Shown: piece after piece, positions 1 to 64,000 of the stretch
How positions within the stretch are numbered: the first letter of the stretch is position 1
How the letters are laid out: every line of letters starts with the position of its first letter
Assembly (NCBI GenBank): GCA_020253445.1
Contig: JADCBP010000001.1
Location: 310,001 to 374,000 of the forward strand
Length of the DNA: 64,000 bases
DNA from: Methylobacterium sp.
GTDB taxonomy: Bacteria; Pseudomonadota; Alphaproteobacteria; Rhizobiales; Beijerinckiaceae
Direction: 5' to 3'
Program-made: the position numbers and the translations under genes
The notes under the pieces: generated by a model
What the model was told of the DNA's origin: nothing
Databases searched by the model: none
What the model saw: only the letters and a program-made list of their open reading frames with translations

Positions 1-10
1 CCATCCTTTT

Positions 11-42
11 CGGGCCGGGTTCGCGACGAGCGATCCGGCCCG
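11..42. terminator. inverted repeat, possible terminator of the gene left of the window
   Basis: An 8-base stem (cgggccgg at 11-18, ccggcccg at 35-42) with a 16-base loop lies between the window edge and pth. There is no strong T-run after it. It may end the preceding transcription unit, often rplY in this position, but that gene is not in the window. Confidence 0.35.
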
Positions 43-130
43 TTCCATGTCTGGAACAGGCTGCGATTGGGTGGAAGCCGGAAAAAACGCGAAAAGCATG
101 CGAACACAACCTCCTCTGGAAGGCGTTGCG

Positions 131-772
131 ATGCGGCTCCTGGTCGGCCTCGGCAATCCCGGTGCCAAATATGCCGGAAACCGGCACAATATCGGCTTCA
201 TGGCGCTCGACGCGATCGCGAAGGCACACCGCGCGGCACCCTGGCGCGCGCGCTTTCAAGGCGAGGTCGCCGAGGTGACGCTCGAAGGCGAGAAGGCCCT
301 GCTCCTGAAGCCGCAGACCTTCATGAACGAGAGCGGCCGGGCCGTGCGCGCCGCGATGGATTTCTACAAGCTGCCGCTCTCGGCGCTCCATGTGCTGCAT
401 GATGAACTCGATCTCCCGGCAGGCAAGCTGCGCGTCAAGACCGGCGGCGGCATTGCAGGCCATAACGGCCTGCGTTCGATTTCCGCCCATTGCGGCAATG
501 ATTACGCCCGCGTTCGGCTCGGCATCGGCCATCCCGGCGACAAGGCTCTGGTGCATGCCTATGTGCTGAATGATTTCGCCAAGGCCGAGCAGCCCTGGCT
601 GGAGCATCTCTGCGCGGCCATCGCCAGCCATGCCGCGCTGCTCGGCCAGAATGATGCGCTCTTCGCCAACCGCGTGCATGTCGCGATGGAAAAGGCGGGC
701 CATGCCGAGGCGAAGACCCCGCGCGAGGCTGAACAAGCGAAAAAGGCTGGACAGGGCGAGGAACCTCGCTGA
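131..772 (+). CDS. pth: peptidyl-tRNA hydrolase
   Basis: 213 residues. It releases peptides from peptidyl-tRNA that has dropped off the ribosome, in the cytosol. The N-terminus [14 protein letters not shown], then [11 protein letters not shown] with the catalytic His of the N-x-HN-x-G motif, [10 protein letters not shown] and [12 protein letters not shown] are all classic Pth signatures. The start at 131 is chosen because it begins the conserved fold and is preceded by aaggcg. An in-frame start at 47 would add 28 unconserved residues. The C-terminal tail of about 25 Lys/Glu/Ala-rich residues extends past the usual E. coli length. ychF follows after 61 bases, a common pth-ychF pair. Confidence 0.95.
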
Positions 773-833
773 AAAAGCAGCGCAACTTCAGAAATTTTGG
801 CGGCGCGGCCGCCTATTGCACGGAACGGACATC

Positions 834-1931
834 ATGGGTTTCAAGATGGGCATCGTGGGCTTGCCGAATGTCGGCAAGTCCACCCTCTTCAACGCGCTCA
901 CACAGACCGCCGCCGCGCAGGCCGCGAATTACCCTTTCTGCACCATCGAGCCGAATGTGGGCGATGTTGCCGTGCCGGATCCGCGGCTCGATGCGCTCGC
1001 GGCGATTGCCAGCTCGAAGGAGATCATCCCGACCCGCCTCACCTTCGTGGATATCGCCGGCCTCGTGCGCGGCGCCTCGCGCGGCGAAGGCCTCGGAAAC
1101 CAGTTCCTCGCCAATATCCGCGAGGTCGATGCCATCGCCCATGTCGTGCGCTGCTTCGAGGACAGCGACATCACCCATGTCGAGGGCAAGATCGACCCCC
1201 TGGCCGATATCGAGACCATCGAGACCGAGTTGATGCTCGCCGATCTCGACAGCCTCGAGAAACGCATCGTCGCCATCGAGAAGAAGGCGAAGGGCGGCGA
1301 CAAGGAAGCGAAAGAGGCTTTCGACCTGATGAGCCGCTCGCTCACCCTGCTGCGCGAGGGCAAGCCGGCGCGTCTCGTCGAAGTGAAGCCGGGCGAGGAG
1401 CGTGCCTTCCGCATGCTCGGCCTGCTGACCTCGAAGCCGGTTCTCTATGTCTGCAATGTCGAGGAAGGCTCGGCGGACAAGGGCAATGGCTTCTCGGCGC
1501 GTGTCTTTGAACGCGCGAAGCAGGAAGGGGCGCGCGCGGTCGTCGTCTCGGCAAAGATCGAGAGCGAGGTCGCGGTGCTGCCGCTCGAGGAGCAGAAGGA
1601 ATATCTCGAGGCCATCGGCCTGGAGGAGCCGGGCCTCAACCGCGTCATCCGCGAGGGCTATGCGCTGCTGGGCCTCCTCACCTATTTCACGGTCGGGCCC
1701 AAGGAAGCGCGCGCCTGGACGATTACGGCCGGAACCAGGGCCCCGGCGGCCGCCGGCGTGATCCACACGGATTTCGAGAAGGGGTTCATCCGCGCCGAAA
1801 CCATCGCCTATGCCGATTACATCGCCCATAAAGGTGAGGCCGGCGCGCGCGAAGCTGGCAAGTTCCGCCTCGAAGGCAAGGATTACGAAGTGGCCGATGG
1901 CGACGTGTTGCATTTCCGCTTCGCAAACTGA
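834..1931 (+). CDS. ychF: redox-regulated ATPase YchF (Obg family)
   Basis: 365 residues, the normal length for YchF/Ola1. The P-loop GLPNVGKST sits at residues 8-16, switch II reads DIAGLVRGAS, and the purine-specificity motif is CNVEE instead of the GTPase NKxD, as expected for an ATP-preferring YchF. A C-terminal TGS-like domain ends in EGKDYEVADGDVLHFRF. The start at 834 matches the family N-terminus MGFKMGIVG. A longer frame open from 570 overlaps pth and is not conserved. The protein binds ribosomes and responds to oxidative stress in other bacteria. Confidence 0.96.
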   Translation: MGFKMGIVGLPNVGKSTLFNALTQTAAAQAANYPFCTIEPNVGDVAVPDPRLDALAAIASSKEIIPTRLTFVDIAGLVRGASRGEGLGNQFLANIREVDAIAHVVRCFEDSDITHVEGKIDPLADIETIETELMLADLDSLEKRIVAIEKKAKGGDKEAKEAFDLMSRSLTLLREGKPARLVEVKPGEERAFRMLGLLTSKPVLYVCNVEEGSADKGNGFSARVFERAKQEGARAVVVSAKIESEVAVLPLEEQKEYLEAIGLEEPGLNRVIREGYALLGLLTYFTVGPKEARAWTITAGTRAPAAAGVIHTDFEKGFIRAETIAYADYIAHKGEAGAREAGKFRLEGKDYEVADGDVLHFRFAN

Positions 1932-2033
1932 GCCCTCATGCCGAGCGAGGCGGATGATCGCGTTCTGGACTTGCCGTTTACGGATACAACCTTAGTCTTA
2001 ATCCCCAAGGGGGATCGAAACGGAGGTTCGGCG

Positions 2034-2231
2034 ATGGCGGCTTTGACGATACGCGTTCGGGCGGTTTATTGGCGTTCGCTTTATCTGGTTCTTTTTCCTC
2101 TTGTTTTCCTGATGACCTGGGCCCAGATGGCGTCTGCGGGCACAAAAGACGTTCTGGTGAAGAGCGCGGGCTTCGTGACCCTGATGACCCTCGGCCTCGC
2201 TTGCGCTGCGGCGACGGGTGGCCGATTGTAG
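2034..2231 (+). CDS. small putative membrane protein
   Basis: A 65-residue reading frame with a good ribosome site (acggaggttcggcg before the ATG). It contains two hydrophobic stretches, around residues 16-31 (YLVLFPLVFLMTWA) and 40-60 (AGFVTLMTLGLACAAA), so it could be a small inner-membrane protein. I do not recognise the family. It lies between ychF and the MaoC gene in the same direction. A start at 1938 would add 32 residues without an obvious ribosome site. Being short, it could also be a chance frame. Confidence 0.4.
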   Translation: MAALTIRVRAVYWRSLYLVLFPLVFLMTWAQMASAGTKDVLVKSAGFVTLMTLGLACAAATGGRL

Positions 2232-2305
2232 GTGCCTCTTCCCGCTGGCGCGGGATGTCCGATCCCAGTCCTGCCTCGGCGGGATGGAGCCAGCCGGGTG
2301 AGACC

Positions 2306-3298
2306 ATGCGCTTTTTCGAGGATTTTCGGGTCGGCGAGCAACAGGCCTACGGTTCCTTGACCGTGAGCGAGGCGGAGATCCTCCGCTTTGCGAGGCAATA
2401 TGATGCGCAGCCGATGCATACCGACCCCGATTCCGACCAGGCGCGGATGACCGGAGGGCTGATCGCCTCGGGCTGGCACACGGCCTCGCTCAACATGCGT
2501 CTCATGGCTGACAATTTCCTGCTGCCCGCAAAGCAGGGGCTGGGATCACCGGGCGTGTCCCGGCTCGATTGGGCCGCGCCCGTGCGCCCCGGCGACACGC
2601 TTGGCGGAAGCTTCGAGGTGTTGGGTCGGAAAGCATCGGCCAGCAAGCCGGATCGCGGCTTTGTCAATTTCCGCTTCACGGTGAAAAACCAGCACGGCAC
2701 GCCTGTGTTGCGGCAGGAAAACCTGATCATGTTCGCGCGGCGCGACGCGAGATCGCCCGTGCCGCCGCCGGAGGGCTTGGAAATCCCGCCACCCCCGCGC
2801 GAAAACCTCGCCTTTCCCGATGCGCCGAACCCGCCCATGGGCCGGATCGGCGCGATGGAAGCGGGCCATACCCTGCGCTTTGGCACGATTGAATTCACGC
2901 CCGAAAGCATCAAGTCCTTTGCACGTGATTTCGATCCTCAGGATTTCCATTTGAGCGAGGAGGCGGGCCGCGCGACGCATTTCGGCGGCCTTTCGGCCTC
3001 GGGCTGGCATATCGCGTCGAACTGGATGCGCGCGATCGTGACATTCTGGGCGAACGAAGCCAAGGCGGGGCGCTTCGTGCCGAAGCTTGGCCCCTCGCCC
3101 GGCTTTCGCGATCTCCTGTGGCTGCGTCCCGTGCTGGCGGGCGATCGCATCACCTATGGTTCCCGCTTCATCGAGGGGCGGAAATCAGCCTCGAAACCGG
3201 GCTGGGGGATCGCGCAGCACCGGAATTTCGGCATCAACCAGCGCGGTGAACTGGTCTTCGCCTTCACCGGCATCGTGCTCTGGGAAGCCGAAGCATGA
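2306..3298 (+). CDS. MaoC-like protein with two hotdog domains
   Basis: 330 residues made of two related halves, about 1-150 and 180-330. Each half repeats the (R)-hydratase pattern: FARQYDAQPMH followed by GGLIASGWHTAS in the first, FARDFDPQDFH followed by GGLSASGWHIAS in the second. The Asp and His of both motifs match the catalytic pair of MaoC/R-specific enoyl-CoA hydratases, so both halves may be active or one may be structural. The likely substrate is an acyl-CoA, not known. The start at 2306 is preceded by gggtgagacc. An extension open to 2069 is unconserved and overlaps the small protein upstream. Confidence 0.88.
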   Translation: MRFFEDFRVGEQQAYGSLTVSEAEILRFARQYDAQPMHTDPDSDQARMTGGLIASGWHTASLNMRLMADNFLLPAKQGLGSPGVSRLDWAAPVRPGDTLGGSFEVLGRKASASKPDRGFVNFRFTVKNQHGTPVLRQENLIMFARRDARSPVPPPEGLEIPPPPRENLAFPDAPNPPMGRIGAMEAGHTLRFGTIEFTPESIKSFARDFDPQDFHLSEEAGRATHFGGLSASGWHIASNWMRAIVTFWANEAKAGRFVPKLGPSPGFRDLLWLRPVLAGDRITYGSRFIEGRKSASKPGWGIAQHRNFGINQRGELVFAFTGIVLWEAEA

Positions 3299-3340
3299 AG
3301 CTGGCATGATCCCGCGGCTGGATGCCGTGTTGCACCAGGG

Positions 3341-3898
3341 TCAGTGCCCCTCGAAGCCGATTAACGTGCGCACGGGCACACCCAGCGCGCGGATTCTATC
3401 CGCGCCGCCGAGTTCCGGCAGGTCGATCACGAAACAGGCCGCGACCACCTCCGCCCCGAGCTTCTGCAGCAGTTGCACGGCAGCGCTCGCGGTGCCGCCG
3501 GTCGCGATGAGATCATCCACGAGGATCACCCGCTCGCCCTTCGCAACGGCGTCGACATGCATTTCCATCGTGTCGGTGCCGTATTCCAGGCTGTAGGATA
3601 TCGAAACGGTCGCGTGCGGCAGCTTGCCCTTCTTGCGGATGGGCACGAAGCCGCAGGAGAGCTGGTGCGCGATGGCGCCGCCAAGGATGAAGCCGCGCGC
3701 CTCGATCCCTGCGACCTTCGAGATGCCCGCACCGGCATAGGGATGCACGAGTTCATCCACCGCCCGGCGGAACGCGCGCGGATTGCCTAGAAGCGTGGAA
3801 ATATCGCGGAAGGAGATGCCTGGTTTCGGATAATCACGGATCGTACGAATGGCCTCGCGAAGATCGGCTTGATCCACGCCCCTGCCTGCCTTCTTCAT
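3341..3898 (-). CDS. apt: adenine phosphoribosyltransferase
   Basis: 185 residues. It converts adenine and PRPP to AMP (purine salvage). The type I PRTase site [14 protein letters not shown] is present, plus the APT signatures [15 protein letters not shown] and [12 protein letters not shown]. The start at 3898 is preceded on the minus strand by aggggggtgggg. It follows the petABC operon on the same strand but is separated from it by a clear terminator, so it is probably its own unit. It faces the MaoC gene tail to tail. Confidence 0.95.
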
Positions 3899-3930
3899 GC
3901 CCCACCCCCCTTGATACGCCGCAGCCCCAC

Positions 3931-3953
3931 GAAAAAGGGGGCCGAAGCCCCCT
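3931..3953 (-). terminator. rho-independent terminator of petABC
   Basis: Read on the minus strand this is a GC-rich stem (agggggc/gcccccT, loop ttcg) followed directly by TTTTTC. It lies 28 bases after the cytochrome c1 stop codon and before apt, so it should end the bc1 operon transcript. Confidence 0.85.
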
Positions 3954-3980
3954 GATTCCTTGCCGAATCCGGGCGCGCGA

Positions 3981-4865
3981 TCAATGCGCCTTGGCGGGCG
4001 CGTCATCGAGACGCGACCAGATGCGCTTCTTCAGCATGAAGAGCAGGCCTGCAAGAAGCACAAGCCAGAGCATGACCTTCACGCCCGTGCGCTTGCGCTC
4101 TTCCATCTTGGGCTCTGCCGCCCACATCAGGAAGGCCGACAAGTCCTTCGCGACCTGCAGCTTGGTGACCGGCGTGCCATCCGAATAGAAATTCGGATCA
4201 TGCGGCTTTCCGGCATCGTCGAAGACGGCAGCGAGCGGATTGGCCATCGCAATCTTGTTGCCCGGGAAGTAACGGTTCCAATGCAGGCCGTCTTCCACCT
4301 TCACGCCGGGAGGCGGCGGCTCGTAGCCGAGCAGGAGCGCGGTGAGGTAATCCACACCCTGCTGCTGATACTGGGTGAAGATATCAAAGATATAGATCGG
4401 AAAGCCGCGCTCATAGGAACGCGCCTTGGCGATCACCGAGAAATCGGGCGGCACGGCGCCGTTATTCGCTGCCTTCGCGGCCTCATCGTTCGGGAACGGG
4501 CTCGGGAAGCGATCCGACGGCCGCCCGGGCCGCTCGAACATCTCGCCCTGCTCGTTGGGACCATCCTTCACCTTGTACTCGGCGGCAAGCGCCTTCACCT
4601 GGCCTTCCGTGAAGCCGGGGCCACCCGGCTCGGAGAGGTTGCGGAAGGAGAGCTTCGAGAGGCCATGGCAGGCCGCGCAGACCTCACGATAGACCTTGAA
4701 GCCGCGCTGCAGTTGCGCCTTGTCGAAGGTGCCGAACGGACCATAGAACGACCAGGTCTGGCGCGGAGGCTTCTCGGCACCACCAGCCGCGAGGGTCGGG
4801 CCCGCGAGAGCCAGGCTGGAACCCGCGACGATGGCAGCGGCGAGGATACGGGAGGCGATTGTCAT
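3981..4865 (-). CDS. petC: cytochrome c1 of the bc1 complex
   Basis: 294 residues. It takes electrons from the Rieske protein and passes them to soluble or membrane cytochrome c in the periplasm. A Sec signal peptide (about residues 1-27, ending LAGPTLAA) precedes the heme site CAACH at 63-67. A single C-terminal membrane helix (about 262-280) is followed by positive residues KKRIWSR. Unlike Bradyrhizobium fbcH, where b and c1 are fused and then cleaved, this gene is separate from petB. The ribosome site is aaggattgaaccg. It is the last gene of petABC. Confidence 0.96.
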
Positions 4866-4892
4866 CGGTTCAATCCTTCTGGCCTGCCACGC

Positions 4893-6197
4893 TTACTTTT
4901 CGGGCGAGGCGTGCGCGCCCGCGGGGTGGCCATGGCCGGTGGAGGCCAGGACCGAATCCGCGATGGAAGCCGGCAGAAGCAGCGGCTTCTCGAAAAGCCC
5001 CAGCAGCGGCAGGATCACCAGGAAATGCGCGAAGTAGTAGATGGTCAGGATCTGGCCGAAGCCGACCATGTCCAGCACCACGCGGCCACCAAGCGTCAGC
5101 ACGGCCTTGTCCGTCGGTTGCGAACCGGCATAGCCAAGGAACAGGCAGACCACCACGAAGACCCAGAAGAAGATCTTGAAGGCAGGCCGATAGGCACCCG
5201 ACTTCACCTTCGAGGTATCGAGCCAAGGCAGGAAAGCCAGCAGCGCGATGGAGGCAAACATGGCGAGCACGCCGCCGAGCTTGTCGGGAACCGCACGCAG
5301 GATGCCGTAGAAGGGCAGGAAATACCATTCGGGCACGATATGAGCCGGGGTCTTCAGCGGATCAGCCGGGATGTAGTTATCGGCATGGCCAAGGAAGTTC
5401 GGGTGGAAGAACACGAACCAGGCGAAGACCATCAGGAAGCAGACCATCGCGAAGAGGTCCTTCACGGTGGCATAGGGGGTGAAGGGCACGGTGTCCTTCG
5501 CGTAGTTCTTCACTTCCACGCCCGACGGGTTGTTCTGGCCCACATGATGCAGCGCCCAGACATGCAGGATCACCACGCCGAAAATCATGAACGGCAGGAG
5601 ATAATGCAGCGCGAAGAAGCGGTTCAGCGTCGGGTTGTCGACCGAGTAGCCGCCCCACAGCCAGGTCACGATCGACTCGCCCACGATCGGAATGGCCGAG
5701 AACAGGTTCGTGATGACGGTCGCGCCCCAGAAGGACATCTGGCCCCATGGCAGCACGTAACCCATGAAGGCGGTCGCCATCATGAGGAGGAAGATCACCA
5801 CGCCGAGGATCCAGAGCAGCTCGCGCGGCGCCTTGTAGGAGCCGTAATACATGCCGCGAAAGATATGGATGTAAACCGCGACGAAGAACATGGAGGCGCC
5901 ATTGGAATGCGCATAGCGCATCAGCCAGCCATAGTTCACGTCTCGCATGATGTGCTCGACCGACTGGAAGGCGTAGTCCACATGCGGCGTATAGTGCATC
6001 GCCAGCACGATGCCGGTGACGATCTGCGACACCAGCATGAACATCAGGATGCCGCCGAAGGTCCAGAAATAGTTCAGGTTGCGCGGAACCGGGTAGGAAA
6101 CCGCGGAATCGTGCATGAGTCGCACGATCGGCAGTCGCGCGTCGACCCAGCGTTCAATGCCGGTCTTCGGCACGTAGGTGGAATGATGCTCACCCAT
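4893..6197 (-). CDS. petB: cytochrome b of the bc1 complex
   Basis: 434 residues, full length for a bacterial bc1 cytochrome b with eight membrane helices. The paired heme-ligand histidines are in AMHYTPH and YIHIFRG (helices B and D regions), with further His in ALHYLLPF and ILHVWALHH. The [18 protein letters not shown] segment is the Qo-site PEWY loop. The ATG at 6197 is preferred over an in-frame GTG at 6206, because aagggtgag sits 8 bases before the ATG. It lies 23 bases after petA and 27 bases before petC. Confidence 0.97.
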
Positions 6198-6220
6198 GAT
6201 TGACACTCACCCTTGTTCGT

Positions 6221-6784
6221 TCAGCCGATGCGGATCTTGGACGCCGACAGGAAGGCGAATTCCGGAATGTCGAGGTTGCGCGGTGCCGGACCTCTGCGGA
6301 TGCGGCCCGAATTGTCGTAATGCGAGCCATGGCACGGGCAATACCAGCCATTATACTCGCCCGAGAACCCGATCGGCACGCAGCCCAGATGCGTGCAGTT
6401 GCCGTAGACGACGATCCACTGATCCTGCGGCTTGCCGTCGAAGGCGCGGACGCGCTCGGCATCGGCCTGCCTGTCCGGCAGGGCGGCGTTGTCATCCTTC
6501 CTGGCTTCCGCGATTTCCTGCGCGGTGCGGTGCCGCACGAAAATCGGCTTGCCGCGCCATTTCAAGGTGATGGCCTTGCCCTCGCCGATCGGCGCGAGAT
6601 CCACCTCGACCGGGGCACCGGCCGCAACGGTGGAAGCATCAGGATTCATCTGCGAGATCAGCGGCCAGGCGATACCACCCACGGCCACGGCGCCAGCGGC
6701 ACCGGTCGCCAGAAGAAGAAAATCACGGCGATTCGGGTCGCTCGCGCCGGGAGACTTCATCGTGTTGTCAGCCACGTCCTTCAT
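6221..6784 (-). CDS. petA: Rieske iron-sulfur subunit of the bc1 complex
   Basis: 187 residues. A Tat-type N-terminus ([14 protein letters not shown], residues 18-31) doubles as the membrane anchor. The 2Fe-2S ligands are in CTHLGC (130-135) and CPCHGSHYD (149-157). First gene of petABC. The start at 6784 has agaaggaagg in front. It moves electrons from quinol at the Qo site to cytochrome c1 on the periplasmic side. Confidence 0.97.
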
Positions 6785-7064
6785 CCTTCCTTCTCGCGGG
6801 GCGCGCCCTTGTCACCGGCTCGCCTTGCGATATCCCACAGCCGTTTTTCACGCTGAACATTGTCCGGGATTGTGGAAATTGATCCCTGACAAATGACGCG
6901 TGCGCCCGGTTTTCAATGCGACCAGAAGTCGCCAAAAAGCCGAAAGCACGATCCTGGCACCCCTGATGGAGCCTTCCGATCGGAACGGTTCAAAAGTCCG
7001 TGGCTCCATGGCACTCCGCAAGCCACTTGTCCATACCCCAACCCCATGCTTTGCGGGCTAGACC
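6785..7064. other. divergent intergenic region between petA and trmL
   Basis: 280 bases with no convincing gene. It must contain the promoter of petABC (leftward) and probably that of trmL (rightward). I could not pick out a convincing -35/-10 pair for either. Confidence 0.5.
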
Positions 7065-7613
7065 ATGGTCGATATCCTCCCCCTTTGCCCTCCATCCGCC
7101 TCCGAACCGCAGGCTCCGCTGCGGCTCGCGCTCTACGAACCCGACATTCCCCAGAATGCCGGCACGCTGATGCGCCTCTGCGCTTGCCTCGGCCTGCCCT
7201 TGGACCTGATCGAACCGGCCGGATTTGACGCGAGCGACCGCAACCTGAGGCGCGCGGGGCTCGACTACCTTCATGCCCTCCGGCTCGAACGGCATCTCTC
7301 CTTCCGTCATTTCGAGGAGTGGCGGCGAGCGCGCGGCCATCGACTGGTGCTCGCGACCACGAGAGCCGATGTCGCGCATCACCATTTCCGGTTCTCTCCC
7401 GGTGACATCCTCCTGCTCGGCCGCGAGAGCGCGGGCGTGCCCGACCATGTTCATGAAGCGGCCGATGCGCGGCTGGCGATCCCGCTGCGGCCGGGGCTGC
7501 GCTCGCTGAACGTGGCGGTGGCCGGCGGCATTCTGGTCGCCGAAGCCATGCGGCAGCTTGACCTCTTCCCGCCAATGGCGACAACTGGAGGTCTTGACGT
7601 TCCATCGCCTTGA
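7065..7613 (+). CDS. trmL: tRNA (cytidine(34)-2'-O)-methyltransferase
   Basis: 182 residues, SPOUT-class methyltransferase that 2'-O-methylates the wobble base of certain leucine tRNAs. Signatures are EPDIPQNAGTLMRLCACLG at the N-terminus, LLLGRESAGVPDHV (knotted SAM loop) and RSLNVAVAGGILVAEAMRQ at the C-terminus. The N-terminus has about 15 extra residues before the conserved core (LRLALYEPDIP). hemF starts 24 bases after the stop. Confidence 0.93.
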   Translation: MVDILPLCPPSASEPQAPLRLALYEPDIPQNAGTLMRLCACLGLPLDLIEPAGFDASDRNLRRAGLDYLHALRLERHLSFRHFEEWRRARGHRLVLATTRADVAHHHFRFSPGDILLLGRESAGVPDHVHEAADARLAIPLRPGLRSLNVAVAGGILVAEAMRQLDLFPPMATTGGLDVPSP

Positions 7614-7636
7614 CATTGTTCGCCTGAAAGTTCCGC

Positions 7637-8533
7637 ATGAACGCTCTTCTTGACCAGCCCGAAACGCAAGCGCGCATCGGCCGCGCCGCCGAATGGTTCG
7701 GCAGCCTGCAGCAGAAAATCCTTGCGGCCTTCGCGACCGTGGAGGCGGAGGCGAAAGGCCCGTTTTTCGACGAGGCCGGCGGGCCGGGACAGCCGGAATT
7801 CAAGCCCTGGGAGCGGAAGAACCACGATGGCTCGCCTGGCGGCGGCGGCCGCATGGGCATGTTGCGGGGCCGCGTCTTCGAGAAATGCGGCGTGCATTTC
7901 AGCCATGTCCACGGGCAATTCGCGCCTGAATTCGCCAGCCAGATCCCCGGAGCGGATACCGATCCGCGCTTTTCCGCCTGCGGCATATCGCTCATCGCGC
8001 ATCCCTGGAACCCGAATGCGCCGACCGTTCACATGAACACCCGCTTTGTCGTGACTTCGAAAGCCTGGTTCGGCGGTGGCGCGGATCTTACGCCCGTGCT
8101 CGCGGCACGCCGCGTGCAGCAGGACCCGGATTCGGTTGCCTTCCACGAGGGGATGCGTGCGGCCTGCCTGGCCCACGGCCGCGATCATGCACGCTACAAG
8201 ACGTGGTGCGACGAGTACTTTCACCTGAAGCATCGTGACGAGCCGCGCGGCATCGGCGGCATCTTCTACGATTACCTCTCGGAGGAATGGGAGGCTGATT
8301 TCGCCTTCACGCGCGGCGTGGGGGAAGCCTTCCTCTCGACCTATCTCGCCATCCTCCGCGGCAATATCGACAAGCCCTGGAGCGAGGAGCAGCGCTTCCA
8401 GCAGGAGGTGCAGCGCGGACGCTATGTGGAATTCAACCTGCTCTGGGATCGCGGGACCCTGTTTGGCCTGAAGACCGGCGGGAACATCGAATCGATCCTG
8501 TCTTCCATGCCGCCCCGCGTGAGGTGGCCCTAA
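7637..8533 (+). CDS. hemF: oxygen-dependent coproporphyrinogen III oxidase
   Basis: 298 residues. Aerobic oxidative decarboxylation of coproporphyrinogen III in heme synthesis. Diagnostic segments are [53 protein letters not shown] and [22 protein letters not shown]. The stop overlaps the end of the opposing cca gene by 4 bases. Its place near the bc1 operon and trmL is typical of Hyphomicrobiales, though no shared transcript with pet is possible (opposite strands). Confidence 0.97.
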
Positions 8534-9687
8534 CCCGCGCGTTCCGCCTGCATCAGCGCGAGCTGATCATCGCGCGAAGCGGGAAAGCCGGCGGCGATCC
8601 AGCGCGCCTCGATGGCCTTGAGCGCCTTGCCGATCCTCGGCCCCGCAGGCAGGCCCGCCTTCAGGAGGTCCTCGCCCTTGAGGTGGAAGACCGGCGGCTC
8701 CGGCCAATCGGCGATCGCAGGCCAGAGGGCGGGCAGGCGCGAGAGCGCTTCCCGGAAGCGATAGGCCACGAGTTCCGGCGCGGCGCCCGCTTCGAGCATC
8801 TGCAGTGCACCGCCCAATGCTTGCATCAGCGCGAATTCGCGGTTGGAGAGACGCAGGGCCTCCCGCGCAGGCTTCGCCTGATCGCCATAGAGCGCGAAAA
8901 GGCGCGTCACCGCATCCGGCGTCTTCTCGCGCGCTGCGACCTGCGCGAAACGCTGCAAATCCGGCTTGAGGCCCACGAGATCCGTGAGAAGCCCCAGCGC
9001 ATCCGCTTCCCGCATCACCGCAAGCGCGCGCGGCGCGACGATCAGCTTCAGAACCTCGGTGCGGATACGCTCTCGGGAGAGCCGCGCAAAGCCCTCGCGA
9101 TGCCGGGCACAGGCTTCAAGACCAGGCGGATCGAGCGGCCCCTCGGCATAGCTCGCGGAAAAGCGCAGGAAGCGCAGGGCGCGGAGGTAGTCCTCCCTCA
9201 GGCGCTGCCCGGGATCGCCGATGAAGCGCACGCGACGGCTTTCGAGATCGACGAGACCATCGAAGAAATCATGCAATCGTCCATCGGCCGATACGGCCAT
9301 GGCGTTGATGGTGAAATCGCGCCGCGCTGCATCCATGCGGAAATCGCGGCCGAACCGCACCTCGGCACGGCGGCCATCGGTGGCGACATCCTCGCGGAGG
9401 GTCGTCACCTCGTAAGGCTTGCCGGAAATGACGATCGTGATCGTTCCATGCGCGATTCCCGTCGGCACGGCCTTCCAGCCCTTTCCCTCGGCGATCTCGG
9501 TGGTGCGCCGGGGAAGCGCGGTGGTCGCGATGTCGAGATCGGCGAAATCCGTGCCAAGCAGCGCGTTGCGCACGGCCCCGCCGATGATGCGCGCCTCTTC
9601 CCCGGCTTCCGAAAAAGCCGAGAGGATCGCTGCCGCACCCGGCTCGGCGAGAAGCCCCTGAAGGCGCGCCGAGACGGCTTCCGGCAT
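8530..9687 (-). CDS. cca: CCA tRNA nucleotidyltransferase
   Basis: 385 residues, class II nucleotidyltransferase. The N-terminal catalytic motif is [12 protein letters not shown] followed by DLDIATT, with the metal-binding Asp pair at about residues 50-52. The [10 protein letters not shown] motif and the RNA-binding [14 protein letters not shown] follow. The ATG at 9687 is preferred to the in-frame GTG at 9690: it overlaps the DUF6111 stop as TGATG, so translation is probably coupled. Whether it adds CCA or poly(A) cannot be told from motifs alone. Confidence 0.92.
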
Positions 9688-9950
9688 CACTCGATGGTCC
9701 CCGGCACGAGCTTGCCATCCTTGAAGACCGCCGGGCGATAGGCCCCCTGATGAACTTCATCGGTGAAACCGATAAACAGCACCACGAGCGCCATCAGCAC
9801 GAGGCCGATCAGCGTCTGAATCAGCAGCGCCTTGCGCTCGAATATCTGTTTCGCTGCCTGCGGATTTCGCCCCTGCCACATGAGAAACGCGGCATAGGCC
9901 AGAAATGGCATGAAGAAAAATCCGCCGATCTCGAAAAGAATGCGAGCCAT
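9687..9950 (-). CDS. DUF6111 family small membrane protein
   Basis: 87 residues with two membrane helices (about 5-25 and 44-64) and a soluble C-terminus (HQGAYRPAVFKDGKLVPG). It matches my memory of the DUF6111 family, which sits between cca and the CoA pyrophosphatase in many alphaproteobacteria. The function is unknown. Its stop overlaps the cca start, and it starts 15 bases after the Nudix gene. Confidence 0.8.
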   Translation of the reverse strand: MARILFEIGGFFFMPFLAYAAFLMWQGRNPQAAKQIFERKALLIQTLIGLVLMALVVLFIGFTDEVHQGAYRPAVFKDGKLVPGTIE

Positions 9951-9965
9951 ACCCTCACCCGGTTG

Positions 9966-10637
9966 TCAGAAACGATCCGCGAAACTGCGCATGATTCCCG
10001 CTGTCACACCCCAGATATAGGCATCGGGGTAATCGAGGATGAAGAAGCTTCGCTCCTGTCCACGCCAGAATATCTCGCCGCGCCGGTAGCGCCGCGTGTC
10101 GAGCGCATGGGCGAGCGGCACCTCGAAAAGCCGCGCCACCTCATTCGCATTCGCGGTGAATTCCGTGCCCGGCCCGAGCACGGCCACGAGCGGCTGCACG
10201 CGATAACCCGTACCGGAGAAATAGGGCGGCAGATAGCCCAGCGGCTCCACATGCGAGGGCGCAAGACCGATTTCCTCCTGCGCCTCGCGCAAGGCGGCCT
10301 GGGCGGCATTCTCGCCGGGCTCGACGCGCCCGCCGGGAAAGGCCACCTGCCCGGCATGGGTGGAGAGATGCGCCGCCCGTTCCGTCAGCACGATCGAGAG
10401 GCCATGCTCGCGCCGCACCACGGGCACCAGCACCGCCGCCGGGCTGGCCTTCGCCAGGAATTCCGGCTCGGGCGGAAAGCCCGCGATCTTGTGACAGCCG
10501 AACTGCTCCCAATCCTGAGCAGGATCCAGCGGACCGGGAAAGAGCCTGGACCGGGCGCGGAGGCAAAACGGCTCGACCTCCCGCAATTCGGGCGGCAACG
10601 GCGCGGTGAAGGAATCATCGAGCGCGAAATCAACCAT
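9966..10637 (-). CDS. CoA pyrophosphatase (Nudix hydrolase)
   Basis: 223 residues. The Nudix box GRVEPGENAAQAALREAQEE followed by IGL is complete (G-x5-E-x7-RE-x2-EE-x-G), and it is preceded by the LSTHAGQVAFPGG segment typical of the NudL/CoA diphosphatase subfamily. It should hydrolyse CoA or a related nucleotide. The start at 10637 overlaps the DUF1285 stop by 8 bases. The reading frame is open further upstream, but only as a shadow of the DUF1285 gene. Confidence 0.9.
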   Translation of the reverse strand: MVDFALDDSFTAPLPPELREVEPFCLRARSRLFPGPLDPAQDWEQFGCHKIAGFPPEPEFLAKASPAAVLVPVVRREHGLSIVLTERAAHLSTHAGQVAFPGGRVEPGENAAQAALREAQEEIGLAPSHVEPLGYLPPYFSGTGYRVQPLVAVLGPGTEFTANANEVARLFEVPLAHALDTRRYRRGEIFWRGQERSFFILDYPDAYIWGVTAGIMRSFADRF

Positions 10638-11259
10638 GGCGATCCTTGGCGGGGCCAGGCCCGGATGGTGCGTTTTCCGGCGGTAATGCAAAATCAACCC
10701 CGGCGGAGCGGAGCACAAATCCCTTGTCGGTTTCCTCCAGACGTTCCGCAAGCTCCTGCGCGATCCTGCGCGTTGCCAGCGCCCAGAGATCGCCGCGCAC
10801 CCGGATATAAGGCTTGAAGCCACCATCGGCCGCCAGCGTGAGGCACATGGGATGTTTCGCGCCCGCCACCACGATCTCGTCGAGATTGGTGCGGAAGACG
10901 AGAGCCGGGCCTTCGGGGGTCCTGCTCTCTTCCATCTCCACTGCGATGAAGGGCGCATCATCCACCCGGATGCCCACGCGCTCCACGGGCGTCACCAGCA
11001 CATGACGCCCGGCATCTTTCCGCAGGATGGAGGCGAAGAGCTTCACCAGGGGCAGCCGGTTGATGGGGCCGCCCTGGTAGAACCAGCGGCCATCCGCCGC
11101 GATGCGCATGTCGATTTCGCCGCAATAGGCGGGGTTCCATTTCTCCACGGGCGGTGATTTCCGCCCGGCATTGGCCTCGGCGAATTCCAGAAAATGCGGC
11201 GGCAGCGCAGGCAGGCTCATTCCGGCGATCTCTTGGGTGCAGCCATTGGCTTCGACCAT
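10630..11259 (-). CDS. DUF1285 domain protein
   Basis: 209 residues. The core segments CGEIDMRIAADGRWFYQGGPINRLPLVKLFASILRKD and YIRVRGDLWALATRRI identify DUF1285. Structures of the family are small soluble two-domain folds with no assigned activity. First gene of a four-gene minus-strand operon (DUF1285, CoA pyrophosphatase, DUF6111, cca) with overlapping ends. The start at 11259 has gaaggaaggA before it. There are about 12 extra N-terminal residues before MSLPALPP, which is an alternative start. Confidence 0.88.
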   Translation of the reverse strand: MVEANGCTQEIAGMSLPALPPHFLEFAEANAGRKSPPVEKWNPAYCGEIDMRIAADGRWFYQGGPINRLPLVKLFASILRKDAGRHVLVTPVERVGIRVDDAPFIAVEMEESRTPEGPALVFRTNLDEIVVAGAKHPMCLTLAADGGFKPYIRVRGDLWALATRRIAQELAERLEETDKGFVLRSAGVDFALPPENAPSGPGPAKDRHG

Positions 11260-11437
11260 TCCTTCCTTCTTGATTTAGGCGCAGAAGGCCGAAACGCAAA
11301 GACCCGCCACAGCCTCGCCATGATCGGACGTTCGACTGGAGTTGATCAGACAGGTTTGCGGGTTGCCGGAATTGTGATGGGGATTCGGCTTCCGCACCCG
11401 CGCTGCCGCATTGCCGAGAAAGGGCTTGCGTTCCAGA

Positions 11438-11485
11438 TTGCAAGATCTCGGAATTGCAAGGTCTCGGAATTTTAAGACCTCGGAC
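11438..11485. repeat. 16-base tandem repeat, three copies, before moxR
   Basis: Copy 1 (11438-11453, ttgcaagatctcggaa) and copy 2 (11454-11469) differ at one base. Copy 3 (11470-11485) differs from copy 2 at five. The array ends 6 bases before the moxR ribosome site (aggaggag), so it lies in the leader or promoter. Confidence 0.8.
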
Positions 11486-11504
11486 CCATCAGGAGGAGAG
11501 CGAA

Positions 11505-12503
11505 ATGCAGGCCCATGAACCCAAGGATTTCGCGACCTCCTTCGTCCGCCTCGCCGAGGAGGCCGGCCAGAGCCTCAAGAAGGCGCGCGGCGAGATCGGG
11601 AAGGTGATCTTCGGCCAGGAAACGGTGATCGAGGAAACCCTCGTCACGCTGCTCGCCGGCGGCCATGCGCTGCTCGTCGGCGTGCCGGGCCTTGCGAAGA
11701 CCAAGCTTGTTGAAACGCTCGGCAAGGTTCTGGGGCTCGATGCCCGCCGCGTGCAGTTCACGCCGGATCTGATGCCGTCGGACATTCTCGGCACGGAAAT
11801 CCTCGAGGAGCCCACCCCCGGCAAGCGCGCCTTCCGCTTCATCAAGGGTCCGGTCTTCGCGGAACTCCTGATGGCAGACGAAATCAACCGGGCCTCGCCC
11901 CGCACGCAATCCGCGCTTCTGCAGGCGATGCAGGAGGGCTTCGTGACGATTGCCGGCCAGAGGCATGACCTGCCCCGCCCCTTTCATGTGCTCGCGACCC
12001 AGAACCCGATCGAGCAGGAAGGCACCTACCCGCTTCCCGAGGCGCAGCTCGACCGCTTCCTGCTGCAGATCGACGTGAACTATCCCGACCGCACGGCAGA
12101 ACGCCGCATGCTGATCGAAACCACCGGCGCGGAGCATGCCGAGCCGCTGGCCGTGTTCTCCGCCGAGGGCCTCGTCGCCGCGCAGCGCCTGGTGCGCCGC
12201 CTGCCGGTGGGCGAACAGATCGTCGATGCGATCCTCGATCTCGTGCGCTCGGCCCGTCCCGCGCCGGGTACGCCGCTGGCCGAGAAGCTCGTCTGGGGTC
12301 CGGGTCCGCGCGCCTCGCAGGCCCTGATGCTCGCCGCCCGCGCCCGCGCCCTCATCGATGGCCGGCTCTCGCCTTCCATGGAAGACGTGATCGCGCTTGC
12401 CGAGCCCGTGCTGAAACACCGCATGGCGCTCTCCTTCGCGGCCCGTGCGGAAGGCGAAACCCTCGGGAACATCATTGCCGGCCTGACGGCGAAGTATCGC
12501 TGA
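11505..12503 (+). CDS. MoxR family AAA+ ATPase
   Basis: 332 residues. Walker A GVPGLAKTK at about 59-67, Walker B region LLMADEINRASPRTQ, sensor region VLATQNPIEQEGTYPLPEAQLDRFL, all MoxR. These ATPases act as metal- or complex-insertion chaperones, usually together with DUF58 and von Willebrand partners encoded downstream, as here. The start at 11505 follows aggaggagagcga. A frame open from 11454 is rejected as it runs through the repeat. The stop overlaps the start of the DUF58 gene (TGATG). Confidence 0.93.
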   Translation: MQAHEPKDFATSFVRLAEEAGQSLKKARGEIGKVIFGQETVIEETLVTLLAGGHALLVGVPGLAKTKLVETLGKVLGLDARRVQFTPDLMPSDILGTEILEEPTPGKRAFRFIKGPVFAELLMADEINRASPRTQSALLQAMQEGFVTIAGQRHDLPRPFHVLATQNPIEQEGTYPLPEAQLDRFLLQIDVNYPDRTAERRMLIETTGAEHAEPLAVFSAEGLVAAQRLVRRLPVGEQIVDAILDLVRSARPAPGTPLAEKLVWGPGPRASQALMLAARARALIDGRLSPSMEDVIALAEPVLKHRMALSFAARAEGETLGNIIAGLTAKYR

Positions 12504-13465
12504 TGGCGGATCTTGCGCGCGCCCTTCCCCGCTACGGCAAGAGCCTGCCCTCGGGCCTGCAGCGCGAGGCGGCGGCGCTGTCGAGCGTGCTCGAACATCT
12601 CACGGTGGAGGCGCGGCAGGTTGCGGCACAACTCGCCATGGGCATCCATGGGCGTCGTCGCCCGGGCCCCGGCGAGGAATTCTGGGAGTTTCGCGCTTTC
12701 GTGCCCGGCGAGGCCGCGCATCGCATCGACTGGCGGCGTTCCGCCCGCGACGACCGGCTCTATGTGCGGGAGCGCGAATGGGAGAGCGCCTCGTCCTATT
12801 CGATCTGGTTCGATCTCTCGCCCTCGATGCATTTTGTCTCGTCGCTGGCGCAGAAACCGAAGCGCGACCGCGCCATCGTTCTGGGCCTTGCGCTGGCCGA
12901 CATGCTTGTGCATGCCGGCGAGCGGGTGGCTCTTCTCGGGCGCACCAACCCGATGGCCTCGCGGCAGATCATCCCGCGCCTGGCCGAGGCGCTGCTGCGC
13001 GCCCAGGCCCTCGAAACCGATACAGGTGGATTCCCGCCGGATATTCCGCTGCGCCGGCAGGATCGGCTGGTGCTGATCGGAGATTTCATCCTCCCCGCCG
13101 AGGATTTCTCGGCCAAGCTGCAGGCGCTGGCCGCCAAGGGCGTGCGTGGTACGGTTCTGATGGTCCGCGACCCGGTGGAGGAGGAGTTTCCCTTCATGGG
13201 CGAGGTGGAGTTCGAGGGGCTTGAAGCGCCCGATCTCTGGCGCGTTGGCGATGCCGGCGAGGTTGCCGAGCTTTATCGCGAGCGCATTCTGGCTCACCGG
13301 GCCGAAATCCGCCGCATCGCCACGCGCCACGGCTTCAGCTTCCTGCATCATGTGACCGACCGCCCACCGGCGGAGGTTCTGCTGATGCTCGCCGCGCTGA
13401 TCGGTGGCCAGGTTCCGGTCCTGCCGCGCCTCCCCGAAGGCGATGTCGAGGAGGCGAGACCATGA
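12503..13465 (+). CDS. DUF58 domain protein
   Basis: 320 residues, soluble. The DUF58 core EFWEFRAFVPGEAAHRIDWRRSARDDRLYVREREWE is at about 50-90, followed by a von Willebrand-like region SIWFDLSPSMHF and LVLIGDFILP. DUF58 proteins pair with MoxR ATPases. The start and stop overlap moxR and the next gene by 1 and 4 bases, so the four genes are one translationally coupled operon. Confidence 0.9.
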   Translation: MADLARALPRYGKSLPSGLQREAAALSSVLEHLTVEARQVAAQLAMGIHGRRRPGPGEEFWEFRAFVPGEAAHRIDWRRSARDDRLYVREREWESASSYSIWFDLSPSMHFVSSLAQKPKRDRAIVLGLALADMLVHAGERVALLGRTNPMASRQIIPRLAEALLRAQALETDTGGFPPDIPLRRQDRLVLIGDFILPAEDFSAKLQALAAKGVRGTVLMVRDPVEEEFPFMGEVEFEGLEAPDLWRVGDAGEVAELYRERILAHRAEIRRIATRHGFSFLHHVTDRPPAEVLLMLAALIGGQVPVLPRLPEGDVEEARP

Positions 13466-16275
13466 GCGCCCTGGCCTTCGCCGCGCCTTTCGCTCTGATC
13501 GCGCTGGTGGCGCTGCCCGCGCTTTACTGGCTGTTGCGGCTGACCCCGCCGCCGCCGAAGCGCATGCCGCTTCCCACCCTGCCGCTGGTGAAGGATCTGC
13601 TGGGGCGCGAGCGCGAGCCCGCGCGCACGCCGCTCTGGCTGTTGCTGATGCGCCTCGCGCTTGCTGCGGCCGTCATTCTCGCGGTGGCTGGCCCGCGCTG
13701 GCAGCCCGACGCGACGGCCTTGCCGGGCGGCTCGGGGCCGCTGGTTCTGATGATCGATGACGGCTGGGCCGCCGCAGGCGACTGGAAGACCCGCATCGAC
13801 CGTGTTTCCGCGATCCTCGCGGTCGAGCCCTCGCGCGCCATCGTGCTGCTGACCGCCAGCGATGATCGCCCCGAGGCCATTCCGGAAGCGGCACGCACCG
13901 CGCTCACCAAGGTGATGGGCCTTTCGCCGAAATCCTTCCGTCCCGATCGCGAGGCGATGCTGACCGCCGCCGAACGGCTGCTGGATGCCGATCCGCAGGC
14001 CGGCGCAATCTGGGTGTCCGACGGTGTGACGACACAAGCGGAACAGGCGCGGCTCACCGCTTTCCTTTCGGGCTATGGCAATCGTGTGAACATCCTTTCC
14101 CCGCTCGACAAGAGCCCGGTGGCGATTGCCGGCGTCTCCGCTTCCGCCGAAGGGCTTGATGTCGCGCTTCTGCGAGTCGGCGGTCGGGGTGGGGCGGAAG
14201 CGGGCCTGCTTCGGGCCAGCGATGACCGGGGCCGTCCGCTGGGTGATGTGACCTTCGCCTTCGAGGCGGGCGGCGCGGAGGCCAAGGCCCGCCTTGCCCT
14301 GCCGCTCGAATTGCTGAACGCCGTCTCGCGGCTGGAAGTGGCCGAAGCACGCCATGCCGGGGCCGTGGCGCTTGTGGATGGCTCCAGCCGCCGCCGGCGC
14401 GTGGCCATCATCACGGGCGAGACGACCGACACCGCCCAGCCGCTGGTCTCCGGTCGTTTCTTCGTCACGCGCGCGCTGCAACCCTTTTCCGAACTGCGCG
14501 AGCCCGCGCGTGGCACCCCCGACCCGATCGAGCGCGCGCTGGAAGAGCGGCCTGATCTTCTCGTGCTCGTCGATATCGGCACGCTCTCGGGCAGCACGGC
14601 GGAAACGGTGAGCCGCTTTGTGGAGAATGGCGGCACGCTGATCCGCTTTGCCGGCCCTGGCCTCGCGGCAGCGAGCGACGAACTCCTGCCGGTGCGCCTG
14701 CGTCGCGGCGGGCGCATCCTCGGCGGCGCGCTCTCATGGGACAGGCCGCAGAAGCTCGGTGCCTTCCCGGAGGGCTCGCCCTTCTACGGCATTCCCATCC
14801 GCGAGGAGATTCGCGTGGAGCGGCAGGTGCTGGCAGAACCGGATTCCACCCTGACACGCGCGAGCTGGGCCGTGCTGGAGGATGGCACGCCGCTTGTCTC
14901 GGCCGCCGCGCGCGGCAAGGGGCAGATCATCCTGTTCCATGTCACGGCCGATACAAGCTGGTCGAATCTGCCGCTTTCGGGCATCTTCGTCGACATGCTC
15001 CGCCGTTGCCTGCAACTCGCCGCCAGCCATGCCAATGCCGGCCCGGGCCAGTTCTCCGCCGGCGAGCTTCTGCCGGCGCGGCTCACGCTCGATGGTTTCG
15101 GAACCCTTTCCGCACCGCCCGCCACCGCGCGTCCGCTTGATCCGGGCCGCACCGGCAGCGCCACGCGCGAGAATCCGCCGGGCTTCTATGGTCCGCCGGA
15201 GGCGAGCGTGGCCGTGAATGCCGTGAGCACGAATGACGGCTTGCGCGGCATCGACTGGCAGGGCCACGCGGTGCAGGGCCTGGCGGGTGCCGCTTCGGTT
15301 GATCTGCGTCCGTGGTTCATGGCGCTTGCGGCCCTGTTGATCCTCGCCGATGCCCTCGCTGTTCTCTGGATCTCGACCGGTGGCCTGCGTCGCGGCTTCC
15401 GCGCGGCGACAGCGGCTGCCCTGCTGGCCGCAGGTCTCGGCGCTGTGGCCATGCTGCCGCAACGCGCGGAAGCGCAGGGTGCCGCCCCGCCGGCGAACCA
15501 GAACCCGGCGCAGCCGCCACCCATCACCACCACGCCGGAAGAGATGCGCTCGGCTCTCCGCCCGCGCATCGCCTTCGTCATCACCGGCAATGCATCCGTG
15601 GACGAGGCCAGCCGGCAGGGATTGATCGGCCTGGGTCAGATCCTCCAGCAGCGCACGGCCATCAGCCTCGACGAGCCGGTCGGCATCAACCCGGAGAAGG
15701 ACGAACTCGTCTTCTTCCCGATGATCTACTGGCCCGTGCTGCCGGACCAGCCGCGCCCGCCGGAAGCCGCAATCCGCGCCATCGATGCCTACATGAAGAA
15801 TGGCGGCACGGTGGTGTTCGACACGCGCGATGCCTTCGCCCAGCGCTCCGGCGGCCAGCCCACGGCCGAGACGCGCGCGCTGCGCCGGATGCTCGCCTCG
15901 CTCGATATTCCAGCGCTGGAGCCGGTGCCGGCGGATCATGTGCTGACGAAGACCTTCTACCTGCTCGACCGCATGGTCGGCCGCTATGTCGCGGGGGATA
16001 CCTGGGTGGAGGCGATTTCCGGCCCGCGCGATACGAAGGTGCCGGCCCGCGCGGGCGATCGCGTGTCGCCACTGATCATCACGAGCAATGATCTCGCCGC
16101 GGCCTGGGCGGTGGATCGGCTCGGGCAGCCGCTCTTCCCGCTCGTGCCGGGCGAGCCGCGGCAGCGCGAATTCGCGCTGCGCACCGGCGTGAACATCGTG
16201 ATGTATGTGATGACCGGCAACTACAAGGCCGATCAGGTGCATGTGCCGGCGCTCCTTGAAAGGCTGGGGCAATGA
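13462..16275 (+). CDS. BatA-like/DUF4159 membrane protein
   Basis: 937 residues. The N-terminus has the BatA-type two-helix hairpin (residues 8-25, short loop with RLTPPPPKRMPLPTLPLVKDL, then helix 52-72). A large periplasmic region follows, then helices at about 620-640 and 650-670. The last 230 residues are DUF4159, starting RIAFVITGNASVDEASRQGL, with FFPMIYWPVLPD and a glutamine-amidotransferase-like GGTVVFDTRDAF. The likely job is assembly or quality control in the envelope with the MoxR partner. The precise target is unknown. Confidence 0.85.
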   Translation: MSALAFAAPFALIALVALPALYWLLRLTPPPPKRMPLPTLPLVKDLLGREREPARTPLWLLLMRLALAAAVILAVAGPRWQPDATALPGGSGPLVLMIDDGWAAAGDWKTRIDRVSAILAVEPSRAIVLLTASDDRPEAIPEAARTALTKVMGLSPKSFRPDREAMLTAAERLLDADPQAGAIWVSDGVTTQAEQARLTAFLSGYGNRVNILSPLDKSPVAIAGVSASAEGLDVALLRVGGRGGAEAGLLRASDDRGRPLGDVTFAFEAGGAEAKARLALPLELLNAVSRLEVAEARHAGAVALVDGSSRRRRVAIITGETTDTAQPLVSGRFFVTRALQPFSELREPARGTPDPIERALEERPDLLVLVDIGTLSGSTAETVSRFVENGGTLIRFAGPGLAAASDELLPVRLRRGGRILGGALSWDRPQKLGAFPEGSPFYGIPIREEIRVERQVLAEPDSTLTRASWAVLEDGTPLVSAAARGKGQIILFHVTADTSWSNLPLSGIFVDMLRRCLQLAASHANAGPGQFSAGELLPARLTLDGFGTLSAPPATARPLDPGRTGSATRENPPGFYGPPEASVAVNAVSTNDGLRGIDWQGHAVQGLAGAASVDLRPWFMALAALLILADALAVLWISTGGLRRGFRAATAAALLAAGLGAVAMLPQRAEAQGAAPPANQNPAQPPPITTTPEEMRSALRPRIAFVITGNASVDEASRQGLIGLGQILQQRTAISLDEPVGINPEKDELVFFPMIYWPVLPDQPRPPEAAIRAIDAYMKNGGTVVFDTRDAFAQRSGGQPTAETRALRRMLASLDIPALEPVPADHVLTKTFYLLDRMVGRYVAGDTWVEAISGPRDTKVPARAGDRVSPLIITSNDLAAAWAVDRLGQPLFPLVPGEPRQREFALRTGVNIVMYVMTGNYKADQVHVPALLERLGQ

Positions 16276-18392
16276 ATGCCGACCGGCTGAGCCTCGATTT
16301 CGCGCCCTTCCTGCCCTGGCCGGTGCTGATCGGCTTTGCCGTGCTGGCACTGGGCGTCTGCCTTGTGCTGGTATTCCGCGGCAAGCGCGGCGCCTGGCTG
16401 CGATTGGCCGCGACGCTTCTCATCTGTCTCGGCCTTGCCGATCCTCGCCTCGTGAACGAGAAGCGCGACCCGCTGAACGATATCGTCGCGGTGGTGGTGG
16501 ATCGTTCCGGCTCGCAGAACCTCGCGACGCGGCCCGCCGAGACGGAGGAGACGCTCCGCGAGGTCACCGAAGCACTGAAGCGTCGGCCCAATACCGAAAT
16601 CCGCATGGTGGATGTTTTCGAGCGTGAGGGCTCTTCGGATGGCACGCGCCTGTTCGAAACGCTCTCCGCCACAACGCGTGACGTGCCGCGGGATCGCCTC
16701 GCGGGCGTGATCGCCATCACCGATGGCGTGGTGCATGATGTGCCGGACGAGCGCGCGCGCCTCGGCTTCTCCGCGCCCTTCCACGGGCTGATCACAGGCC
16801 GCGCGAATGAATTCGATCGCCGCATCGAACTGGTGGAGGCGCCGCGCTTCGGCCTCGTCGGCAAGGAGATCACGGCCATCATTCGGGTGGAAGTCCAAGG
16901 GGAAAGCGCCGCGCCGCTTCGCCTCACCTTGCGCCAGAATGGCGAGACGCTGCCCGCCCGCCCCGTGGTGCCCGGCGTGCCCTTCCGCGTCCCCCTCAAG
17001 CTCGATCGCGCGGGGCTGAACCTTTTCGAGGTCGGCATCGAAACCGCGCCGGGCGAACTCACCGGCCTCAACAACATCCTCGCCATCCCCATCGAGGGCG
17101 TGCGCGAGAAATTGCGCGTGCTGCTGGTTTCCGGCGAGCCCCATAATGGCGAGCGCACCTGGCGCAACCTGCTCAAGGCCGACCCCAATGTCGATCTCGT
17201 GCATTTCACCATTCTGCGCCCACCGGAGAAACAGGACGGCACGCCCACCAACGAACTGTCGCTGATCGCCTTCCCCACGCGCGAACTCTTCGTGCAGAAG
17301 ATCAAGGAATTCGATCTCATCATCTTCGACCGCTACTCGAACCAGACCTTTCTCCCCACGCTCTATTTCGAGAACATGGTGCGCTATGTGCGTGATGGCG
17401 GGGCAATGCTCTTCGCGGTGGGGCCGGAATTCGTGGCGCGCAACGGGCTTCTCACCACGCCGCTGAAGGACATCATGCCGGCCGAGCCCACGGGATCGAT
17501 CATCGAGCGGCCCTATCGCGCGGAAGTCACCGATCTCGGCCAGAAGCATCCGGTGACGCGCAAGCTTGACGGCGCGAATGAAGGCACCGGGCCGATTGCC
17601 GTGAAGGCCGCGCGCTGGTCGCCCTGGTTCCGGCAGATCGCGGCCCGCCCGCGCGACGGGCAGGGCCTGATGACCGGCGCCGATGGCCTGCCGCTTCTCG
17701 TGCTGAAGCGCGAGGGGAAGGGTCGCGTGGGGCTGTTCCTGTCCGATCACGTCTGGCTCTGGGCGCGCGGCTATCAGGGCGGCGGCCCCTATCTCGATGT
17801 GCTGCGCCGCCTCTCGCATTGGCTGATGAAGGAGCCGGAGCTGGAAGAAGAGGCCTTGCGCCTCATGGTCAGCGGCAATCGCCTCATGGTCGAGCGCCGC
17901 ACCATCGGCGGCCCGCCGGGCGATGTCGAACTGACGAATCCCGCCGGGGAAACCCTGCCGATCTCGCTCGCCGAGACCGAGCCAGGCCTCTGGCAGGCGG
18001 AGGTGACGATCCGCCGCGCCGGCCTGCATCGCGCCACCAATGGCGGGCTCATCGCCTTCGCGAATGCCGGCCCGCCCAACCCGCGCGAGTTCCGGCAGGT
18101 GATCTCCACGACCGAGATGCTTCAGCCCGTGGCGGAATGGACCGGCGGCTCGGTGCGGCGGATCGCGGCGAATGGCACGGTCGCCGTGCCGCGCATCGTG
18201 GATATCCGTTCCGGCAGCCGCTTCGCGGGCTCGGATTATATCGGCCTGAAGCCCAATACCGCCTCGATTCTCCGCGGCATCACCATCACGCCACTCGGCC
18301 TGGGTTTCCTCGGGCTGGGGCTGCTGCTCCTGCCGCTCATCGCCATGTGGTTCGGTGAAGGGCGTCGCCGCCAGCCGCGCGGTTCGGCCTGA
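16272..18392 (+). CDS. large envelope protein, amidotransferase-like, last gene of the moxR operon
   Basis: 706 residues with two N-terminal membrane helices (about 17-35 and 40-58) and one at the C-terminus (about 675-695, ending in RRRQPRG). Between them lie a von Willebrand-like segment (DIVAVVVDRSGSQNLATR) and a class-I amidotransferase-like fold (LRVLLVSGEPHNGERTWRNLL, then FVRDGG-type and AMLFAVGPEF) that lacks an obvious catalytic Cys. It starts inside the stop of the DUF4159 gene and ends one base before the convergent GNAT gene. Specific function unknown. Confidence 0.8.
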   Translation: MNADRLSLDFAPFLPWPVLIGFAVLALGVCLVLVFRGKRGAWLRLAATLLICLGLADPRLVNEKRDPLNDIVAVVVDRSGSQNLATRPAETEETLREVTEALKRRPNTEIRMVDVFEREGSSDGTRLFETLSATTRDVPRDRLAGVIAITDGVVHDVPDERARLGFSAPFHGLITGRANEFDRRIELVEAPRFGLVGKEITAIIRVEVQGESAAPLRLTLRQNGETLPARPVVPGVPFRVPLKLDRAGLNLFEVGIETAPGELTGLNNILAIPIEGVREKLRVLLVSGEPHNGERTWRNLLKADPNVDLVHFTILRPPEKQDGTPTNELSLIAFPTRELFVQKIKEFDLIIFDRYSNQTFLPTLYFENMVRYVRDGGAMLFAVGPEFVARNGLLTTPLKDIMPAEPTGSIIERPYRAEVTDLGQKHPVTRKLDGANEGTGPIAVKAARWSPWFRQIAARPRDGQGLMTGADGLPLLVLKREGKGRVGLFLSDHVWLWARGYQGGGPYLDVLRRLSHWLMKEPELEEEALRLMVSGNRLMVERRTIGGPPGDVELTNPAGETLPISLAETEPGLWQAEVTIRRAGLHRATNGGLIAFANAGPPNPREFRQVISTTEMLQPVAEWTGGSVRRIAANGTVAVPRIVDIRSGSRFAGSDYIGLKPNTASILRGITITPLGLGFLGLGLLLLPLIAMWFGEGRRRQPRGSA

Positions 18393-18890
18393 TCAGCGCG
18401 CGGCAACCAGCGGGCCGGAGAGGCTCGCCCCGGTCCCGGTCAGCGGCAGGACGAGCAGCCGGCCGGGATCGACCGGACCCGGCAAGCGCACGCGGCCCAT
18501 GGGCACGCGCTTGTAGCCGTGGCGGCTGTAATAGGGCTCATCCCCCACGAGGAAGATCGCGTCCGAGCGCATCGCCCGCGCCGCCTGCTCGCAGCGCTGC
18601 AGCAGCGCCGCGCCGATGCCGCGCTTCTCGAAGGCCGGTTCCACCGTGAGCGGGCCGAGCATGAAGGCGCGCGCCTCGCCCAGCCGCACCGGCGTCAACT
18701 GCACCGAACCCACCAGCAGCGAACCCACACGCGCCACGAAAGTGAGCGATTCCGCCGCATTTGCCTGCTCGCGGATGCGATAGGCCGTGCGCGCGAAGCG
18801 ACCGGGGCCGAAGGCACGCTGGTGCAGTTTCTCGATGGCCGGCTCGTCGCTGGCCTTCGCGGCTTCGATCGTGAGGGAGAGTTCCGTCAT
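18393..18890 (-). CDS. GNAT family N-acetyltransferase
   Basis: 165 residues. Acetyl-CoA site motif A reads LTVEPAFEKRGIGAALLQRCEQAAR (V-x(4)-R-G-x-G), followed by LVGDEPYYSRHGYKR, the late beta-strand pattern of YhbS-like acetyltransferases. The substrate is unknown. The start at 18890 is preceded by gcggggac. A much longer open frame upstream is a shadow of the metallophosphoesterase gene. Confidence 0.9.
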   Translation of the reverse strand: MTELSLTIEAAKASDEPAIEKLHQRAFGPGRFARTAYRIREQANAAESLTFVARVGSLLVGSVQLTPVRLGEARAFMLGPLTVEPAFEKRGIGAALLQRCEQAARAMRSDAIFLVGDEPYYSRHGYKRVPMGRVRLPGPVDPGRLLVLPLTGTGASLSGPLVAAR

Positions 18891-19040
18891 GTCCCCGCGC
18901 TTCCACCGCCATGGCGCGAAAGTCAAGCGATGCCGGAGGGCGGGCAGTGGCGGCGTTTCGCCTCTTGACGCATGCGCCACATCATAAGAGACGAACCCGG
19001 AGCGCCCCGCCTCTTCGGCCGAGGGCGAGACAGGCGCGCC

Positions 19041-19946
19041 GTGACCCTTCTGCTGGCTCATCTCTCCGATCCCCATATCGGTCCTCTGCCCGCCATGCCT
19101 TTCCGGGCTTTGGCGAACAAGCGTCTTACCGGCGTGCTGAACTGGCACCGCGCCCGCGCCACCATTCATAGCATGGCGGTACTTGAAGCGATCATCGCCG
19201 ATATCCGTCGGCACAAGCCCGATCATGTCGCGCTGACGGGCGACCTCGTGAATGTCGGCTACCCTCCGGAATTTCCGGTCGCGGCGCGCATGGTTGAAAC
19301 CCTGGGCAGCGGAACGGATGTCAGCGTCATACCCGGCAATCACGATGCCTATGTGCGCGGCTCCCTGCCGGCGATGGATGAGGTCTTCGCGCCCTTCATG
19401 TGCTCCGATGGCGATGAATCGCCGAGGAAGAAGCCGCTGGAGGAGCGATTCCCCTATCTCCGGGTGCGACAGAATGTCGCATTCATCGGCGTGAATACCG
19501 GGGTGCCCACAATGCCTTTCTTCGCCACCGGAACCATGGGGCAGAAGCAGGGCGAGAAGCTTGCGCGCCTGCTTGATGAAACCGGCCGCCAGCATCTGTT
19601 CCGGGTTGTGATGCTGCACCACCCTCCGGTGACGCGAGGGGTGAAATTCGGGCGTGGCCTCACCGATGCCCGGCGCTTTGAACAGGTTCTCCACAAGCAT
19701 GGGGCCGAACTGGTGCTGCACGGGCATAATCACTCTTTCTCGGTGCAGAGAATTGCCGGGCCTCGCGCACAAATCCCGGTTGTGGGCGTGGGATCGGCAT
19801 CTGCCGTTCCCGGCACGGTCCAGCATCTGGCGGAATACAATCTGATGCGGATTGTGCCGGGCTCCGAACAGGCCGTGCATGTCGAACGGCGAGGGATCGC
19901 TCTCGACAGCCGGATCGTATCCCGGGTGGGGCTGCTGACCCTGTAG
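19041..19946 (+). CDS. metallophosphoesterase (calcineurin-like)
   Basis: 301 residues. The five metal-site blocks are all present: LSDPHIG, LTGDLVN, IPGNHDAY, LHHPPVTRG and LHGHNHSF. The likely start is the GTG at 19041, which places the first conserved block at residue 6. An ATG at 18972 would add 23 residues with no conservation and has no clear ribosome site. The family includes cyclic-nucleotide phosphodiesterases and lipid hydrolases. The substrate cannot be chosen from the sequence. Confidence 0.88.
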   Translation: MTLLLAHLSDPHIGPLPAMPFRALANKRLTGVLNWHRARATIHSMAVLEAIIADIRRHKPDHVALTGDLVNVGYPPEFPVAARMVETLGSGTDVSVIPGNHDAYVRGSLPAMDEVFAPFMCSDGDESPRKKPLEERFPYLRVRQNVAFIGVNTGVPTMPFFATGTMGQKQGEKLARLLDETGRQHLFRVVMLHHPPVTRGVKFGRGLTDARRFEQVLHKHGAELVLHGHNHSFSVQRIAGPRAQIPVVGVGSASAVPGTVQHLAEYNLMRIVPGSEQAVHVERRGIALDSRIVSRVGLLTL

Positions 19947-20003
19947 AAAACGGTGGATTAACGATTGATGTGCACTCTGCCTGCGGGATGGGAGATTGCA
20001 TGA

Positions 20004-23539
<3,536 letters not shown>

Positions 23540-23580
23540 GTGCACGCGCGGCGCGGTCATCCAGCGCCCCATCGCTGATT

Positions 23581-24840
23581 TCAGCTGAGCAAGCATGCAA
23601 GCGGGAGGACGGAAATCGTCTCTCCCGCCTTGATTTCCGTGATGTCCTCGCCGAGTTCCGCCAGGGCATCCGCCGCGATGAGCGATGAGATGAGAGCGGC
23701 GCCATCCTTCGGAAATCTGTGCGCCATCATGCGCGCACCCGCTTCGGCCGCGAGGCTGACGCGGAGATATTCACGCCGATCAGCCTTCTTGCGGTAATCG
23801 AAGCCGCTGGGTACGGGGATGGGCGCGGGCCGCAGCGGTTTCGCGCCGGCGAGCATGTCGAGCACAGGCCCGACGAAGCGCAAAAATGTGACAAACACCG
23901 CAGCCGGGTTGCCCGGCATGCCAAGAAAAGGTGTGCCTTCCAATGTGCCCATGGCGATTGGCCGCCCGGGTTTGATGGCGAGACGCCAGAAATCCAGCCG
24001 CCCCGCCGCCTCGATCGCAGCCTTCACATGGTCTTCCTCACCGGTGGAGACGCCACCAGAGGTGAGGATTGCATCGTTGGCCTTCGCGGCGTCCTTCAGG
24101 GCCCGCGCCATGATGCCGGGATCGTCCGGCAGGATGCCCAGATCGATGATCTCCATGCCACGTGCCGCGAGCAAGCCCGCAAGCATCGCGCGGTTCGCAT
24201 CATATTGGCAGCCGGGTTCGGGGGCCTCCGGCGCCGGTTCGCGGATCTCGTTGCCCGTGGAGAAGATCGCGACCCGCAGTCGTCGCCGCACGGTGACCAC
24301 TGACCGGCCAGCGGCCGCGAGGCCCGCAAGATGCTGCGGCTTCAACCGCGTGCCCGCCGAAACGATGGCCGCGCCTTTCGCAAAATCCTCGCCGGCGAAA
24401 CGGCGGTTGGAGCCCAGCTTCAGGCCATGCGGCAGGAGGACCGTTTCGCCCTCGGTGCACACATCTTCCTGCATGAACACGGTATCGGCCCCGGCAGGCA
24501 TCATCGCGCCGGTAAAGATGCGCCCGGCCGTGCCGGGCGGCAGAGGTGGGACGCCAATCATTCCGGCGGGAATGCGCAAGGAGACGGGCAGCCGCGTCTC
24601 GCCCGAGGCTGCGAGATCGGCAAAGCGCACCGCATAGCCATCGACGGCGGAATTGTCGAAATTCGGGATCGCAAAGGAGCTCCGCACCTCATGCGCCAGC
24701 ACCCGGCCGATGGCCTGCATCACCGGCACGGTTTCGGTTTCGCCGAGGCCCGCAAGGCGGATCGTAAGATCGTCCAGCGCATCATCAAGGCGGCGCAGCC
24801 TGCCGCCGAAGGCAAAGGAATCCGGGCTGAGTTGCGCCAT
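23581..24840 (-). CDS. moeA: molybdopterin molybdenumtransferase
   Basis: 419 residues. It inserts molybdate into adenylated molybdopterin. Signatures: FAIPNFDNSAVDGYAVRF, GTAGRIFTGAMMPAGADTV, ILTSGGVSTGEEDHVK and PFLGMPGNPAAVFVTFLRFV, covering domains I to III, with domain IV at the C-terminus. It starts three bases after the mobB stop, so the two are cotranscribed. Confidence 0.95.
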   Translation of the reverse strand: MAQLSPDSFAFGGRLRRLDDALDDLTIRLAGLGETETVPVMQAIGRVLAHEVRSSFAIPNFDNSAVDGYAVRFADLAASGETRLPVSLRIPAGMIGVPPLPPGTAGRIFTGAMMPAGADTVFMQEDVCTEGETVLLPHGLKLGSNRRFAGEDFAKGAAIVSAGTRLKPQHLAGLAAAGRSVVTVRRRLRVAIFSTGNEIREPAPEAPEPGCQYDANRAMLAGLLAARGMEIIDLGILPDDPGIMARALKDAAKANDAILTSGGVSTGEEDHVKAAIEAAGRLDFWRLAIKPGRPIAMGTLEGTPFLGMPGNPAAVFVTFLRFVGPVLDMLAGAKPLRPAPIPVPSGFDYRKKADRREYLRVSLAAEAGARMMAHRFPKDGAALISSLIAADALAELGEDITEIKAGETISVLPLACLLS

Positions 24841-24843
24841 CGC

Positions 24844-25362
24844 TCAGCTCCCGGCGAGCAGTTCTTCGCGCGGCACCGCGAAACGGATGGCGAGATCGGC
24901 GATGGCCTCGATGTCATCGAGATGCACCTGCGGCAGGGGGACAGCGGCGAAGGGCGCATCCGTGGCGATGGCGCGGATCATCGGATCATCGGGATGCAGC
25001 GGCTCACGGCCATTGGCGGCACGGAAAACCTCGATCTTCGGATGGGTCTCGCGCTTGAACCCTTCGACCAGCACGAGATCCGCCGGGCCGAGCCGCGCCA
25101 GCAATTGCCGCAGGGCGAATTCCGGCTCGTCGCGCAATTCGTGGATCAGGGCGAAGCGGTTCGCGGATGAGACCAGCACCTCGGTGGCCCCCACCACGCG
25201 ATGGGTGTGGCTGTCCTTGCCGGGCTGATCGATCTCCAGGCTGTGATGGGCATGCTTCACGGTGGAGACACGATACCCTCGCTGCACGAGGGTGGGGATG
25301 AGTTTCGAAACGAGCGTCGTCTTGCCTGCGCCGCTCCACCCCGCCAATCCGATCACCCGCAA
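24844..25362 (-). CDS. mobB: molybdopterin-guanine dinucleotide biosynthesis protein B
   Basis: 172 residues. P-loop GWSGAGKTTLVSKL at about 8-21, then VSTVKHAHHSLEIDQPGKDSHTHRVVGA and DLVLVEGFKRETHPKIEVFR, typical of MobB. It binds GTP and assists MobA. The start is uncertain: either TTG at 25362 or GTG at 25356 (six bases later). A ribosome-site-like agggggcgg lies just upstream. moeA follows. Confidence 0.93.
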   Translation of the reverse strand: MRVIGLAGWSGAGKTTLVSKLIPTLVQRGYRVSTVKHAHHSLEIDQPGKDSHTHRVVGATEVLVSSANRFALIHELRDEPEFALRQLLARLGPADLVLVEGFKRETHPKIEVFRAANGREPLHPDDPMIRAIATDAPFAAVPLPQVHLDDIEAIADLAIRFAVPREELLAGS

Positions 25363-25390
25363 TGCCGCCCCCTTTGCTGCCCCAACAAGA

Positions 25391-25410
25391 AAGGGCGCTG
25401 GCGCGCCCTT
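25391..25410 (-). terminator. hairpin between the formate dehydrogenase genes and mobB
   Basis: An 8-base perfect stem (aagggcgc/gcgccctt) with a 4-base loop, followed on the minus strand by TCTTG. The T-run is weak. It lies after the cytochrome b subunit gene and just before mobB, so it may end or attenuate the FDH transcript. Confidence 0.5.
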
Positions 25411-25536
25411 TTCAAGTCTTCAGCGGTTGCCAATCTGACTGAGGCAGATCAAACCCAATCTCTTGGTTCGGTTACATTTTCCCGCTGCGAACGGGAACCC
25501 TTGCGCTTGAAAATGCTCCCGGCGAGAGCATGGCCG

Positions 25537-26547
25537 TTACTCGGCCGGCTGCCCGGCAGCATGCGGATGCAGCGTGCCCTTCTTCATTTCTTCCTCGACC
25601 CAGAGCGAATGATGCTCCTTGGCCCAGTTGAGATCGACCTCGCCGGAACCCATGGCATCGAAGGCGCCTTCCATTCCGATCGAGCCGATATAGGCGTGGG
25701 CCAGCATCAACGCGATCATCACATAGGCGGTGACACCATGGATGGTCGCGTGCCACTGCACGTCAGCCAGCGTGGTGGAATAGGGGAACAGCAAATACCA
25801 ACCCGAGAGCGAGAGCAGGAAGCCGCCAATCACCACCGACCAGAAAACGATCTTCTGGCCCCCATTGAAACGCTTCGCCGGAGGGTGGCTTCCCTTGGAG
25901 AGAAGCCCTCCGCCCGCCGCGAACCAGCGAAGATCCACCGCATTCGGAAGATTGTCCTTCACCCAGACGAGGAACACCAGCAGCACGCCTGCCATGAAGG
26001 CGAAGCCAACATAATTGTGGATGTACTTGGCGTATTGCGCCCAGGCGGCGAAGGCCTCAGGGCCCATCACCGGGGCCAGCAGCAGCTTGCCGAAGGTGAC
26101 ATTCGCGCCCGTGATGGCGAGGATGATGAAGCTGACAGCCGAAAGCCAGTGAGCGAAGCGCTCGACCATGTTGAAGCGCAGGATACGCTGGTTCGAAGGC
26201 CCCGCATCGATGCGGATCTTGCCGCGCATCAGGTAGAACCCGATCAACAGCGCGACCATGCCGAGGAAAGTCCAGGTGCCCAAGGCATGCAGGGTTTCCT
26301 GGTTGAAGGCGCGCCATTCACGGCCGGACTGGATCAGGCCTGCAGCCTTCGGATCGGGGATGGAGATGCGGCCCGAAATCTGCTCGCCAGGTTTCAGCGC
26401 CTGCATGAGCTGCTCTTCCTTCACCGATTGCGCGGTGGGGTTGACGCTCTGGGCCGCGACAGGGGCAGCCATGAAGAAGGCCGCAAGAAGCAGCGCGCCA
26501 AAACCGGATTTGACCTGGCAACCACGAAGGAAACGGGAGAAGGACAT
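25537..26547 (-). CDS. formate dehydrogenase subunit gamma (cytochrome b556)
   Basis: 336 residues. After a cleavable-looking signal peptide (GALLLAAFFMAAPVAAQ) there are about 70 periplasmic residues and four membrane helices. Candidate heme-ligand histidines lie in ERFAHWLSAVSF, YIHNYVGFAFM and HATIHGVTAYVMIALMLAHAY. It anchors the catalytic subunits and passes electrons to quinone. It is larger than E. coli FdnI/FdoI (about 210 residues) because of the N-terminal periplasmic extension, usual in alphaproteobacterial enzymes. The start at 26547 is chosen because it precedes the signal peptide. 26610 is also open. Confidence 0.92.
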   Translation of the reverse strand: MSFSRFLRGCQVKSGFGALLLAAFFMAAPVAAQSVNPTAQSVKEEQLMQALKPGEQISGRISIPDPKAAGLIQSGREWRAFNQETLHALGTWTFLGMVALLIGFYLMRGKIRIDAGPSNQRILRFNMVERFAHWLSAVSFIILAITGANVTFGKLLLAPVMGPEAFAAWAQYAKYIHNYVGFAFMAGVLLVFLVWVKDNLPNAVDLRWFAAGGGLLSKGSHPPAKRFNGGQKIVFWSVVIGGFLLSLSGWYLLFPYSTTLADVQWHATIHGVTAYVMIALMLAHAYIGSIGMEGAFDAMGSGEVDLNWAKEHHSLWVEEEMKKGTLHPHAAGQPAE

Positions 26548-26628
26548 CGACACGATAAGCCCCCTTATGTTCGGTTTATTGTTGGGTTGAGGCGGGATTC
26601 CCCGCCTCACGCTTTCTCGTGCATCGCC

Positions 26629-27225
26629 TCAGATGGCGATGGTTTCCTTGTAGGCGACCTTCCAGCCCCAGGCACCGGAACCATAGCCGCGCTTTGCGAC
26701 ACGCTCCTTGTAGATGGAAGCGATGATATCGCCATCACCAGCCAGCAGGGCCTTGGTCGAGCACATCTCCGCGCAGAGCGGGAGCTTGCCCTCGGCGAGG
26801 CGGTTACGGCCATATTTATCGAGTTCGGCCGAGGCATTATCCGCCTCCGGACCGCCGGCGCAGTAGGTGCACTTGTCCATCTTGCCGCGCGAGCCGAAGT
26901 TGCCGGTCTTGGGATATTGCGGAGCGCCAAACGGGCAGGCGTAGAAGCAATAGCCGCAGCCGATGCACAGGTCCTTCGAGTGCAGCACCACCGCATCCGC
27001 CGTGGTGTAGAAGCAGCTCACCGGACAAACGGAGGCACAGGGCGCATCCGTGCAATGCATGCAGGCCATCGAGACCGAGCGCTCGCCGGGCTTGCCGTCG
27101 TTGATGGTCACGACACGGCGACGGTTGATGCCCCAGGGCACCTCGTGCTCGTTCTTACAGGCGGTGACGCAGGCGTTGCATTCGATGCAGCGATCCGCGT
27201 CGCAGAGAAATTTCATGCGAGCCAT
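26629..27225 (-). CDS. formate dehydrogenase subunit beta, four 4Fe-4S clusters
   Basis: 198 residues. Four cysteine groups: CIECNACVTACKNEHEVPWG, CMHCTDAPCASVCPVSC, CIGCGYCFYACPFGAP, and CTYC with CAEMC near the C-terminus. This is the electron wire from the molybdenum subunit to the cytochrome. It lacks the C-terminal membrane helix of E. coli FdnH. Ribosome site gggaggagagacacc. It starts 15 bases after the alpha subunit gene. Confidence 0.95.
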   Translation of the reverse strand: MARMKFLCDADRCIECNACVTACKNEHEVPWGINRRRVVTINDGKPGERSVSMACMHCTDAPCASVCPVSCFYTTADAVVLHSKDLCIGCGYCFYACPFGAPQYPKTGNFGSRGKMDKCTYCAGGPEADNASAELDKYGRNRLAEGKLPLCAEMCSTKALLAGDGDIIASIYKERVAKRGYGSGAWGWKVAYKETIAI

Positions 27226-27240
27226 GGTGTCTCTCCTCCC

Positions 27241-30207
27241 TTACGCCGCACGGATCTGGCAGAGCGTGACCTTGGTTTCCTGCATCCCGGTGACGGGATC
27301 ATAGCCATAGGTCGTCACGGTGTTCACGCTTTCGCCCAAGACATAGGGATCCGTTCCCTTGGGGTATTTCGCGCGCTGGTCCTCGCCCTGGAACCACCCA
27401 CCGAAGTGGAACGGCATCCATGCGACACCCTTGCCCACACGCTCGGTGACGAGCGCCTTCATGCGGGCCTTGGAGTTGTTCTCGGCACCGGTGACCCAGA
27501 CCCAGCCGCCATCGCGGATGCCACGATCGGCCGCATCCGCGGGGTTGATTTCGACGAACATGTCCTGCTGCAGTTCGGCGAGCCACGGGTTGGAGCGGGT
27601 CTCTTCGCCGCCACCCTCGTATTCCACGAGACGCCCCGAGGAGAGGATGATCGGGAATTCCTTCGCGATCCCCTTGTCCACCGCCGCCTTCTGAACCGTG
27701 AAGCCGATATTCGGCACGCGGAACTGGCGGAAGTCCGGCCTGGTCGGGTACTGCGCCACCAGATCGGTGCGCGGCGTGTAGATCGGCTCCCGATGCACGG
27801 GGATCGGGTCCGGCAGGTTCCACGCGTTCACGCGGGCCTTGCCGTTGCCGAACGGGATACAGCCATGCTCGAGGGCCACGCGCTGGATACCGCCCGAGAG
27901 GTCGATCGCCCAAGAGACGTTATCCGGGTTGTTGCCGCCGATGCGGTTGATGACCGAGAGTTCCGCCTCCGTGAGATCCTTGTCCCAGCCGAGGCGCTTC
28001 AGCACGCCCAGGGTGAATTGCGGATAGCCGTCCTTGATCTCCGAGCCTTCGGAATACGAACCTTCCGAGAGCAGGTTGATCTTCTTCTTGGAGCCATCGG
28101 CCTGCGGCTCCTCGTATTCCACGCCGAAACGGGCGCGGAAGGTGCCGCCGCCATCCTTCACATGCACATTGGTGTTGTAGAGGATGTGCGTGCCCGGATG
28201 ACGGTATTCCGGCGTGCCCCAGCACGGCCAGGGCAGGCCGTAGAAGTCACCGCCCACTTCCGGCGCATCCTTCGGCGCGCGCAGCGTGACAAGATCGAAC
28301 TTGTCCTGGTGCTTCATATGCGCCTTGAGCCGCTCCGGAGACTGGCCGCAATAGCCGGTTGACCAGCCCCCGCGGTTGATCTCGCGGAGGATGGATTCGG
28401 GCTCCGGCTCCTCGCCATACTTGCCCTTCACCATCTTGATGTTCTTGAACATCTGGTCGGCGAAGCCAAGCTTCTGGGCGAGTTGATGAATGACCCAGTA
28501 ATCGTTCGCGCTCTCGAAGATCGGATCGACCACCTTCTCGCCCCACTGGATGGAGCGGTTGGAAGCCGTGCGCGAACCCGAGCATTCGAACTGGGTGCAG
28601 ATCGGCAGCAGATAAGTACCGTTCTTGCGGTTCGAGATATGCGCGAAGGTGGTTGGATGCGGGTCGGCAACCACCACGAGATCGAGCTTCTCGAGACCCT
28701 TGGTCATTTCCGGCATGCGGGTGACGGTGTTGCCGCCATGGCCGAACACCACGATGCCCTTCACATTGTCCTTCTGGCCCACCTGCTCCTTCGGCAGGGT
28801 GACCGCATCGAACCAGCGCGTCGAGGTGATGCCCGGCATCTCCATGGTGGAGACATCCTTGCCATCCGCCGCCTTGATGGTGTCGAAGCGGCCACGGAGC
28901 CAATCCACCGGGGTTTCCCAGACGCGCGCCCAATGCCCCCAGGCACCCGCATCGAGGCCATAATAGAGCGGGAGCGTCGTGACATCGAGGCCGAGGTCGG
29001 TCGCGCCCTGCACATTGCAGTGGCCGCGGAAGATGTTGGCACCCGTGCCGGCCGAACCCACGTTACCCGTGGCAAGCAGCAAGGTGCAGAAGGCGCGGAC
29101 ATTGGCCGTGCCGACGGTCTTCTGCGTGGCGCCCATGCACCAGATGAGGGTCGCCGGCTTCTCGAGCGCGAAGGTCTTCGCGACCTTCTCAAGCTGGGCG
29201 CCGGGAATGCCGGTGACCCGCTCGACTTCTGCCGGCGTCCACTTTTCGCATTCCTTCTTCACCATCTCCATGCCGTAGACGCGGCTTTCGATGAACTTCT
29301 TGTCTTCCCAGCCATTCTTGAAGATGTGGTGCAGCATGCCCCAGATCACCGGGATATCCGTGCCCGGACGCATGCGGACATACTCGGTCGCGTGGGCGGC
29401 CGTGCGGGTCATGCGCGGGTCGATCACGATCATATTCGCCCGGTTGATCTCCTTGCCGGAGAGGACGTGCTGGAGCGAGACCGGATGCGCTTCCGCCGGG
29501 TTGCCGCCCATGATGATCATGGTCTTGGCATTGCGGATATCGTTGTAGGAGTTGGTCTGCGCACCATAGCCCCAGGTGTTCGCCACGCCCGCCACCGTGG
29601 TGGAGTGGCAGATGCGGGCCTGGTGATCGACGTTGTTGGTGCCCCAGAAGGCCGCGAACTTGCGGAACAGGTAGGCCCCTTCATTCGAGAACTTCGCCGA
29701 GCCGAGGAACCACACCGAATCAGCGCCGGAAGCCTGGCGGATTTCCAGCATCTTCTTCGAAATCTCGTCGAAGGCCTGCTGCCAGGAGATGCGCTGCCAC
29801 TCGCCGTTGACGAGCTTCATCGGATATTTCAGGCGGCGCTCGCCCTTCACAAGTTCGCGAACCGCAGCACCCTTGGCGCAATGCGTGCCGCGGTTGATGG
29901 GGCTGTCCCAGGCCGGCTCCTGCCCGACCCAGACACCTTCCTGCACCTCGGCCTTCACCGTGCAGCCCACCGAGCAATGGGTGCAGATATTGGTCTTCAC
30001 ATCCACCGGTTTGCCGGGGACGGGCATCTTCGCCCGAGCCTCACGAACCGTGCCGACGGAAAGGGAGCCGAGAGCCGCGAGACCACCGGCCGCAAGGCCG
30101 GAGCGCCGCAGGAACGAACGGCGATCCAGCCGCTCGGCACCGAGGCCGTTGACGGAGGAGAGGAATGCGCCGCGCGGCGCCTGACCTTCCTTGCGCTTGA
30201 TGAGCAT
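27241..30207 (-). CDS. formate dehydrogenase catalytic subunit alpha (Cys type)
   Basis: 988 residues. Oxidises formate to CO2 at a bis-MGD molybdenum or tungsten centre. A Tat signal DRRSFLRRSGLAAGGLAAL (29-47) sends it to the periplasm. One 4Fe-4S cluster is bound by C75, C78, C82 and C110. The metal ligand is C200 in ARICHSTTVAG, next to the catalytic H201. E. coli FdnG/FdhF have selenocysteine there, so no selenium machinery is needed here. The C-terminal MGD domain includes FPIILSSGRLVEYEGGG and NPADAADRGIRDGGWV. Ribosome site gaggaaaacgcc. Confidence 0.96.
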   Translation of the reverse strand: MLIKRKEGQAPRGAFLSSVNGLGAERLDRRSFLRRSGLAAGGLAALGSLSVGTVREARAKMPVPGKPVDVKTNICTHCSVGCTVKAEVQEGVWVGQEPAWDSPINRGTHCAKGAAVRELVKGERRLKYPMKLVNGEWQRISWQQAFDEISKKMLEIRQASGADSVWFLGSAKFSNEGAYLFRKFAAFWGTNNVDHQARICHSTTVAGVANTWGYGAQTNSYNDIRNAKTMIIMGGNPAEAHPVSLQHVLSGKEINRANMIVIDPRMTRTAAHATEYVRMRPGTDIPVIWGMLHHIFKNGWEDKKFIESRVYGMEMVKKECEKWTPAEVERVTGIPGAQLEKVAKTFALEKPATLIWCMGATQKTVGTANVRAFCTLLLATGNVGSAGTGANIFRGHCNVQGATDLGLDVTTLPLYYGLDAGAWGHWARVWETPVDWLRGRFDTIKAADGKDVSTMEMPGITSTRWFDAVTLPKEQVGQKDNVKGIVVFGHGGNTVTRMPEMTKGLEKLDLVVVADPHPTTFAHISNRKNGTYLLPICTQFECSGSRTASNRSIQWGEKVVDPIFESANDYWVIHQLAQKLGFADQMFKNIKMVKGKYGEEPEPESILREINRGGWSTGYCGQSPERLKAHMKHQDKFDLVTLRAPKDAPEVGGDFYGLPWPCWGTPEYRHPGTHILYNTNVHVKDGGGTFRARFGVEYEEPQADGSKKKINLLSEGSYSEGSEIKDGYPQFTLGVLKRLGWDKDLTEAELSVINRIGGNNPDNVSWAIDLSGGIQRVALEHGCIPFGNGKARVNAWNLPDPIPVHREPIYTPRTDLVAQYPTRPDFRQFRVPNIGFTVQKAAVDKGIAKEFPIILSSGRLVEYEGGGEETRSNPWLAELQQDMFVEINPADAADRGIRDGGWVWVTGAENNSKARMKALVTERVGKGVAWMPFHFGGWFQGEDQRAKYPKGTDPYVLGESVNTVTTYGYDPVTGMQETKVTLCQIRAA

Positions 30208-30217
30208 GGCGTTTTCC

Positions 30218-30430
30218 TCAGTAGCGGTTGGTCTGATAATATTTTTTCACATGCGCGGTTTCCTGATACCGCGCCTTCTTCTTCTCGGAATCGCTCTCGC
30301 TGGCCGCAGCCGGCGTTGCGATCGCGCCCGCGCCGATCGCGGTTGCCGTTGCACCCACGAGCCCTGTCCGCAGGAAGGTGCGGCGGGATTCATCCGGGCG
30401 GTCGGGCACTTTTTTCGTGTCGCTCGTCAT
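30218..30430 (-). CDS. small Tat-signal protein of the formate dehydrogenase operon
   Basis: 70 residues. Tat motif SRRTFLRTGLVGATATAIGAG at about 16-36, an Ala-rich cleavage region (ATPAAASE), then a charged tail EKKKARYQETAHVKKYYQTNRY. Proteins of this kind sit directly before the alpha subunit gene in many FDH operons, without a known role. It starts 31 bases after the TorD-like gene and ends 10 bases before the alpha start. I start it at 30430. A frame open to 30568 is only a shadow of the gene upstream. Confidence 0.8.
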   Translation of the reverse strand: MTSDTKKVPDRPDESRRTFLRTGLVGATATAIGAGAIATPAAASESDSEKKKARYQETAHVKKYYQTNRY

Positions 30431-30461
30431 CGCGATCTTCTCCCCTCGATTGCGGTCCGCC

Positions 30462-31268
30462 TCAGGCGGCATCCGGCGTTTCTGCGCCATCAAGCGCGAA
30501 AGCCTCGCGCTCGATGGCCATGAAGACTGTCCCGAGCCGTCCGACGGCCCGGTAGAAAGGTTGCGCATCCATCTTCTCGAGATCGGCGAAGAAGCGCTCG
30601 ACCCACGGCTTCAGATGGCGCTCGAAATAGGCCCTCTCCTCGCGCGCTTCGCAGGGAATGCGGCGGGCGATGAGGCCGGACATGGTCTCCATCAGGAAAC
30701 CGAGATGATCTTCCGGCTCCTGGAATTCCTCGCCACGCTCCAGCCCGAGGCGGCGCATGTCGGAGCGCACGCGCACCAGAGGACGCTCATAGAGGAAGCC
30801 GGTCTGATAATAGGAGGCGAAGGGCAGCAATTCGCCCCGTCCCACGCCGATGAACAGGTCGAAATGCTCGCGGGCGATCTCCTCAGCACGGGTGACATCC
30901 GCCTGGGCGGCGAGCCCGCGCAATGCTTCACCGAGCGCCCCGTCATCCCCGTCAAGCTGGCGCAGGCCGATCAGGATGCGCTCGTCCGGAACGCGCAGGA
31001 GGAGATTGGCGAAAAGCAGGTAAAGTTGAGCGCGAGCCTCGTCGATCGGATCCAGCACCACGGGGACCGACACCCCATCTTCGGAAGGGTAGAGATCAGG
31101 GCGCAGGACATGGCGGGCAACGCCCGTTGCGGCCTCGACCGCTGCCACACGCTCGGCGGGAACACGACACCATCCGGAAATCGATGGCTGAGCCACACCA
31201 AGCTTGCGCGCGAGAGCGGAAGCTCCACCCGCAGCCTGCAGCGCGGTTTGTAAACCGGCGTCCCTCAT
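30462..31268 (-). CDS. TorD/DmsD-like chaperone with N-terminal Cro/YdaS-type helix-turn-helix
   Basis: 268 residues. Residues about 1-58 read as a Cro/YdaS-type DNA-binding domain: LQTALQAAGGASALARKLGV, then AQPSISGWCRVPAERVAAVE and TGVARHVLRPDLYP. Residues about 72-260 are an all-alpha TorD-like chaperone, with EHFDLFIGVGRGELLPFASYY (the conserved pattern in this family), EPEDHLGFLMETM and an aromatic-rich end. The chaperone half should bind the Tat signal of the alpha subunit until cofactor loading is complete. The HTH half could bind DNA. A well-formed promoter lies about 100 bases upstream. The start at 31268 follows cggagagca. Confidence 0.85.
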   Translation of the reverse strand: MRDAGLQTALQAAGGASALARKLGVAQPSISGWCRVPAERVAAVEAATGVARHVLRPDLYPSEDGVSVPVVLDPIDEARAQLYLLFANLLLRVPDERILIGLRQLDGDDGALGEALRGLAAQADVTRAEEIAREHFDLFIGVGRGELLPFASYYQTGFLYERPLVRVRSDMRRLGLERGEEFQEPEDHLGFLMETMSGLIARRIPCEAREERAYFERHLKPWVERFFADLEKMDAQPFYRAVGRLGTVFMAIEREAFALDGAETPDAA

Positions 31269-31368
31269 TGCTCTCCGATCAGCGGTAAACCCGCCTTTTG
31301 CTTATCTGTCCTGCCCGCAGGGTTTTCTGACGAACCCGAGGACATAGTAAAATGGACTAGTCTTAAAA

Positions 31369-31396
31369 ATTATAGGCCATTCCTATGGGCAGGCAA
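31369..31396 (-). promoter_or_regulatory. sigma-70-like promoter for the FDH structural operon
   Basis: On the minus strand TTGCCT (31396-31391) is followed after 16 bases by a perfect TATAAT (31374-31369), about 100 bases before the HTH-TorD start. The region between is AT-rich compared with the rest of the window. A short inverted repeat (gcaggc/gcctgc, 31389-31403) overlaps the -35. Confidence 0.6.
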
Positions 31397-31412
31397 GGCC
31401 TGCGGCGTTGGG

Positions 31413-32075
31413 TCACGGAGGCAATGCCCCTCCGTGGCGGCGGGGTCTTGGCTCCGTCTCGACCCCATCACAAGCGGGACAAGGCGATGAGCCAAAATTT
31501 TCGTCGTTTTTTGAGAGACTTACTGCTGCAACAACCTGTCCGTCAGCTTCTTCGGAAGGGGATTCTTCGACTTTCGTATAAGCTGATGGTTCTGTCTCCG
31601 TAACAATGGCCGGATTCTGGACCGTTTCGCCCTCGGAAGCGATCGTTGCGACGGCTTTTTTCGGCTCGCCGATAACCTGCCGGAGCAGCGCCTCGACATC
31701 GACATCAGAGCCCAGGGGCCCGAAGCCGGGGACCCCCATCGGATCGTTGAAATCCCACTGGTAATCGACCGGTCCGATGTAGTCGCGGATGGCCGGATCG
31801 GCGCTCCACATCTTGCGCAATGCGGCGTTTTTCAGGGCTTCCGGCACGCCTTTCTTCAGGAACAACGAGATGTCGCTCTCTGCCGTGAGCGTCTCGATAT
31901 CCGGCAGGAGGGACAGATCAACCTCCTCCTCCGGTTCAACGGGCGGGGCGGGGGTTTCTGCTGATTCGGAGCCGGAAACCGGCGCGACCGCCGCTTCCCC
32001 GGCGGCGATCTCGCGCTTTCGGCGTGACCAGCGGCTGAGAAATCCCTCCGGGCGATTCGGGTCTTCCACGCTCAT
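31413..32075 (-). CDS. DUF3306 domain protein
   Basis: 220 residues. Begins with a basic segment (GFLSRWSRRKREIAAG), an acidic low-complexity linker, then the DUF3306 core LSLLPDIETLTAESDISLFLKKGVPEALKNAALRKMWSADPAIRDYIGPVDYQWDFND. It ends with CPACDG and the family's terminal pattern RRHGGALP. No known activity. It is always found near formate dehydrogenase genes as far as I recall. The start overlaps the DUF3305 stop by 4 bases. Last gene of the accessory operon. Confidence 0.88.
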   Translation of the reverse strand: MSVEDPNRPEGFLSRWSRRKREIAAGEAAVAPVSGSESAETPAPPVEPEEEVDLSLLPDIETLTAESDISLFLKKGVPEALKNAALRKMWSADPAIRDYIGPVDYQWDFNDPMGVPGFGPLGSDVDVEALLRQVIGEPKKAVATIASEGETVQNPAIVTETEPSAYTKVEESPSEEADGQVVAAVSLSKNDENFGSSPCPACDGVETEPRPRRHGGALPP

Positions 32076-32578
32076 GCCTCGCCTCCGCGGCCGGGCCGGC
32101 GATGCGCGAGGGCATCGGGGTTCACCCGGTCGCGCTTGCGCTTGAAGAATTCGCGCTCGACATGGTGCCTGTCCACGAAGGCCGCGAGCTGCGCGGCGAT
32201 CTCCGGCGGCATCGGCAGCGGCTCGACGATGTTGGAGCCCGATTCCGTATGCGCCTCGCCCTCGGCCGGGTCGGCCGTGACGGCGACGACGCTGACATAG
32301 GCATCAAGCTCGCCCATGCGCAGCACGACCCAGAGCTTCGGCTGGCCGGTGAGCAGGTTGTCGCGGTAATTCGCGGTTTCCGTGGAGGCGAAGACGAGGC
32401 TCGTCGAGCCCGCATAATAGCTCTCGTTCTCGCCATCGCGCGCCACAAGGGTCATTGGCTCGGTCTCGGGCAGACCGGTCACGACCCGCGCCGGCACCCA
32501 GATATGGTTGATCCAGGGGCTCGCGGCCTTCTTCTTGTCCACGATGACGGCGACGGGGATCACCTCTTCCACCAGCAT
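32072..32578 (-). CDS. DUF3305 domain protein
   Basis: 168 residues. The DUF3305 pattern is IPVAVIVDKKKAASPWINHIWVPARVV, then YYAGSTSLVFASTETANYRDNLLTGQPKLWVVLR and the C-terminal PPEIAAQLAAFVDRHHVEREFFKRKRDR. Soluble, function unknown. It starts 4 bases after the DUF6352 stop and overlaps DUF3306. A frame open to 32842 is a shadow of DUF6352. Confidence 0.88.
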   Translation of the reverse strand: MLVEEVIPVAVIVDKKKAASPWINHIWVPARVVTGLPETEPMTLVARDGENESYYAGSTSLVFASTETANYRDNLLTGQPKLWVVLRMGELDAYVSVVAVTADPAEGEAHTESGSNIVEPLPMPPEIAAQLAAFVDRHHVEREFFKRKRDRVNPDALAHRRPGRGGEA

Positions 32579-32582
32579 GGGA

Positions 32583-33680
32583 TCACTCTCCGGCTGCGAG
32601 CGGCAGGCCCGCGATGAGGTTCTGCGGCTTGATGCGCACGAAGCGATCCGCGCTGGAACCCAGCACCGCAAAGCCGGCCGCGCCGCGCTTGCCCGCCTCG
32701 AGGCGCGGATGATCCGGCAGCGTGAAGGTGAAGAGGGCGAGCACGCGCGAGGCCTCCTCGTCTTCCAGGGCCTCGCCCCGCCACACCTTGTTCGCGAAAG
32801 CCGTTCCATCCTGATCGAGCGACAGGAACCAGCCGAAATCATGGCCCGAGAACCGCTCGACGGGGGTGAGTTCGATCGCGATCCCGGTGAGATGCGCGAT
32901 CCAGCGCGTCATGGCGCGGGCCATCGCGGCGCGGCCGCCTGCGAGATCGGTGATGTCGAGCACGAGATCATGCGCATCCGAGCGGGCGCGATAGGTCCCG
33001 GCATTGGTGTCATTCAGCACTTCAAGCTCCGATACCGCCGGCCCGCCCAGCATCGAGAGGAGCGGCGAATGGGTGCGATCATGCTCGTGGGTCTCGATGG
33101 TCTCGGCATCGGCGAGCAGCGCGCGGCCTTCATGGAAGGTGAGGCGCTGGGCGCGGTAGAAGCATTCCGCCGCGCGCAGGGCCCAGCCATCGGTCACCTC
33201 ATCGAAGGCGTTCCGCGCGATGACATGCGCGAGATGCCCCATGAAGATGACCGGCAGGCGCGGCTTGCCCCTGGTGACCAGCGCGAGATAGGCCGCTTCC
33301 AGCGTCGGGTGCGCCAGGAGGTGATCGCGGAAGGCCAGGAAATAGCCAAGATTTTCGCGGGCATCTTCATCCGCGACGAGAGCGAGTTCATCCGGGGGCA
33401 CGACTCGACGCGGCTCGGCGAGCAGGCTGGCATGGAGCCCGCGCTCCACCGGGCAGGCCTCTTCCGGCGGCACGAGTTCCGGCCGGGCGAGATAGGCTGC
33501 GAGGAAGGCATCGGTAATGACAAGCCCGCCTTCCTCGCCCCGATCCACAAGGTGATGGCCGCTCGCCACCCAGAAATCGTCATGGATGGGGGAAGCCTCG
33601 CGCGGCGCGGTGGCGACGACCTTGTGGTCATGGTTATGGGCTTGGCGGGTAGGGGCTTGGCGGGTATCGGCTTGGCTCAT
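32583..33680 (-). CDS. DUF6352 family protein
   Basis: 365 residues, soluble, no transmembrane segment or signal peptide. The N-terminal 25 residues are His-rich and low complexity (RQAHNHDHK). The conserved part begins DDFWVASGHHLVDRGEEGGLVITDAFL, with ENLGYFLAFRDHLLAHPTLEAAYL and a long C-terminal half. I recognise it as DUF6352 from FDH-linked operons. No biochemical function is known. Its start overlaps the DUF6505 stop by 4 bases. Confidence 0.82.
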   Translation of the reverse strand: MSQADTRQAPTRQAHNHDHKVVATAPREASPIHDDFWVASGHHLVDRGEEGGLVITDAFLAAYLARPELVPPEEACPVERGLHASLLAEPRRVVPPDELALVADEDARENLGYFLAFRDHLLAHPTLEAAYLALVTRGKPRLPVIFMGHLAHVIARNAFDEVTDGWALRAAECFYRAQRLTFHEGRALLADAETIETHEHDRTHSPLLSMLGGPAVSELEVLNDTNAGTYRARSDAHDLVLDITDLAGGRAAMARAMTRWIAHLTGIAIELTPVERFSGHDFGWFLSLDQDGTAFANKVWRGEALEDEEASRVLALFTFTLPDHPRLEAGKRGAAGFAVLGSSADRFVRIKPQNLIAGLPLAAGE

Positions 33681-34213
33681 CGGGCCTGCCCCTCCTTCAT
33701 GAGGCCGAGCAGATCGACCTGTTCCTCGATATCATCCGGTTCTTCCACGAATTCGAAAACGCGGCCATGCCGGTCATCCGTGCCCGGCAGCAGGGTGCGG
33801 AAGCGCTCGATGATCTCGCCGTTTTCCACGCTGCGATGGATGGCGACGAGCGTGCCGACAACCGGCTCTGCGAGTTCAGCGGATGTGGCGATTTCCGCCT
33901 CCGCCGCCGCGCGTGCCGCTTCCATATCCGGCGCGCCACAATCGGTGAGCAGGCGCTGCGCGAGGGCTTCCACGGCGGCCGCGCGCTCCTCTTCCGTCGC
34001 CTCCACGATGGTCGCGAGGGTCGACCAGCCGAAGCTCGCAATGCCGAGCAGACCGGAGCGGAAGGCCGCGCGCTCCTTGCCGATCAGCGTCTCCACCGGC
34101 CGTTCCCAGAACAGAAACGTGCCGGGCACGGCCCATTCGCCCGGTTCCGCCGCGCGGGTGAAGACAAAGGCGTCGGACGGATCGAGCCGGATGGTGCGCA
34201 GGAGTTTCATCAT
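33677..34213 (-). CDS. DUF6505 family protein
   Basis: 178 residues beginning MMKLLRTIRLDPSDAFVF, with AVPGTFLFWERPVETLIGKERAAFRSGLLGIASFGWSTL and an Ala/Glu-rich helical middle. I recognise it as DUF6505, linked to formate dehydrogenase loci. Soluble, function unknown. The ribosome site is aaaggacg before ATG ATG at 34213. It lies 13 bases after the ligase-like gene. Confidence 0.8.
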   Translation of the reverse strand: MMKLLRTIRLDPSDAFVFTRAAEPGEWAVPGTFLFWERPVETLIGKERAAFRSGLLGIASFGWSTLATIVEATEEERAAAVEALAQRLLTDCGAPDMEAARAAAEAEIATSAELAEPVVGTLVAIHRSVENGEIIERFRTLLPGTDDRHGRVFEFVEEPDDIEEQVDLLGLMKEGQAR

Positions 34214-34226
34214 CGTCCTTTCCGGT

Positions 34227-34964
34227 TCAGCCGCGCGGCTCGTTTTCCGCCGGGTCATACCATTCCGGCGGGTTGATGCGGCTGAGCAGCGGCAGGCGCT
34301 CGGGGGCATCGGTCGAATTGCGATGCACGAGGAGATCGCCATTGGTGTCGATGCCGCGCTTCACATCACCCTTCATCCTCGGCAGGCGCTCGAGATAGCG
34401 CGGGCCGATGGCGCGGAAGCCCTTCTCGGCCCAGCTATCCGCCTCGATCATGAAGTGCCGGGCGAAACTCGCCGCGAATTCCTCGGGGTTCCAGGCGTCG
34501 AAGCCCTCGTCATCGAGCGTGGTGACGCTGGGGGAAAGCCCGATGCCGAGATCGCGCATGCCCCCCGCGCGGATCATCGCGCCGAAGACAAGCCATTCCG
34601 GCACGTCATCCTCGCCGCACGCCTCCGGCCAGGCGATGCGCCCGCCGCCGATCAGCGCGCCATCGAAATGGAGCGAAGCGGGATAGACGAATTCGATGGG
34701 CAATTCGGGCGGCGCGATATTCGCGAGCGTCTCGGCCAGCGCGTTCATGCCTGCAAACAGGATCTTGCGCGAAAGGCGCAGCGGCTCCTCCGGCTCCAGC
34801 ACGAGCGCGAAATCAATCAGCGCGAAGCGGCCGACATAGAACAGCGAGCCCGCGCCAAACTCGGACGCGCGCGCCTTTGCGATCTCAAAGGAATCCTCGA
34901 TCTCGCGCAGGCGACAGGGTTTCACCAGCGGCGGGAATTTCGTGGTTTCGGCATTCGTCAGCAT
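34227..34964 (-). CDS. biotin/lipoate-protein-ligase-like protein of the FDH locus
   Basis: 245 residues. The fold resembles the BPL/LplA/LipB family: SLFYVGRFALIDFALVLEPEEPL, IEFVYPASLHFDGALIGGGRIAWPEA and WLVFGAMIRAG. The Gly-rich GGGRIAWP corresponds to the nucleotide loop. In place of the KxGGIL-type segment that carries the catalytic Lys of real ligases it has PEWLVFGAMIRAG, so ligase activity is doubtful. First gene of a tight five-gene accessory operon. The start at 34964 is the first conserved Met. A frame open to 35360 is a shadow. Confidence 0.75.
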   Translation of the reverse strand: MLTNAETTKFPPLVKPCRLREIEDSFEIAKARASEFGAGSLFYVGRFALIDFALVLEPEEPLRLSRKILFAGMNALAETLANIAPPELPIEFVYPASLHFDGALIGGGRIAWPEACGEDDVPEWLVFGAMIRAGGMRDLGIGLSPSVTTLDDEGFDAWNPEEFAASFARHFMIEADSWAEKGFRAIGPRYLERLPRMKGDVKRGIDTNGDLLVHRNSTDAPERLPLLSRINPPEWYDPAENEPRG

Positions 34965-35063
34965 GCGATGCGGGGCGTTGAACCGCCCTCCCCCTCGTTT
35001 TGGCCAGTGGGGATCTCTGCCTTGCCCCCTTGTTTCTTCAGCCCTAGCGTTATTTGAACCTTT

Positions 35064-35075
35064 TCGTTCGAACGA
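35064..35075. promoter_or_regulatory. 12-base perfect palindrome in the divergent promoter region
   Basis: TCGTTCGAACGA is perfectly self-complementary and sits between two divergent FDH-linked units (ligase-like operon leftward, iron-sulfur protein rightward), 56 bases before the latter's start. Such a site could be an operator for a dimeric regulator. No regulator has been matched to it. Confidence 0.4.
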
Positions 35076-35130
35076 CAAGGGCCGGGGGCCAGGAACGGAA
35101 TAACCAACACCCCGTGCCCGCCCGAGGGAC

Positions 35131-37191
35131 ATGATGGCAGACGTTTCCCCTTCCCCGCGCATGGGCGCCATGCTGGCGCTTTGCTCCTGCGAACGGACCT
35201 TTTCGCCCGATGAGGTGACGATCACCCGAGGCCTGAAGGCGGCCGGGCAGGAGCCGGGCATTGTCGCCTGTTCGCAGCTCTGCGGCGCGGATCGCGACAT
35301 GCTGGGCAAGCTCGCGGGCGCAAGCACCGTGACCATTGCCTGCGAGCAGGAACAGAGCACCTTGCGCGCCGCGCTGTCCGAGGCCGGATTTGCCGGTGAG
35401 GCGCGCTTCGTCGATATCCGCGATCGCGCGGGATGGTCCAGCGAAGGTGCCGAGGCCGGCCCAAAAATGGCGGCCTTGCTCGCGACCGCGCAATTGCCTG
35501 CCCCGGCGCTTCCCTTCTTCGCGATGGAAAGCCAGGGTGTAACGCTGGTCTATGGCCGCGACGAGGTGGCGCTCGAGGTCGCCGCGCGGCTCGCAGATAC
35601 GCTGGATATCACCGTGATGCTAGCGAAGCCCGGCGCGGTGACGCCGCCGCGCCAGCGCGATTTCCCGATCGCCTGCGGCACGATCCGGCAGGCCAAGGGT
35701 TATCTCGGCACGTTTGAACTCACGCTCGATGGATTCGCGCTGGCCTCGCCCGCTTCACGGCAGGCGCTCGTGTTCGGGCCGACGCGCAACGGCGCGCAAT
35801 CGCGCTGCGATGTGCTGATCGACCTCACGGGCGGGCAGCCTCTCTTCCACGCGGCTGAGCTGCGCGACGGCTATCTTTGCGCCGATCCGCGCGACCCGGT
35901 GGGGGTGGAGAAACTTATCGCGAAAGCGCGCGATCTCGTCGGCACCTTCGACAAGCCGAAATACATCACTTTCCACGAGGAACTCTGCGCGCATTCCCGC
36001 TCGAAGATCACGGGCTGCACGCGCTGTATCGAAGTTTGCCCCACCGGCGCGATCAGCCCGAATGGCGATGCGGTGGCGATTGATCCCGGAATCTGCGCGG
36101 GTTGCGGCTCCTGCGCTTCCGTCTGCCCCACGGGTGCGGCCAGCTACGCCTTGCCAGCCGCGGATGACCTGATGAAGCGGCTTCGTGTGATGCTTCGCGC
36201 CTATCGCAGCGCGGGTGGCGAGCGTGCGGTAATGCTCTTCCATGATGCCGAGCATGGCCTGCCACTGATCGATGCGCTCGCGCGTTTCGGCGAGGGTTTG
36301 CCGGCGAATGTCATCCCCGTTCAGGTGAATGAAGTCACGCAAGTGGGCCTCGAGCAGATCGCCGCGAGCTTCGCCTATGGCGCAGCGGGCGTCGCCTTCC
36401 TCATCCGTTCGAAGCCGAAGCATGACCCGCTGCCGCTCGCGAAACTCGCGAGCCTTTCGGCGGAACTCCTGCCCGCCCTGGGCTACCCCAGGGACGCGGT
36501 GTCGATCCTCTCGATCGATGATCCCGACCAGCTTCTCGCGGGCCTGCGCGCCATGCCTGCGCATGTGGTCGCGGCCGAGCCCGCGAGCTTCCTGGCCGTG
36601 GGCGAGAAGCGCCCGGTGATGATGATGGCGCTTCGGGAATGGCGCAACGTCGCGCCGGCGCGCCCGGCCAAGGTGGCGCTGCCCGCCGGTTCGCCCTTCG
36701 GCACCGTGAACGTGAGAAGCGAGGGCTGCACGCTCTGCCTCGCCTGCGTCTCCGCCTGCCCGGCCTCGGCGCTGAGCGCCAATCCGGAGCGACCGGAACT
36801 GCGCTTCCAGGAGGATCTCTGCGTGCAATGCGGCCTCTGCCAGGCGACCTGCCCGGAGAAGGTCATCACCATCGCCCCGCAGATCGATTTCGAGCAAATC
36901 AATGCCGCGCCCGTCACGCTGAAGGAGGAAGAGCCCTACCCGTGCGACCATTGCGGGAAGCTCTTCGGCACAAAGTCCACCATCGAGCGCATCAAGGCGA
37001 AGCTGACAGGCCAGCACTGGATGTATTCGGGCCAGAATGCCGATCGCGCCAAGCTCATCGGCTATTGCGACGATTGCCGCGTGGAAGCGATGACCAATAC
37101 CGGCTTCGACCCCTATGCGGGCCCGGCGCGACCGCGCGTGCGGACCACCGAGGATTACTTTCGCGAGAACCCCGAGGACAAGCTGAACTGA
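35131..37191 (+). CDS. multi-cluster 4Fe-4S protein linked to formate dehydrogenase
   Basis: 686 residues. Two separate ferredoxin pairs: residues about 295-340 (CTRCIEVCPTGAI and CAGCGSCASVCPTGA) and about 532-585 (CTLCLACVSACPASAL and CVQCGLCQATCPEKV). After these come CDHCG (about 603) and CDDC (about 644), a possible zinc or further metal site. The N-terminal 270 residues have Cys groups (CSCERTF, CSQLC). No membrane segment. It is probably an electron carrier between formate oxidation and a cytosolic acceptor. Divergent from the accessory operon. Two Met codons start the frame (35131 and 35134). Confidence 0.85.
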   Translation: MMADVSPSPRMGAMLALCSCERTFSPDEVTITRGLKAAGQEPGIVACSQLCGADRDMLGKLAGASTVTIACEQEQSTLRAALSEAGFAGEARFVDIRDRAGWSSEGAEAGPKMAALLATAQLPAPALPFFAMESQGVTLVYGRDEVALEVAARLADTLDITVMLAKPGAVTPPRQRDFPIACGTIRQAKGYLGTFELTLDGFALASPASRQALVFGPTRNGAQSRCDVLIDLTGGQPLFHAAELRDGYLCADPRDPVGVEKLIAKARDLVGTFDKPKYITFHEELCAHSRSKITGCTRCIEVCPTGAISPNGDAVAIDPGICAGCGSCASVCPTGAASYALPAADDLMKRLRVMLRAYRSAGGERAVMLFHDAEHGLPLIDALARFGEGLPANVIPVQVNEVTQVGLEQIAASFAYGAAGVAFLIRSKPKHDPLPLAKLASLSAELLPALGYPRDAVSILSIDDPDQLLAGLRAMPAHVVAAEPASFLAVGEKRPVMMMALREWRNVAPARPAKVALPAGSPFGTVNVRSEGCTLCLACVSACPASALSANPERPELRFQEDLCVQCGLCQATCPEKVITIAPQIDFEQINAAPVTLKEEEPYPCDHCGKLFGTKSTIERIKAKLTGQHWMYSGQNADRAKLIGYCDDCRVEAMTNTGFDPYAGPARPRVRTTEDYFRENPEDKLN

Positions 37192-37194
37192 GGT

Positions 37195-38460
37195 TCAGCG
37201 CGTTGCCTTCTCGATGAAATCGACCAGAGCCTCGCGGTCTTCCGCGCGATTCACCACCTGCTCCGGCATCTTGGTGCCGGGGAGCATGGCGTTGGGGCCG
37301 ATCTCGAACAGCCGCGCGATGGTCTCGCGGGACCAGATGATTGGCTTGTCGAGAAGCGCCGGCGAATAGGCATAACCCTCGGCCGTGCCGACCTTGCGGC
37401 CCATCACGCCATGCAGCGTGGGGCCCGCGCGATTGCCATCATCCGGCGAGAGCGTATGGCAGGCACCGCAGGCCTTGAAAACCTCCGCGCCGGGATGGTT
37501 CGCGAGCGCCTGCACGCGCGCCTCGGGCGCTTCGGCGAGAACGGGATTGACCGGCTCGCCCGTGGCCACCACCCAGCGCCGCACAAGGCGATCCGCGCCG
37601 CCGGTGAGAACCTCCCGGCCATCGGGCGAAAAGGCGAGCGACCAGAGCGGGAAGGCCGGGCCGGACATGCGGCGCTGGATGTTGCGCGCCGGGCGATCCA
37701 CCAGCGCCAGCGCCCCCCGGAAACCCGCCGCGCCGATGATCCTGCCGTCGGGCGAGGCCGCAAGCGCGACGATCGGCACTTCCGCGATCGGGAGCGCGGC
37801 GATGGCCCCCGTCACGGGGTTCACGAGGCGCAATTGCCCATCGGCGGCGGCGACGGCAAGCTCGTCGCCCGCGCGCACCAGCGCATTCAGCGGCACGCCG
37901 ATCTCGATGATGCGCGGCGCATCCGTGCCCTTGTGGAGAATGAGCTGGCCGTCATAGCCGGCGGAGGCGAGCGTGCCATCGGGCAGGTAGGCGACCGCAT
38001 TCACATTGCCCTTGTGGGCGTCGATCACGCGCGGGGTGCCGCCCGCGAGCGGCCAGACGCGGATCGTGCCATCCCAGCTCGCGGAGGCGATTTCCGTTCC
38101 ATCCAGGGAAAGCGCAAGGCCGGCAATGGGCGCCTCATGGCCTTCGAGAGTCGCGCGGGGCACATGGCCCTCGCGAGGCCAGAGGAGGATGCGGCGATCC
38201 TCGCCGGCGCTGGCATAGCCGCCATCGGGCAGGGCGATCAGCGCGTTCACCGCGCCTTCATGGCCGCGCAGAACCGTTTCAGCCACGCCGCGCGCCGGCA
38301 CCCAGCGGATGATCGTGGTATCGAAGCTCGCGGTGGCGATGCGGCCATCGGCCGTGGCGACAATGGCCCGAACCGGCCCGCCATGCCCACGCAGATCGGC
38401 GGCCTCACCCGGCAGCGCGAGGAAAACCGGCAACGCCCAGATCGACCAACGCAAAGCCAT
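37195..38460 (-). CDS. WD40 beta-propeller fused to cytochrome c
   Basis: 421 residues. Signal peptide MALRWSIWALPVFLALPGEA, then about seven WD40-like blades over residues 22-315 (GHGGPVRAIVATADGRIATAS, GHEGAVNALIALPDGGYASAG, GHEAPIAGLALSLDGTEIASA and so on). The C-terminal 95 residues are a class I cytochrome c with the heme site CGACH at about 330 and a Met region GTKMPEQ. Periplasmic. The propeller may be a docking platform. It faces the iron-sulfur protein gene tail to tail and diverges from tusA. Electron partner unknown. Confidence 0.87.
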   Translation of the reverse strand: MALRWSIWALPVFLALPGEAADLRGHGGPVRAIVATADGRIATASFDTTIIRWVPARGVAETVLRGHEGAVNALIALPDGGYASAGEDRRILLWPREGHVPRATLEGHEAPIAGLALSLDGTEIASASWDGTIRVWPLAGGTPRVIDAHKGNVNAVAYLPDGTLASAGYDGQLILHKGTDAPRIIEIGVPLNALVRAGDELAVAAADGQLRLVNPVTGAIAALPIAEVPIVALAASPDGRIIGAAGFRGALALVDRPARNIQRRMSGPAFPLWSLAFSPDGREVLTGGADRLVRRWVVATGEPVNPVLAEAPEARVQALANHPGAEVFKACGACHTLSPDDGNRAGPTLHGVMGRKVGTAEGYAYSPALLDKPIIWSRETIARLFEIGPNAMLPGTKMPEQVVNRAEDREALVDFIEKATR

Positions 38461-38557
38461 TCTTCCCTCTCGACAGCCCCGAACGCTTCCACCATATGGC
38501 GGGAATGCGGCTGCGGGAAAGCGTCCTGCGGCAAGGAGCCTCGCGACGGGAGCGACC

Positions 38558-38782
38558 ATGCCTGAAATCGCCCTCGACCTTCTGGGCCTGCGCTGCCCCC
38601 TGCCTGCGCTGAAAACGCGCAAGGCGCTGAAGGGTCTCCCGCCCGGCACCGTGCTGGTGGTGACGGCGAATGACCCTCTGGCGGGGCTCGACATTCCGAA
38701 CCTCATCCGCGAGACCGGCGACACGCTTCAGACGACCGAAAAGGTTGGCGAATGCATGACCTTCCGGATCGTGAAGGCCTGA
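38558..38782 (+). CDS. tusA: TusA-type sulfur carrier
   Basis: 74 residues. The active motif LRCPLPALKTRKAL carries the single sulfur-accepting Cys. TusA proteins relay persulfide sulfur to tRNA thiolation, molybdenum cofactor or sulfur metabolism. The start at 38558 is preceded by gggagcgacc. The YeeE-like transporter gene begins 134 bases later in the same direction, so it may serve thiosulfate assimilation. Confidence 0.9.
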   Translation: MPEIALDLLGLRCPLPALKTRKALKGLPPGTVLVVTANDPLAGLDIPNLIRETGDTLQTTEKVGECMTFRIVKA

Positions 38783-38916
38783 GCGGGAAAATCCGCCTTT
38801 CCTGCGGGAAAACCTGGCAAAAAGACCCGCAACAGCGCCAAACATCGCAAGGTTCTTCCCATCGTCAAAACGGCTCCGGATGCTTACAAAGGGCTCGGAA
38901 GAAACGGGGATTGTCG

Positions 38917-40080
38917 ATGCTTCTCGCGCAGAAACCGCTTGCCCTCATGGCCCGCCCGCAAGCCTTGCTCGCTCTGGCGGCCATGGTCCTGCTGCTGGCC
39001 CTCGCCGGCCTCAATGGCGGTCTGCGCATGGCGCTGCTCGCGGGCATCGGCCTCTTTGCGGGCCTTGCGCTCTACCATGCGAGCTTCGGCTTCACCGCAG
39101 CGTGGCGGCGCTTCATCCTCGAGCGGAAAAGCGCGGGGCTTCGCGCGCAGCTCATCATGCTCGGCGTGGCGAGCCTTGTCTTCTTCCCCGCTTTGGCTGC
39201 GGGCAGCGTGCTGGGCCAGCCCGTGGGCGGCTATGTGTTCCCCGTGGGCGTGGCGCTCGTCACCGGCGCATTTCTCTTTGGCCTCGGCATGCAATTGGGT
39301 GGGGGCTGCGGCTCCGGCACGCTCTTCACCATCGGCGGCGGCTCGGTGCGCATGATGGTGACGCTTCTGTTCTTCATCCTCGGATCGACGCTCGCGAGCG
39401 CCCATGCCGAGCATTGGTTCGCCTGGCCGAAATTCGCGCCGGTCTCGATTGTCACGAGCCTCGGCTGGTTGCCGGCCCTGGTGGTGATGCTCGCCGGACT
39501 GGCCGCGCTCCATGCGCTGGTGGCGAGGGCGGAGACGGCGCGGCACGGCTCGCTCGCTTCCATCCGGCAGCCTGCGACAAACTGGATCAGCGGCCCCTGG
39601 GCACTGGTGATCGGCGCGCTGGCTCTCGCGCTGGTGAACATCGCGACGCTGATCGTCTCCGGCTGGCCCTGGGGCATCACGGGAGCCTTCGCACTCTGGG
39701 GCGCGAAAATCGCGAGCCTCTTCGGCGCTGCGCCCGAGAGCTGGGCCTTCTTCGCCGGGCAGGAAGGCGCGTTGCGCGGGAGCCTTTTCGCGGACGTCAC
39801 CTCCGTGATGGATTTCGGGATCATCCTCGGCGCGATGCTCGCGGCGATGATGGCGGGGAAATTCAAGCCGGGCCTTTCCATTCCCGCCCGCTCGCTCGCG
39901 GCGGCGGTGATCGGCGGCCTGCTGCTGGGCATCGGCGCAAGGCTCGGCACGGGCTGCAACATCGGCGCCTTCTTCTCCGGCACCGTCTCCGGCAGCCTGC
40001 ATGGCTGGGTGTGGCTCGTCTTCGCCTTTGCCGGCAATGTGTTGGGCGTGAAGCTGCGGCCGATTTTCAGGCTGGACTGA
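38917..40080 (+). CDS. YeeE/YedE (TsuA-like) thiosulfate transporter
   Basis: 387 residues with about nine or ten membrane helices and two matched motifs: GLGMQLGGGCGSGTLFTIGG near residue 130 and ARLGTGCNIGAFFSGTVSGS near residue 350. Their Cys residues correspond to those that relay thiosulfate in TsuA. With tusA next to it this is probably a thiosulfate uptake pair. The start at 38917 is after a frame that opens further upstream without conservation. Converges with the OpgC gene with no gap. Confidence 0.88.
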   Translation: MLLAQKPLALMARPQALLALAAMVLLLALAGLNGGLRMALLAGIGLFAGLALYHASFGFTAAWRRFILERKSAGLRAQLIMLGVASLVFFPALAAGSVLGQPVGGYVFPVGVALVTGAFLFGLGMQLGGGCGSGTLFTIGGGSVRMMVTLLFFILGSTLASAHAEHWFAWPKFAPVSIVTSLGWLPALVVMLAGLAALHALVARAETARHGSLASIRQPATNWISGPWALVIGALALALVNIATLIVSGWPWGITGAFALWGAKIASLFGAAPESWAFFAGQEGALRGSLFADVTSVMDFGIILGAMLAAMMAGKFKPGLSIPARSLAAAVIGGLLLGIGARLGTGCNIGAFFSGTVSGSLHGWVWLVFAFAGNVLGVKLRPIFRLD

Positions 40081-41208
40081 TCATTCGGCAGGCTGAATCG
40101 CCGGCTTCGCAGCCCGTTCGTCCTTCGCGGTCTTGTAACGCTTCGCGAGCCGGGCGACCGCAACGAGCCCCGCAAAGCCCGCGAGGTTCGCGAAAGTCGT
40201 CGTGAGCCAATCGCGGCCCGTCACATCCAGCACCATGCCGAGCCCCCAGGCGAGGGCGATGGAGGCCATGAAGGTCGCCAGAGCCTGCTGTCCCACCTCG
40301 ATGATCGGGTGGAAGGCGGCGAGCCGCGCGCGATGGGGTTCGACAAGGGTCAGCGCCACATGGGCGCTTGCGAGAAAATGGATGTAGAGCAAGGGGTTGA
40401 GGTTGGTTTTCCCATCCACGCCGATCAGCCGTTCATGCGCGACGCCAAGGGCCGGAATGTTCTGCGTGAAGCCCCAGAAATTGAGCGGCACCGACGCCAC
40501 GAGAATCGCCACGCAGAGCCAGAACAGCGCGCCCTTCTCGAAAGGCGGCGCTTTCAGCCACCCCAGGCCGAAGGCGAAGCCCGTGAAGAACACGAGTTGC
40601 CACGCGAAGGGATTGAAGAACCACATGCCACCGGGGCCCTGCCCGCCCGGCAGGTTCAGCTTCGTCGCCTGCACGATGATCCACAATGCCACCAGCGCGC
40701 CCATCGCGAGGATGGGCGACAGGCGTCCTGCGAGCATGACCACCGGCAGCATGGCGAGCAGAACAAGATACATCGGCAGGATATCGAGGAAGGCGGGCGT
40801 GAAGGTCAGCGTCATCAGCGCGAAAAGCCCCTCGCCCGGCTCGCGATAGAACCAGCCCAAACCGAGCCGGGCGGGGTAATCCGTGCCCGTGAGCTTCCAG
40901 CCAGCGACACTCAGCGCCATCATCACGAGCGCGAGGCCGATATGCGCCCAATAGACCTGCCAGAGGCGCGAGAGCACGCTGAACAGGCCCGTGCCGAAGC
41001 CCTGCCGCCGGAAGACCCGCCCGAAAGCATAGGCCGAGGCGAGGCCGGAGCAGAACACGAACAATTCAGCCGCCGAGGAAAAACCGAACCGCGCGGGAAT
41101 GAACCCGAACCATGGATTATCCGGGAGATGCGCGACGAAAATCACGAACATCGCGAGGCCGCGAAAGAAATCGAGCCGCTCATCACGGGGGCTGCGCGTG
41201 CTGGCCAT
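40081..41208 (-). CDS. OpgC-like membrane acyltransferase
   Basis: 375 residues, about ten membrane helices. The OpgC start pattern RDERLDFFRGLAMFVIFVAH carries the conserved Asp, Phe-Phe-Arg-Gly and His. OpgC proteins add succinyl groups to osmoregulated periplasmic glucans, and this paralogue's substrate is unknown. The ATG at 41208 overlaps the stop of a 51-residue remnant reading frame (TGATG), so it may now be translated by coupling to it. A TTG at 41211 is less likely. Confidence 0.85.
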   Translation of the reverse strand: MASTRSPRDERLDFFRGLAMFVIFVAHLPDNPWFGFIPARFGFSSAAELFVFCSGLASAYAFGRVFRRQGFGTGLFSVLSRLWQVYWAHIGLALVMMALSVAGWKLTGTDYPARLGLGWFYREPGEGLFALMTLTFTPAFLDILPMYLVLLAMLPVVMLAGRLSPILAMGALVALWIIVQATKLNLPGGQGPGGMWFFNPFAWQLVFFTGFAFGLGWLKAPPFEKGALFWLCVAILVASVPLNFWGFTQNIPALGVAHERLIGVDGKTNLNPLLYIHFLASAHVALTLVEPHRARLAAFHPIIEVGQQALATFMASIALAWGLGMVLDVTGRDWLTTTFANLAGFAGLVAVARLAKRYKTAKDERAAKPAIQPAE

Positions 41209-41363
41209 CAAGGCCTCCCCTTATCGGCATCCGGCGCGATGCGCACGGCAATCAGCGTGAACCGGTCGGCGCGCGCGAGCACCTCACCGCCCGGCAGGCC
41301 GAAGGCGATGCGGCAGCCTTGCGCGGCGAGGCGCTCAGCAAGGATGTCGGCTCCGTTCGGCAT
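41208..41363 (-). pseudogene. remnant of a thiamine-diphosphate enzyme, N- and C-termini joined
   Basis: A 51-residue frame with its own ribosome site (gagggagc). The first 30 residues (MPNGADILAERLAAQGCRIA, then FGLPGGEVLA) are the start of an acetolactate-synthase-like TPP enzyme, normally about 550 residues long. The next part, RADRFTLIAVRI, resembles the last strand of the same kind of enzyme. This suggests an in-frame internal deletion of roughly 500 codons. No catalytic residues beyond the N-terminus remain. Confidence 0.6.
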
Positions 41364-41372
41364 GCATGCTCC

Positions 41373-41427
41373 CTCATGCAATTTGCGATGCCGCCTTGCG
41401 CATCCATGCCGCTCGCAATTGCGTGAG
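41373..41427. repeat. imperfect inverted repeat after the solute-binding protein gene
   Basis: ctcatgcaatttgcg (41373-41387) and cgcaattgcgtgag (41414-41427) are complementary apart from one mismatch and one bulge, with a 26-base loop. It lies between the solute-binding protein stop and the TPP-enzyme remnant and may be a terminator or a leftover of rearrangement. Confidence 0.4.
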
Positions 41428-41444
41428 GCAGGAAGAAGGCAGTT

Positions 41445-42761
41445 TCAGCGGAAAATGCCGCCGAGCCGGATTCCCATGTCGCTCAGGGCCTGCTCGGGCG
41501 TCTTGCTGCCGCCAATCACGGCATGGACATTGGCGCGCAGAACCTCGGATACCTCCGAGTAGCGCGGGGTAATGGGCCGGGGACGGGCCGATTGCACGAC
41601 CGGCAGGGCCTGCGCGAACCATGGCCATGCGGCGAGCACTTCCGGGTCGGCATAAAGCTCGGCAAAGGCCGGAAGGTGACCGGCCTCAAGGGCCATGACC
41701 CGCGCGGTTTGCGGCGAGGAGAGGTGCCGCAGGAGCTTCACCGCCTCGGGCTTGTTCTTCGAGAAGGCGGAGACGGAGACCATCCAGCCGCCAAGGCAAC
41801 TGGCGCTTCGCATGGGTTCGAAGCCGGGCAGTGGCGCGACGCCGATCCGACCCTTCACCGCGGAATCCGCATCGGTCTGCAGCCGGTGCCAGGCATAGGA
41901 CCAGGTGATCCCGAAAATGAGGTTCCCGGCCTGCATGGTCTGGCGGATGCGGTCGGTCGCGATTTCCGAATGGTTGGGTGGTGTGACATTCGCGGCGCGC
42001 AGATCCGCCCAGAGCTGGAAGGGGCGCTTCGCGGCCTCGCTTCCAAGATTGGGCCTGCCCCCCGCGAGCAGATCCTCTCCCGTGGCCCAGAGCGGCACGA
42101 GATAGGAACAGACCGTGCTTTCCACCGGCGCACCGGTCATTTCCAGGCCGATCAGGGCAGGGTTGTTCTCGCCGGCCATGATCTTCCGAGCGGCATCTTT
42201 CAACTCATCCCAGCTGCGCGGAGGCTCGAGGGCGTATTTCTCCAGCAAATCCTTGCGATAATAGAGGAATTGCGCATCGGCGAAATAGGGCACCGCGATT
42301 ACCCGCCCGGCATGGATGCTCGCGGCCCTCATTCCCGGCAGGTAGCGGTCGAGAAGCAAATCACGTTCCGCGCCGAGATGGGCATCGAGCGGTTCGGCCC
42401 ATTGCGCCGCCGCCCATTGCGCCGGACGCAGCACATCGATCAGGAAGAGATCGTAGCCGGAATCCTTCGAGGTCAAAGCGGCATTCAGCATCTGCTGCTG
42501 CTGCTCGAGCGTGGCGCCCCCCGTCTCGATCTCGATGCCGATGCCGGGATTGGCGCGCAGGTAGCCCTCGATCGCGAGGCGCGCGACATCGAGTTTCTGC
42601 GCGTTGCCGATGAAGAGCCGCAGGATGCTTTGCGGCGCAGCCGGCGGCGGCTGGACCGGAGCTTGCGCCCGCGCGAAAATGGAGCCGAGCAGCCATGCGA
42701 GGACCGCCAGGAACAGGCAGGCGAAAACCTTTCCGCGCCCCACCGGTGCGATGCTCTTCAT
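41445..42761 (-). CDS. extracellular solute-binding protein (sugar type), orphan
   Basis: 438 residues. Signal peptide VFACLFLAVLAWLLGSIFARAQA, then a family 1 sugar-binding-protein pattern: YDLFLIDVLRPAQWAAAQW, GRVIAVPYFADAQFLYYRKDLLEKY and LGGWMVSVSAFSKNKPEAVKLL. It would bind a sugar or similar ligand for an ABC importer, but no permease or ATPase gene of this class is next to it. The ribosome site is ggggaggggtc at 42761. A longer frame upstream lacks a signal peptide. Confidence 0.88.
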   Translation of the reverse strand: MKSIAPVGRGKVFACLFLAVLAWLLGSIFARAQAPVQPPPAAPQSILRLFIGNAQKLDVARLAIEGYLRANPGIGIEIETGGATLEQQQQMLNAALTSKDSGYDLFLIDVLRPAQWAAAQWAEPLDAHLGAERDLLLDRYLPGMRAASIHAGRVIAVPYFADAQFLYYRKDLLEKYALEPPRSWDELKDAARKIMAGENNPALIGLEMTGAPVESTVCSYLVPLWATGEDLLAGGRPNLGSEAAKRPFQLWADLRAANVTPPNHSEIATDRIRQTMQAGNLIFGITWSYAWHRLQTDADSAVKGRIGVAPLPGFEPMRSASCLGGWMVSVSAFSKNKPEAVKLLRHLSSPQTARVMALEAGHLPAFAELYADPEVLAAWPWFAQALPVVQSARPRPITPRYSEVSEVLRANVHAVIGGSKTPEQALSDMGIRLGGIFR

Positions 42762-42943
42762 GACCCCTCCCCGCGACCGTAACTGCTGGCCTCTCATCCT
42801 TCCGATCAACGCCGCCGGCTGGCAAGGGTGAAGTGAGAAACCGGCGGCTCGATCCCCATGCCGATCGTGCTGGAAGGGCTTGCAGGCAACGGCTTCGCTG
42901 CCTAACCATCGTCGCCCTGCCTTCTCGACCAAGGCCCCGAGCC

Positions 42944-43837
42944 ATGACCCGCATCCTCGCCGTCGGCATTGCCGTCCTCGATGACATCTACACCCTGCCG
43001 ATGCCGATCACGCCCGGCCAGAAGCACCGCGCGAGCGGCATCCTCACCACCATCGGCGGCACGGCGACGAACGGCGCCTTTGCCATCGCGCGGCTGGGCG
43101 GGCGGCCTGGCCTGCTCGCGCGCTTCGGCGATGACGCGGTGGGCGCGCAATTACGTGGCTTGCTCGAGGGCCATGGCATCGATACCAGCCTCAGCGTGTC
43201 AATGCCGGGCATGCGCACCTCGCGCTCGACCATCGTGGTGGAGCCCAATGGCGATCGTTCGATCTTCAATTTCCTCGATGCGAGCGCGCCGGATGACGCC
43301 CCCTCCGTGCCGCGCGAATTGCCAGCCGGATTCGATGCCGTTCTGGGCGATGTGCGCTGGGAGAATGTCGCCCTGCGCATGTTCGAATCCGCCCGCGCCA
43401 AGGGAAAGGCCGCCGTGCTCGATGGCGATCGCGCGCCGCAGGAACCGCGCCTCGTGGAGGCTTCGACACATGCGATCTTTTCCGCGCAGGCCATGCGCGA
43501 GATGACCGGCATCAGCCATATCGGCGAGGCCTTGGCCCAATATGCGAAGGGCCGACCGAATTTCATCGCCGCGACCGATGGCGAGCACGGCACCTACAGC
43601 CATTGGGAAGGCCGCGTGACGCATCACCCGGCCTTCGCGGTGACAGCGGTGGATACGCTCGGGGCGGGGGATACCTGGCACGGCGCCTTTGCCTTCGGGC
43701 TGGTAGACGGGCTTTCGATCCAGGCGGCGATCCGCTTCGCGAGTGCCGCAGCAGCGATCAAGGTGACGCGTCCCGGCGGGCCGTTGGGAGCGCCGACGAA
43801 GGCGGAAGTGCTGGCCTTCCTTGAGGAACGGGCATGA
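42944..43837 (+). CDS. PfkB family sugar kinase
   Basis: 297 residues. N-terminal GIAVLDDIYTLP and GGTATNGAFAIARLGG, C-terminal ATP site AVDTLGAGDTWHGAFAFGL with the catalytic Asp in GAGD. The sequence type is closest to 6-deoxy-6-sulfofructose or ribokinase-like kinases, but the substrate is not certain. The start at 42944 is the conserved MTRILAVG. An aldolase remnant follows within 100 bases, hinting at a lost sugar pathway. Confidence 0.9.
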   Translation: MTRILAVGIAVLDDIYTLPMPITPGQKHRASGILTTIGGTATNGAFAIARLGGRPGLLARFGDDAVGAQLRGLLEGHGIDTSLSVSMPGMRTSRSTIVVEPNGDRSIFNFLDASAPDDAPSVPRELPAGFDAVLGDVRWENVALRMFESARAKGKAAVLDGDRAPQEPRLVEASTHAIFSAQAMREMTGISHIGEALAQYAKGRPNFIAATDGEHGTYSHWEGRVTHHPAFAVTAVDTLGAGDTWHGAFAFGLVDGLSIQAAIRFASAAAAIKVTRPGGPLGAPTKAEVLAFLEERA

Positions 43838-43880
43838 GGGCGACCAGCGCCCCCCGATCAGCAACCCGATCGCCAAGTCC

Positions 43881-44164
43881 CTCGGCAAGCCCGCGCCATG
43901 GGAAGAGGTTGGCCGGCTCTGCGGAAGGCCCCGGGTTATGCTCTGCGCCGGCGCGGGCATGGCGGAATTTCGCGCGGGGCTCGAACATGCCTGCAAGGCT
44001 GGCGCGCCGGTTATGTGCAACTCGGCATCGATTGCGCCATCCTGCTCGCCTCGCTGGCGGTGCTGCCGCCGCAGAATTTCGTGCTTTCGCTGCTGGGTGC
44101 CGTGGTGGTGAACCTGATCCTCGCGATCAATCATCGCCCCGGGCGATATCTCGGAATGTCCTGA
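43881..44164 (+). pseudogene. junction of an aldolase fragment and a YitT C-terminal fragment
   Basis: Two broken coding pieces in different frames meet here. At about 43881-44006 one frame reads GRPRVMLCAGAGMAEFRAGL, then EHACKAGA, which resembles the last part of LacD/tagatose-bisphosphate-type aldolases. From about 43992 to 44164 another frame reads GWRAGYVQLGIDCAILLASL and ends VNLILAINHRPGRYLGMS, the C-terminus of a YitT family membrane protein. Both lack the rest of the gene. A deletion has probably fused two neighbours. The frame opening at 43898 is chance N-terminally. Confidence 0.6.
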
Positions 44165-44238
44165 GGGTTGTGGGCGCTTTGCCCTCTTGAAGTTTCCCGC
44201 GCCTCCCTCACCATGAACGGAAGGAGAAACCACAGATC

Positions 44239-45711
44239 ATGCGTCGCACCCTGCGTTTCATCTTCCGGGGCCAGACCGTCGAACGCGACGGGTTCGATCC
44301 CACCCTCACGCTGCTCGAATGGCTGCGCGAGGAGCAACGCGCCACGGGCACCAAAGAAGGCTGCAACGAGGGCGATTGCGGGGCTTGCACGGTGGTGCTT
44401 GCCCGCCTGCGCGAGGGCCGCCTGCGCTATGAGCCGGTGAATGCCTGCATTCTCCTGCTCGGTCAGGTTGATGGCGCGGAAGTGCTGACGGTGGAGGATC
44501 TCTCGGCCGGCGGCACGCTTCACCCGATCCAGCAGGCGATGGTTGCGCATCACGGCTCGCAATGCGGCTTCTGCACGCCGGGGATCGTGATGAGCCTCTT
44601 CGCAGCCTATCACGAGGCCGAGCGCCCGCTCACCCGCGCGGCTTTCGATGACATTCTCTCGGGCAATCTCTGCCGCTGCACCGGCTATCGCCCGATCGCC
44701 GATGCCGCGCTTGCAGCGCTCCGCGGCCCGGCGGCGGACGCCTTCGCCAACGAGGCCGAGCTTCGCCGGACGCGGCTCGAAGTTCTGCAGGAAGGCTCGG
44801 ACCTCTTCATCGGGCACGAGGCGCGCTTCTTCGCGGCGCCCGCGAGCATCGAAACCATGGCGAGCCTCGCCTTGCGCCACCCCGATGCGACGCTGCTGGC
44901 GGGCGGCACGGATGTCGGCCTCTGGATCACCAAGAAATTGCAGGATCTCGGCAAGATCATCTGGCTGGGCCGCGTGAAGGGTCTTGACCGCATCGAGGAG
45001 AGCGACGCCCTTCTTACCTTCTGGGCAACCGTGACGCATGAGCGTGCCCTGCCTCGGCTGGCGCGCCTCGACCCCGATCTCGACCGGCTGATGCGGCGCT
45101 TCGGTTCCAGGCAGGTGCGCGCCTCCGGCACGCTGGGCGGGAACATCGCCAATGGCTCGCCCATCGGCGACCTCGCGCCCGCCCTGATCGCGCTCGACGC
45201 GAGCGTGGAGATGCGCAAGGGCGGGCTCTCCCGCACCATGCCGCTCGAGAATTTCTTCCTCGCCTATGGCAGGCAGGCGCGCGAGCCCGGCGAGGTGGTG
45301 ACGGCCCTGCACATCCCGAAACCCAAGCCAGGCATGGCCTTCCGCGCCTTCAAGATTTCCAAGCGCTTCGATGAGGATATCTCCGCCGTGATGGGCGCGT
45401 TCCGCTTCCGCCTGGAGGATGGCCGCATCGCCGAAGCGCGCCTTGCCTATGGCGGCATGGCGGGCACGCCGGCGCGCGCCAGGGCGACCGAACAGGCGCT
45501 CGAGGGCGTGTCGCTTTCCGATACGCATGGCTGGGCGACGGCGCTCTCGCATCTCGAGGCGGATTTCCAGCCGATCTCTGACATGCGCGCCAGCGCCGGC
45601 TATCGCGCGAAGGTCGCGCGTGCCGTGCTCGGCAAGGCCTTGCTCGAAATCGCGGGCGCGGCCGCCGAGACGCGCATTCACCCGCGGGGGGAGGTGGCTC
45701 ATGCGGGCTGA
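44239..45711 (+). CDS. xdhA: xanthine dehydrogenase small subunit
   Basis: 490 residues. Two 2Fe-2S domains: plant-type ligands C42, C47, C50 and C70, then C109, C112, C145 and C147 in the helical domain. The FAD domain follows (about 190 to 360, with LLAGGTDVGLWITKK and GTLGGNIANGSPIGDLAPAL) and a CO-dehydrogenase-type C-terminal domain. It passes electrons from the molybdenum subunit to NAD. Ribosome site aaggagaaaccacagatc. It overlaps xdhB by 11 bases. Confidence 0.96.
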   Translation: MRRTLRFIFRGQTVERDGFDPTLTLLEWLREEQRATGTKEGCNEGDCGACTVVLARLREGRLRYEPVNACILLLGQVDGAEVLTVEDLSAGGTLHPIQQAMVAHHGSQCGFCTPGIVMSLFAAYHEAERPLTRAAFDDILSGNLCRCTGYRPIADAALAALRGPAADAFANEAELRRTRLEVLQEGSDLFIGHEARFFAAPASIETMASLALRHPDATLLAGGTDVGLWITKKLQDLGKIIWLGRVKGLDRIEESDALLTFWATVTHERALPRLARLDPDLDRLMRRFGSRQVRASGTLGGNIANGSPIGDLAPALIALDASVEMRKGGLSRTMPLENFFLAYGRQAREPGEVVTALHIPKPKPGMAFRAFKISKRFDEDISAVMGAFRFRLEDGRIAEARLAYGGMAGTPARARATEQALEGVSLSDTHGWATALSHLEADFQPISDMRASAGYRAKVARAVLGKALLEIAGAAAETRIHPRGEVAHAG

Positions 45712-48007
45712 GCCAGAAACCCTCGCTGTGGTGCACGATTCCCTGCCCCATGACAGCGCGCGCCTGCATGTGACCGGCCGCGCGACCTATATCGACGATA
45801 TCCCCGAACCTGCCGGCACCCTGCATATCGCTTTGGGCCTCTCGCCGAAAGCGCGCGGTCGGATCGTGAAACTCGACCTGTCGGAGGTGGAGGCCTGCGA
45901 GGGCGTGGTGCGCGTGATTACCGGGCATGATGCACCGGGCAAGAACGATACCTCGCCCCATCTCGGCGACGAACCGATGCTCGCGACGGAAGAGATCGCC
46001 TTCCACGGGCAGGCGGTCTTCGCGGTGGTCGCCACGAGCCGCAAAGCCGCGCGCATCGCGGCCCGGCTCGCGCATCTGGAGATCGCGGCAGAGAAGCCCT
46101 CCGTTTCGGTCGAGGATGCGAGGCAGGAAGGCGGGCGCGTGCTGCCGGATTACGCGTGGGAGAATCCGCGCGTGGAGGATGGGCTTGCAGCCTCGCCGAT
46201 GCGCCTTTCGGGCGAGATCGAGATCGGCGGGCAGGAGCATTTCTACCTCGAGGGGCAGGCAGCCTTCGCCTTTCCCGGCGAGGGCGAGGAGATGCTCGTG
46301 CATTCCTCCACCCAGCATCCGAGCGAGGTGCAGCACATTGTGGCGCGCGTGCTGGGCGTGGCGGACCACGACATCACCATCGAATGCCGGCGCATGGGCG
46401 GCGGCTTTGGCGGCAAGGAAAGCCAGGCGAGCCAGTTCGCCGCCATCGCCGCGCTTGCCGCTCGCCTCACGGGCCGGCCGTGCAAGCTGCGGCTCGACCG
46501 AGATGACGATTTCGTGCTCACCGGCAAGAGGCATGATTTCCTCACGCGCTACGATGTCGGTTTCGATGCGGAGGGGCATATCCAGGCCATCGACCTGCAA
46601 CTCGATGCGCGTTGCGGCTATTCGGCGGACCTCACGATCGGCGTGGTCGATCGCGCGATGTTCCATTCGGACAATGCCTATTTCCTGCCCGAAGCACGGA
46701 TTGCCTCGCGGCGGCTGAAGACCAACACCGTCTCGAACACTGCCTTCCGTGGCTTTGGCGGCCCGCAGGGAATGGTGGGCATCGAGGCCGTGATGGACGC
46801 CATCGCGCATAGCCTTGGCCGCGATCCGCTCGATATCCGCAAGGCGAATTTCTACCGGCCGGGACGCGACGTCACGCCCTATGGCATGACGGTCTTCGAT
46901 ATCGAGACGCTGCTGCCGCTGGTGGAACGACTCGAACTCACCAGCGATTATCGCGCAAGGCGGCAGGAAATCGCCCATTTCAACGCGCATTCGCCGATCC
47001 TGAAGAAGGGTCTGGCGCTGACGCCGGTGAAGTTCGGCATTTCCTTCACGCTGAAACACCTGAACCAGGCGGGCGCGCTGGTGCATGTATATTCCGATGG
47101 CTCGGTGATGCTCAATCACGGCGGCACGGAGATGGGCCAGGGCCTCTATGTGAAGGTGGCGCAGGTGGTGGCGGATGTCTTCGGCATCGGCCTCGAGCGC
47201 GTGAAGATCACCGCCACCAGCACCGCGAAAGTGCCGAATACCGGGCCGACCGCAGCCTCCTCGGGCTCCGATCTCAACGGCATGGCGGCGAAGATCGCGG
47301 CGGAGACGATCCGGGATCGCATGGCCGCCGAGGCCGCGCGGCTTTTCGGGTGTTCCGACGAGAATATCGCCTTTTCCGGCGGTTTCGTGAGGGGCAACGG
47401 GCTGGAAATCGCTTTCGGCGCGCTGGCAAAGACCTGCGTGCTCGAGCGCATCCCGCTCTCCTCCACCGGCTTCTATTCCACGCCCGGCATCACCTGGGAT
47501 CGCAACACGAAAAGCGGCCGTCCCTTCTTCTATTTCGCCTATGGCGCGGCGTGTTCCGAGGTGATCATCGACACGATGACCGGCGAGATGAAACTCTCGC
47601 GCGCCGATATCCTCCATGATTGCGGGCGCTCGCTGAACCCGGCGATCGATATCGGCCAGATCGAGGGCGGCTTCGTGCAGGGGCTGGGCTGGCTCACGAC
47701 CGAGGAACTCGTCTTCGATGCCGAGGGCCGGCTCAGGACCCACGCACCCTCGACCTACAAGATCCCCGTCGCCTCGGATGTTCCGGCCGATCTGCGTGTG
47801 AGCCTCTGGCACGAGGCCAATCGCGAGGATGCGATCCACCGCTCGAAGGCGGTGGGTGAGCCGCCCGTCATGCTCGCGATCTCCGTCTTCTCCGCGATTG
47901 CCGATGCGGTGCATTCGCTCTCGCCGGGCAAGCCGGTGAGCTTGCGGGCGCCAGCAACGCCCGAGGCCATTCTCGACGCCTGCGATGCGCAGAAGGGCCT
48001 GGCATGA
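45701..48007 (+). CDS. xdhB: xanthine dehydrogenase molybdenum-binding subunit
   Basis: 768 residues, the usual length. It oxidises hypoxanthine and xanthine to urate. Molybdenum-site motifs: GGGFGGKESQASQ at about 232 and NTAFRGFGGPQGM at about 347, with the catalytic Glu region near the C-terminus (KAVGEPPVMLAISVF). The N-terminal VTGRATYIDDIPEP is diagnostic. The start at 45701 lies in the end of xdhA after ggggggaggtggctc. Confidence 0.96.
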   Translation: MRAEPETLAVVHDSLPHDSARLHVTGRATYIDDIPEPAGTLHIALGLSPKARGRIVKLDLSEVEACEGVVRVITGHDAPGKNDTSPHLGDEPMLATEEIAFHGQAVFAVVATSRKAARIAARLAHLEIAAEKPSVSVEDARQEGGRVLPDYAWENPRVEDGLAASPMRLSGEIEIGGQEHFYLEGQAAFAFPGEGEEMLVHSSTQHPSEVQHIVARVLGVADHDITIECRRMGGGFGGKESQASQFAAIAALAARLTGRPCKLRLDRDDDFVLTGKRHDFLTRYDVGFDAEGHIQAIDLQLDARCGYSADLTIGVVDRAMFHSDNAYFLPEARIASRRLKTNTVSNTAFRGFGGPQGMVGIEAVMDAIAHSLGRDPLDIRKANFYRPGRDVTPYGMTVFDIETLLPLVERLELTSDYRARRQEIAHFNAHSPILKKGLALTPVKFGISFTLKHLNQAGALVHVYSDGSVMLNHGGTEMGQGLYVKVAQVVADVFGIGLERVKITATSTAKVPNTGPTAASSGSDLNGMAAKIAAETIRDRMAAEAARLFGCSDENIAFSGGFVRGNGLEIAFGALAKTCVLERIPLSSTGFYSTPGITWDRNTKSGRPFFYFAYGAACSEVIIDTMTGEMKLSRADILHDCGRSLNPAIDIGQIEGGFVQGLGWLTTEELVFDAEGRLRTHAPSTYKIPVASDVPADLRVSLWHEANREDAIHRSKAVGEPPVMLAISVFSAIADAVHSLSPGKPVSLRAPATPEAILDACDAQKGLA

Positions 48008-48795
48008 GCCGCATGCGCATCACCATCGCGGAGGCTCATGGCTCCACCCCGCGCGAGGTGGGGGCGGCGATGCTGGTCGATGCCAAAGGCCGTTTCACCG
48101 GCACGATCGGCGGCGGCGCGCTGGAATGGCAGGCGCTCGCCGAGGCGCAGCGCCTCCTGCAATCCGGCGAGATCCGGCGCGAGATGCGCTTCGCGCTCGG
48201 CCCCGATCTCGGCCAATGCTGCGGCGGGCGGGTGACCTTGTCCTTCGAGCGCGTGGAAGGCGAGACCCGGCTCGAGAAGCCGGAGGCGACGCCCGTTCTC
48301 ATTTTCGGCGCGGGACATGTCGGCCGTGCGCTGGTGCTGGCGCTTGCGCCGCTTCCATTTGCCGTGCGGTGGATCGACCCGCGCCCGAACGCCTTTCCCC
48401 AGGCCTTTCCGCCCAACGCGACGCCCGTCGCGCCCACCGATCCCGTGACGGAAATCGCGAGCGCGGGAGCGGGATCGCTGGTGCTGATCCTCACCCATAG
48501 CCATGCGCTCGATCTCGCGCTCTGCGATGCGGCCTTGCGGCGCGACGACCTGCCCTTCGTGGGCGTTATCGGCTCGGCGACGAAGCGCGCACGTTTCCTC
48601 TCGCAATTGCGGAGCATGGGGCATGGGGGGGATGCCCTTACCCGCCTCACCTGCCCCATCGGGATCAAGGATCTCGGCTCGAAGGAGCCGGCATTCATCG
48701 CGGCAGGGGTTGCGGTGCAGCTCTTGCAGGAGAAAGCCAAACAGGCCGCGACCGAGAAAGCCTCACGAGGAATTCATGCCCGAACAGCCCGATGA
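48004..48795 (+). CDS. xdhC: xanthine dehydrogenase accessory protein XdhC
   Basis: 263 residues. XdhC binds the molybdenum cofactor, helps its sulfuration and inserts it into XdhB. Pattern: AEAHGSTPREVGAAMLV, GTIGGGALEWQAL, QCCGGRVTLSFE, then a Rossmann domain PVLIFGAGHVGRALVLAL and FVGVIGSATKRARF. The N-terminus begins directly at the first strand, about 15-20 residues shorter than many relatives. It overlaps xdhB by 4 bases and runs into the deaminase gene by 20 bases. Confidence 0.94.
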   Translation: MSRMRITIAEAHGSTPREVGAAMLVDAKGRFTGTIGGGALEWQALAEAQRLLQSGEIRREMRFALGPDLGQCCGGRVTLSFERVEGETRLEKPEATPVLIFGAGHVGRALVLALAPLPFAVRWIDPRPNAFPQAFPPNATPVAPTDPVTEIASAGAGSLVLILTHSHALDLALCDAALRRDDLPFVGVIGSATKRARFLSQLRSMGHGGDALTRLTCPIGIKDLGSKEPAFIAAGVAVQLLQEKAKQAATEKASRGIHARTAR

Positions 48796-49261
48796 TGAAG
48801 CGCTGCTGGCCCGCGCGGTGCAGCTTTCGCGCCTGCACATGGAAGAGGGCGCAGGCGGGCCCTTCGGCGCCGTGATCGCCACGAAGGATGGCCGCATCAT
48901 CGCCGAAGGCTGGAACGGCGTGACCTCCGGCAATGACCCCACCGCGCATGCCGAGATGGTGGCGATCCGCCGGGCCTGCGCGGCGCTCGGCACCTTCGAT
49001 CTCTCCGGCCATGTGATCTATTCCTCCTGCGAACCCTGCCCGATGTGCCTCGGCGCGGTCTACTGGGCGCGACTCGAGCGGCTGGTTTTCGCCAATTCGC
49101 GGGCGGATGCGGCGGCCATCGGCTTCGATGACGCGCGGATCTACGACGAGATCCCCAAGCCCATCGAGGCGCGCCTGTTGCCGACCGTGCATCGGCCGAG
49201 CAGGGAAGCCACGGCGGTCTTCGCTGAATGGCTGAAGAAGGCGGATCGTATTCCCTATTGA
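48776..49261 (+). CDS. nucleoside/guanine deaminase, cytidine-deaminase fold
   Basis: 161 residues. Zinc site: HAEMVAIRRA (His and catalytic Glu) and SSCEPCPMCLGAVYWA (two Cys ligands). The tail IPKPIEARLLPTVHR plus position after xdhABC point to guanine deaminase (guanine to xanthine), which would feed xanthine dehydrogenase. A tRNA adenosine deaminase is less likely. The start at 48776 follows cacgaggaattc and overlaps xdhC. Confidence 0.9.
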   Translation: MPEQPDDEALLARAVQLSRLHMEEGAGGPFGAVIATKDGRIIAEGWNGVTSGNDPTAHAEMVAIRRACAALGTFDLSGHVIYSSCEPCPMCLGAVYWARLERLVFANSRADAAAIGFDDARIYDEIPKPIEARLLPTVHRPSREATAVFAEWLKKADRIPY

Positions 49262-49442
49262 AGGGGAAGGCGCAAGGCTGGTCGTTTCGGCAATTCGACC
49301 AATTTCTGTGCATGACACGCCTGAATCGTGCCCGGTGCTTGCGCTGCAACCCGGCATGAGGCTTGCTGTCATCCAAGAGCTTCGTGCCTCGTTCGCCCCA
49401 TGGCGAACCAGATGCGGAAAAGAGCAACAGAGGAGGACCCCC

Positions 49443-50474
49443 GTGTTTGAGATTTCCCGACGTGGCACTGTTCTGGGCTTGGCAATGGCTGGTCTGACCG
49501 CGATGTCGCCTGCCCTGGCGCAGGCCCCGACCAAGCTCCGCCTGACGCTGGACTGGCGCTTCGAAGGTCCCTCGGCACCGTTCCTGATCGCGATTGACAG
49601 GGGTTACTTTGCCGCTGAAGGGCTCGATGTGACGGTCGATACCGGCAACGGCTCGCGCGAGGCGATCCCGCGCGTCGCTTCCAACACCTATGATCTCGGC
49701 TTCGGGGACATCAACTCGCTGATCCGCTTCCGCGACGAGAACCCTTCCGTGAACCTGAAGGCCGTGATGATGGTCTATGACCGGCCGCCCTTCGCGATCA
49801 TCGGGCGCAAGTCGAAGGGCATCACCACCGATCTCAAGAGCCTCAACGGCAAGAAGTTCGGTGCGCCGGCGACGGATGCGGCTTATGCGCAATGGCCGAT
49901 CATGCGCGCGGTGAACAACATCGACCAGAGCACGATGAAGTTCGAGAATGTCGGCTTCCCCGTGCGCGAGCCCATGCTCGCCACCGGCGAGGTGGATGCC
50001 GTGTTCGGCTTCTCGATTTCCTCGGTCATCAATCTCAAGGCGCGCGGCGTGCCCGAGAGCGACATCGTGAACCTGCTGATGAGCGATTATGGCGTGGAGC
50101 TTTACGGCAACGTCATCATGGCCTCGCCGAAGCTTCTGGCCGAGAACCCGGAGGCGATCCGCAAGTTCCTGCGCGCCTTCACCAAGGCCTGGCGCGATGT
50201 GATCAAGGACCCGGCAGCGGGTGCGGCAGCCGTGCTGAAGCGCAATGACGTGGCGAAGCAGGAAGTGGAACTCGATCGGCTCAAGATGCTGATCGAACAG
50301 AATATTCTCACCCCGACCGTGAAGAGGGACGGCATCGGCGCGGTCATCCCCGAGCGCTTCGAGAAAGCACTCGACCAGATCGCGCTCACCGCGCCCTTCA
50401 AGAACCGGCCGAAGATGGCGGATGTCTTCACCATCGAATTCCTGCCGGCCGCAGCTGATCGCAAGATCAACTGA
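49443..50474 (+). CDS. ABC transporter substrate-binding protein, NMT1/THI5-like
   Basis: 343 residues with a GTG start after gaggaggaccccc. Signal peptide with twin Arg (SRRGTVLGLAMAGLTAMSPALAQA). The NMT1/SsuA-type core is LRLTLDWRFEGPSAPFLIAIDRGYFAAEGLDV, GNGSREAIPRVASNTYDLGFGD and LNGKKFGAPATDAAY. Its genes for ATPase and permease follow. Position after xdhABC and a guanine deaminase suggests a purine or related heterocycle as ligand. The family also carries hydroxymethylpyrimidine, nitrate and sulfonates. Confidence 0.92.
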   Translation: MFEISRRGTVLGLAMAGLTAMSPALAQAPTKLRLTLDWRFEGPSAPFLIAIDRGYFAAEGLDVTVDTGNGSREAIPRVASNTYDLGFGDINSLIRFRDENPSVNLKAVMMVYDRPPFAIIGRKSKGITTDLKSLNGKKFGAPATDAAYAQWPIMRAVNNIDQSTMKFENVGFPVREPMLATGEVDAVFGFSISSVINLKARGVPESDIVNLLMSDYGVELYGNVIMASPKLLAENPEAIRKFLRAFTKAWRDVIKDPAAGAAAVLKRNDVAKQEVELDRLKMLIEQNILTPTVKRDGIGAVIPERFEKALDQIALTAPFKNRPKMADVFTIEFLPAAADRKIN

Positions 50475-50491
50475 GTGACAAGGAGAGTGGC

Positions 50492-51283
50492 GTGAGCGAC
50501 GCATTCGTCCGGCTGGACCATGTCCAGCATGTCTATGGCGGCGAAGGCGGCGTTCTCGCCGTCGAGGATCTGACCATCGCAGTGAGGGAAGGGGAATTCG
50601 CCGCGGTGGTCGGCCCCTCGGGCTGTGGAAAATCCACCCTGATGAAACTGGCCACCGGGCTGCAATTTCCGCGCGCCGGCAGCGTGGTGGTGGGCGGGGA
50701 GAAGGTGACGCGCCCGGTGAAGATGGCCGGCATGGCCTTCCAGAACCCGGTGATGCTGCCCTGGCGCACCACGCTCGACAATGTGCTGCTGCCGCTGGAA
50801 ATCGTGGAGCCGCATCGCTCGCGCCTTCGGCGGGAAAAGGCGGCCTATGTCGAGAAGGCCGAGGCGTTGCTCGCGCAGGTTGGCCTGAAAGGCTTCGGCT
50901 CGCGCTTTCCCTGGCAGCTCTCCGGCGGCATGCAGCAGCGCGCCTCGCTCTGCCGCGCGCTCATTCACGAGCCACGCCTGCTGATGCTCGACGAACCCTT
51001 CGCCGCGCTTGATGCCTTCACCCGCGAGGAATTGTGGTGCGTGATCCGCGATCTGCACGCGGCGAAGAAATTCACGGTCATCCTCGTGACGCATGATCTG
51101 CGCGAGGCGGTGTTTCTCGCCGATCGCGTCTTCTGCATGAGCGCGCGTCCGGGACGGATCGTCGCCGAGCGCGAGGTGAACATGCCCCGCCCGCGCGATC
51201 TCGACGTGACCTTCTCGCCGGAATTCTCCGACATCGTGCATGAGCTTCGCGGGCATATCCGCGAAGCGCGCGGCGTGCATTGA
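50492..51283 (+). CDS. ABC transporter ATP-binding protein (nitrate/taurine/pyrimidine type)
   Basis: 263 residues, GTG start after aaggagagtggc. Walker A GPSGCGKSTLMKLATGL, Q-loop QNPVMLPWRTTLDNV, signature LSGGMQQRASLCRAL, Walker B LLMLDEPFAALDAFT, H-loop ILVTHDLREAVFLAD. The LPWRTTLDNV segment is typical of the SsuB/TauB/ThiZ group. It is the middle gene of the transporter operon, 17 bases after the binding protein. Confidence 0.94.
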   Translation: MSDAFVRLDHVQHVYGGEGGVLAVEDLTIAVREGEFAAVVGPSGCGKSTLMKLATGLQFPRAGSVVVGGEKVTRPVKMAGMAFQNPVMLPWRTTLDNVLLPLEIVEPHRSRLRREKAAYVEKAEALLAQVGLKGFGSRFPWQLSGGMQQRASLCRALIHEPRLLMLDEPFAALDAFTREELWCVIRDLHAAKKFTVILVTHDLREAVFLADRVFCMSARPGRIVAEREVNMPRPRDLDVTFSPEFSDIVHELRGHIREARGVH

Positions 51284-51293
51284 GGATATCCCG

Positions 51294-52064
51294 ATGACTC
51301 AAAAGCAGAAAATCGCGCTGGCCCCCTGGGTGTTCACCATCGGCTTCTTCCTGCTGTGGGAAGTGGGTTGCCGCGTCTTCCATGTCTCGAGCTTTGTTCT
51401 GCCGACGCCGCTCGCGGTGGCGAAGGCGATGTGGGAATACCGCACGCAGCTCTCGTTCCATTCCTTCCACACGCTCTGGATGACCCTAGCCGGCTTCGCG
51501 ATCGCCGTGGTATTCGGGCTGGGGATGGGGCTGCTGCTCGGCTCTTCGCGCATTGTCCATGCCGGAACCTATCCGCTGCTCGTGGGTTTCAACGCGATTC
51601 CGAAGGTCGCGGTGGTGCCGATCCTGGTGATCTGGTTCGGCGTGGGCTGGATGCCCGCGGTTCTCACCGCCTTCCTGATCTCGTTCTTCCCAATCGTCGT
51701 GAATGTGGCGACGGGCCTCGCGACCATCGAACCGGAAACGGAGGACGTGCTGAAGGCCCTGGGCGCATCGAAACTTGACATCATGACCAAGGTCGGCCTT
51801 CCGCGCTCGATGCCCTATTTCTTCGGCTCGCTGAAGGTCGCGATCACGCTGGCCTATGTCGGCTCGGTGATCGCCGAATACAACGCCTCGAAATACGGGA
51901 TCGGCAATCTGATGGCGCGCGCGAGCGCGGATTTCAACGTGCCACTGCTCTTCGCCTCGCTCATTGCGCTCGCGGTGCTCGGCGTCGCGATGTATGCGAT
52001 CACGGCCTGGATCGAGGGGCGCATGACCGGCTGGGCTCAGCGCTCGGGCTTCGCGGCGAATTAA
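51294..52064 (+). CDS. ABC transporter permease
   Basis: 256 residues, six membrane helices. The EAA loop is EDVLKALGASKLDIMTKVGLPRSMPYFF, which contacts the ATPase. The family is BPD_transp_1, SsuC/ThiX type, matching the partner genes. It starts 10 bases after the ATPase stop and overlaps the end of the converging FAD oxidase gene by 4 bases. Confidence 0.94.
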   Translation: MTQKQKIALAPWVFTIGFFLLWEVGCRVFHVSSFVLPTPLAVAKAMWEYRTQLSFHSFHTLWMTLAGFAIAVVFGLGMGLLLGSSRIVHAGTYPLLVGFNAIPKVAVVPILVIWFGVGWMPAVLTAFLISFFPIVVNVATGLATIEPETEDVLKALGASKLDIMTKVGLPRSMPYFFGSLKVAITLAYVGSVIAEYNASKYGIGNLMARASADFNVPLLFASLIALAVLGVAMYAITAWIEGRMTGWAQRSGFAAN

Positions 52065-53512
52065 GCTCCGGGCTTGAATTCCGGCAGGTCTTCGCCGAGC
52101 GCGATGACCTTGCCGGGGTTCAGCCGGTTCCCGGGGTCGAGCGCTCGCTTCAGCGTTTCCATCAGCTTCAGCGCCACCGGGTCCTTGTAATGCGGGAGTT
52201 CTTCGCGCTTGAAGAGCCCCACGCCGTGCTCCGCCGCGATGGACCCGCCGCGTTTCGCCACCGCGTCATGCACGATGCGGTTGAAGCGACGCCACTCGCC
52301 AAGGAACGCCTTGGCGTCCATGCCCTCGGGCTGGCTGAGGTTGAAATGGATGTTTCCGTCGCCGATATGCCCGAAGGCGCAGACGCGCAAACCCGGCATC
52401 TCGACCTCGCAGGCTGCACTCGCCTCGATGAGGAAATCCGCGACGCGGCTGATGGGCACCGAGACATCGTGCTTGATGGAGGCGCCCTCATGCTTCTGGA
52501 CTTCGGACAGGCTCTCTCGCAGATGCCAGAAGCTCTTGGCCTGCCTATCGCTCGCGGCGACGGCCGCATCCTCGATCTCGCCCTTCTCCAGGGCGGGTTC
52601 CAGCACTTCGAGGAGCAGCGCTTCGAGATCGGCGTTCGGCTCGGGGCTCGTGAGTTCGACGAGTGCATAGGATGCGTGCCGCGCCGAAAGGGGATCACGC
52701 GCGCCCGGCGCATGGCGCACCACGATTTCCAGCCCGAAGCGCGGGATGAGCTCGAAAGTCGTGAGGCGGTCACCCGCGCGCTGCCGAAGCCGCGCGAAGA
52801 AGGCGACGATCTCCGTCGGTCCCGCGGCGCCGATGAAGGCCGTGGCACGCGCTTTCGGCAGCGGGAAGAGCTTCAGCACGGCTTTCGTGACGATGCCCAG
52901 CGTGCCCTCCGAGCCGATAAACAGGTGCTTCAGATCATAACCCGCATTATCCTTGCGGAGCGCCGAGAGTCCGTTCCAGATCGCGCCATCGGGCAACACC
53001 ACTTCAAGGCCGAGCACGAGATCGCGCGTGTTGCCGTAGCGCAAAACCGCCGTGCCGCCGGCATTGGAGGCGATGTTCCCGCCGATGGTGCAGGAGCCTT
53101 CAGAGGCGAGCGAGAGCGGATAGAGGAAGCCCGCTTCGCGCGCCGCTTGCTGCACCTGGGCGAGCACGGCGCCTGCTTCCACGGTGATCGCGGCATTGAC
53201 CGCATCGACCGGTCCGATGGTCTTGAGGCGCTGCAGCGAAATCACCACGCCGCCATGGGGCACGCCTCCACCGACGAGGCCCGTATTCCCGCCTTGCGCC
53301 AGAAAGGAGACACCCGCCGCATGGCAGGCCTTCACCACGGCAGAAACCTCGGCCGTGTTCGCGGGCACCACGGCGGCGATGGCCGTGCCCTTCGCGAGCC
53401 GCCGCGTTTCTGCGAGGAATGGCGCGAGATCCTCCGCCACGACACGCACATGCTTCTCGCCGACGATGGCGCGGAGCTGCGAGAGAAGATCGGCGGCAGG
53501 CATGGTCGTCAT
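52061..53512 (-). CDS. FAD-linked oxidase (GlcD / D-2-hydroxy-acid dehydrogenase type)
   Basis: 483 residues. FAD-binding PCMH domain: FLAQGGNTGLVGGGVPHGGVVISLQRL, then GSCTIGGNIASNAGGTAVLRYGNTRDLVLGLEVVLPDG and LKHLFIGSEGTLGIVTKAVLKLFP. The FAD-linked oxidase C-terminal domain ends with CAFGHIGDGNIHFNLSQP and the GGSIAAEHGVGLFKRE metal-site motif. It oxidises a D-2-hydroxy acid (lactate, 2-hydroxyglutarate or glycolate), which cannot be told apart here. The start is at 53512 or 53503. Confidence 0.92.
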   Translation of the reverse strand: MTTMPAADLLSQLRAIVGEKHVRVVAEDLAPFLAETRRLAKGTAIAAVVPANTAEVSAVVKACHAAGVSFLAQGGNTGLVGGGVPHGGVVISLQRLKTIGPVDAVNAAITVEAGAVLAQVQQAAREAGFLYPLSLASEGSCTIGGNIASNAGGTAVLRYGNTRDLVLGLEVVLPDGAIWNGLSALRKDNAGYDLKHLFIGSEGTLGIVTKAVLKLFPLPKARATAFIGAAGPTEIVAFFARLRQRAGDRLTTFELIPRFGLEIVVRHAPGARDPLSARHASYALVELTSPEPNADLEALLLEVLEPALEKGEIEDAAVAASDRQAKSFWHLRESLSEVQKHEGASIKHDVSVPISRVADFLIEASAACEVEMPGLRVCAFGHIGDGNIHFNLSQPEGMDAKAFLGEWRRFNRIVHDAVAKRGGSIAAEHGVGLFKREELPHYKDPVALKLMETLKRALDPGNRLNPGKVIALGEDLPEFKPGA

Positions 53513-53615
53513 CCGGTCTTGATTTGGGCGAGACGAGCGGCGACATCGTAAGGCGAATGCGCGGCGAGGCAATCGCGGATTGCCGTCACCCCTCCATCCG
53601 GCCCAGGAGCCTTCG

Positions 53616-54635
53616 ATGATCCCCATGACCATGCAGGAAATCCGTTTTCGGGGGGCCGGCGGACCAGAGGTGATTGCCCTTGCAGAAGGGCCGGTTCCGA
53701 AGCCGGGCCCTGGCCAGCTTCTCGTGAGGGTCGCCTATGCCGGCGTGAACCGGCCGGATTGCCTGCAGCGCGCGGGCGGCTATCCGCCGCCGCCGGGCGC
53801 ACCGGAGGTGCCTGGCCTCGAGATTTCCGGCCATGTCGTCGCGGCGGGTGAAGGGGCGGGCCTGCCGGTCGGCACGGCACTCTGCGCGCTCATCGCAGGC
53901 GGGGGCTATGCGGAATATGCGCTGGTCGATGCACCGCTCGCCATGCCCGTGCCCAGAGGCCTCTCGCTCCTGGAAGCCGCCGCCCTGCCGGAAAACGTGC
54001 TGACGGTTTATGATAACGTGGTGACGCGCGGGCGCCTCACAGCAGGCGAGAGCTTCCTCGTGCATGGCGGCACGAGCGGCATCGGCTCCATCGCGATCCA
54101 GATGGCGAAGGCGCTCGGCGCGCGCGTGATTTCCACGGCACGGGGGCCGGAAAAGCTCGCCTTCTGCCGCGAATTGGGAGCAGATCTCGCCCTCGATTAC
54201 ACCGAGCAGGATTTCGTCGCGGAAACGCTCGCCGCCACCCGCCAGCAGGGGGTGGATGTGATCCTGGACATGGTGGGTGGCGATTATATCGCGCGGAACC
54301 TCCGCTGCCTCGCCGTGGAGGGGCGGCTGGTGCAGATCGCCTTCCTGAAGGGTTCGAAGGCCGAAATCGACTTCCGCCACCTGATGATCCGGCGGCTCAC
54401 CTTCACGGGCTCGACGCTTCGCCCGCGCTCGCTGGCGCTGAAGGCGAAGATCGTCGAGGCGGTTCTGCGCGAAATCTGGCCGCTGGTGGAACAGGGCGCG
54501 ATCCGCCCGCGCATCGACACGGTGTTGCCGCTCAAGGAGGCCCGCACCGCGCATGAACGCATGGAATCCAGCGCCCATCGCGGCAAGATCATGCTGGAAG
54601 TGGCGGGCTTCCAGGGCGGACTCCGATCGGATTGA
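53616..54635 (+). CDS. NAD(P)H quinone oxidoreductase (MDR superfamily, PIG3 type)
   Basis: 339 residues, zinc-less MDR. N-terminal domain with LLVRVAYAGVNRPDCLQRAGGYPPPPGAPEVPGLEISG, cofactor motif ESFLVHGGTSGIGSIAIQMAKALGARV, and C-terminal TLRPRSLALKAKI. No metal-site Cys. It probably reduces quinones or reactive carbonyls. Two more Met codons at 53625 and 53631 could be the start. The ribosome site caggagcc favours 53616. It is divergent from the FAD oxidase gene. Confidence 0.92.
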   Translation: MIPMTMQEIRFRGAGGPEVIALAEGPVPKPGPGQLLVRVAYAGVNRPDCLQRAGGYPPPPGAPEVPGLEISGHVVAAGEGAGLPVGTALCALIAGGGYAEYALVDAPLAMPVPRGLSLLEAAALPENVLTVYDNVVTRGRLTAGESFLVHGGTSGIGSIAIQMAKALGARVISTARGPEKLAFCRELGADLALDYTEQDFVAETLAATRQQGVDVILDMVGGDYIARNLRCLAVEGRLVQIAFLKGSKAEIDFRHLMIRRLTFTGSTLRPRSLALKAKIVEAVLREIWPLVEQGAIRPRIDTVLPLKEARTAHERMESSAHRGKIMLEVAGFQGGLRSD

Positions 54636-54746
54636 ATGAGGCCGGCCGCTCTCATTTCTTGTTATTTCACGCATTTTCTTCGACCAACCGGTAGCGAATG
54701 GATCGGAAAAATGCTCTAAAGTGCCTTCCGAGTGAACGGGAATGGA

Positions 54747-55352
54747 ATGCCCAGAACATTGGTTTTCGATATTGGTCAGGTGCTGCTGCACTATGACCCT
54801 CACCTTGCTTTCCTTGATCTCCTGCCGGATCGCGAGGCCCGCAGCCACTTCCTGACCCGAATCCTCCCGCCCGAATGGAACCTCGAGCAGGATCGCGGAC
54901 GCGATTGGCGCGAGGCGGAGGCGATCCAGATCGCCCTTCACCCGGATCACGCCGATCTGATCCGCGCCTTTCGTGCGAACTGGCACATGATGGTGCCGAA
55001 GGCGATCGCCCCGAACGTGGCGGTGCTGGAGGACGCGCTGGCCGCCGGCATCCCCACCTACGCGATCACGAATTTCGCATCAGACACCTTTCGCGAAGCC
55101 TCTAGGCTCTATCCCTTCCTCACGCGCTTTCATGGCCGCGTCGTCTCGGCGGAAGAGCGGCTGCTGAAGCCTGACCCCGCGATCTACCGGGTGTTTCTCG
55201 AACGGTTCCGGCAAAAGGCGGAGGATTGCCTTTTCATGGATGACAGCCGCGCGAATGTGGATTCGGCCGCAGCCCTCGGTTTCTCCGTGATCCATGTCAC
55301 GCCCGAGACCGACCTGCGCGCGGAGGTCCGGCGCTTCGGCTTTGCGATCTGA
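54747..55352 (+). CDS. HAD family hydrolase
   Basis: 201 residues. Motif I TLVFDIGQVLLHYDP (nucleophile D8), motif II ITNFASDTF, motif III EERLLKPDPAIYRVFLERF, motif IV CLFMDDSRANVDSAAALG. It is close to the YihX/epoxide-hydrolase-like subgroup. The phosphorylated substrate is unknown. The ATG at 54747 starts the conserved part. A GTG at 54732 would add five residues. Confidence 0.9.
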   Translation: MPRTLVFDIGQVLLHYDPHLAFLDLLPDREARSHFLTRILPPEWNLEQDRGRDWREAEAIQIALHPDHADLIRAFRANWHMMVPKAIAPNVAVLEDALAAGIPTYAITNFASDTFREASRLYPFLTRFHGRVVSAEERLLKPDPAIYRVFLERFRQKAEDCLFMDDSRANVDSAAALGFSVIHVTPETDLRAEVRRFGFAI

Positions 55353-55384
55353 GGATCGGTCTTCCGGTCTTTTGCATCGTCTTC

Positions 55385-55409
55385 CGGCCAAGCGGCCGCC
55401 GCTTGGCCG
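55385..55409. terminator. strong hairpin between convergent genes
   Basis: An 11-base perfect stem (cggccaagcgg / ccgcttggccg) with a 3-base loop, lying between the HAD gene and the protease gene that converge here. It lacks a long T-run on either side, so it may be a bidirectional pause or terminator. Confidence 0.5.
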
Positions 55410-55418
55410 CAAAATGCT

Positions 55419-55925
55419 TTACTGCTTCAGGATGAGCGTGTTGCCGTTCATCTCGAAACTCTTGAGTTGTTTCAGGAAGCTCATGCCGAGAAGCGTGATG
55501 TTCAGCGCGCCGGGAGGCATCACGGTCGCCTCGACATCTCGGACGACAATGCCCTGCAGCCGCAATTCCGGGATACGCGCCTTCGCCGCCCGCACCACGC
55601 CATTCGCGGTCTGCACGGGGATCACGTAATCGCCCGGCTTGGGGTGGATGCCGGCCTTCTGCGCATCCTCATGCGAGAAGGCGACCACCGAGGCGCCCGT
55701 ATCGACCAGCGCCTTCACGAACTGGTTGTTGATCGTGAGATCGGTCGCGAAATGACCGCGGCGATCGGCCTGCAGCGCCACCATGCGGGCGGCAGGCATG
55801 TTAGCGGAAGCGACCTTCACCGGTTCGGGTGCGGCCGGCTCGCCCTGCCGCTTGGCAAGCGTATGGGCGAGGTTCGCGCCACCGATCGCCACGCCCGCCA
55901 CCATCAAGATCATGCGAAACGACAT
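55419..55925 (-). CDS. retropepsin-like aspartic protease (TIGR02281 type)
   Basis: 168 residues. One N-terminal membrane helix (MILMVAGVAIGGANLAH), a linker of about 30 residues, then a single-copy aspartic protease domain with ALVDTGASVVAFS (catalytic D75), a GYVIPV-like strand and LLGMSFLKQL near the end. It works as a dimer, probably in the periplasm. Ribosome site aggaaggcgttgttc. The start at 55925 is the first Met before the helix. Confidence 0.88.
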   Translation of the reverse strand: MSFRMILMVAGVAIGGANLAHTLAKRQGEPAAPEPVKVASANMPAARMVALQADRRGHFATDLTINNQFVKALVDTGASVVAFSHEDAQKAGIHPKPGDYVIPVQTANGVVRAAKARIPELRLQGIVVRDVEATVMPPGALNITLLGMSFLKQLKSFEMNGNTLILKQ

Positions 55926-56044
55926 GAACAACGCCTTCCTGAACCATGCGGAGCCGCAGCCTCGCGGCAAAGCACAAAGGATGTGTTGAAGGCGGCGACG
56001 ACTTGGCCTTGCGGTGAACGAGGCCTCAACGCGATGGCGCGGTT

Positions 56045-57663
<1,619 letters not shown>

Positions 57664-57667
<4 letters not shown>

Positions 57668-58833
57668 GCAAACGTCTTCCTGGGGTCGAAGGCATCGCGC
57701 ACCGCCTCGCCGATGAAGATCAGCAGCGAGAGCATGGTGGCGATGACGAAGAAGCCGGAAAAGCCGAGCCACGGCGCCTGCAGGTTCGATTTGCCCTGCT
57801 GGAGCAATTCCCCGAGCGAGGGCGAGCCCGGCGGCAGGCCGAAGCCCAGAAAGTCGAGCGAGGTCAGGGTCGTGATCGAGGAATTCAGCACGAAGGGCAG
57901 GTAGGTCAGCGTCGCGACCATCGCATTGGGCAGGATATGGCGCATCATGATCGCGCCATCGCCGAGGCCGAGGGCACGGGCCGCATTCACGTATTCGAAG
58001 TTCCGCGCGCGCAGGAATTCCGCCCGCACCACGCCCACCAGTGTCGTCCACTTGAAGAGAAGCAGGATGAACAGCAGGATGAAGAAGCTCGGCGTGATCA
58101 CCGCCGAGAGGATGATCAGCAGGTAAAGAAGCGGCATAGAGGTCCAGATCTCGATGAAGCGCTGGAAGATGAGATCCACCTTGCCGCCGAAATAGCCCTG
58201 CACCGCCCCCGCCGCGATGCCGATGACCGATGCGAAGACCGCCAGAATGAGGCCGAACAGCACGGAAATGCGGAAACCGTAGATCAGGCGCGCGACGACA
58301 TCGCGCCCGCGATCATCCGTGCCGAGCCAGTTCCATTCGATATCCCGACAGGACCTGCCGCCGGTTCTTGCCGCGGCTGCCGCACATTGCTCGGATGTGA
58401 GCAGCCAGGTCGGCGGCGCCGGCGCCGGCACCGGCAGGTCGCGGTTGATGGTGCGATGATGGAAGCGGATCGGCGGGAAGACCATGAAGCCGTTGGCGTT
58501 GATCTCCTCGGCGATCACGGGGTCACGATAATCCGTCACGGCGAGGAAGCCGCCGAATTTCTCCTCCGGGTAATCCACCAGCACGGGGAACAGCCATTCG
58601 CCCTTGTAATTCGCGACAATCGGCCGGTCATTCGCGAGGAATTCCGCGAAGAGGCTCAGAACGAACAGGACCAGGAAGATCCAGAAGGACCAATAACCCC
58701 GCCGGTTGGCGGTGAAGTTCTTGAGCCGCCGCTGGTTGAGCGGCGACAGCTTCACGAAGCGGCCCAGCAAACCGCCGGTTTCCGGCACGGGCGGCGCAAG
58801 CGGCGCCCGATCATCAGCGGCGAGTTCAGACAT
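57664..58833 (-). CDS. yejE: ABC transporter permease YejE
   Basis: 389 residues. N-terminal helix then a periplasmic insert of about 90 residues (with [36 protein letters not shown]), followed by five helices and the EAA-like loop [34 protein letters not shown]. It overlaps yejB by 8 bases and yejF by 4. The periplasmic Cys pair (SEQC, GRSC) could form a disulfide. Confidence 0.94.
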
Positions 58834-59929
58834 CGCGCGCCTCGAAATCGATGCGGGGGTCGATATAGGTATAGGTGAGATCAGTCAGCAGCGTGATGAC
58901 CAGGCCCATCAGCGCGAAGATGTAGAGGGTCGCGAAAACCACCGGATAATCACGCCCCAAGGTCGCCTCGTAGGAGAGGAGCCCCAGGCCATCGAGCGAG
59001 AAGATCGTCTCGATCAGCAGCGAACCCGTGAAGAAGGCGTGGATGAAGGCACCGGGGAAACCGGCGATCACGATCAGCATCGCGTTGCGGAAGACATGGC
59101 CATAGAGCACGCGCCGCTCGCTCAGGCCCTTCATACGGGCCGTAAGCACATATTGCTTGCGGATTTCATCGAGGAACGAATTCTTCGTGAGCAAGGTGAG
59201 TGTCGCGAATTGCGAGAGGATCATCGCCGTCAGCGGCAGCGTGATGTGCCAGAGGTAATCAAGGATTTTTCCACCCAGCGAGAGCTGCTCGAAATTCGAG
59301 CTGGTGAGGCCGCGCAGCGGAAAAATCTGCCAGAAGGAACCGCCGGCGAAGAGGACCACCAGCAGAACCGCGAAGAGAAAGCCGGGGATCGCATAGGCTA
59401 CGACAATCACGCCGCTGGTCCAGACATCGAAGGCCGAACCATCCTTCACCGCCTTGCGAATGCCGAGCGGGATGGAGATCGCGTAGGCGATCAGCGTCAT
59501 CCACAGGCCGAGGGAGATGGAAACCGGCATCTTCTCGAGGATGAGATCCACCACGCTGGCGTCGCGGAAGAAAGAACGCCCGAAATCGAAGCGGGCGTAA
59601 TCCCACACCATCTTGAAGAAGCGCTCATGCGCGGGCTTGTCGAAACCGAATTGTCTCTCGAGTTCCTTGATGAAGGCAGGGTCGAGCCCTTGCGCACCGC
59701 GATAGCTGGAGGTCGCATCGCCCGCCCCGGCGCTCTGGCCGGCGGCCCCGATATCGCCGCCGCCACCGCCCACGCGGTTCGCGCCGCTCGCATCCTGCCC
59801 CTGCAACTGCGCGATGATGCGCTCGACAGGCCCGCCCGGCGCGAACTGGATGATGACGAACGACAAAAGAAGAATGCCAAGCAGGGTCGGCACCATCAGC
59901 GCGAGCCGGCGCAGGGTATAGGCCAGCAT
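58826..59929 (-). CDS. yejB: ABC transporter permease YejB
   Basis: 367 residues. DppB-type permease: [19 protein letters not shown] at the start, a Gly/Ala-rich periplasmic insert ([21 protein letters not shown]), and the EAA loop [27 protein letters not shown]. The ATG at 59929 overlaps the yejA stop (TGATG). The insert is longer than in E. coli, a low-complexity segment. Confidence 0.94.
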
Positions 59930-61854
59930 CAGCGTCCAAGCCTCTGCGCCTTGGACGCATCCCGCCACCAGGTCGCCATGGCGACGCTGGTCGGCGAGCC
60001 GGCCAGGGGCGGAATGGGCCCGGGCCGCTCGAACATGTCCCAGAAGGCGATAAAATGTTCGCCCGTATGCCAGGCGGGAATCCAGTAGCGGCCCGCGCGC
60101 AGCACGCGATCAAAGGCGCGCGCGGCGATGGTGATCTCCTCGCGGGTCCTGGCGGCGATGATGGCCTCGATGAGGGCATCCACCGCCGGGTCTGCGATCC
60201 CTGCGAGATTGCGCGAGCCCGGCGTCTTCGCGGCCTGCGAGCCGAACAGGGCGCGCAGGCTCTCGCCCGGCGCCATCGACATCACGAAGCGGGCCGAGAG
60301 GATGTCGAAATCGAATTCCTGCTGGCGCTTCTGGAACTGCGAGGGATCAACCACCCGGATCGCCCCCTCGATGCCGAGCAGGCGCAGGTTCTTGATGATC
60401 GATTCCGTGTGCCGGCTGATGGCATTGTCGAATTCGAGGAATTCCACCTCCATCTTCGTGCCATCCGGCAGGCGCAGAATGTTGTCCGGTCCGCGCCTGG
60501 CGCCCGCCGCATTCAGAAGCTGAGAGGCCCGGCGCAGGATGTTGCGATCCTGCCCCGAACCATCGCTCTCGGGCGGCGACCAGGGCTCGCCGAACACCTC
60601 ATCCGGCACCTTGCCGCGCAGGGGTTCGAGCAAGGCGAGTTCGGCCGGCGAGGGCTTGCCCTCGGCCCTCATGGGCGAATTCTCGAAATAGGAGGCGGTG
60701 CGCTTCCTCAATCCGAACATCAGGTTGCGGTTCACCCACTCGAAATCGAGCGCGAGCGCCATCGCCTCGCGCACGCGCGGATCGCGGAATTGCGGGCGGC
60801 GGGTATTCATGAACCAGCCCTGCGTGCCCGAGGGGCGGCCATCCACCGCCGTCTCGCGCTTCACGCGGCCATCCTTCATGGCGGGAAAATCATAGCGCGT
60901 CGCCCAGATCAGCGAGGTGAATTCCTCGCGGAAGGTGAAGGTGCCGGCGGTAAACGCCTGGAAGGCCGCCTCGCGATCGCGGAAATACTCGTAGCGGATG
61001 GTCTCGAAATTTCCCTGCCCGATCGAGACCGGAAGGTCCTTCGCCCAATGGTCGGCCACGCGGCGGAAGCTGATGGAGCGGCCGACATCCACCTTGTCCA
61101 CCTTGTAGCCCCCGGAGCCGAGCGGGCTCTCGAGCGTGCCGGCATCGAAATCCCGCGTGGCATAATGGGCCTTCGAGAAGATCGGCAGCGAGGCCGCGAC
61201 CAGCGGCAATTCCCGGCTGCGATTGGGCGCGAAGCGGATTTCGACCTCGTCCGGCGCGATGGCCTCGGCACCGAGCACGCGCTCCAGCGCGATGCGATAA
61301 CCCGCATGGGCCTTGTTGCTCTTCAGCGTTTCGAGCGTGAAGACCACATCGGCCGCCGTCAGCGGGCTGCCATCATGGAAGCGCGCCTGTGGCCGGAGCT
61401 TGAAGCGATAGCGCAGGCCGTCGGTGCTGCGGCGAACGCTCTTCGCCACAAGGCCGTAGAGTGAATCCGGCTCATCCAGCGAACCGGTCATCAGGCTGTC
61501 GTAGATCAGCCCCATCCCCGCCGCGCCATTGCCGCGCATGGAAAAGATGTTCAGCGTGTCATAGGTCGTGAAATTCTGGTTGCCCGAGAGAGACGTGATC
61601 TGGGTCGAGAATTCGCCCCCCTTGGGCGCATCGGGCTTCACGTAATCGAAGCGCTTGAAATCCCCCGGATATTTGAGATCGCCGAAGATGGACATCCCGT
61701 GGCTCTCTGGCTCGAAACCCGCGGAATCCGCGCCCTGCGCTTCCGCGCGTTCATGCGGCAACAGGGTGGAAACGCCAATGAGGGCCGCGCCGGAGAGAAA
61801 CCTGCGCCGCGACAGGCTCAGGCGGGTGGCCAGCTCGATCGGATCTTCCCTCAC
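59929..61854 (-). CDS. yejA: ABC transporter substrate-binding protein YejA
   Basis: 641 residues. GTG start at 61854 after ccgggagcatcgcacc, which puts a Tat signal ([20 protein letters not shown]) close to the N-terminus. An earlier start at 62040 would add 62 residues that cover a hairpin and is rejected. SBP family 5 pattern with [29 protein letters not shown] and [27 protein letters not shown]. It binds oligopeptides or microcin C-like compounds. First gene of yejABEF. Confidence 0.93.
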
Positions 61855-61941
61855 GGTGCGATGCTCCCGGTTCAGCCGAATCACTTTCGGCAGCTTTTCC
61901 GAGACTATGGTGCGCGGAACGGTGAAGGCCAGAGGCCGGCT

Positions 61942-61964
61942 TTGTCTTTGCGCAGCAAAGACAA
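61942..61964. repeat. perfect 10-base stem-loop in the yejA leader
   Basis: ttgtctttgc (61942-61951) and gcaaagacaa (61955-61964) form a perfect stem with a 3-base loop. Flanking gccggc copies at 61935-61940 and 61980-61985 could pair around it. It lies between the yejA start and the cycM terminator. Confidence 0.7.
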
Positions 61965-61987
61965 CCGAAAAGGCCGGGAGCCGGCAT

Positions 61988-62011
61988 GAAAAAGGCCGGT
62001 TTCCCGGCCTT
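61988..62011 (-). terminator. terminator of cycM
   Basis: On the minus strand an 8-base stem (aaggccgg/ccggcctt, loop gaaa) is followed by TTTTTC-type sequence. It starts 30 bases after the cycM stop and should end its transcript before yejA. Confidence 0.75.
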
Positions 62012-62040
62012 GTTTCGCCATTCCCCCGAAGAACCGGCAA

Positions 62041-62592
62041 TTATTGCGGCAGGGGCGCCGGCGAATCGGCCTGCTGACGCATATAGGCGATCAGGTCCGC
62101 GCGCTCGTCCGGCCGGGCAATGCCCGCGTAGTTCATCGAGGTGCCGGGCAGGTAGGCCTTCGGGTTGGCGATGAAGGCGTCGAGGGATTCAAAATCCCAT
62201 TTTTCGCCCTTGGCCGCACGCTCCTTCAGCGCATTCGAATAATTGAACCCGGCAGCGGAGCCCTTCACGCGGGCCACGACATTGTACAGGAGCGGGCCCT
62301 GGCCGTTCTTGCCATCCTTCGTGAACTGGTGGCAGGCGGCGCATTTGCGCGCAGCGGTGGCGCCCTTCTCCGCGCTCGCCGAAGCCAGGCGCTTCGCGAT
62401 CGGCTCGGCCTGCTGCGGTGCCGCCGGCGCGGCGGCAACCGCCGTCTCGGCCTGGGGCTCGGGCAATTCATAGCCGGCCCTGGTGATTGGCTTCTGATGC
62501 ACCAGCATGCCCGACAGGAAGCCGATGCCCATCGCCAGCGTCAGCATGCCGAGCACGGCACCGGCGACCTTGTTAATCTCATTCGAACCCAT
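62041..62592 (-). CDS. cycM: membrane-anchored cytochrome c (CycM type)
   Basis: 183 residues. N-terminal uncleaved helix ([22 protein letters not shown], about 9-30), an Ala/Pro/Glu-rich linker, then a class I cytochrome c with the heme site CAACH at 84-88 and a Met ligand in GTSMNYAGI. CycM carries electrons from bc1 to cytochrome aa3. The order with kdsB and pheA is typical of Hyphomicrobiales. Ribosome site cgaggggcgagc. Confidence 0.93.
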
Positions 62593-62721
62593 GCTCGCCC
62601 CTCGGCCTGCACGTCCCATGGGCCGGCGCAATGCCGGCGGACCGAAATGGGGCATTCACGTTTTCGCGCGCCCCGTCAAGCGGACTTCACTATCCGCCTC
62701 ATCGAGGGGCTGAATACTCGC

Positions 62722-62750
62722 TTTTCAGGGACGAAGGCAACCCGTATAAG
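62722..62750 (+). promoter_or_regulatory. sigma-70-like promoter for kdsB
   Basis: TTTTCA (62722-62727) and TATAAG (62745-62750) are 17 bases apart, 65 bases before the kdsB start and in the divergent gap after cycM. Four and five of six bases match the consensus boxes. Confidence 0.55.
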
Positions 62751-62814
62751 CGCGCGCAACCGTGCTACCTTTGGCCGCTCGGTGCCGGCCTTGCCCGCTT
62801 GCGGAGCTTTCTTC

Positions 62815-63549
62815 ATGTCCGACCCGCTGATCGTCATCCCGGCCCGCATGGCGGCCGTGCGCCTGCCGGGCAAGCCGATGGCCGATATCGGCGGCCAGCC
62901 GATGATCGTGCAGGTCTGGAACCGGGCGGTGGAATCCGGCATCGGCCCGGTGATCGTGGCGACCGATGCGCCTGAAATCGCCGAGGCCGTCCTCAGGGCC
63001 GGCGGGCAGGCGGTGATGACCCGTAACGACCACCCTTCCGGCTCCGACCGCATCCATGAGGCGGTGGAGAATTACGATCCCGACGGACGGCACGATGTGA
63101 TCGTCAATGTGCAGGGCGACCTGCCCACGATTGATCCGCGCATCATCGCGGCCTCGCTGCTGCCGCTGGCTGATCCTTCGGTCGATATCGCGACGCTCGC
63201 AGCCGTCATTCGCCGCGAGGAGGAGAAGACCGCGAGCCACGTGGTGAAGGCCGTGGGCTCCCCGCTGAACCCCAGCCGCATGCGCGCACTCTACTTCACC
63301 CGCGCGACAGCCCCGTTCGGCGAAGGCGATCTCTTCCACCATATCGGGCTCTATGCCTATCGCCGGAATGCCCTGCGCCGCTTCGTGAGCCTTCCGCCCT
63401 CCCCGCTGGAAATGCGCGAGAAGCTCGAACAATTGCGCGCCCTGGAAGCGGGAATGCGCATCGACATCACCGTGGTCGAAACCGTTCCGCTCGGCGTCGA
63501 TACGCCCGAGGATCTGGAGCGCGCCCGCGCGCTGATCGCCGGGCGCTGA
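62815..63549 (+). CDS. kdsB: 3-deoxy-manno-octulosonate cytidylyltransferase
   Basis: 244 residues. Activates Kdo with CTP for lipid A-core synthesis. Motifs: [47 protein letters not shown], and [17 protein letters not shown]. The start at 62815 begins the fold. An open frame back to 62044 is only the shadow of cycM. The ribosome site (gcggagctttcttc) is moderate. pheA follows 11 bases after. Confidence 0.95.
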
Positions 63550-63560
63550 AGGAGAAGAAC

Positions 63561-64000
63561 ATGAAAAAGGTCATCGCCTTCCAGGGCGAGCGCGGCGCGA
63601 ATTCCGAAATCGCCTGCCATGAGGTCTATCCCGGCTGGGAGGCCCTGCCCTGCCCCACCTTCGAGGATGCCTTCGCGGCCCTCGGGGACGGCACGGCCGA
63701 TCTCGCGATGATCCCGATCGAGAATTCCATCGCGGGCCGCGTGGCGGACATTCATCACCTGCTGCCGAAATCAAGTTTTCACATCATCGGCGAGCATTTC
63801 CTGCCGATCCATTTCCACCTCATGGCGGTGAAGGGTGCTACGCTCGAGAACATCAAAAGCGCCGAGAGCCACATCATGGCTTTGGGGCAGACGCGGCGTT
63901 TTCTGCGGAAGCACGGCATCAGGCCGGTGACGGCGGCGGATACGGCCGGCTCTGCCCGGCATGTTGCGGAAGCCGGGGACCCGACCCGCGCGGCCATCGC
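63561..64000 (+). CDS. pheA: prephenate dehydratase, cut by the window edge
   Basis: First 146 codons only. Ribosome site aaggagaagaac. MKKVIAFQGERGANSEIACHE is the family start, and IPIENSIAGRVADIHHLL carries the prephenate-site pattern. The TRF motif and ACT domain expected further on would lie beyond base 64000. Converts prephenate to phenylpyruvate for phenylalanine synthesis. Confidence 0.93.
   Translation, partial: MKKVIAFQGERGANSEIACHEVYPGWEALPCPTFEDAFAALGDGTADLAMIPIENSIAGRVADIHHLLPKSSFHIIGEHFLPIHFHLMAVKGATLENIKSAESHIMALGQTRRFLRKHGIRPVTAADTAGSARHVAEAGDPTRAAI

Follow-up and report, generated by a model that had tools for sequence, protein, structure and literature searches.

What do five tightly packed genes, encoding DUF3305, DUF3306, DUF6352, DUF6505 and a ligase-like protein, contribute to the formate dehydrogenase (FDH) encoded next to them? 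We addressed this question for a locus of Methylobacterium sp., using "the window" for the whole analysed stretch of 64,000 nucleotides (contig JADCBP010000001.1, positions 310,001 to 374,000). An earlier note on this DNA had proposed that the five proteins form an undescribed maturation, metal-delivery or electron-transfer complex for the periplasmic enzyme.

The gene block and its formate dehydrogenase

The five genes and their tight spacings were confirmed on re-reading the window (Table 1), and all five family assignments lie far above the cut-off in a Pfam scan of the window proteins. The block also stands directly upstream of the TorD chaperone and the FDH subunits, as had been described: after the DUF3306 gene come a 144-bp gap, torD, the gene for a 70-aa Tat-target protein (TIGR02811) and fdhABC. 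The same arrangement, scored by DUF3305 and DUF3306, is present in 55 of 61 named loci of relatives, each with at least 6.5 kb of upstream sequence, which is far beyond chance. The TIGR02811 HMM matches in all 61 of these loci.

The window enzyme is of the FDH3 type (fdh3ABC, a name given in Methylobacterium). Its beta subunit exceeds the NF038355 cut-off, and its alpha subunit combines a Tat signal (DRRSFLRR near the N-terminus) with an active-site cysteine, Cys200, that is invariant in 17 sequences. No difference from FDH3 was seen; the accessory set lies outside the family definition. Assignment of the window FdhA to FdnG/FdoG was tried and rejected, with 312.6 bits for TIGR01553 against a cut-off of 814.2 and no in-frame stop (Sec TGA) in the matched stretch. 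Nearby mobB and moeA are molybdenum cofactor genes. The window also contains TusA and a YedE/FdhT-like gene at 38540-40080, resembling FdhU/FdhT (TusA/YeeE) of Campylobacter. However, the FdhT match reaches 139 bits against a cut-off of 350, and among the 61 named loci TusA lies within reach in 13 and FdhT in 1.

Table 1. Coordinates of the accessory genes, FDH genes and putative control elements in the window
Feature	Position	Strand	Details
Ligase-like protein (PF16917)	34964-34227	-	245 aa; Pfam 157.8 bits
DUF6505 (PF20115)	34213-33677	-	178 aa; gap of 13 after ligase-like gene; Pfam 172.2 bits
DUF6352 (PF19879)	33680-32583	-	365 aa; overlap of 4 with DUF6505 gene; Pfam 168.0 bits
DUF3305 (PF11749), core	32578-32072	-	168 aa; gap of 4 after DUF6352 gene; Pfam 127.4 bits
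DUF3306 (PF11748), core	32075-31413	-	220 aa; overlap of 4 with DUF3305 gene; Pfam 80.4 bits
Sigma70-like promoter of torD	31369..31396	-	TTGCCT-16-TATAAT; 1 found, 0.4 expected
Proposed operator	31372..31386	.	ATAG-N7-CTAT inverted repeat; ATAGGAATGGCCTAT on - strand
TorD/NarJ-family chaperone	30462..31268	-	N-terminal YdaS/Cro-like HTH, residues about 1-61
FDH region Tat target (TIGR02811)	30218..30430	-	70 aa; 53 bits, cut-off 48.45
FdhA, FDH3-type catalytic subunit	27241..30207	-	Tat signal; QARICHSTT active site (Cys)
FdhB, FDH3 beta subunit (NF038355)	26629..27225	-	336.8 bits, cut-off 240
FdhC, cytochrome b gamma subunit	25537..26610	-	TIGR01583 152.3 bits, cut-off 115.85; start uncertain
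MobB	25362-24844	-	identified by reading and position in annotated relatives
MoeA	24840-23581	-	identified by reading and position in annotated relatives
MobA	22713-23333	+	
FdhD sulfurtransferase	21852-22712	+	start uncertain
Polyferredoxin, divergent, weakly HdrA-like	35131..37191	+	four 4Fe-4S motifs and conserved CX2C pair

Distribution of the accessory genes and of FdhE

DUF3305 and DUF3306 occur in an identical set of 22 of 200 Pseudomonadota genomes. With full scoring of up to three FDH candidates per genome, so that an FDH3 in a genome lacking DUF3305 could be missed, all 22 have the genes adjoining an FdhA of the periplasmic FDH3 type with active-site Cys. The selenocysteine FdnG of the E. 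coli type is encoded in 22 genomes, all of which lack DUF3305 and DUF3306. No DUF3305/DUF3306 genome lacks an FDH, and this upholds the view that these families belong with the enzyme. The polyferredoxin is also part of the core (21 of the 22 loci and 54 of the 61 named ones); in the remaining locus, that of G016, it is absent from the retrieved stretch. The FDH link of DUF3305 and DUF3306 was already reported in 2015, in the consulted portion of PMC4464133, which places them upstream of fdhGHI. The description of the genes as undescribed is accurate only in part; no mention of DUF6352 or DUF6505 was found in the literature searched.

Most of these genes are physically linked to FDH3, and some such loci lie on large plasmids, which is consistent with a linked block that travels with FDH3 by shared ancestry and does not act on it. 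We consider this very improbable, given that DUF3305 is kept elsewhere in all seven genomes in which an fdhA locus lacks DUF3305/DUF3306 (six of the 61 named loci and one with a shorter stretch), although three or more of the seven possess another FDH3 that comes with the accessory set, and that G016 has dispersed single copies. One genome has its FDH locus at 1.27 Mb and DUF6352, DUF6505 and the ligase-like gene dispersed over other sites (1.55, 1.65 and 2.14 Mb). Against a tie to FDH3, DUF3305-DUF3306 pairs with no FDH nearby occur in Azospirillum.

The other three genes are add-ons to the DUF3305/DUF3306 core. DUF6505 and a high-scoring ligase-like protein share the same 15 of the 200 genomes, and DUF6352 is found in nine, all of them with DUF3305. 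Seven of the 22 core genomes lack DUF6505 and the ligase-like protein and 13 lack DUF6352, so the five do not form a fixed set, and the suggested complex, taken as one of all five proteins, is unsupported. An ApbC/Mrp-type gene was found at 22 loci. Every one of the 14 loci that have DUF6505 and the ligase-like gene but lack DUF6352 is among them; of two ApbC/Mrp-type genes scanned, one reached the ApbC cut-off of 348 (348.2) and the other fell below it (316.9).

DUF6352 might bind metal through residues conserved among 52 sequences, namely Cys76 (98%), His263 (96%), His42 (92%), and His43 and His83 (87%), in which case the job of the add-on genes would be to supply metal, and not to fold or proofread the enzyme. 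This is quite improbable, because a protein absent from so many core genomes cannot be a general step. The ligase-like protein matches a solved relative, 3bfm, at E 3.6e-72 and resembles BirA at E about 1e-5. Lys183 of BirA is the catalytic lysine of biotin/lipoate ligase. The corresponding column holds lysine in one of 58 ligase-like sequences and leucine in the window protein, which thus lacks the mark of an active enzyme. Membership in PF16917 and the similarity to BirA would suit an operon that serves FDH as a post-translational modification system, in which this protein lipoylates or biotinylates a target. However, the near absence of the lysine, the listing of 3bfm itself as of unknown function, and the seven core genomes without the protein make such a system very improbable.

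FdhE (PF04216), the maturation protein of the E. coli respiratory FDHs of the FdnG/FdoG type, is distributed in the opposite way: in the 200-genome set all 22 FdnG genomes have it and none of the 22 FDH3 genomes does. Of 49 named FDH3 genomes, two have FdhE, and among 20 tested FdnG is also present in just those two; G079 and G178 carry FdhE with no FdnG match over the cut-off. The window's genome has no PF04216 match, hhalign probabilities of homology to FdhE are at most 3 for each of the five proteins and about 1 for the polyferredoxin, and neither PF04216 homology nor the four CX2C motifs that mark FdhE are found here. According to the consulted part of a review (PMC10609526), FdhE is required in E. 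coli for periplasmic FDHs alone, and fdhE systematically accompanies periplasmic FDH operons. In our survey FDH3 is a whole class of periplasmic FDHs that has other genes instead of FdhE. A published count is also at odds with ours: in the consulted portion of PMC4464133, FdhD/E are almost always present (97%) in species with a torD-fdh operon, although FdhD and FdhE are pooled there. The partition of FdhE and DUF3305 between FDH types is apparently new. Because FDH3 and FdnG are also distinct in their ancestry and in the residue at the active site, lineage instead of function may account for the partition.

A proposed role in FDH3 maturation

We think it likely that DUF3305, DUF3306, the polyferredoxin and TorD are cytoplasmic maturation or proofreading factors dedicated to FDH3 and the counterpart of FdhE. 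Both are accessory to one periplasmic FDH type and are not enzyme subunits. However, they are unrelated in sequence, and FdhE tracks the Sec enzyme FdnG whereas DUF3305 and DUF3306 track the Cys enzyme FDH3. Among the roles proposed earlier, the FDH3 co-occurrence and FdhE partition make maturation the best reading. The model draws on observed co-occurrence, exclusion, gene order, a conserved tail and an operator correlation, from which we infer every biochemical step.

This kit would hold or check the FDH3 catalytic subunit while the 4Fe-4S cluster and sulfurated Mo-bis-MGD are inserted, before Tat export of FdhA. DUF3305 would most likely act at the cofactor hand-over from MobA/FdhD. In three Azospirillum genomes mobA lies immediately upstream of DUF3305, and NCBIfam NF011058 is a model of a MobA-DUF3305 fusion. 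The predicted fold of DUF3305 is confident (pLDDT 94.1), and fold comparison gave no match. DUF3306 would be its partner, probably docking through its conserved C-terminal tail, and DUF6505, DUF6352 and the ligase-like pseudo-enzyme would be lineage-specific helpers; other lineages have an ApbC/Mrp iron-sulfur carrier encoded nearby. Some Alphaproteobacteria have a TorD with a Cro-like DNA-binding domain, which would control its own torD-fdh promoter.

The window DUF3306 protein contains both CPACDG and RRHGGALP, which had been singled out as a possible metal site or docking tail. A set of 85 further DUF3306 frames, which excludes the window and keeps duplicates, has CxxC in one, and a metal site is unsupported because the motif is not conserved. 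The tail, which follows a variable linker, is truly conserved: the HGGAxP type is present in 57 frames. Another 15 have a different tail, of the MxF type, and three of the 13 frames with neither end in the near variant GGGAxP.

The five proteins and the polyferredoxin could instead form a complex that serves the enzyme once it is finished, in electron transfer or regulation, as might be suggested by the four 4Fe-4S motifs of the polyferredoxin and by a gene, present in 35 of the 61 loci, whose product has a cytochrome c-like domain at its C-terminus. However, no iron-sulfur or heme motif was seen in any of the five, and a crude hydropathy check revealed no clear membrane span in them (highest 19-residue means of 0.76-1.63 versus 2.09 for FdhC and 2.61 for FdhT), which leaves the proposed electron transfer by the five unsupported. 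In addition, FdhA is exported whereas the five look cytoplasmic, and the FdhE partition and the company of MobA and ApbC point to assembly. Such a complex is therefore improbable. A maturation role would give the four DUF families a testable function and indicates which genes to bring along in heterologous expression of FDH3-type enzymes.

TorD and its putative operator

The window TorD has the PF02613 domain of TorD/NarJ chaperones (residues 108-228; 105.4 bits, cut-off 22.2) and adjoins fdhABC as in the consulted portion of PMC4464133. It departs from these chaperones in carrying, at its N-terminus, a Cro/YdaS-like DNA-binding domain (PF15943, residues 6-61; 54.2 bits, cut-off 30). The fusion is apparently new, and 35 of 108 TorD frames, duplicates included, carry such an N-terminal HTH. 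The candidate operator is the sole exact ATAG-N7-CTAT site in the window (0.05 expected) and lies within the promoter spacer, overlapping the -10 element. This promoter is the only sigma70-like one found by a scan of 31200-35200, and its location in the 144-bp gap indicates that torD-fdh probably also has its own transcription start.

Upstream of torD, ATA[G/A]-N7-[C/T]TAT is found at 34 of 34 loci with the HTH (32 distinct genomes) versus 1 of 51 loci without it. This implies a self-regulating chaperone, in which the HTH domain probably controls the torD gene itself. An unrelated regulator could bind ATAG-N7-CTAT, with the TorD HTH as a passenger domain, and an operator sequence alone does not reveal which protein binds it. 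Only four independent pairs lie on strongly supported branches, all of which agree (p 0.125), and the helix-site rule is incomplete, given that L239, from outside the set, combines helix QPP with an ATAG site. However, HTH and site presence agree in 74 of 75 rows, helix residues QPS accompany ATAG in 30 of 30 loci and QPA accompany ATAA in 4 of 4 (duplicates included), and outside the set both features are present in L239 and absent from L240 and L241. An unrelated binder is thus unlikely.

The full picture, which we hold as possible while leaning slightly to doubt, would comprise two non-homologous maturation systems, FdhE for Sec FdnG and DUF3305-DUF3306-polyferredoxin-TorD for FDH3, the latter extended by DUF6505, DUF6352 and the pseudo-ligase. 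In many Alphaproteobacteria TorD would also be a chaperone-repressor that binds ATAG-N7-CTAT at its own promoter and ties FDH transcription to the amount of unfinished enzyme held. If TorD-HTH works as the sequences suggest, protein maturation would be linked directly to transcription in one polypeptide, and molybdoenzymes would have a new kind of control, in which a chaperone reports its client backlog to a promoter. The HTH-TorD resembles Cro/YdaS-like autoregulators in having a dyad candidate operator in its own promoter region at every HTH-bearing locus. Like the bifunctional ligase and repressor BirA, it has a working domain and a DNA-binding domain in one protein, whereas the ligase-like protein, which is related to BirA by sequence, has no HTH in the Pfam scan.

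Distribution of the accessory genes and their formate dehydrogenase

The five genes lie at the positions and with the close spacing described in the earlier note, and their products belong to the families PF16917 (ligase-like), DUF6505, DUF6352, DUF3305, and DUF3306. They are followed, 144 bp downstream, by torD, a gene for a 70-amino-acid Tat target, and fdhABC, and then by mobB and moeA, whose names rest on reading and position. Beyond these, on the opposite strand, are fdhD and mobA. This formate dehydrogenase is a periplasmic enzyme of the FDH3 type with an active-site cysteine, and its beta subunit scores 336.8 bits against a cut-off of 240. The neighboring polyferredoxin carries four 4Fe-4S motifs as well as a CX2C...CX2C pair (positions 605, 608, 646, and 649) that is invariant in 76 sequences. 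A gene encoding a WD40-like protein with a cytochrome c-like domain, a possible electron partner, is present at 35 of the 61 named FDH3 loci described below. A TusA and YeeE/YedE-FdhT-like pair adjoins this Cys (not Sec) formate dehydrogenase.

Positions of features in the window
Feature	Positions	Strand	Remarks
TorD with N-terminal YdaS/Cro-like helix-turn-helix	30462-31268	-	54.2 bits vs cut-off 30
Sigma70-like promoter TTGCCT-16-TATAAT	31369-31396	-	proposed operator inside, overlaps -10
Five accessory genes	31413-34964	-	
DUF6352	32583-33680	-	conserved Cys76 98%, His263 96%, His42 92%, His43 and His83 87% (52 sequences)
Polyferredoxin	35131-37191	+	686 aa; upstream of the five genes, divergent
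WD40-like protein (by eye), C-terminal cytochrome c-like domain	37195-38586	-	NF043008 53.6 bits, below cut-off 240
TusA and YeeE/YedE-FdhT-like transporter	38540-40080	+	FdhT match under cut-off

The proposed tie of these families to formate dehydrogenase is supported. In a set of 200 Pseudomonadota genomes, DUF3305 and DUF3306 occur in the identical 22, and the locus maps of all 22 contain fdhA, fdhB, fdhC, torD, and the Tat target beside both DUF genes, with the polyferredoxin in 21. DUF6505 is present in 15 of the 22. PF16917 is found in 120 of the 200 genomes, but its scores above 95 bits are confined to the 15 with DUF6505, and the next score is 58.4. DUF6352 is restricted to nine genomes, all within the 22 and eight of them within the 15. 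This link of DUF3305 and DUF3306 to formate dehydrogenase is previously published, and in that respect the genes are not undescribed.

Loci were also collected by an FdhA-alignment search. Among the best 80 of at least 590 named matches, 61 loci were counted, the other 19 having less than 6.5 kb of upstream sequence or no high-scoring fdhA frame. DUF3305 and DUF3306 are present together at 55 of these 61, polyferredoxin at 54, DUF6505 at 53, the ligase-like gene at 51, DUF6352 at 47, torD at 58, and the Tat target at all 61. Seven FDH3 loci, six among the 61 and a seventh with a shorter stretch, lack DUF3305 and DUF3306, and all seven genomes have DUF3305 elsewhere. Among five of these genomes that were examined, Skermanella, Salinarimonas rosea, and one Azospirillum carry the accessory genes with a second FDH3. 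In Belnapia the genes lie apart from fdhAB and are followed by fdhC, mobB, and moeA. In Paracraurococcus they extend to a contig end, so that they may or may not be linked to the enzyme genes. Plasmid records show a similar gene order with fdh3B annotated. Two Azospirillum DUF3305-DUF3306 pairs (L242:5884-7072 and L223:9116-10751) have no formate dehydrogenase genes nearby.

Partition from FdhE

The model TIGR01553, which represents FdnG, the selenocysteine enzyme of the E. coli type, matched at full length and above the cut-off in 22 of the 200 genomes, and in every one of these genomes one or more of the full-length matches contain an in-frame TGA. Another 22 matched the model in part, at 188-219 bits and with no stop, and the next lower score is 155 bits; up to three formate dehydrogenase candidates per genome were fully scored. 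The genomes with partial matches are exactly those with DUF3305, none of which is among the full-length FdnG genomes. The FdnG maturation factor FdhE (PF04216) is present in 24 of the 200, namely all 22 FdnG genomes and two more (G079 and G178), and in none of the 22 FDH3 genomes of this set.

FdhE also occurs in 2 of 49 named FDH3 genomes. FdnG was sought in 20 of these (the two with FdhE and 18 lacking it), in a search that scored every candidate or almost every one, and was found only in the two with FdhE. Thus, each accessory set tracks its own enzyme, even when both enzymes occur in one cell. We found no earlier report of the exclusive DUF3305/FdhE partition in the literature searched.

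SO4504 and SO4505 of Shewanella are presumably DUF3306 and DUF3305. PMC2535785 lists SO4503-SO4506 and SO4509, together with fdnG, fdnH, and fdhE, as genes that changed in one mutant. PMC4464133 reports FdhD/FdhE, both proteins pooled, for 97% of the species that have torD-fdh operons, with which our counts for FdhE alone disagree. The polyferredoxin was rejected as an FdhE homologue (hhalign probability about 1), and no homology was detected among DUF3305, DUF3306, DUF6352, DUF6505, the ligase-like protein, TorD, and FdhE (21 hhalign pairs, probability 7 or less throughout).

Clues to function of the five proteins

The earlier interpretation of a maturation, metal-delivery, or electron-transfer complex is partly supported, and the best reading is a cytoplasmic assembly and proofreading kit for FDH3, in which each chemical step is conjectural. 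This reading draws on the company of MobA and ApbC, the lack of hydrophobic stretches, the tail of DUF3306, and residues of the ligase-like protein and DUF6352. The NCBIfam model named MobA, DUF3305 domain-containing, through which alone this fusion is known here, aligns MobA at 9-199 and DUF3305 at 220-370, and mobA immediately precedes DUF3305 in three Azospirillum genomes. Across the loci collected, the 18 gene families compared showed no fusions. An ApbC/Mrp-type gene is present in 22 loci. Among these are all 14 in which DUF6505 and the ligase-like gene occur without DUF6352, and there it lies between the polyferredoxin and ligase-like genes; of two such proteins scanned against the ApbC family, one barely reaches the cut-off and one falls under it. 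Relatives of DUF6494 are found in 14 loci. In Alloyangia (L241:2405-3665), an ApbC/Mrp iron-sulfur carrier and DUF6494 are located within the FDH3 accessory operon.

None of the five proteins has a hydrophobic stretch comparable to those of FdhC or FdhT, which counts against the label 'putative membrane proteins' used for them in PMC4464133. In DUF3306 the N-terminal half is conserved, the linker is variable, and conservation returns at the extreme C-terminus, which is of the HGGAxP type in 57 and the MxF type in 15 of 85 frames, duplicates included. The CPACDG sequence, previously proposed as a metal site, is rejected as such because CxxC occurs in only one of the 85 relatives.

The family of the ligase-like protein raises the alternative that it lipoylates or biotinylates a target and that the operon is a modification system for the dehydrogenase. 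However, the catalytic lysine is nearly always missing, with Lys at the Lys183 position in 1 of 58 sequences, active ligation was rejected, and we consider this alternative very improbable; the solved relative, 3bfm, is itself of unknown function. The conserved Cys and His residues of DUF6352 could bind metal, and the add-on genes might then deliver metal rather than fold or check the enzyme, which appears unlikely beside the assembly and proofreading reading.

The structure model of DUF3305 has a pLDDT of 94.1. Foldseek returned 391 matches at E up to 10, the best at 0.7 and none at or below 0.001, so that no solved match was detected, which does not by itself prove a new fold. Sequence searches for solved relatives gave none for DUF3305. 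The 12 matches of DUF6505, most of them antibodies and the best at E 0.081, were rejected, as was the single match of DUF6352 (E 0.088).

A TorD with a DNA-binding domain and its proposed operator

The Cro/YdaS-like domain is present in 35 of 108 TorD frames of the fetched loci (duplicates included), the window TorD among them. The fusion is found repeatedly in Hyphomicrobiales and related groups, together with a matching inverted repeat in the promoter of the gene that encodes it. This candidate operator, ATA[G/A]-N7-[C/T]TAT, is located between DUF3306 and torD in all 34 loci that have the domain and a measurable gap, versus 1 of 51 that lack it (duplicates included; 8 of 59 with gaps under 40 bp left out), with a shuffle mean of 0.055. 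Other spacer lengths occur in 0-2 loci. Since L114 and L213 duplicate L130 and L221 from the same genomes, the 34 loci represent 32 genomes. The recognition helix QPS accompanies ATAG sites (30/30) and QPA accompanies ATAA sites (4/4), and a later locus, L239, has QPP with an ATAG site. Outside the set, the plasmid locus L239 combines the domain with the site, and both are missing from L240 and L241. On the TorD tree the domain changes seven times, and domain and site agree in 74 of 75 rows; the four strongly supported independent pairs all agree (p 0.125).

The 32 loci with the domain contain 36 sites in 660 kb, three of them outside the gap, versus 7 sites in 1118 kb in the 59 loci without it. 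A global regulon was rejected, as a 3.28-Mb genome has three sites versus five for the reversed pattern, the two other sites being inside open reading frames. Because the operator is not enriched genome-wide, control by this TorD looks local. No paper on the fusion was found by title in a full-text literature search, the terms are absent from the consulted parts of PMC4464133 and PMC10609526, and no earlier report of the self-regulating TorD that we propose from these sequences was found in the literature searched. The position of the operator in the window, within the promoter and overlapping the -10 element, suggests repression. At other loci with the domain, visual inspection suggests that the operator overlaps a -35 element or lies ahead of it, so control could be either negative or positive.
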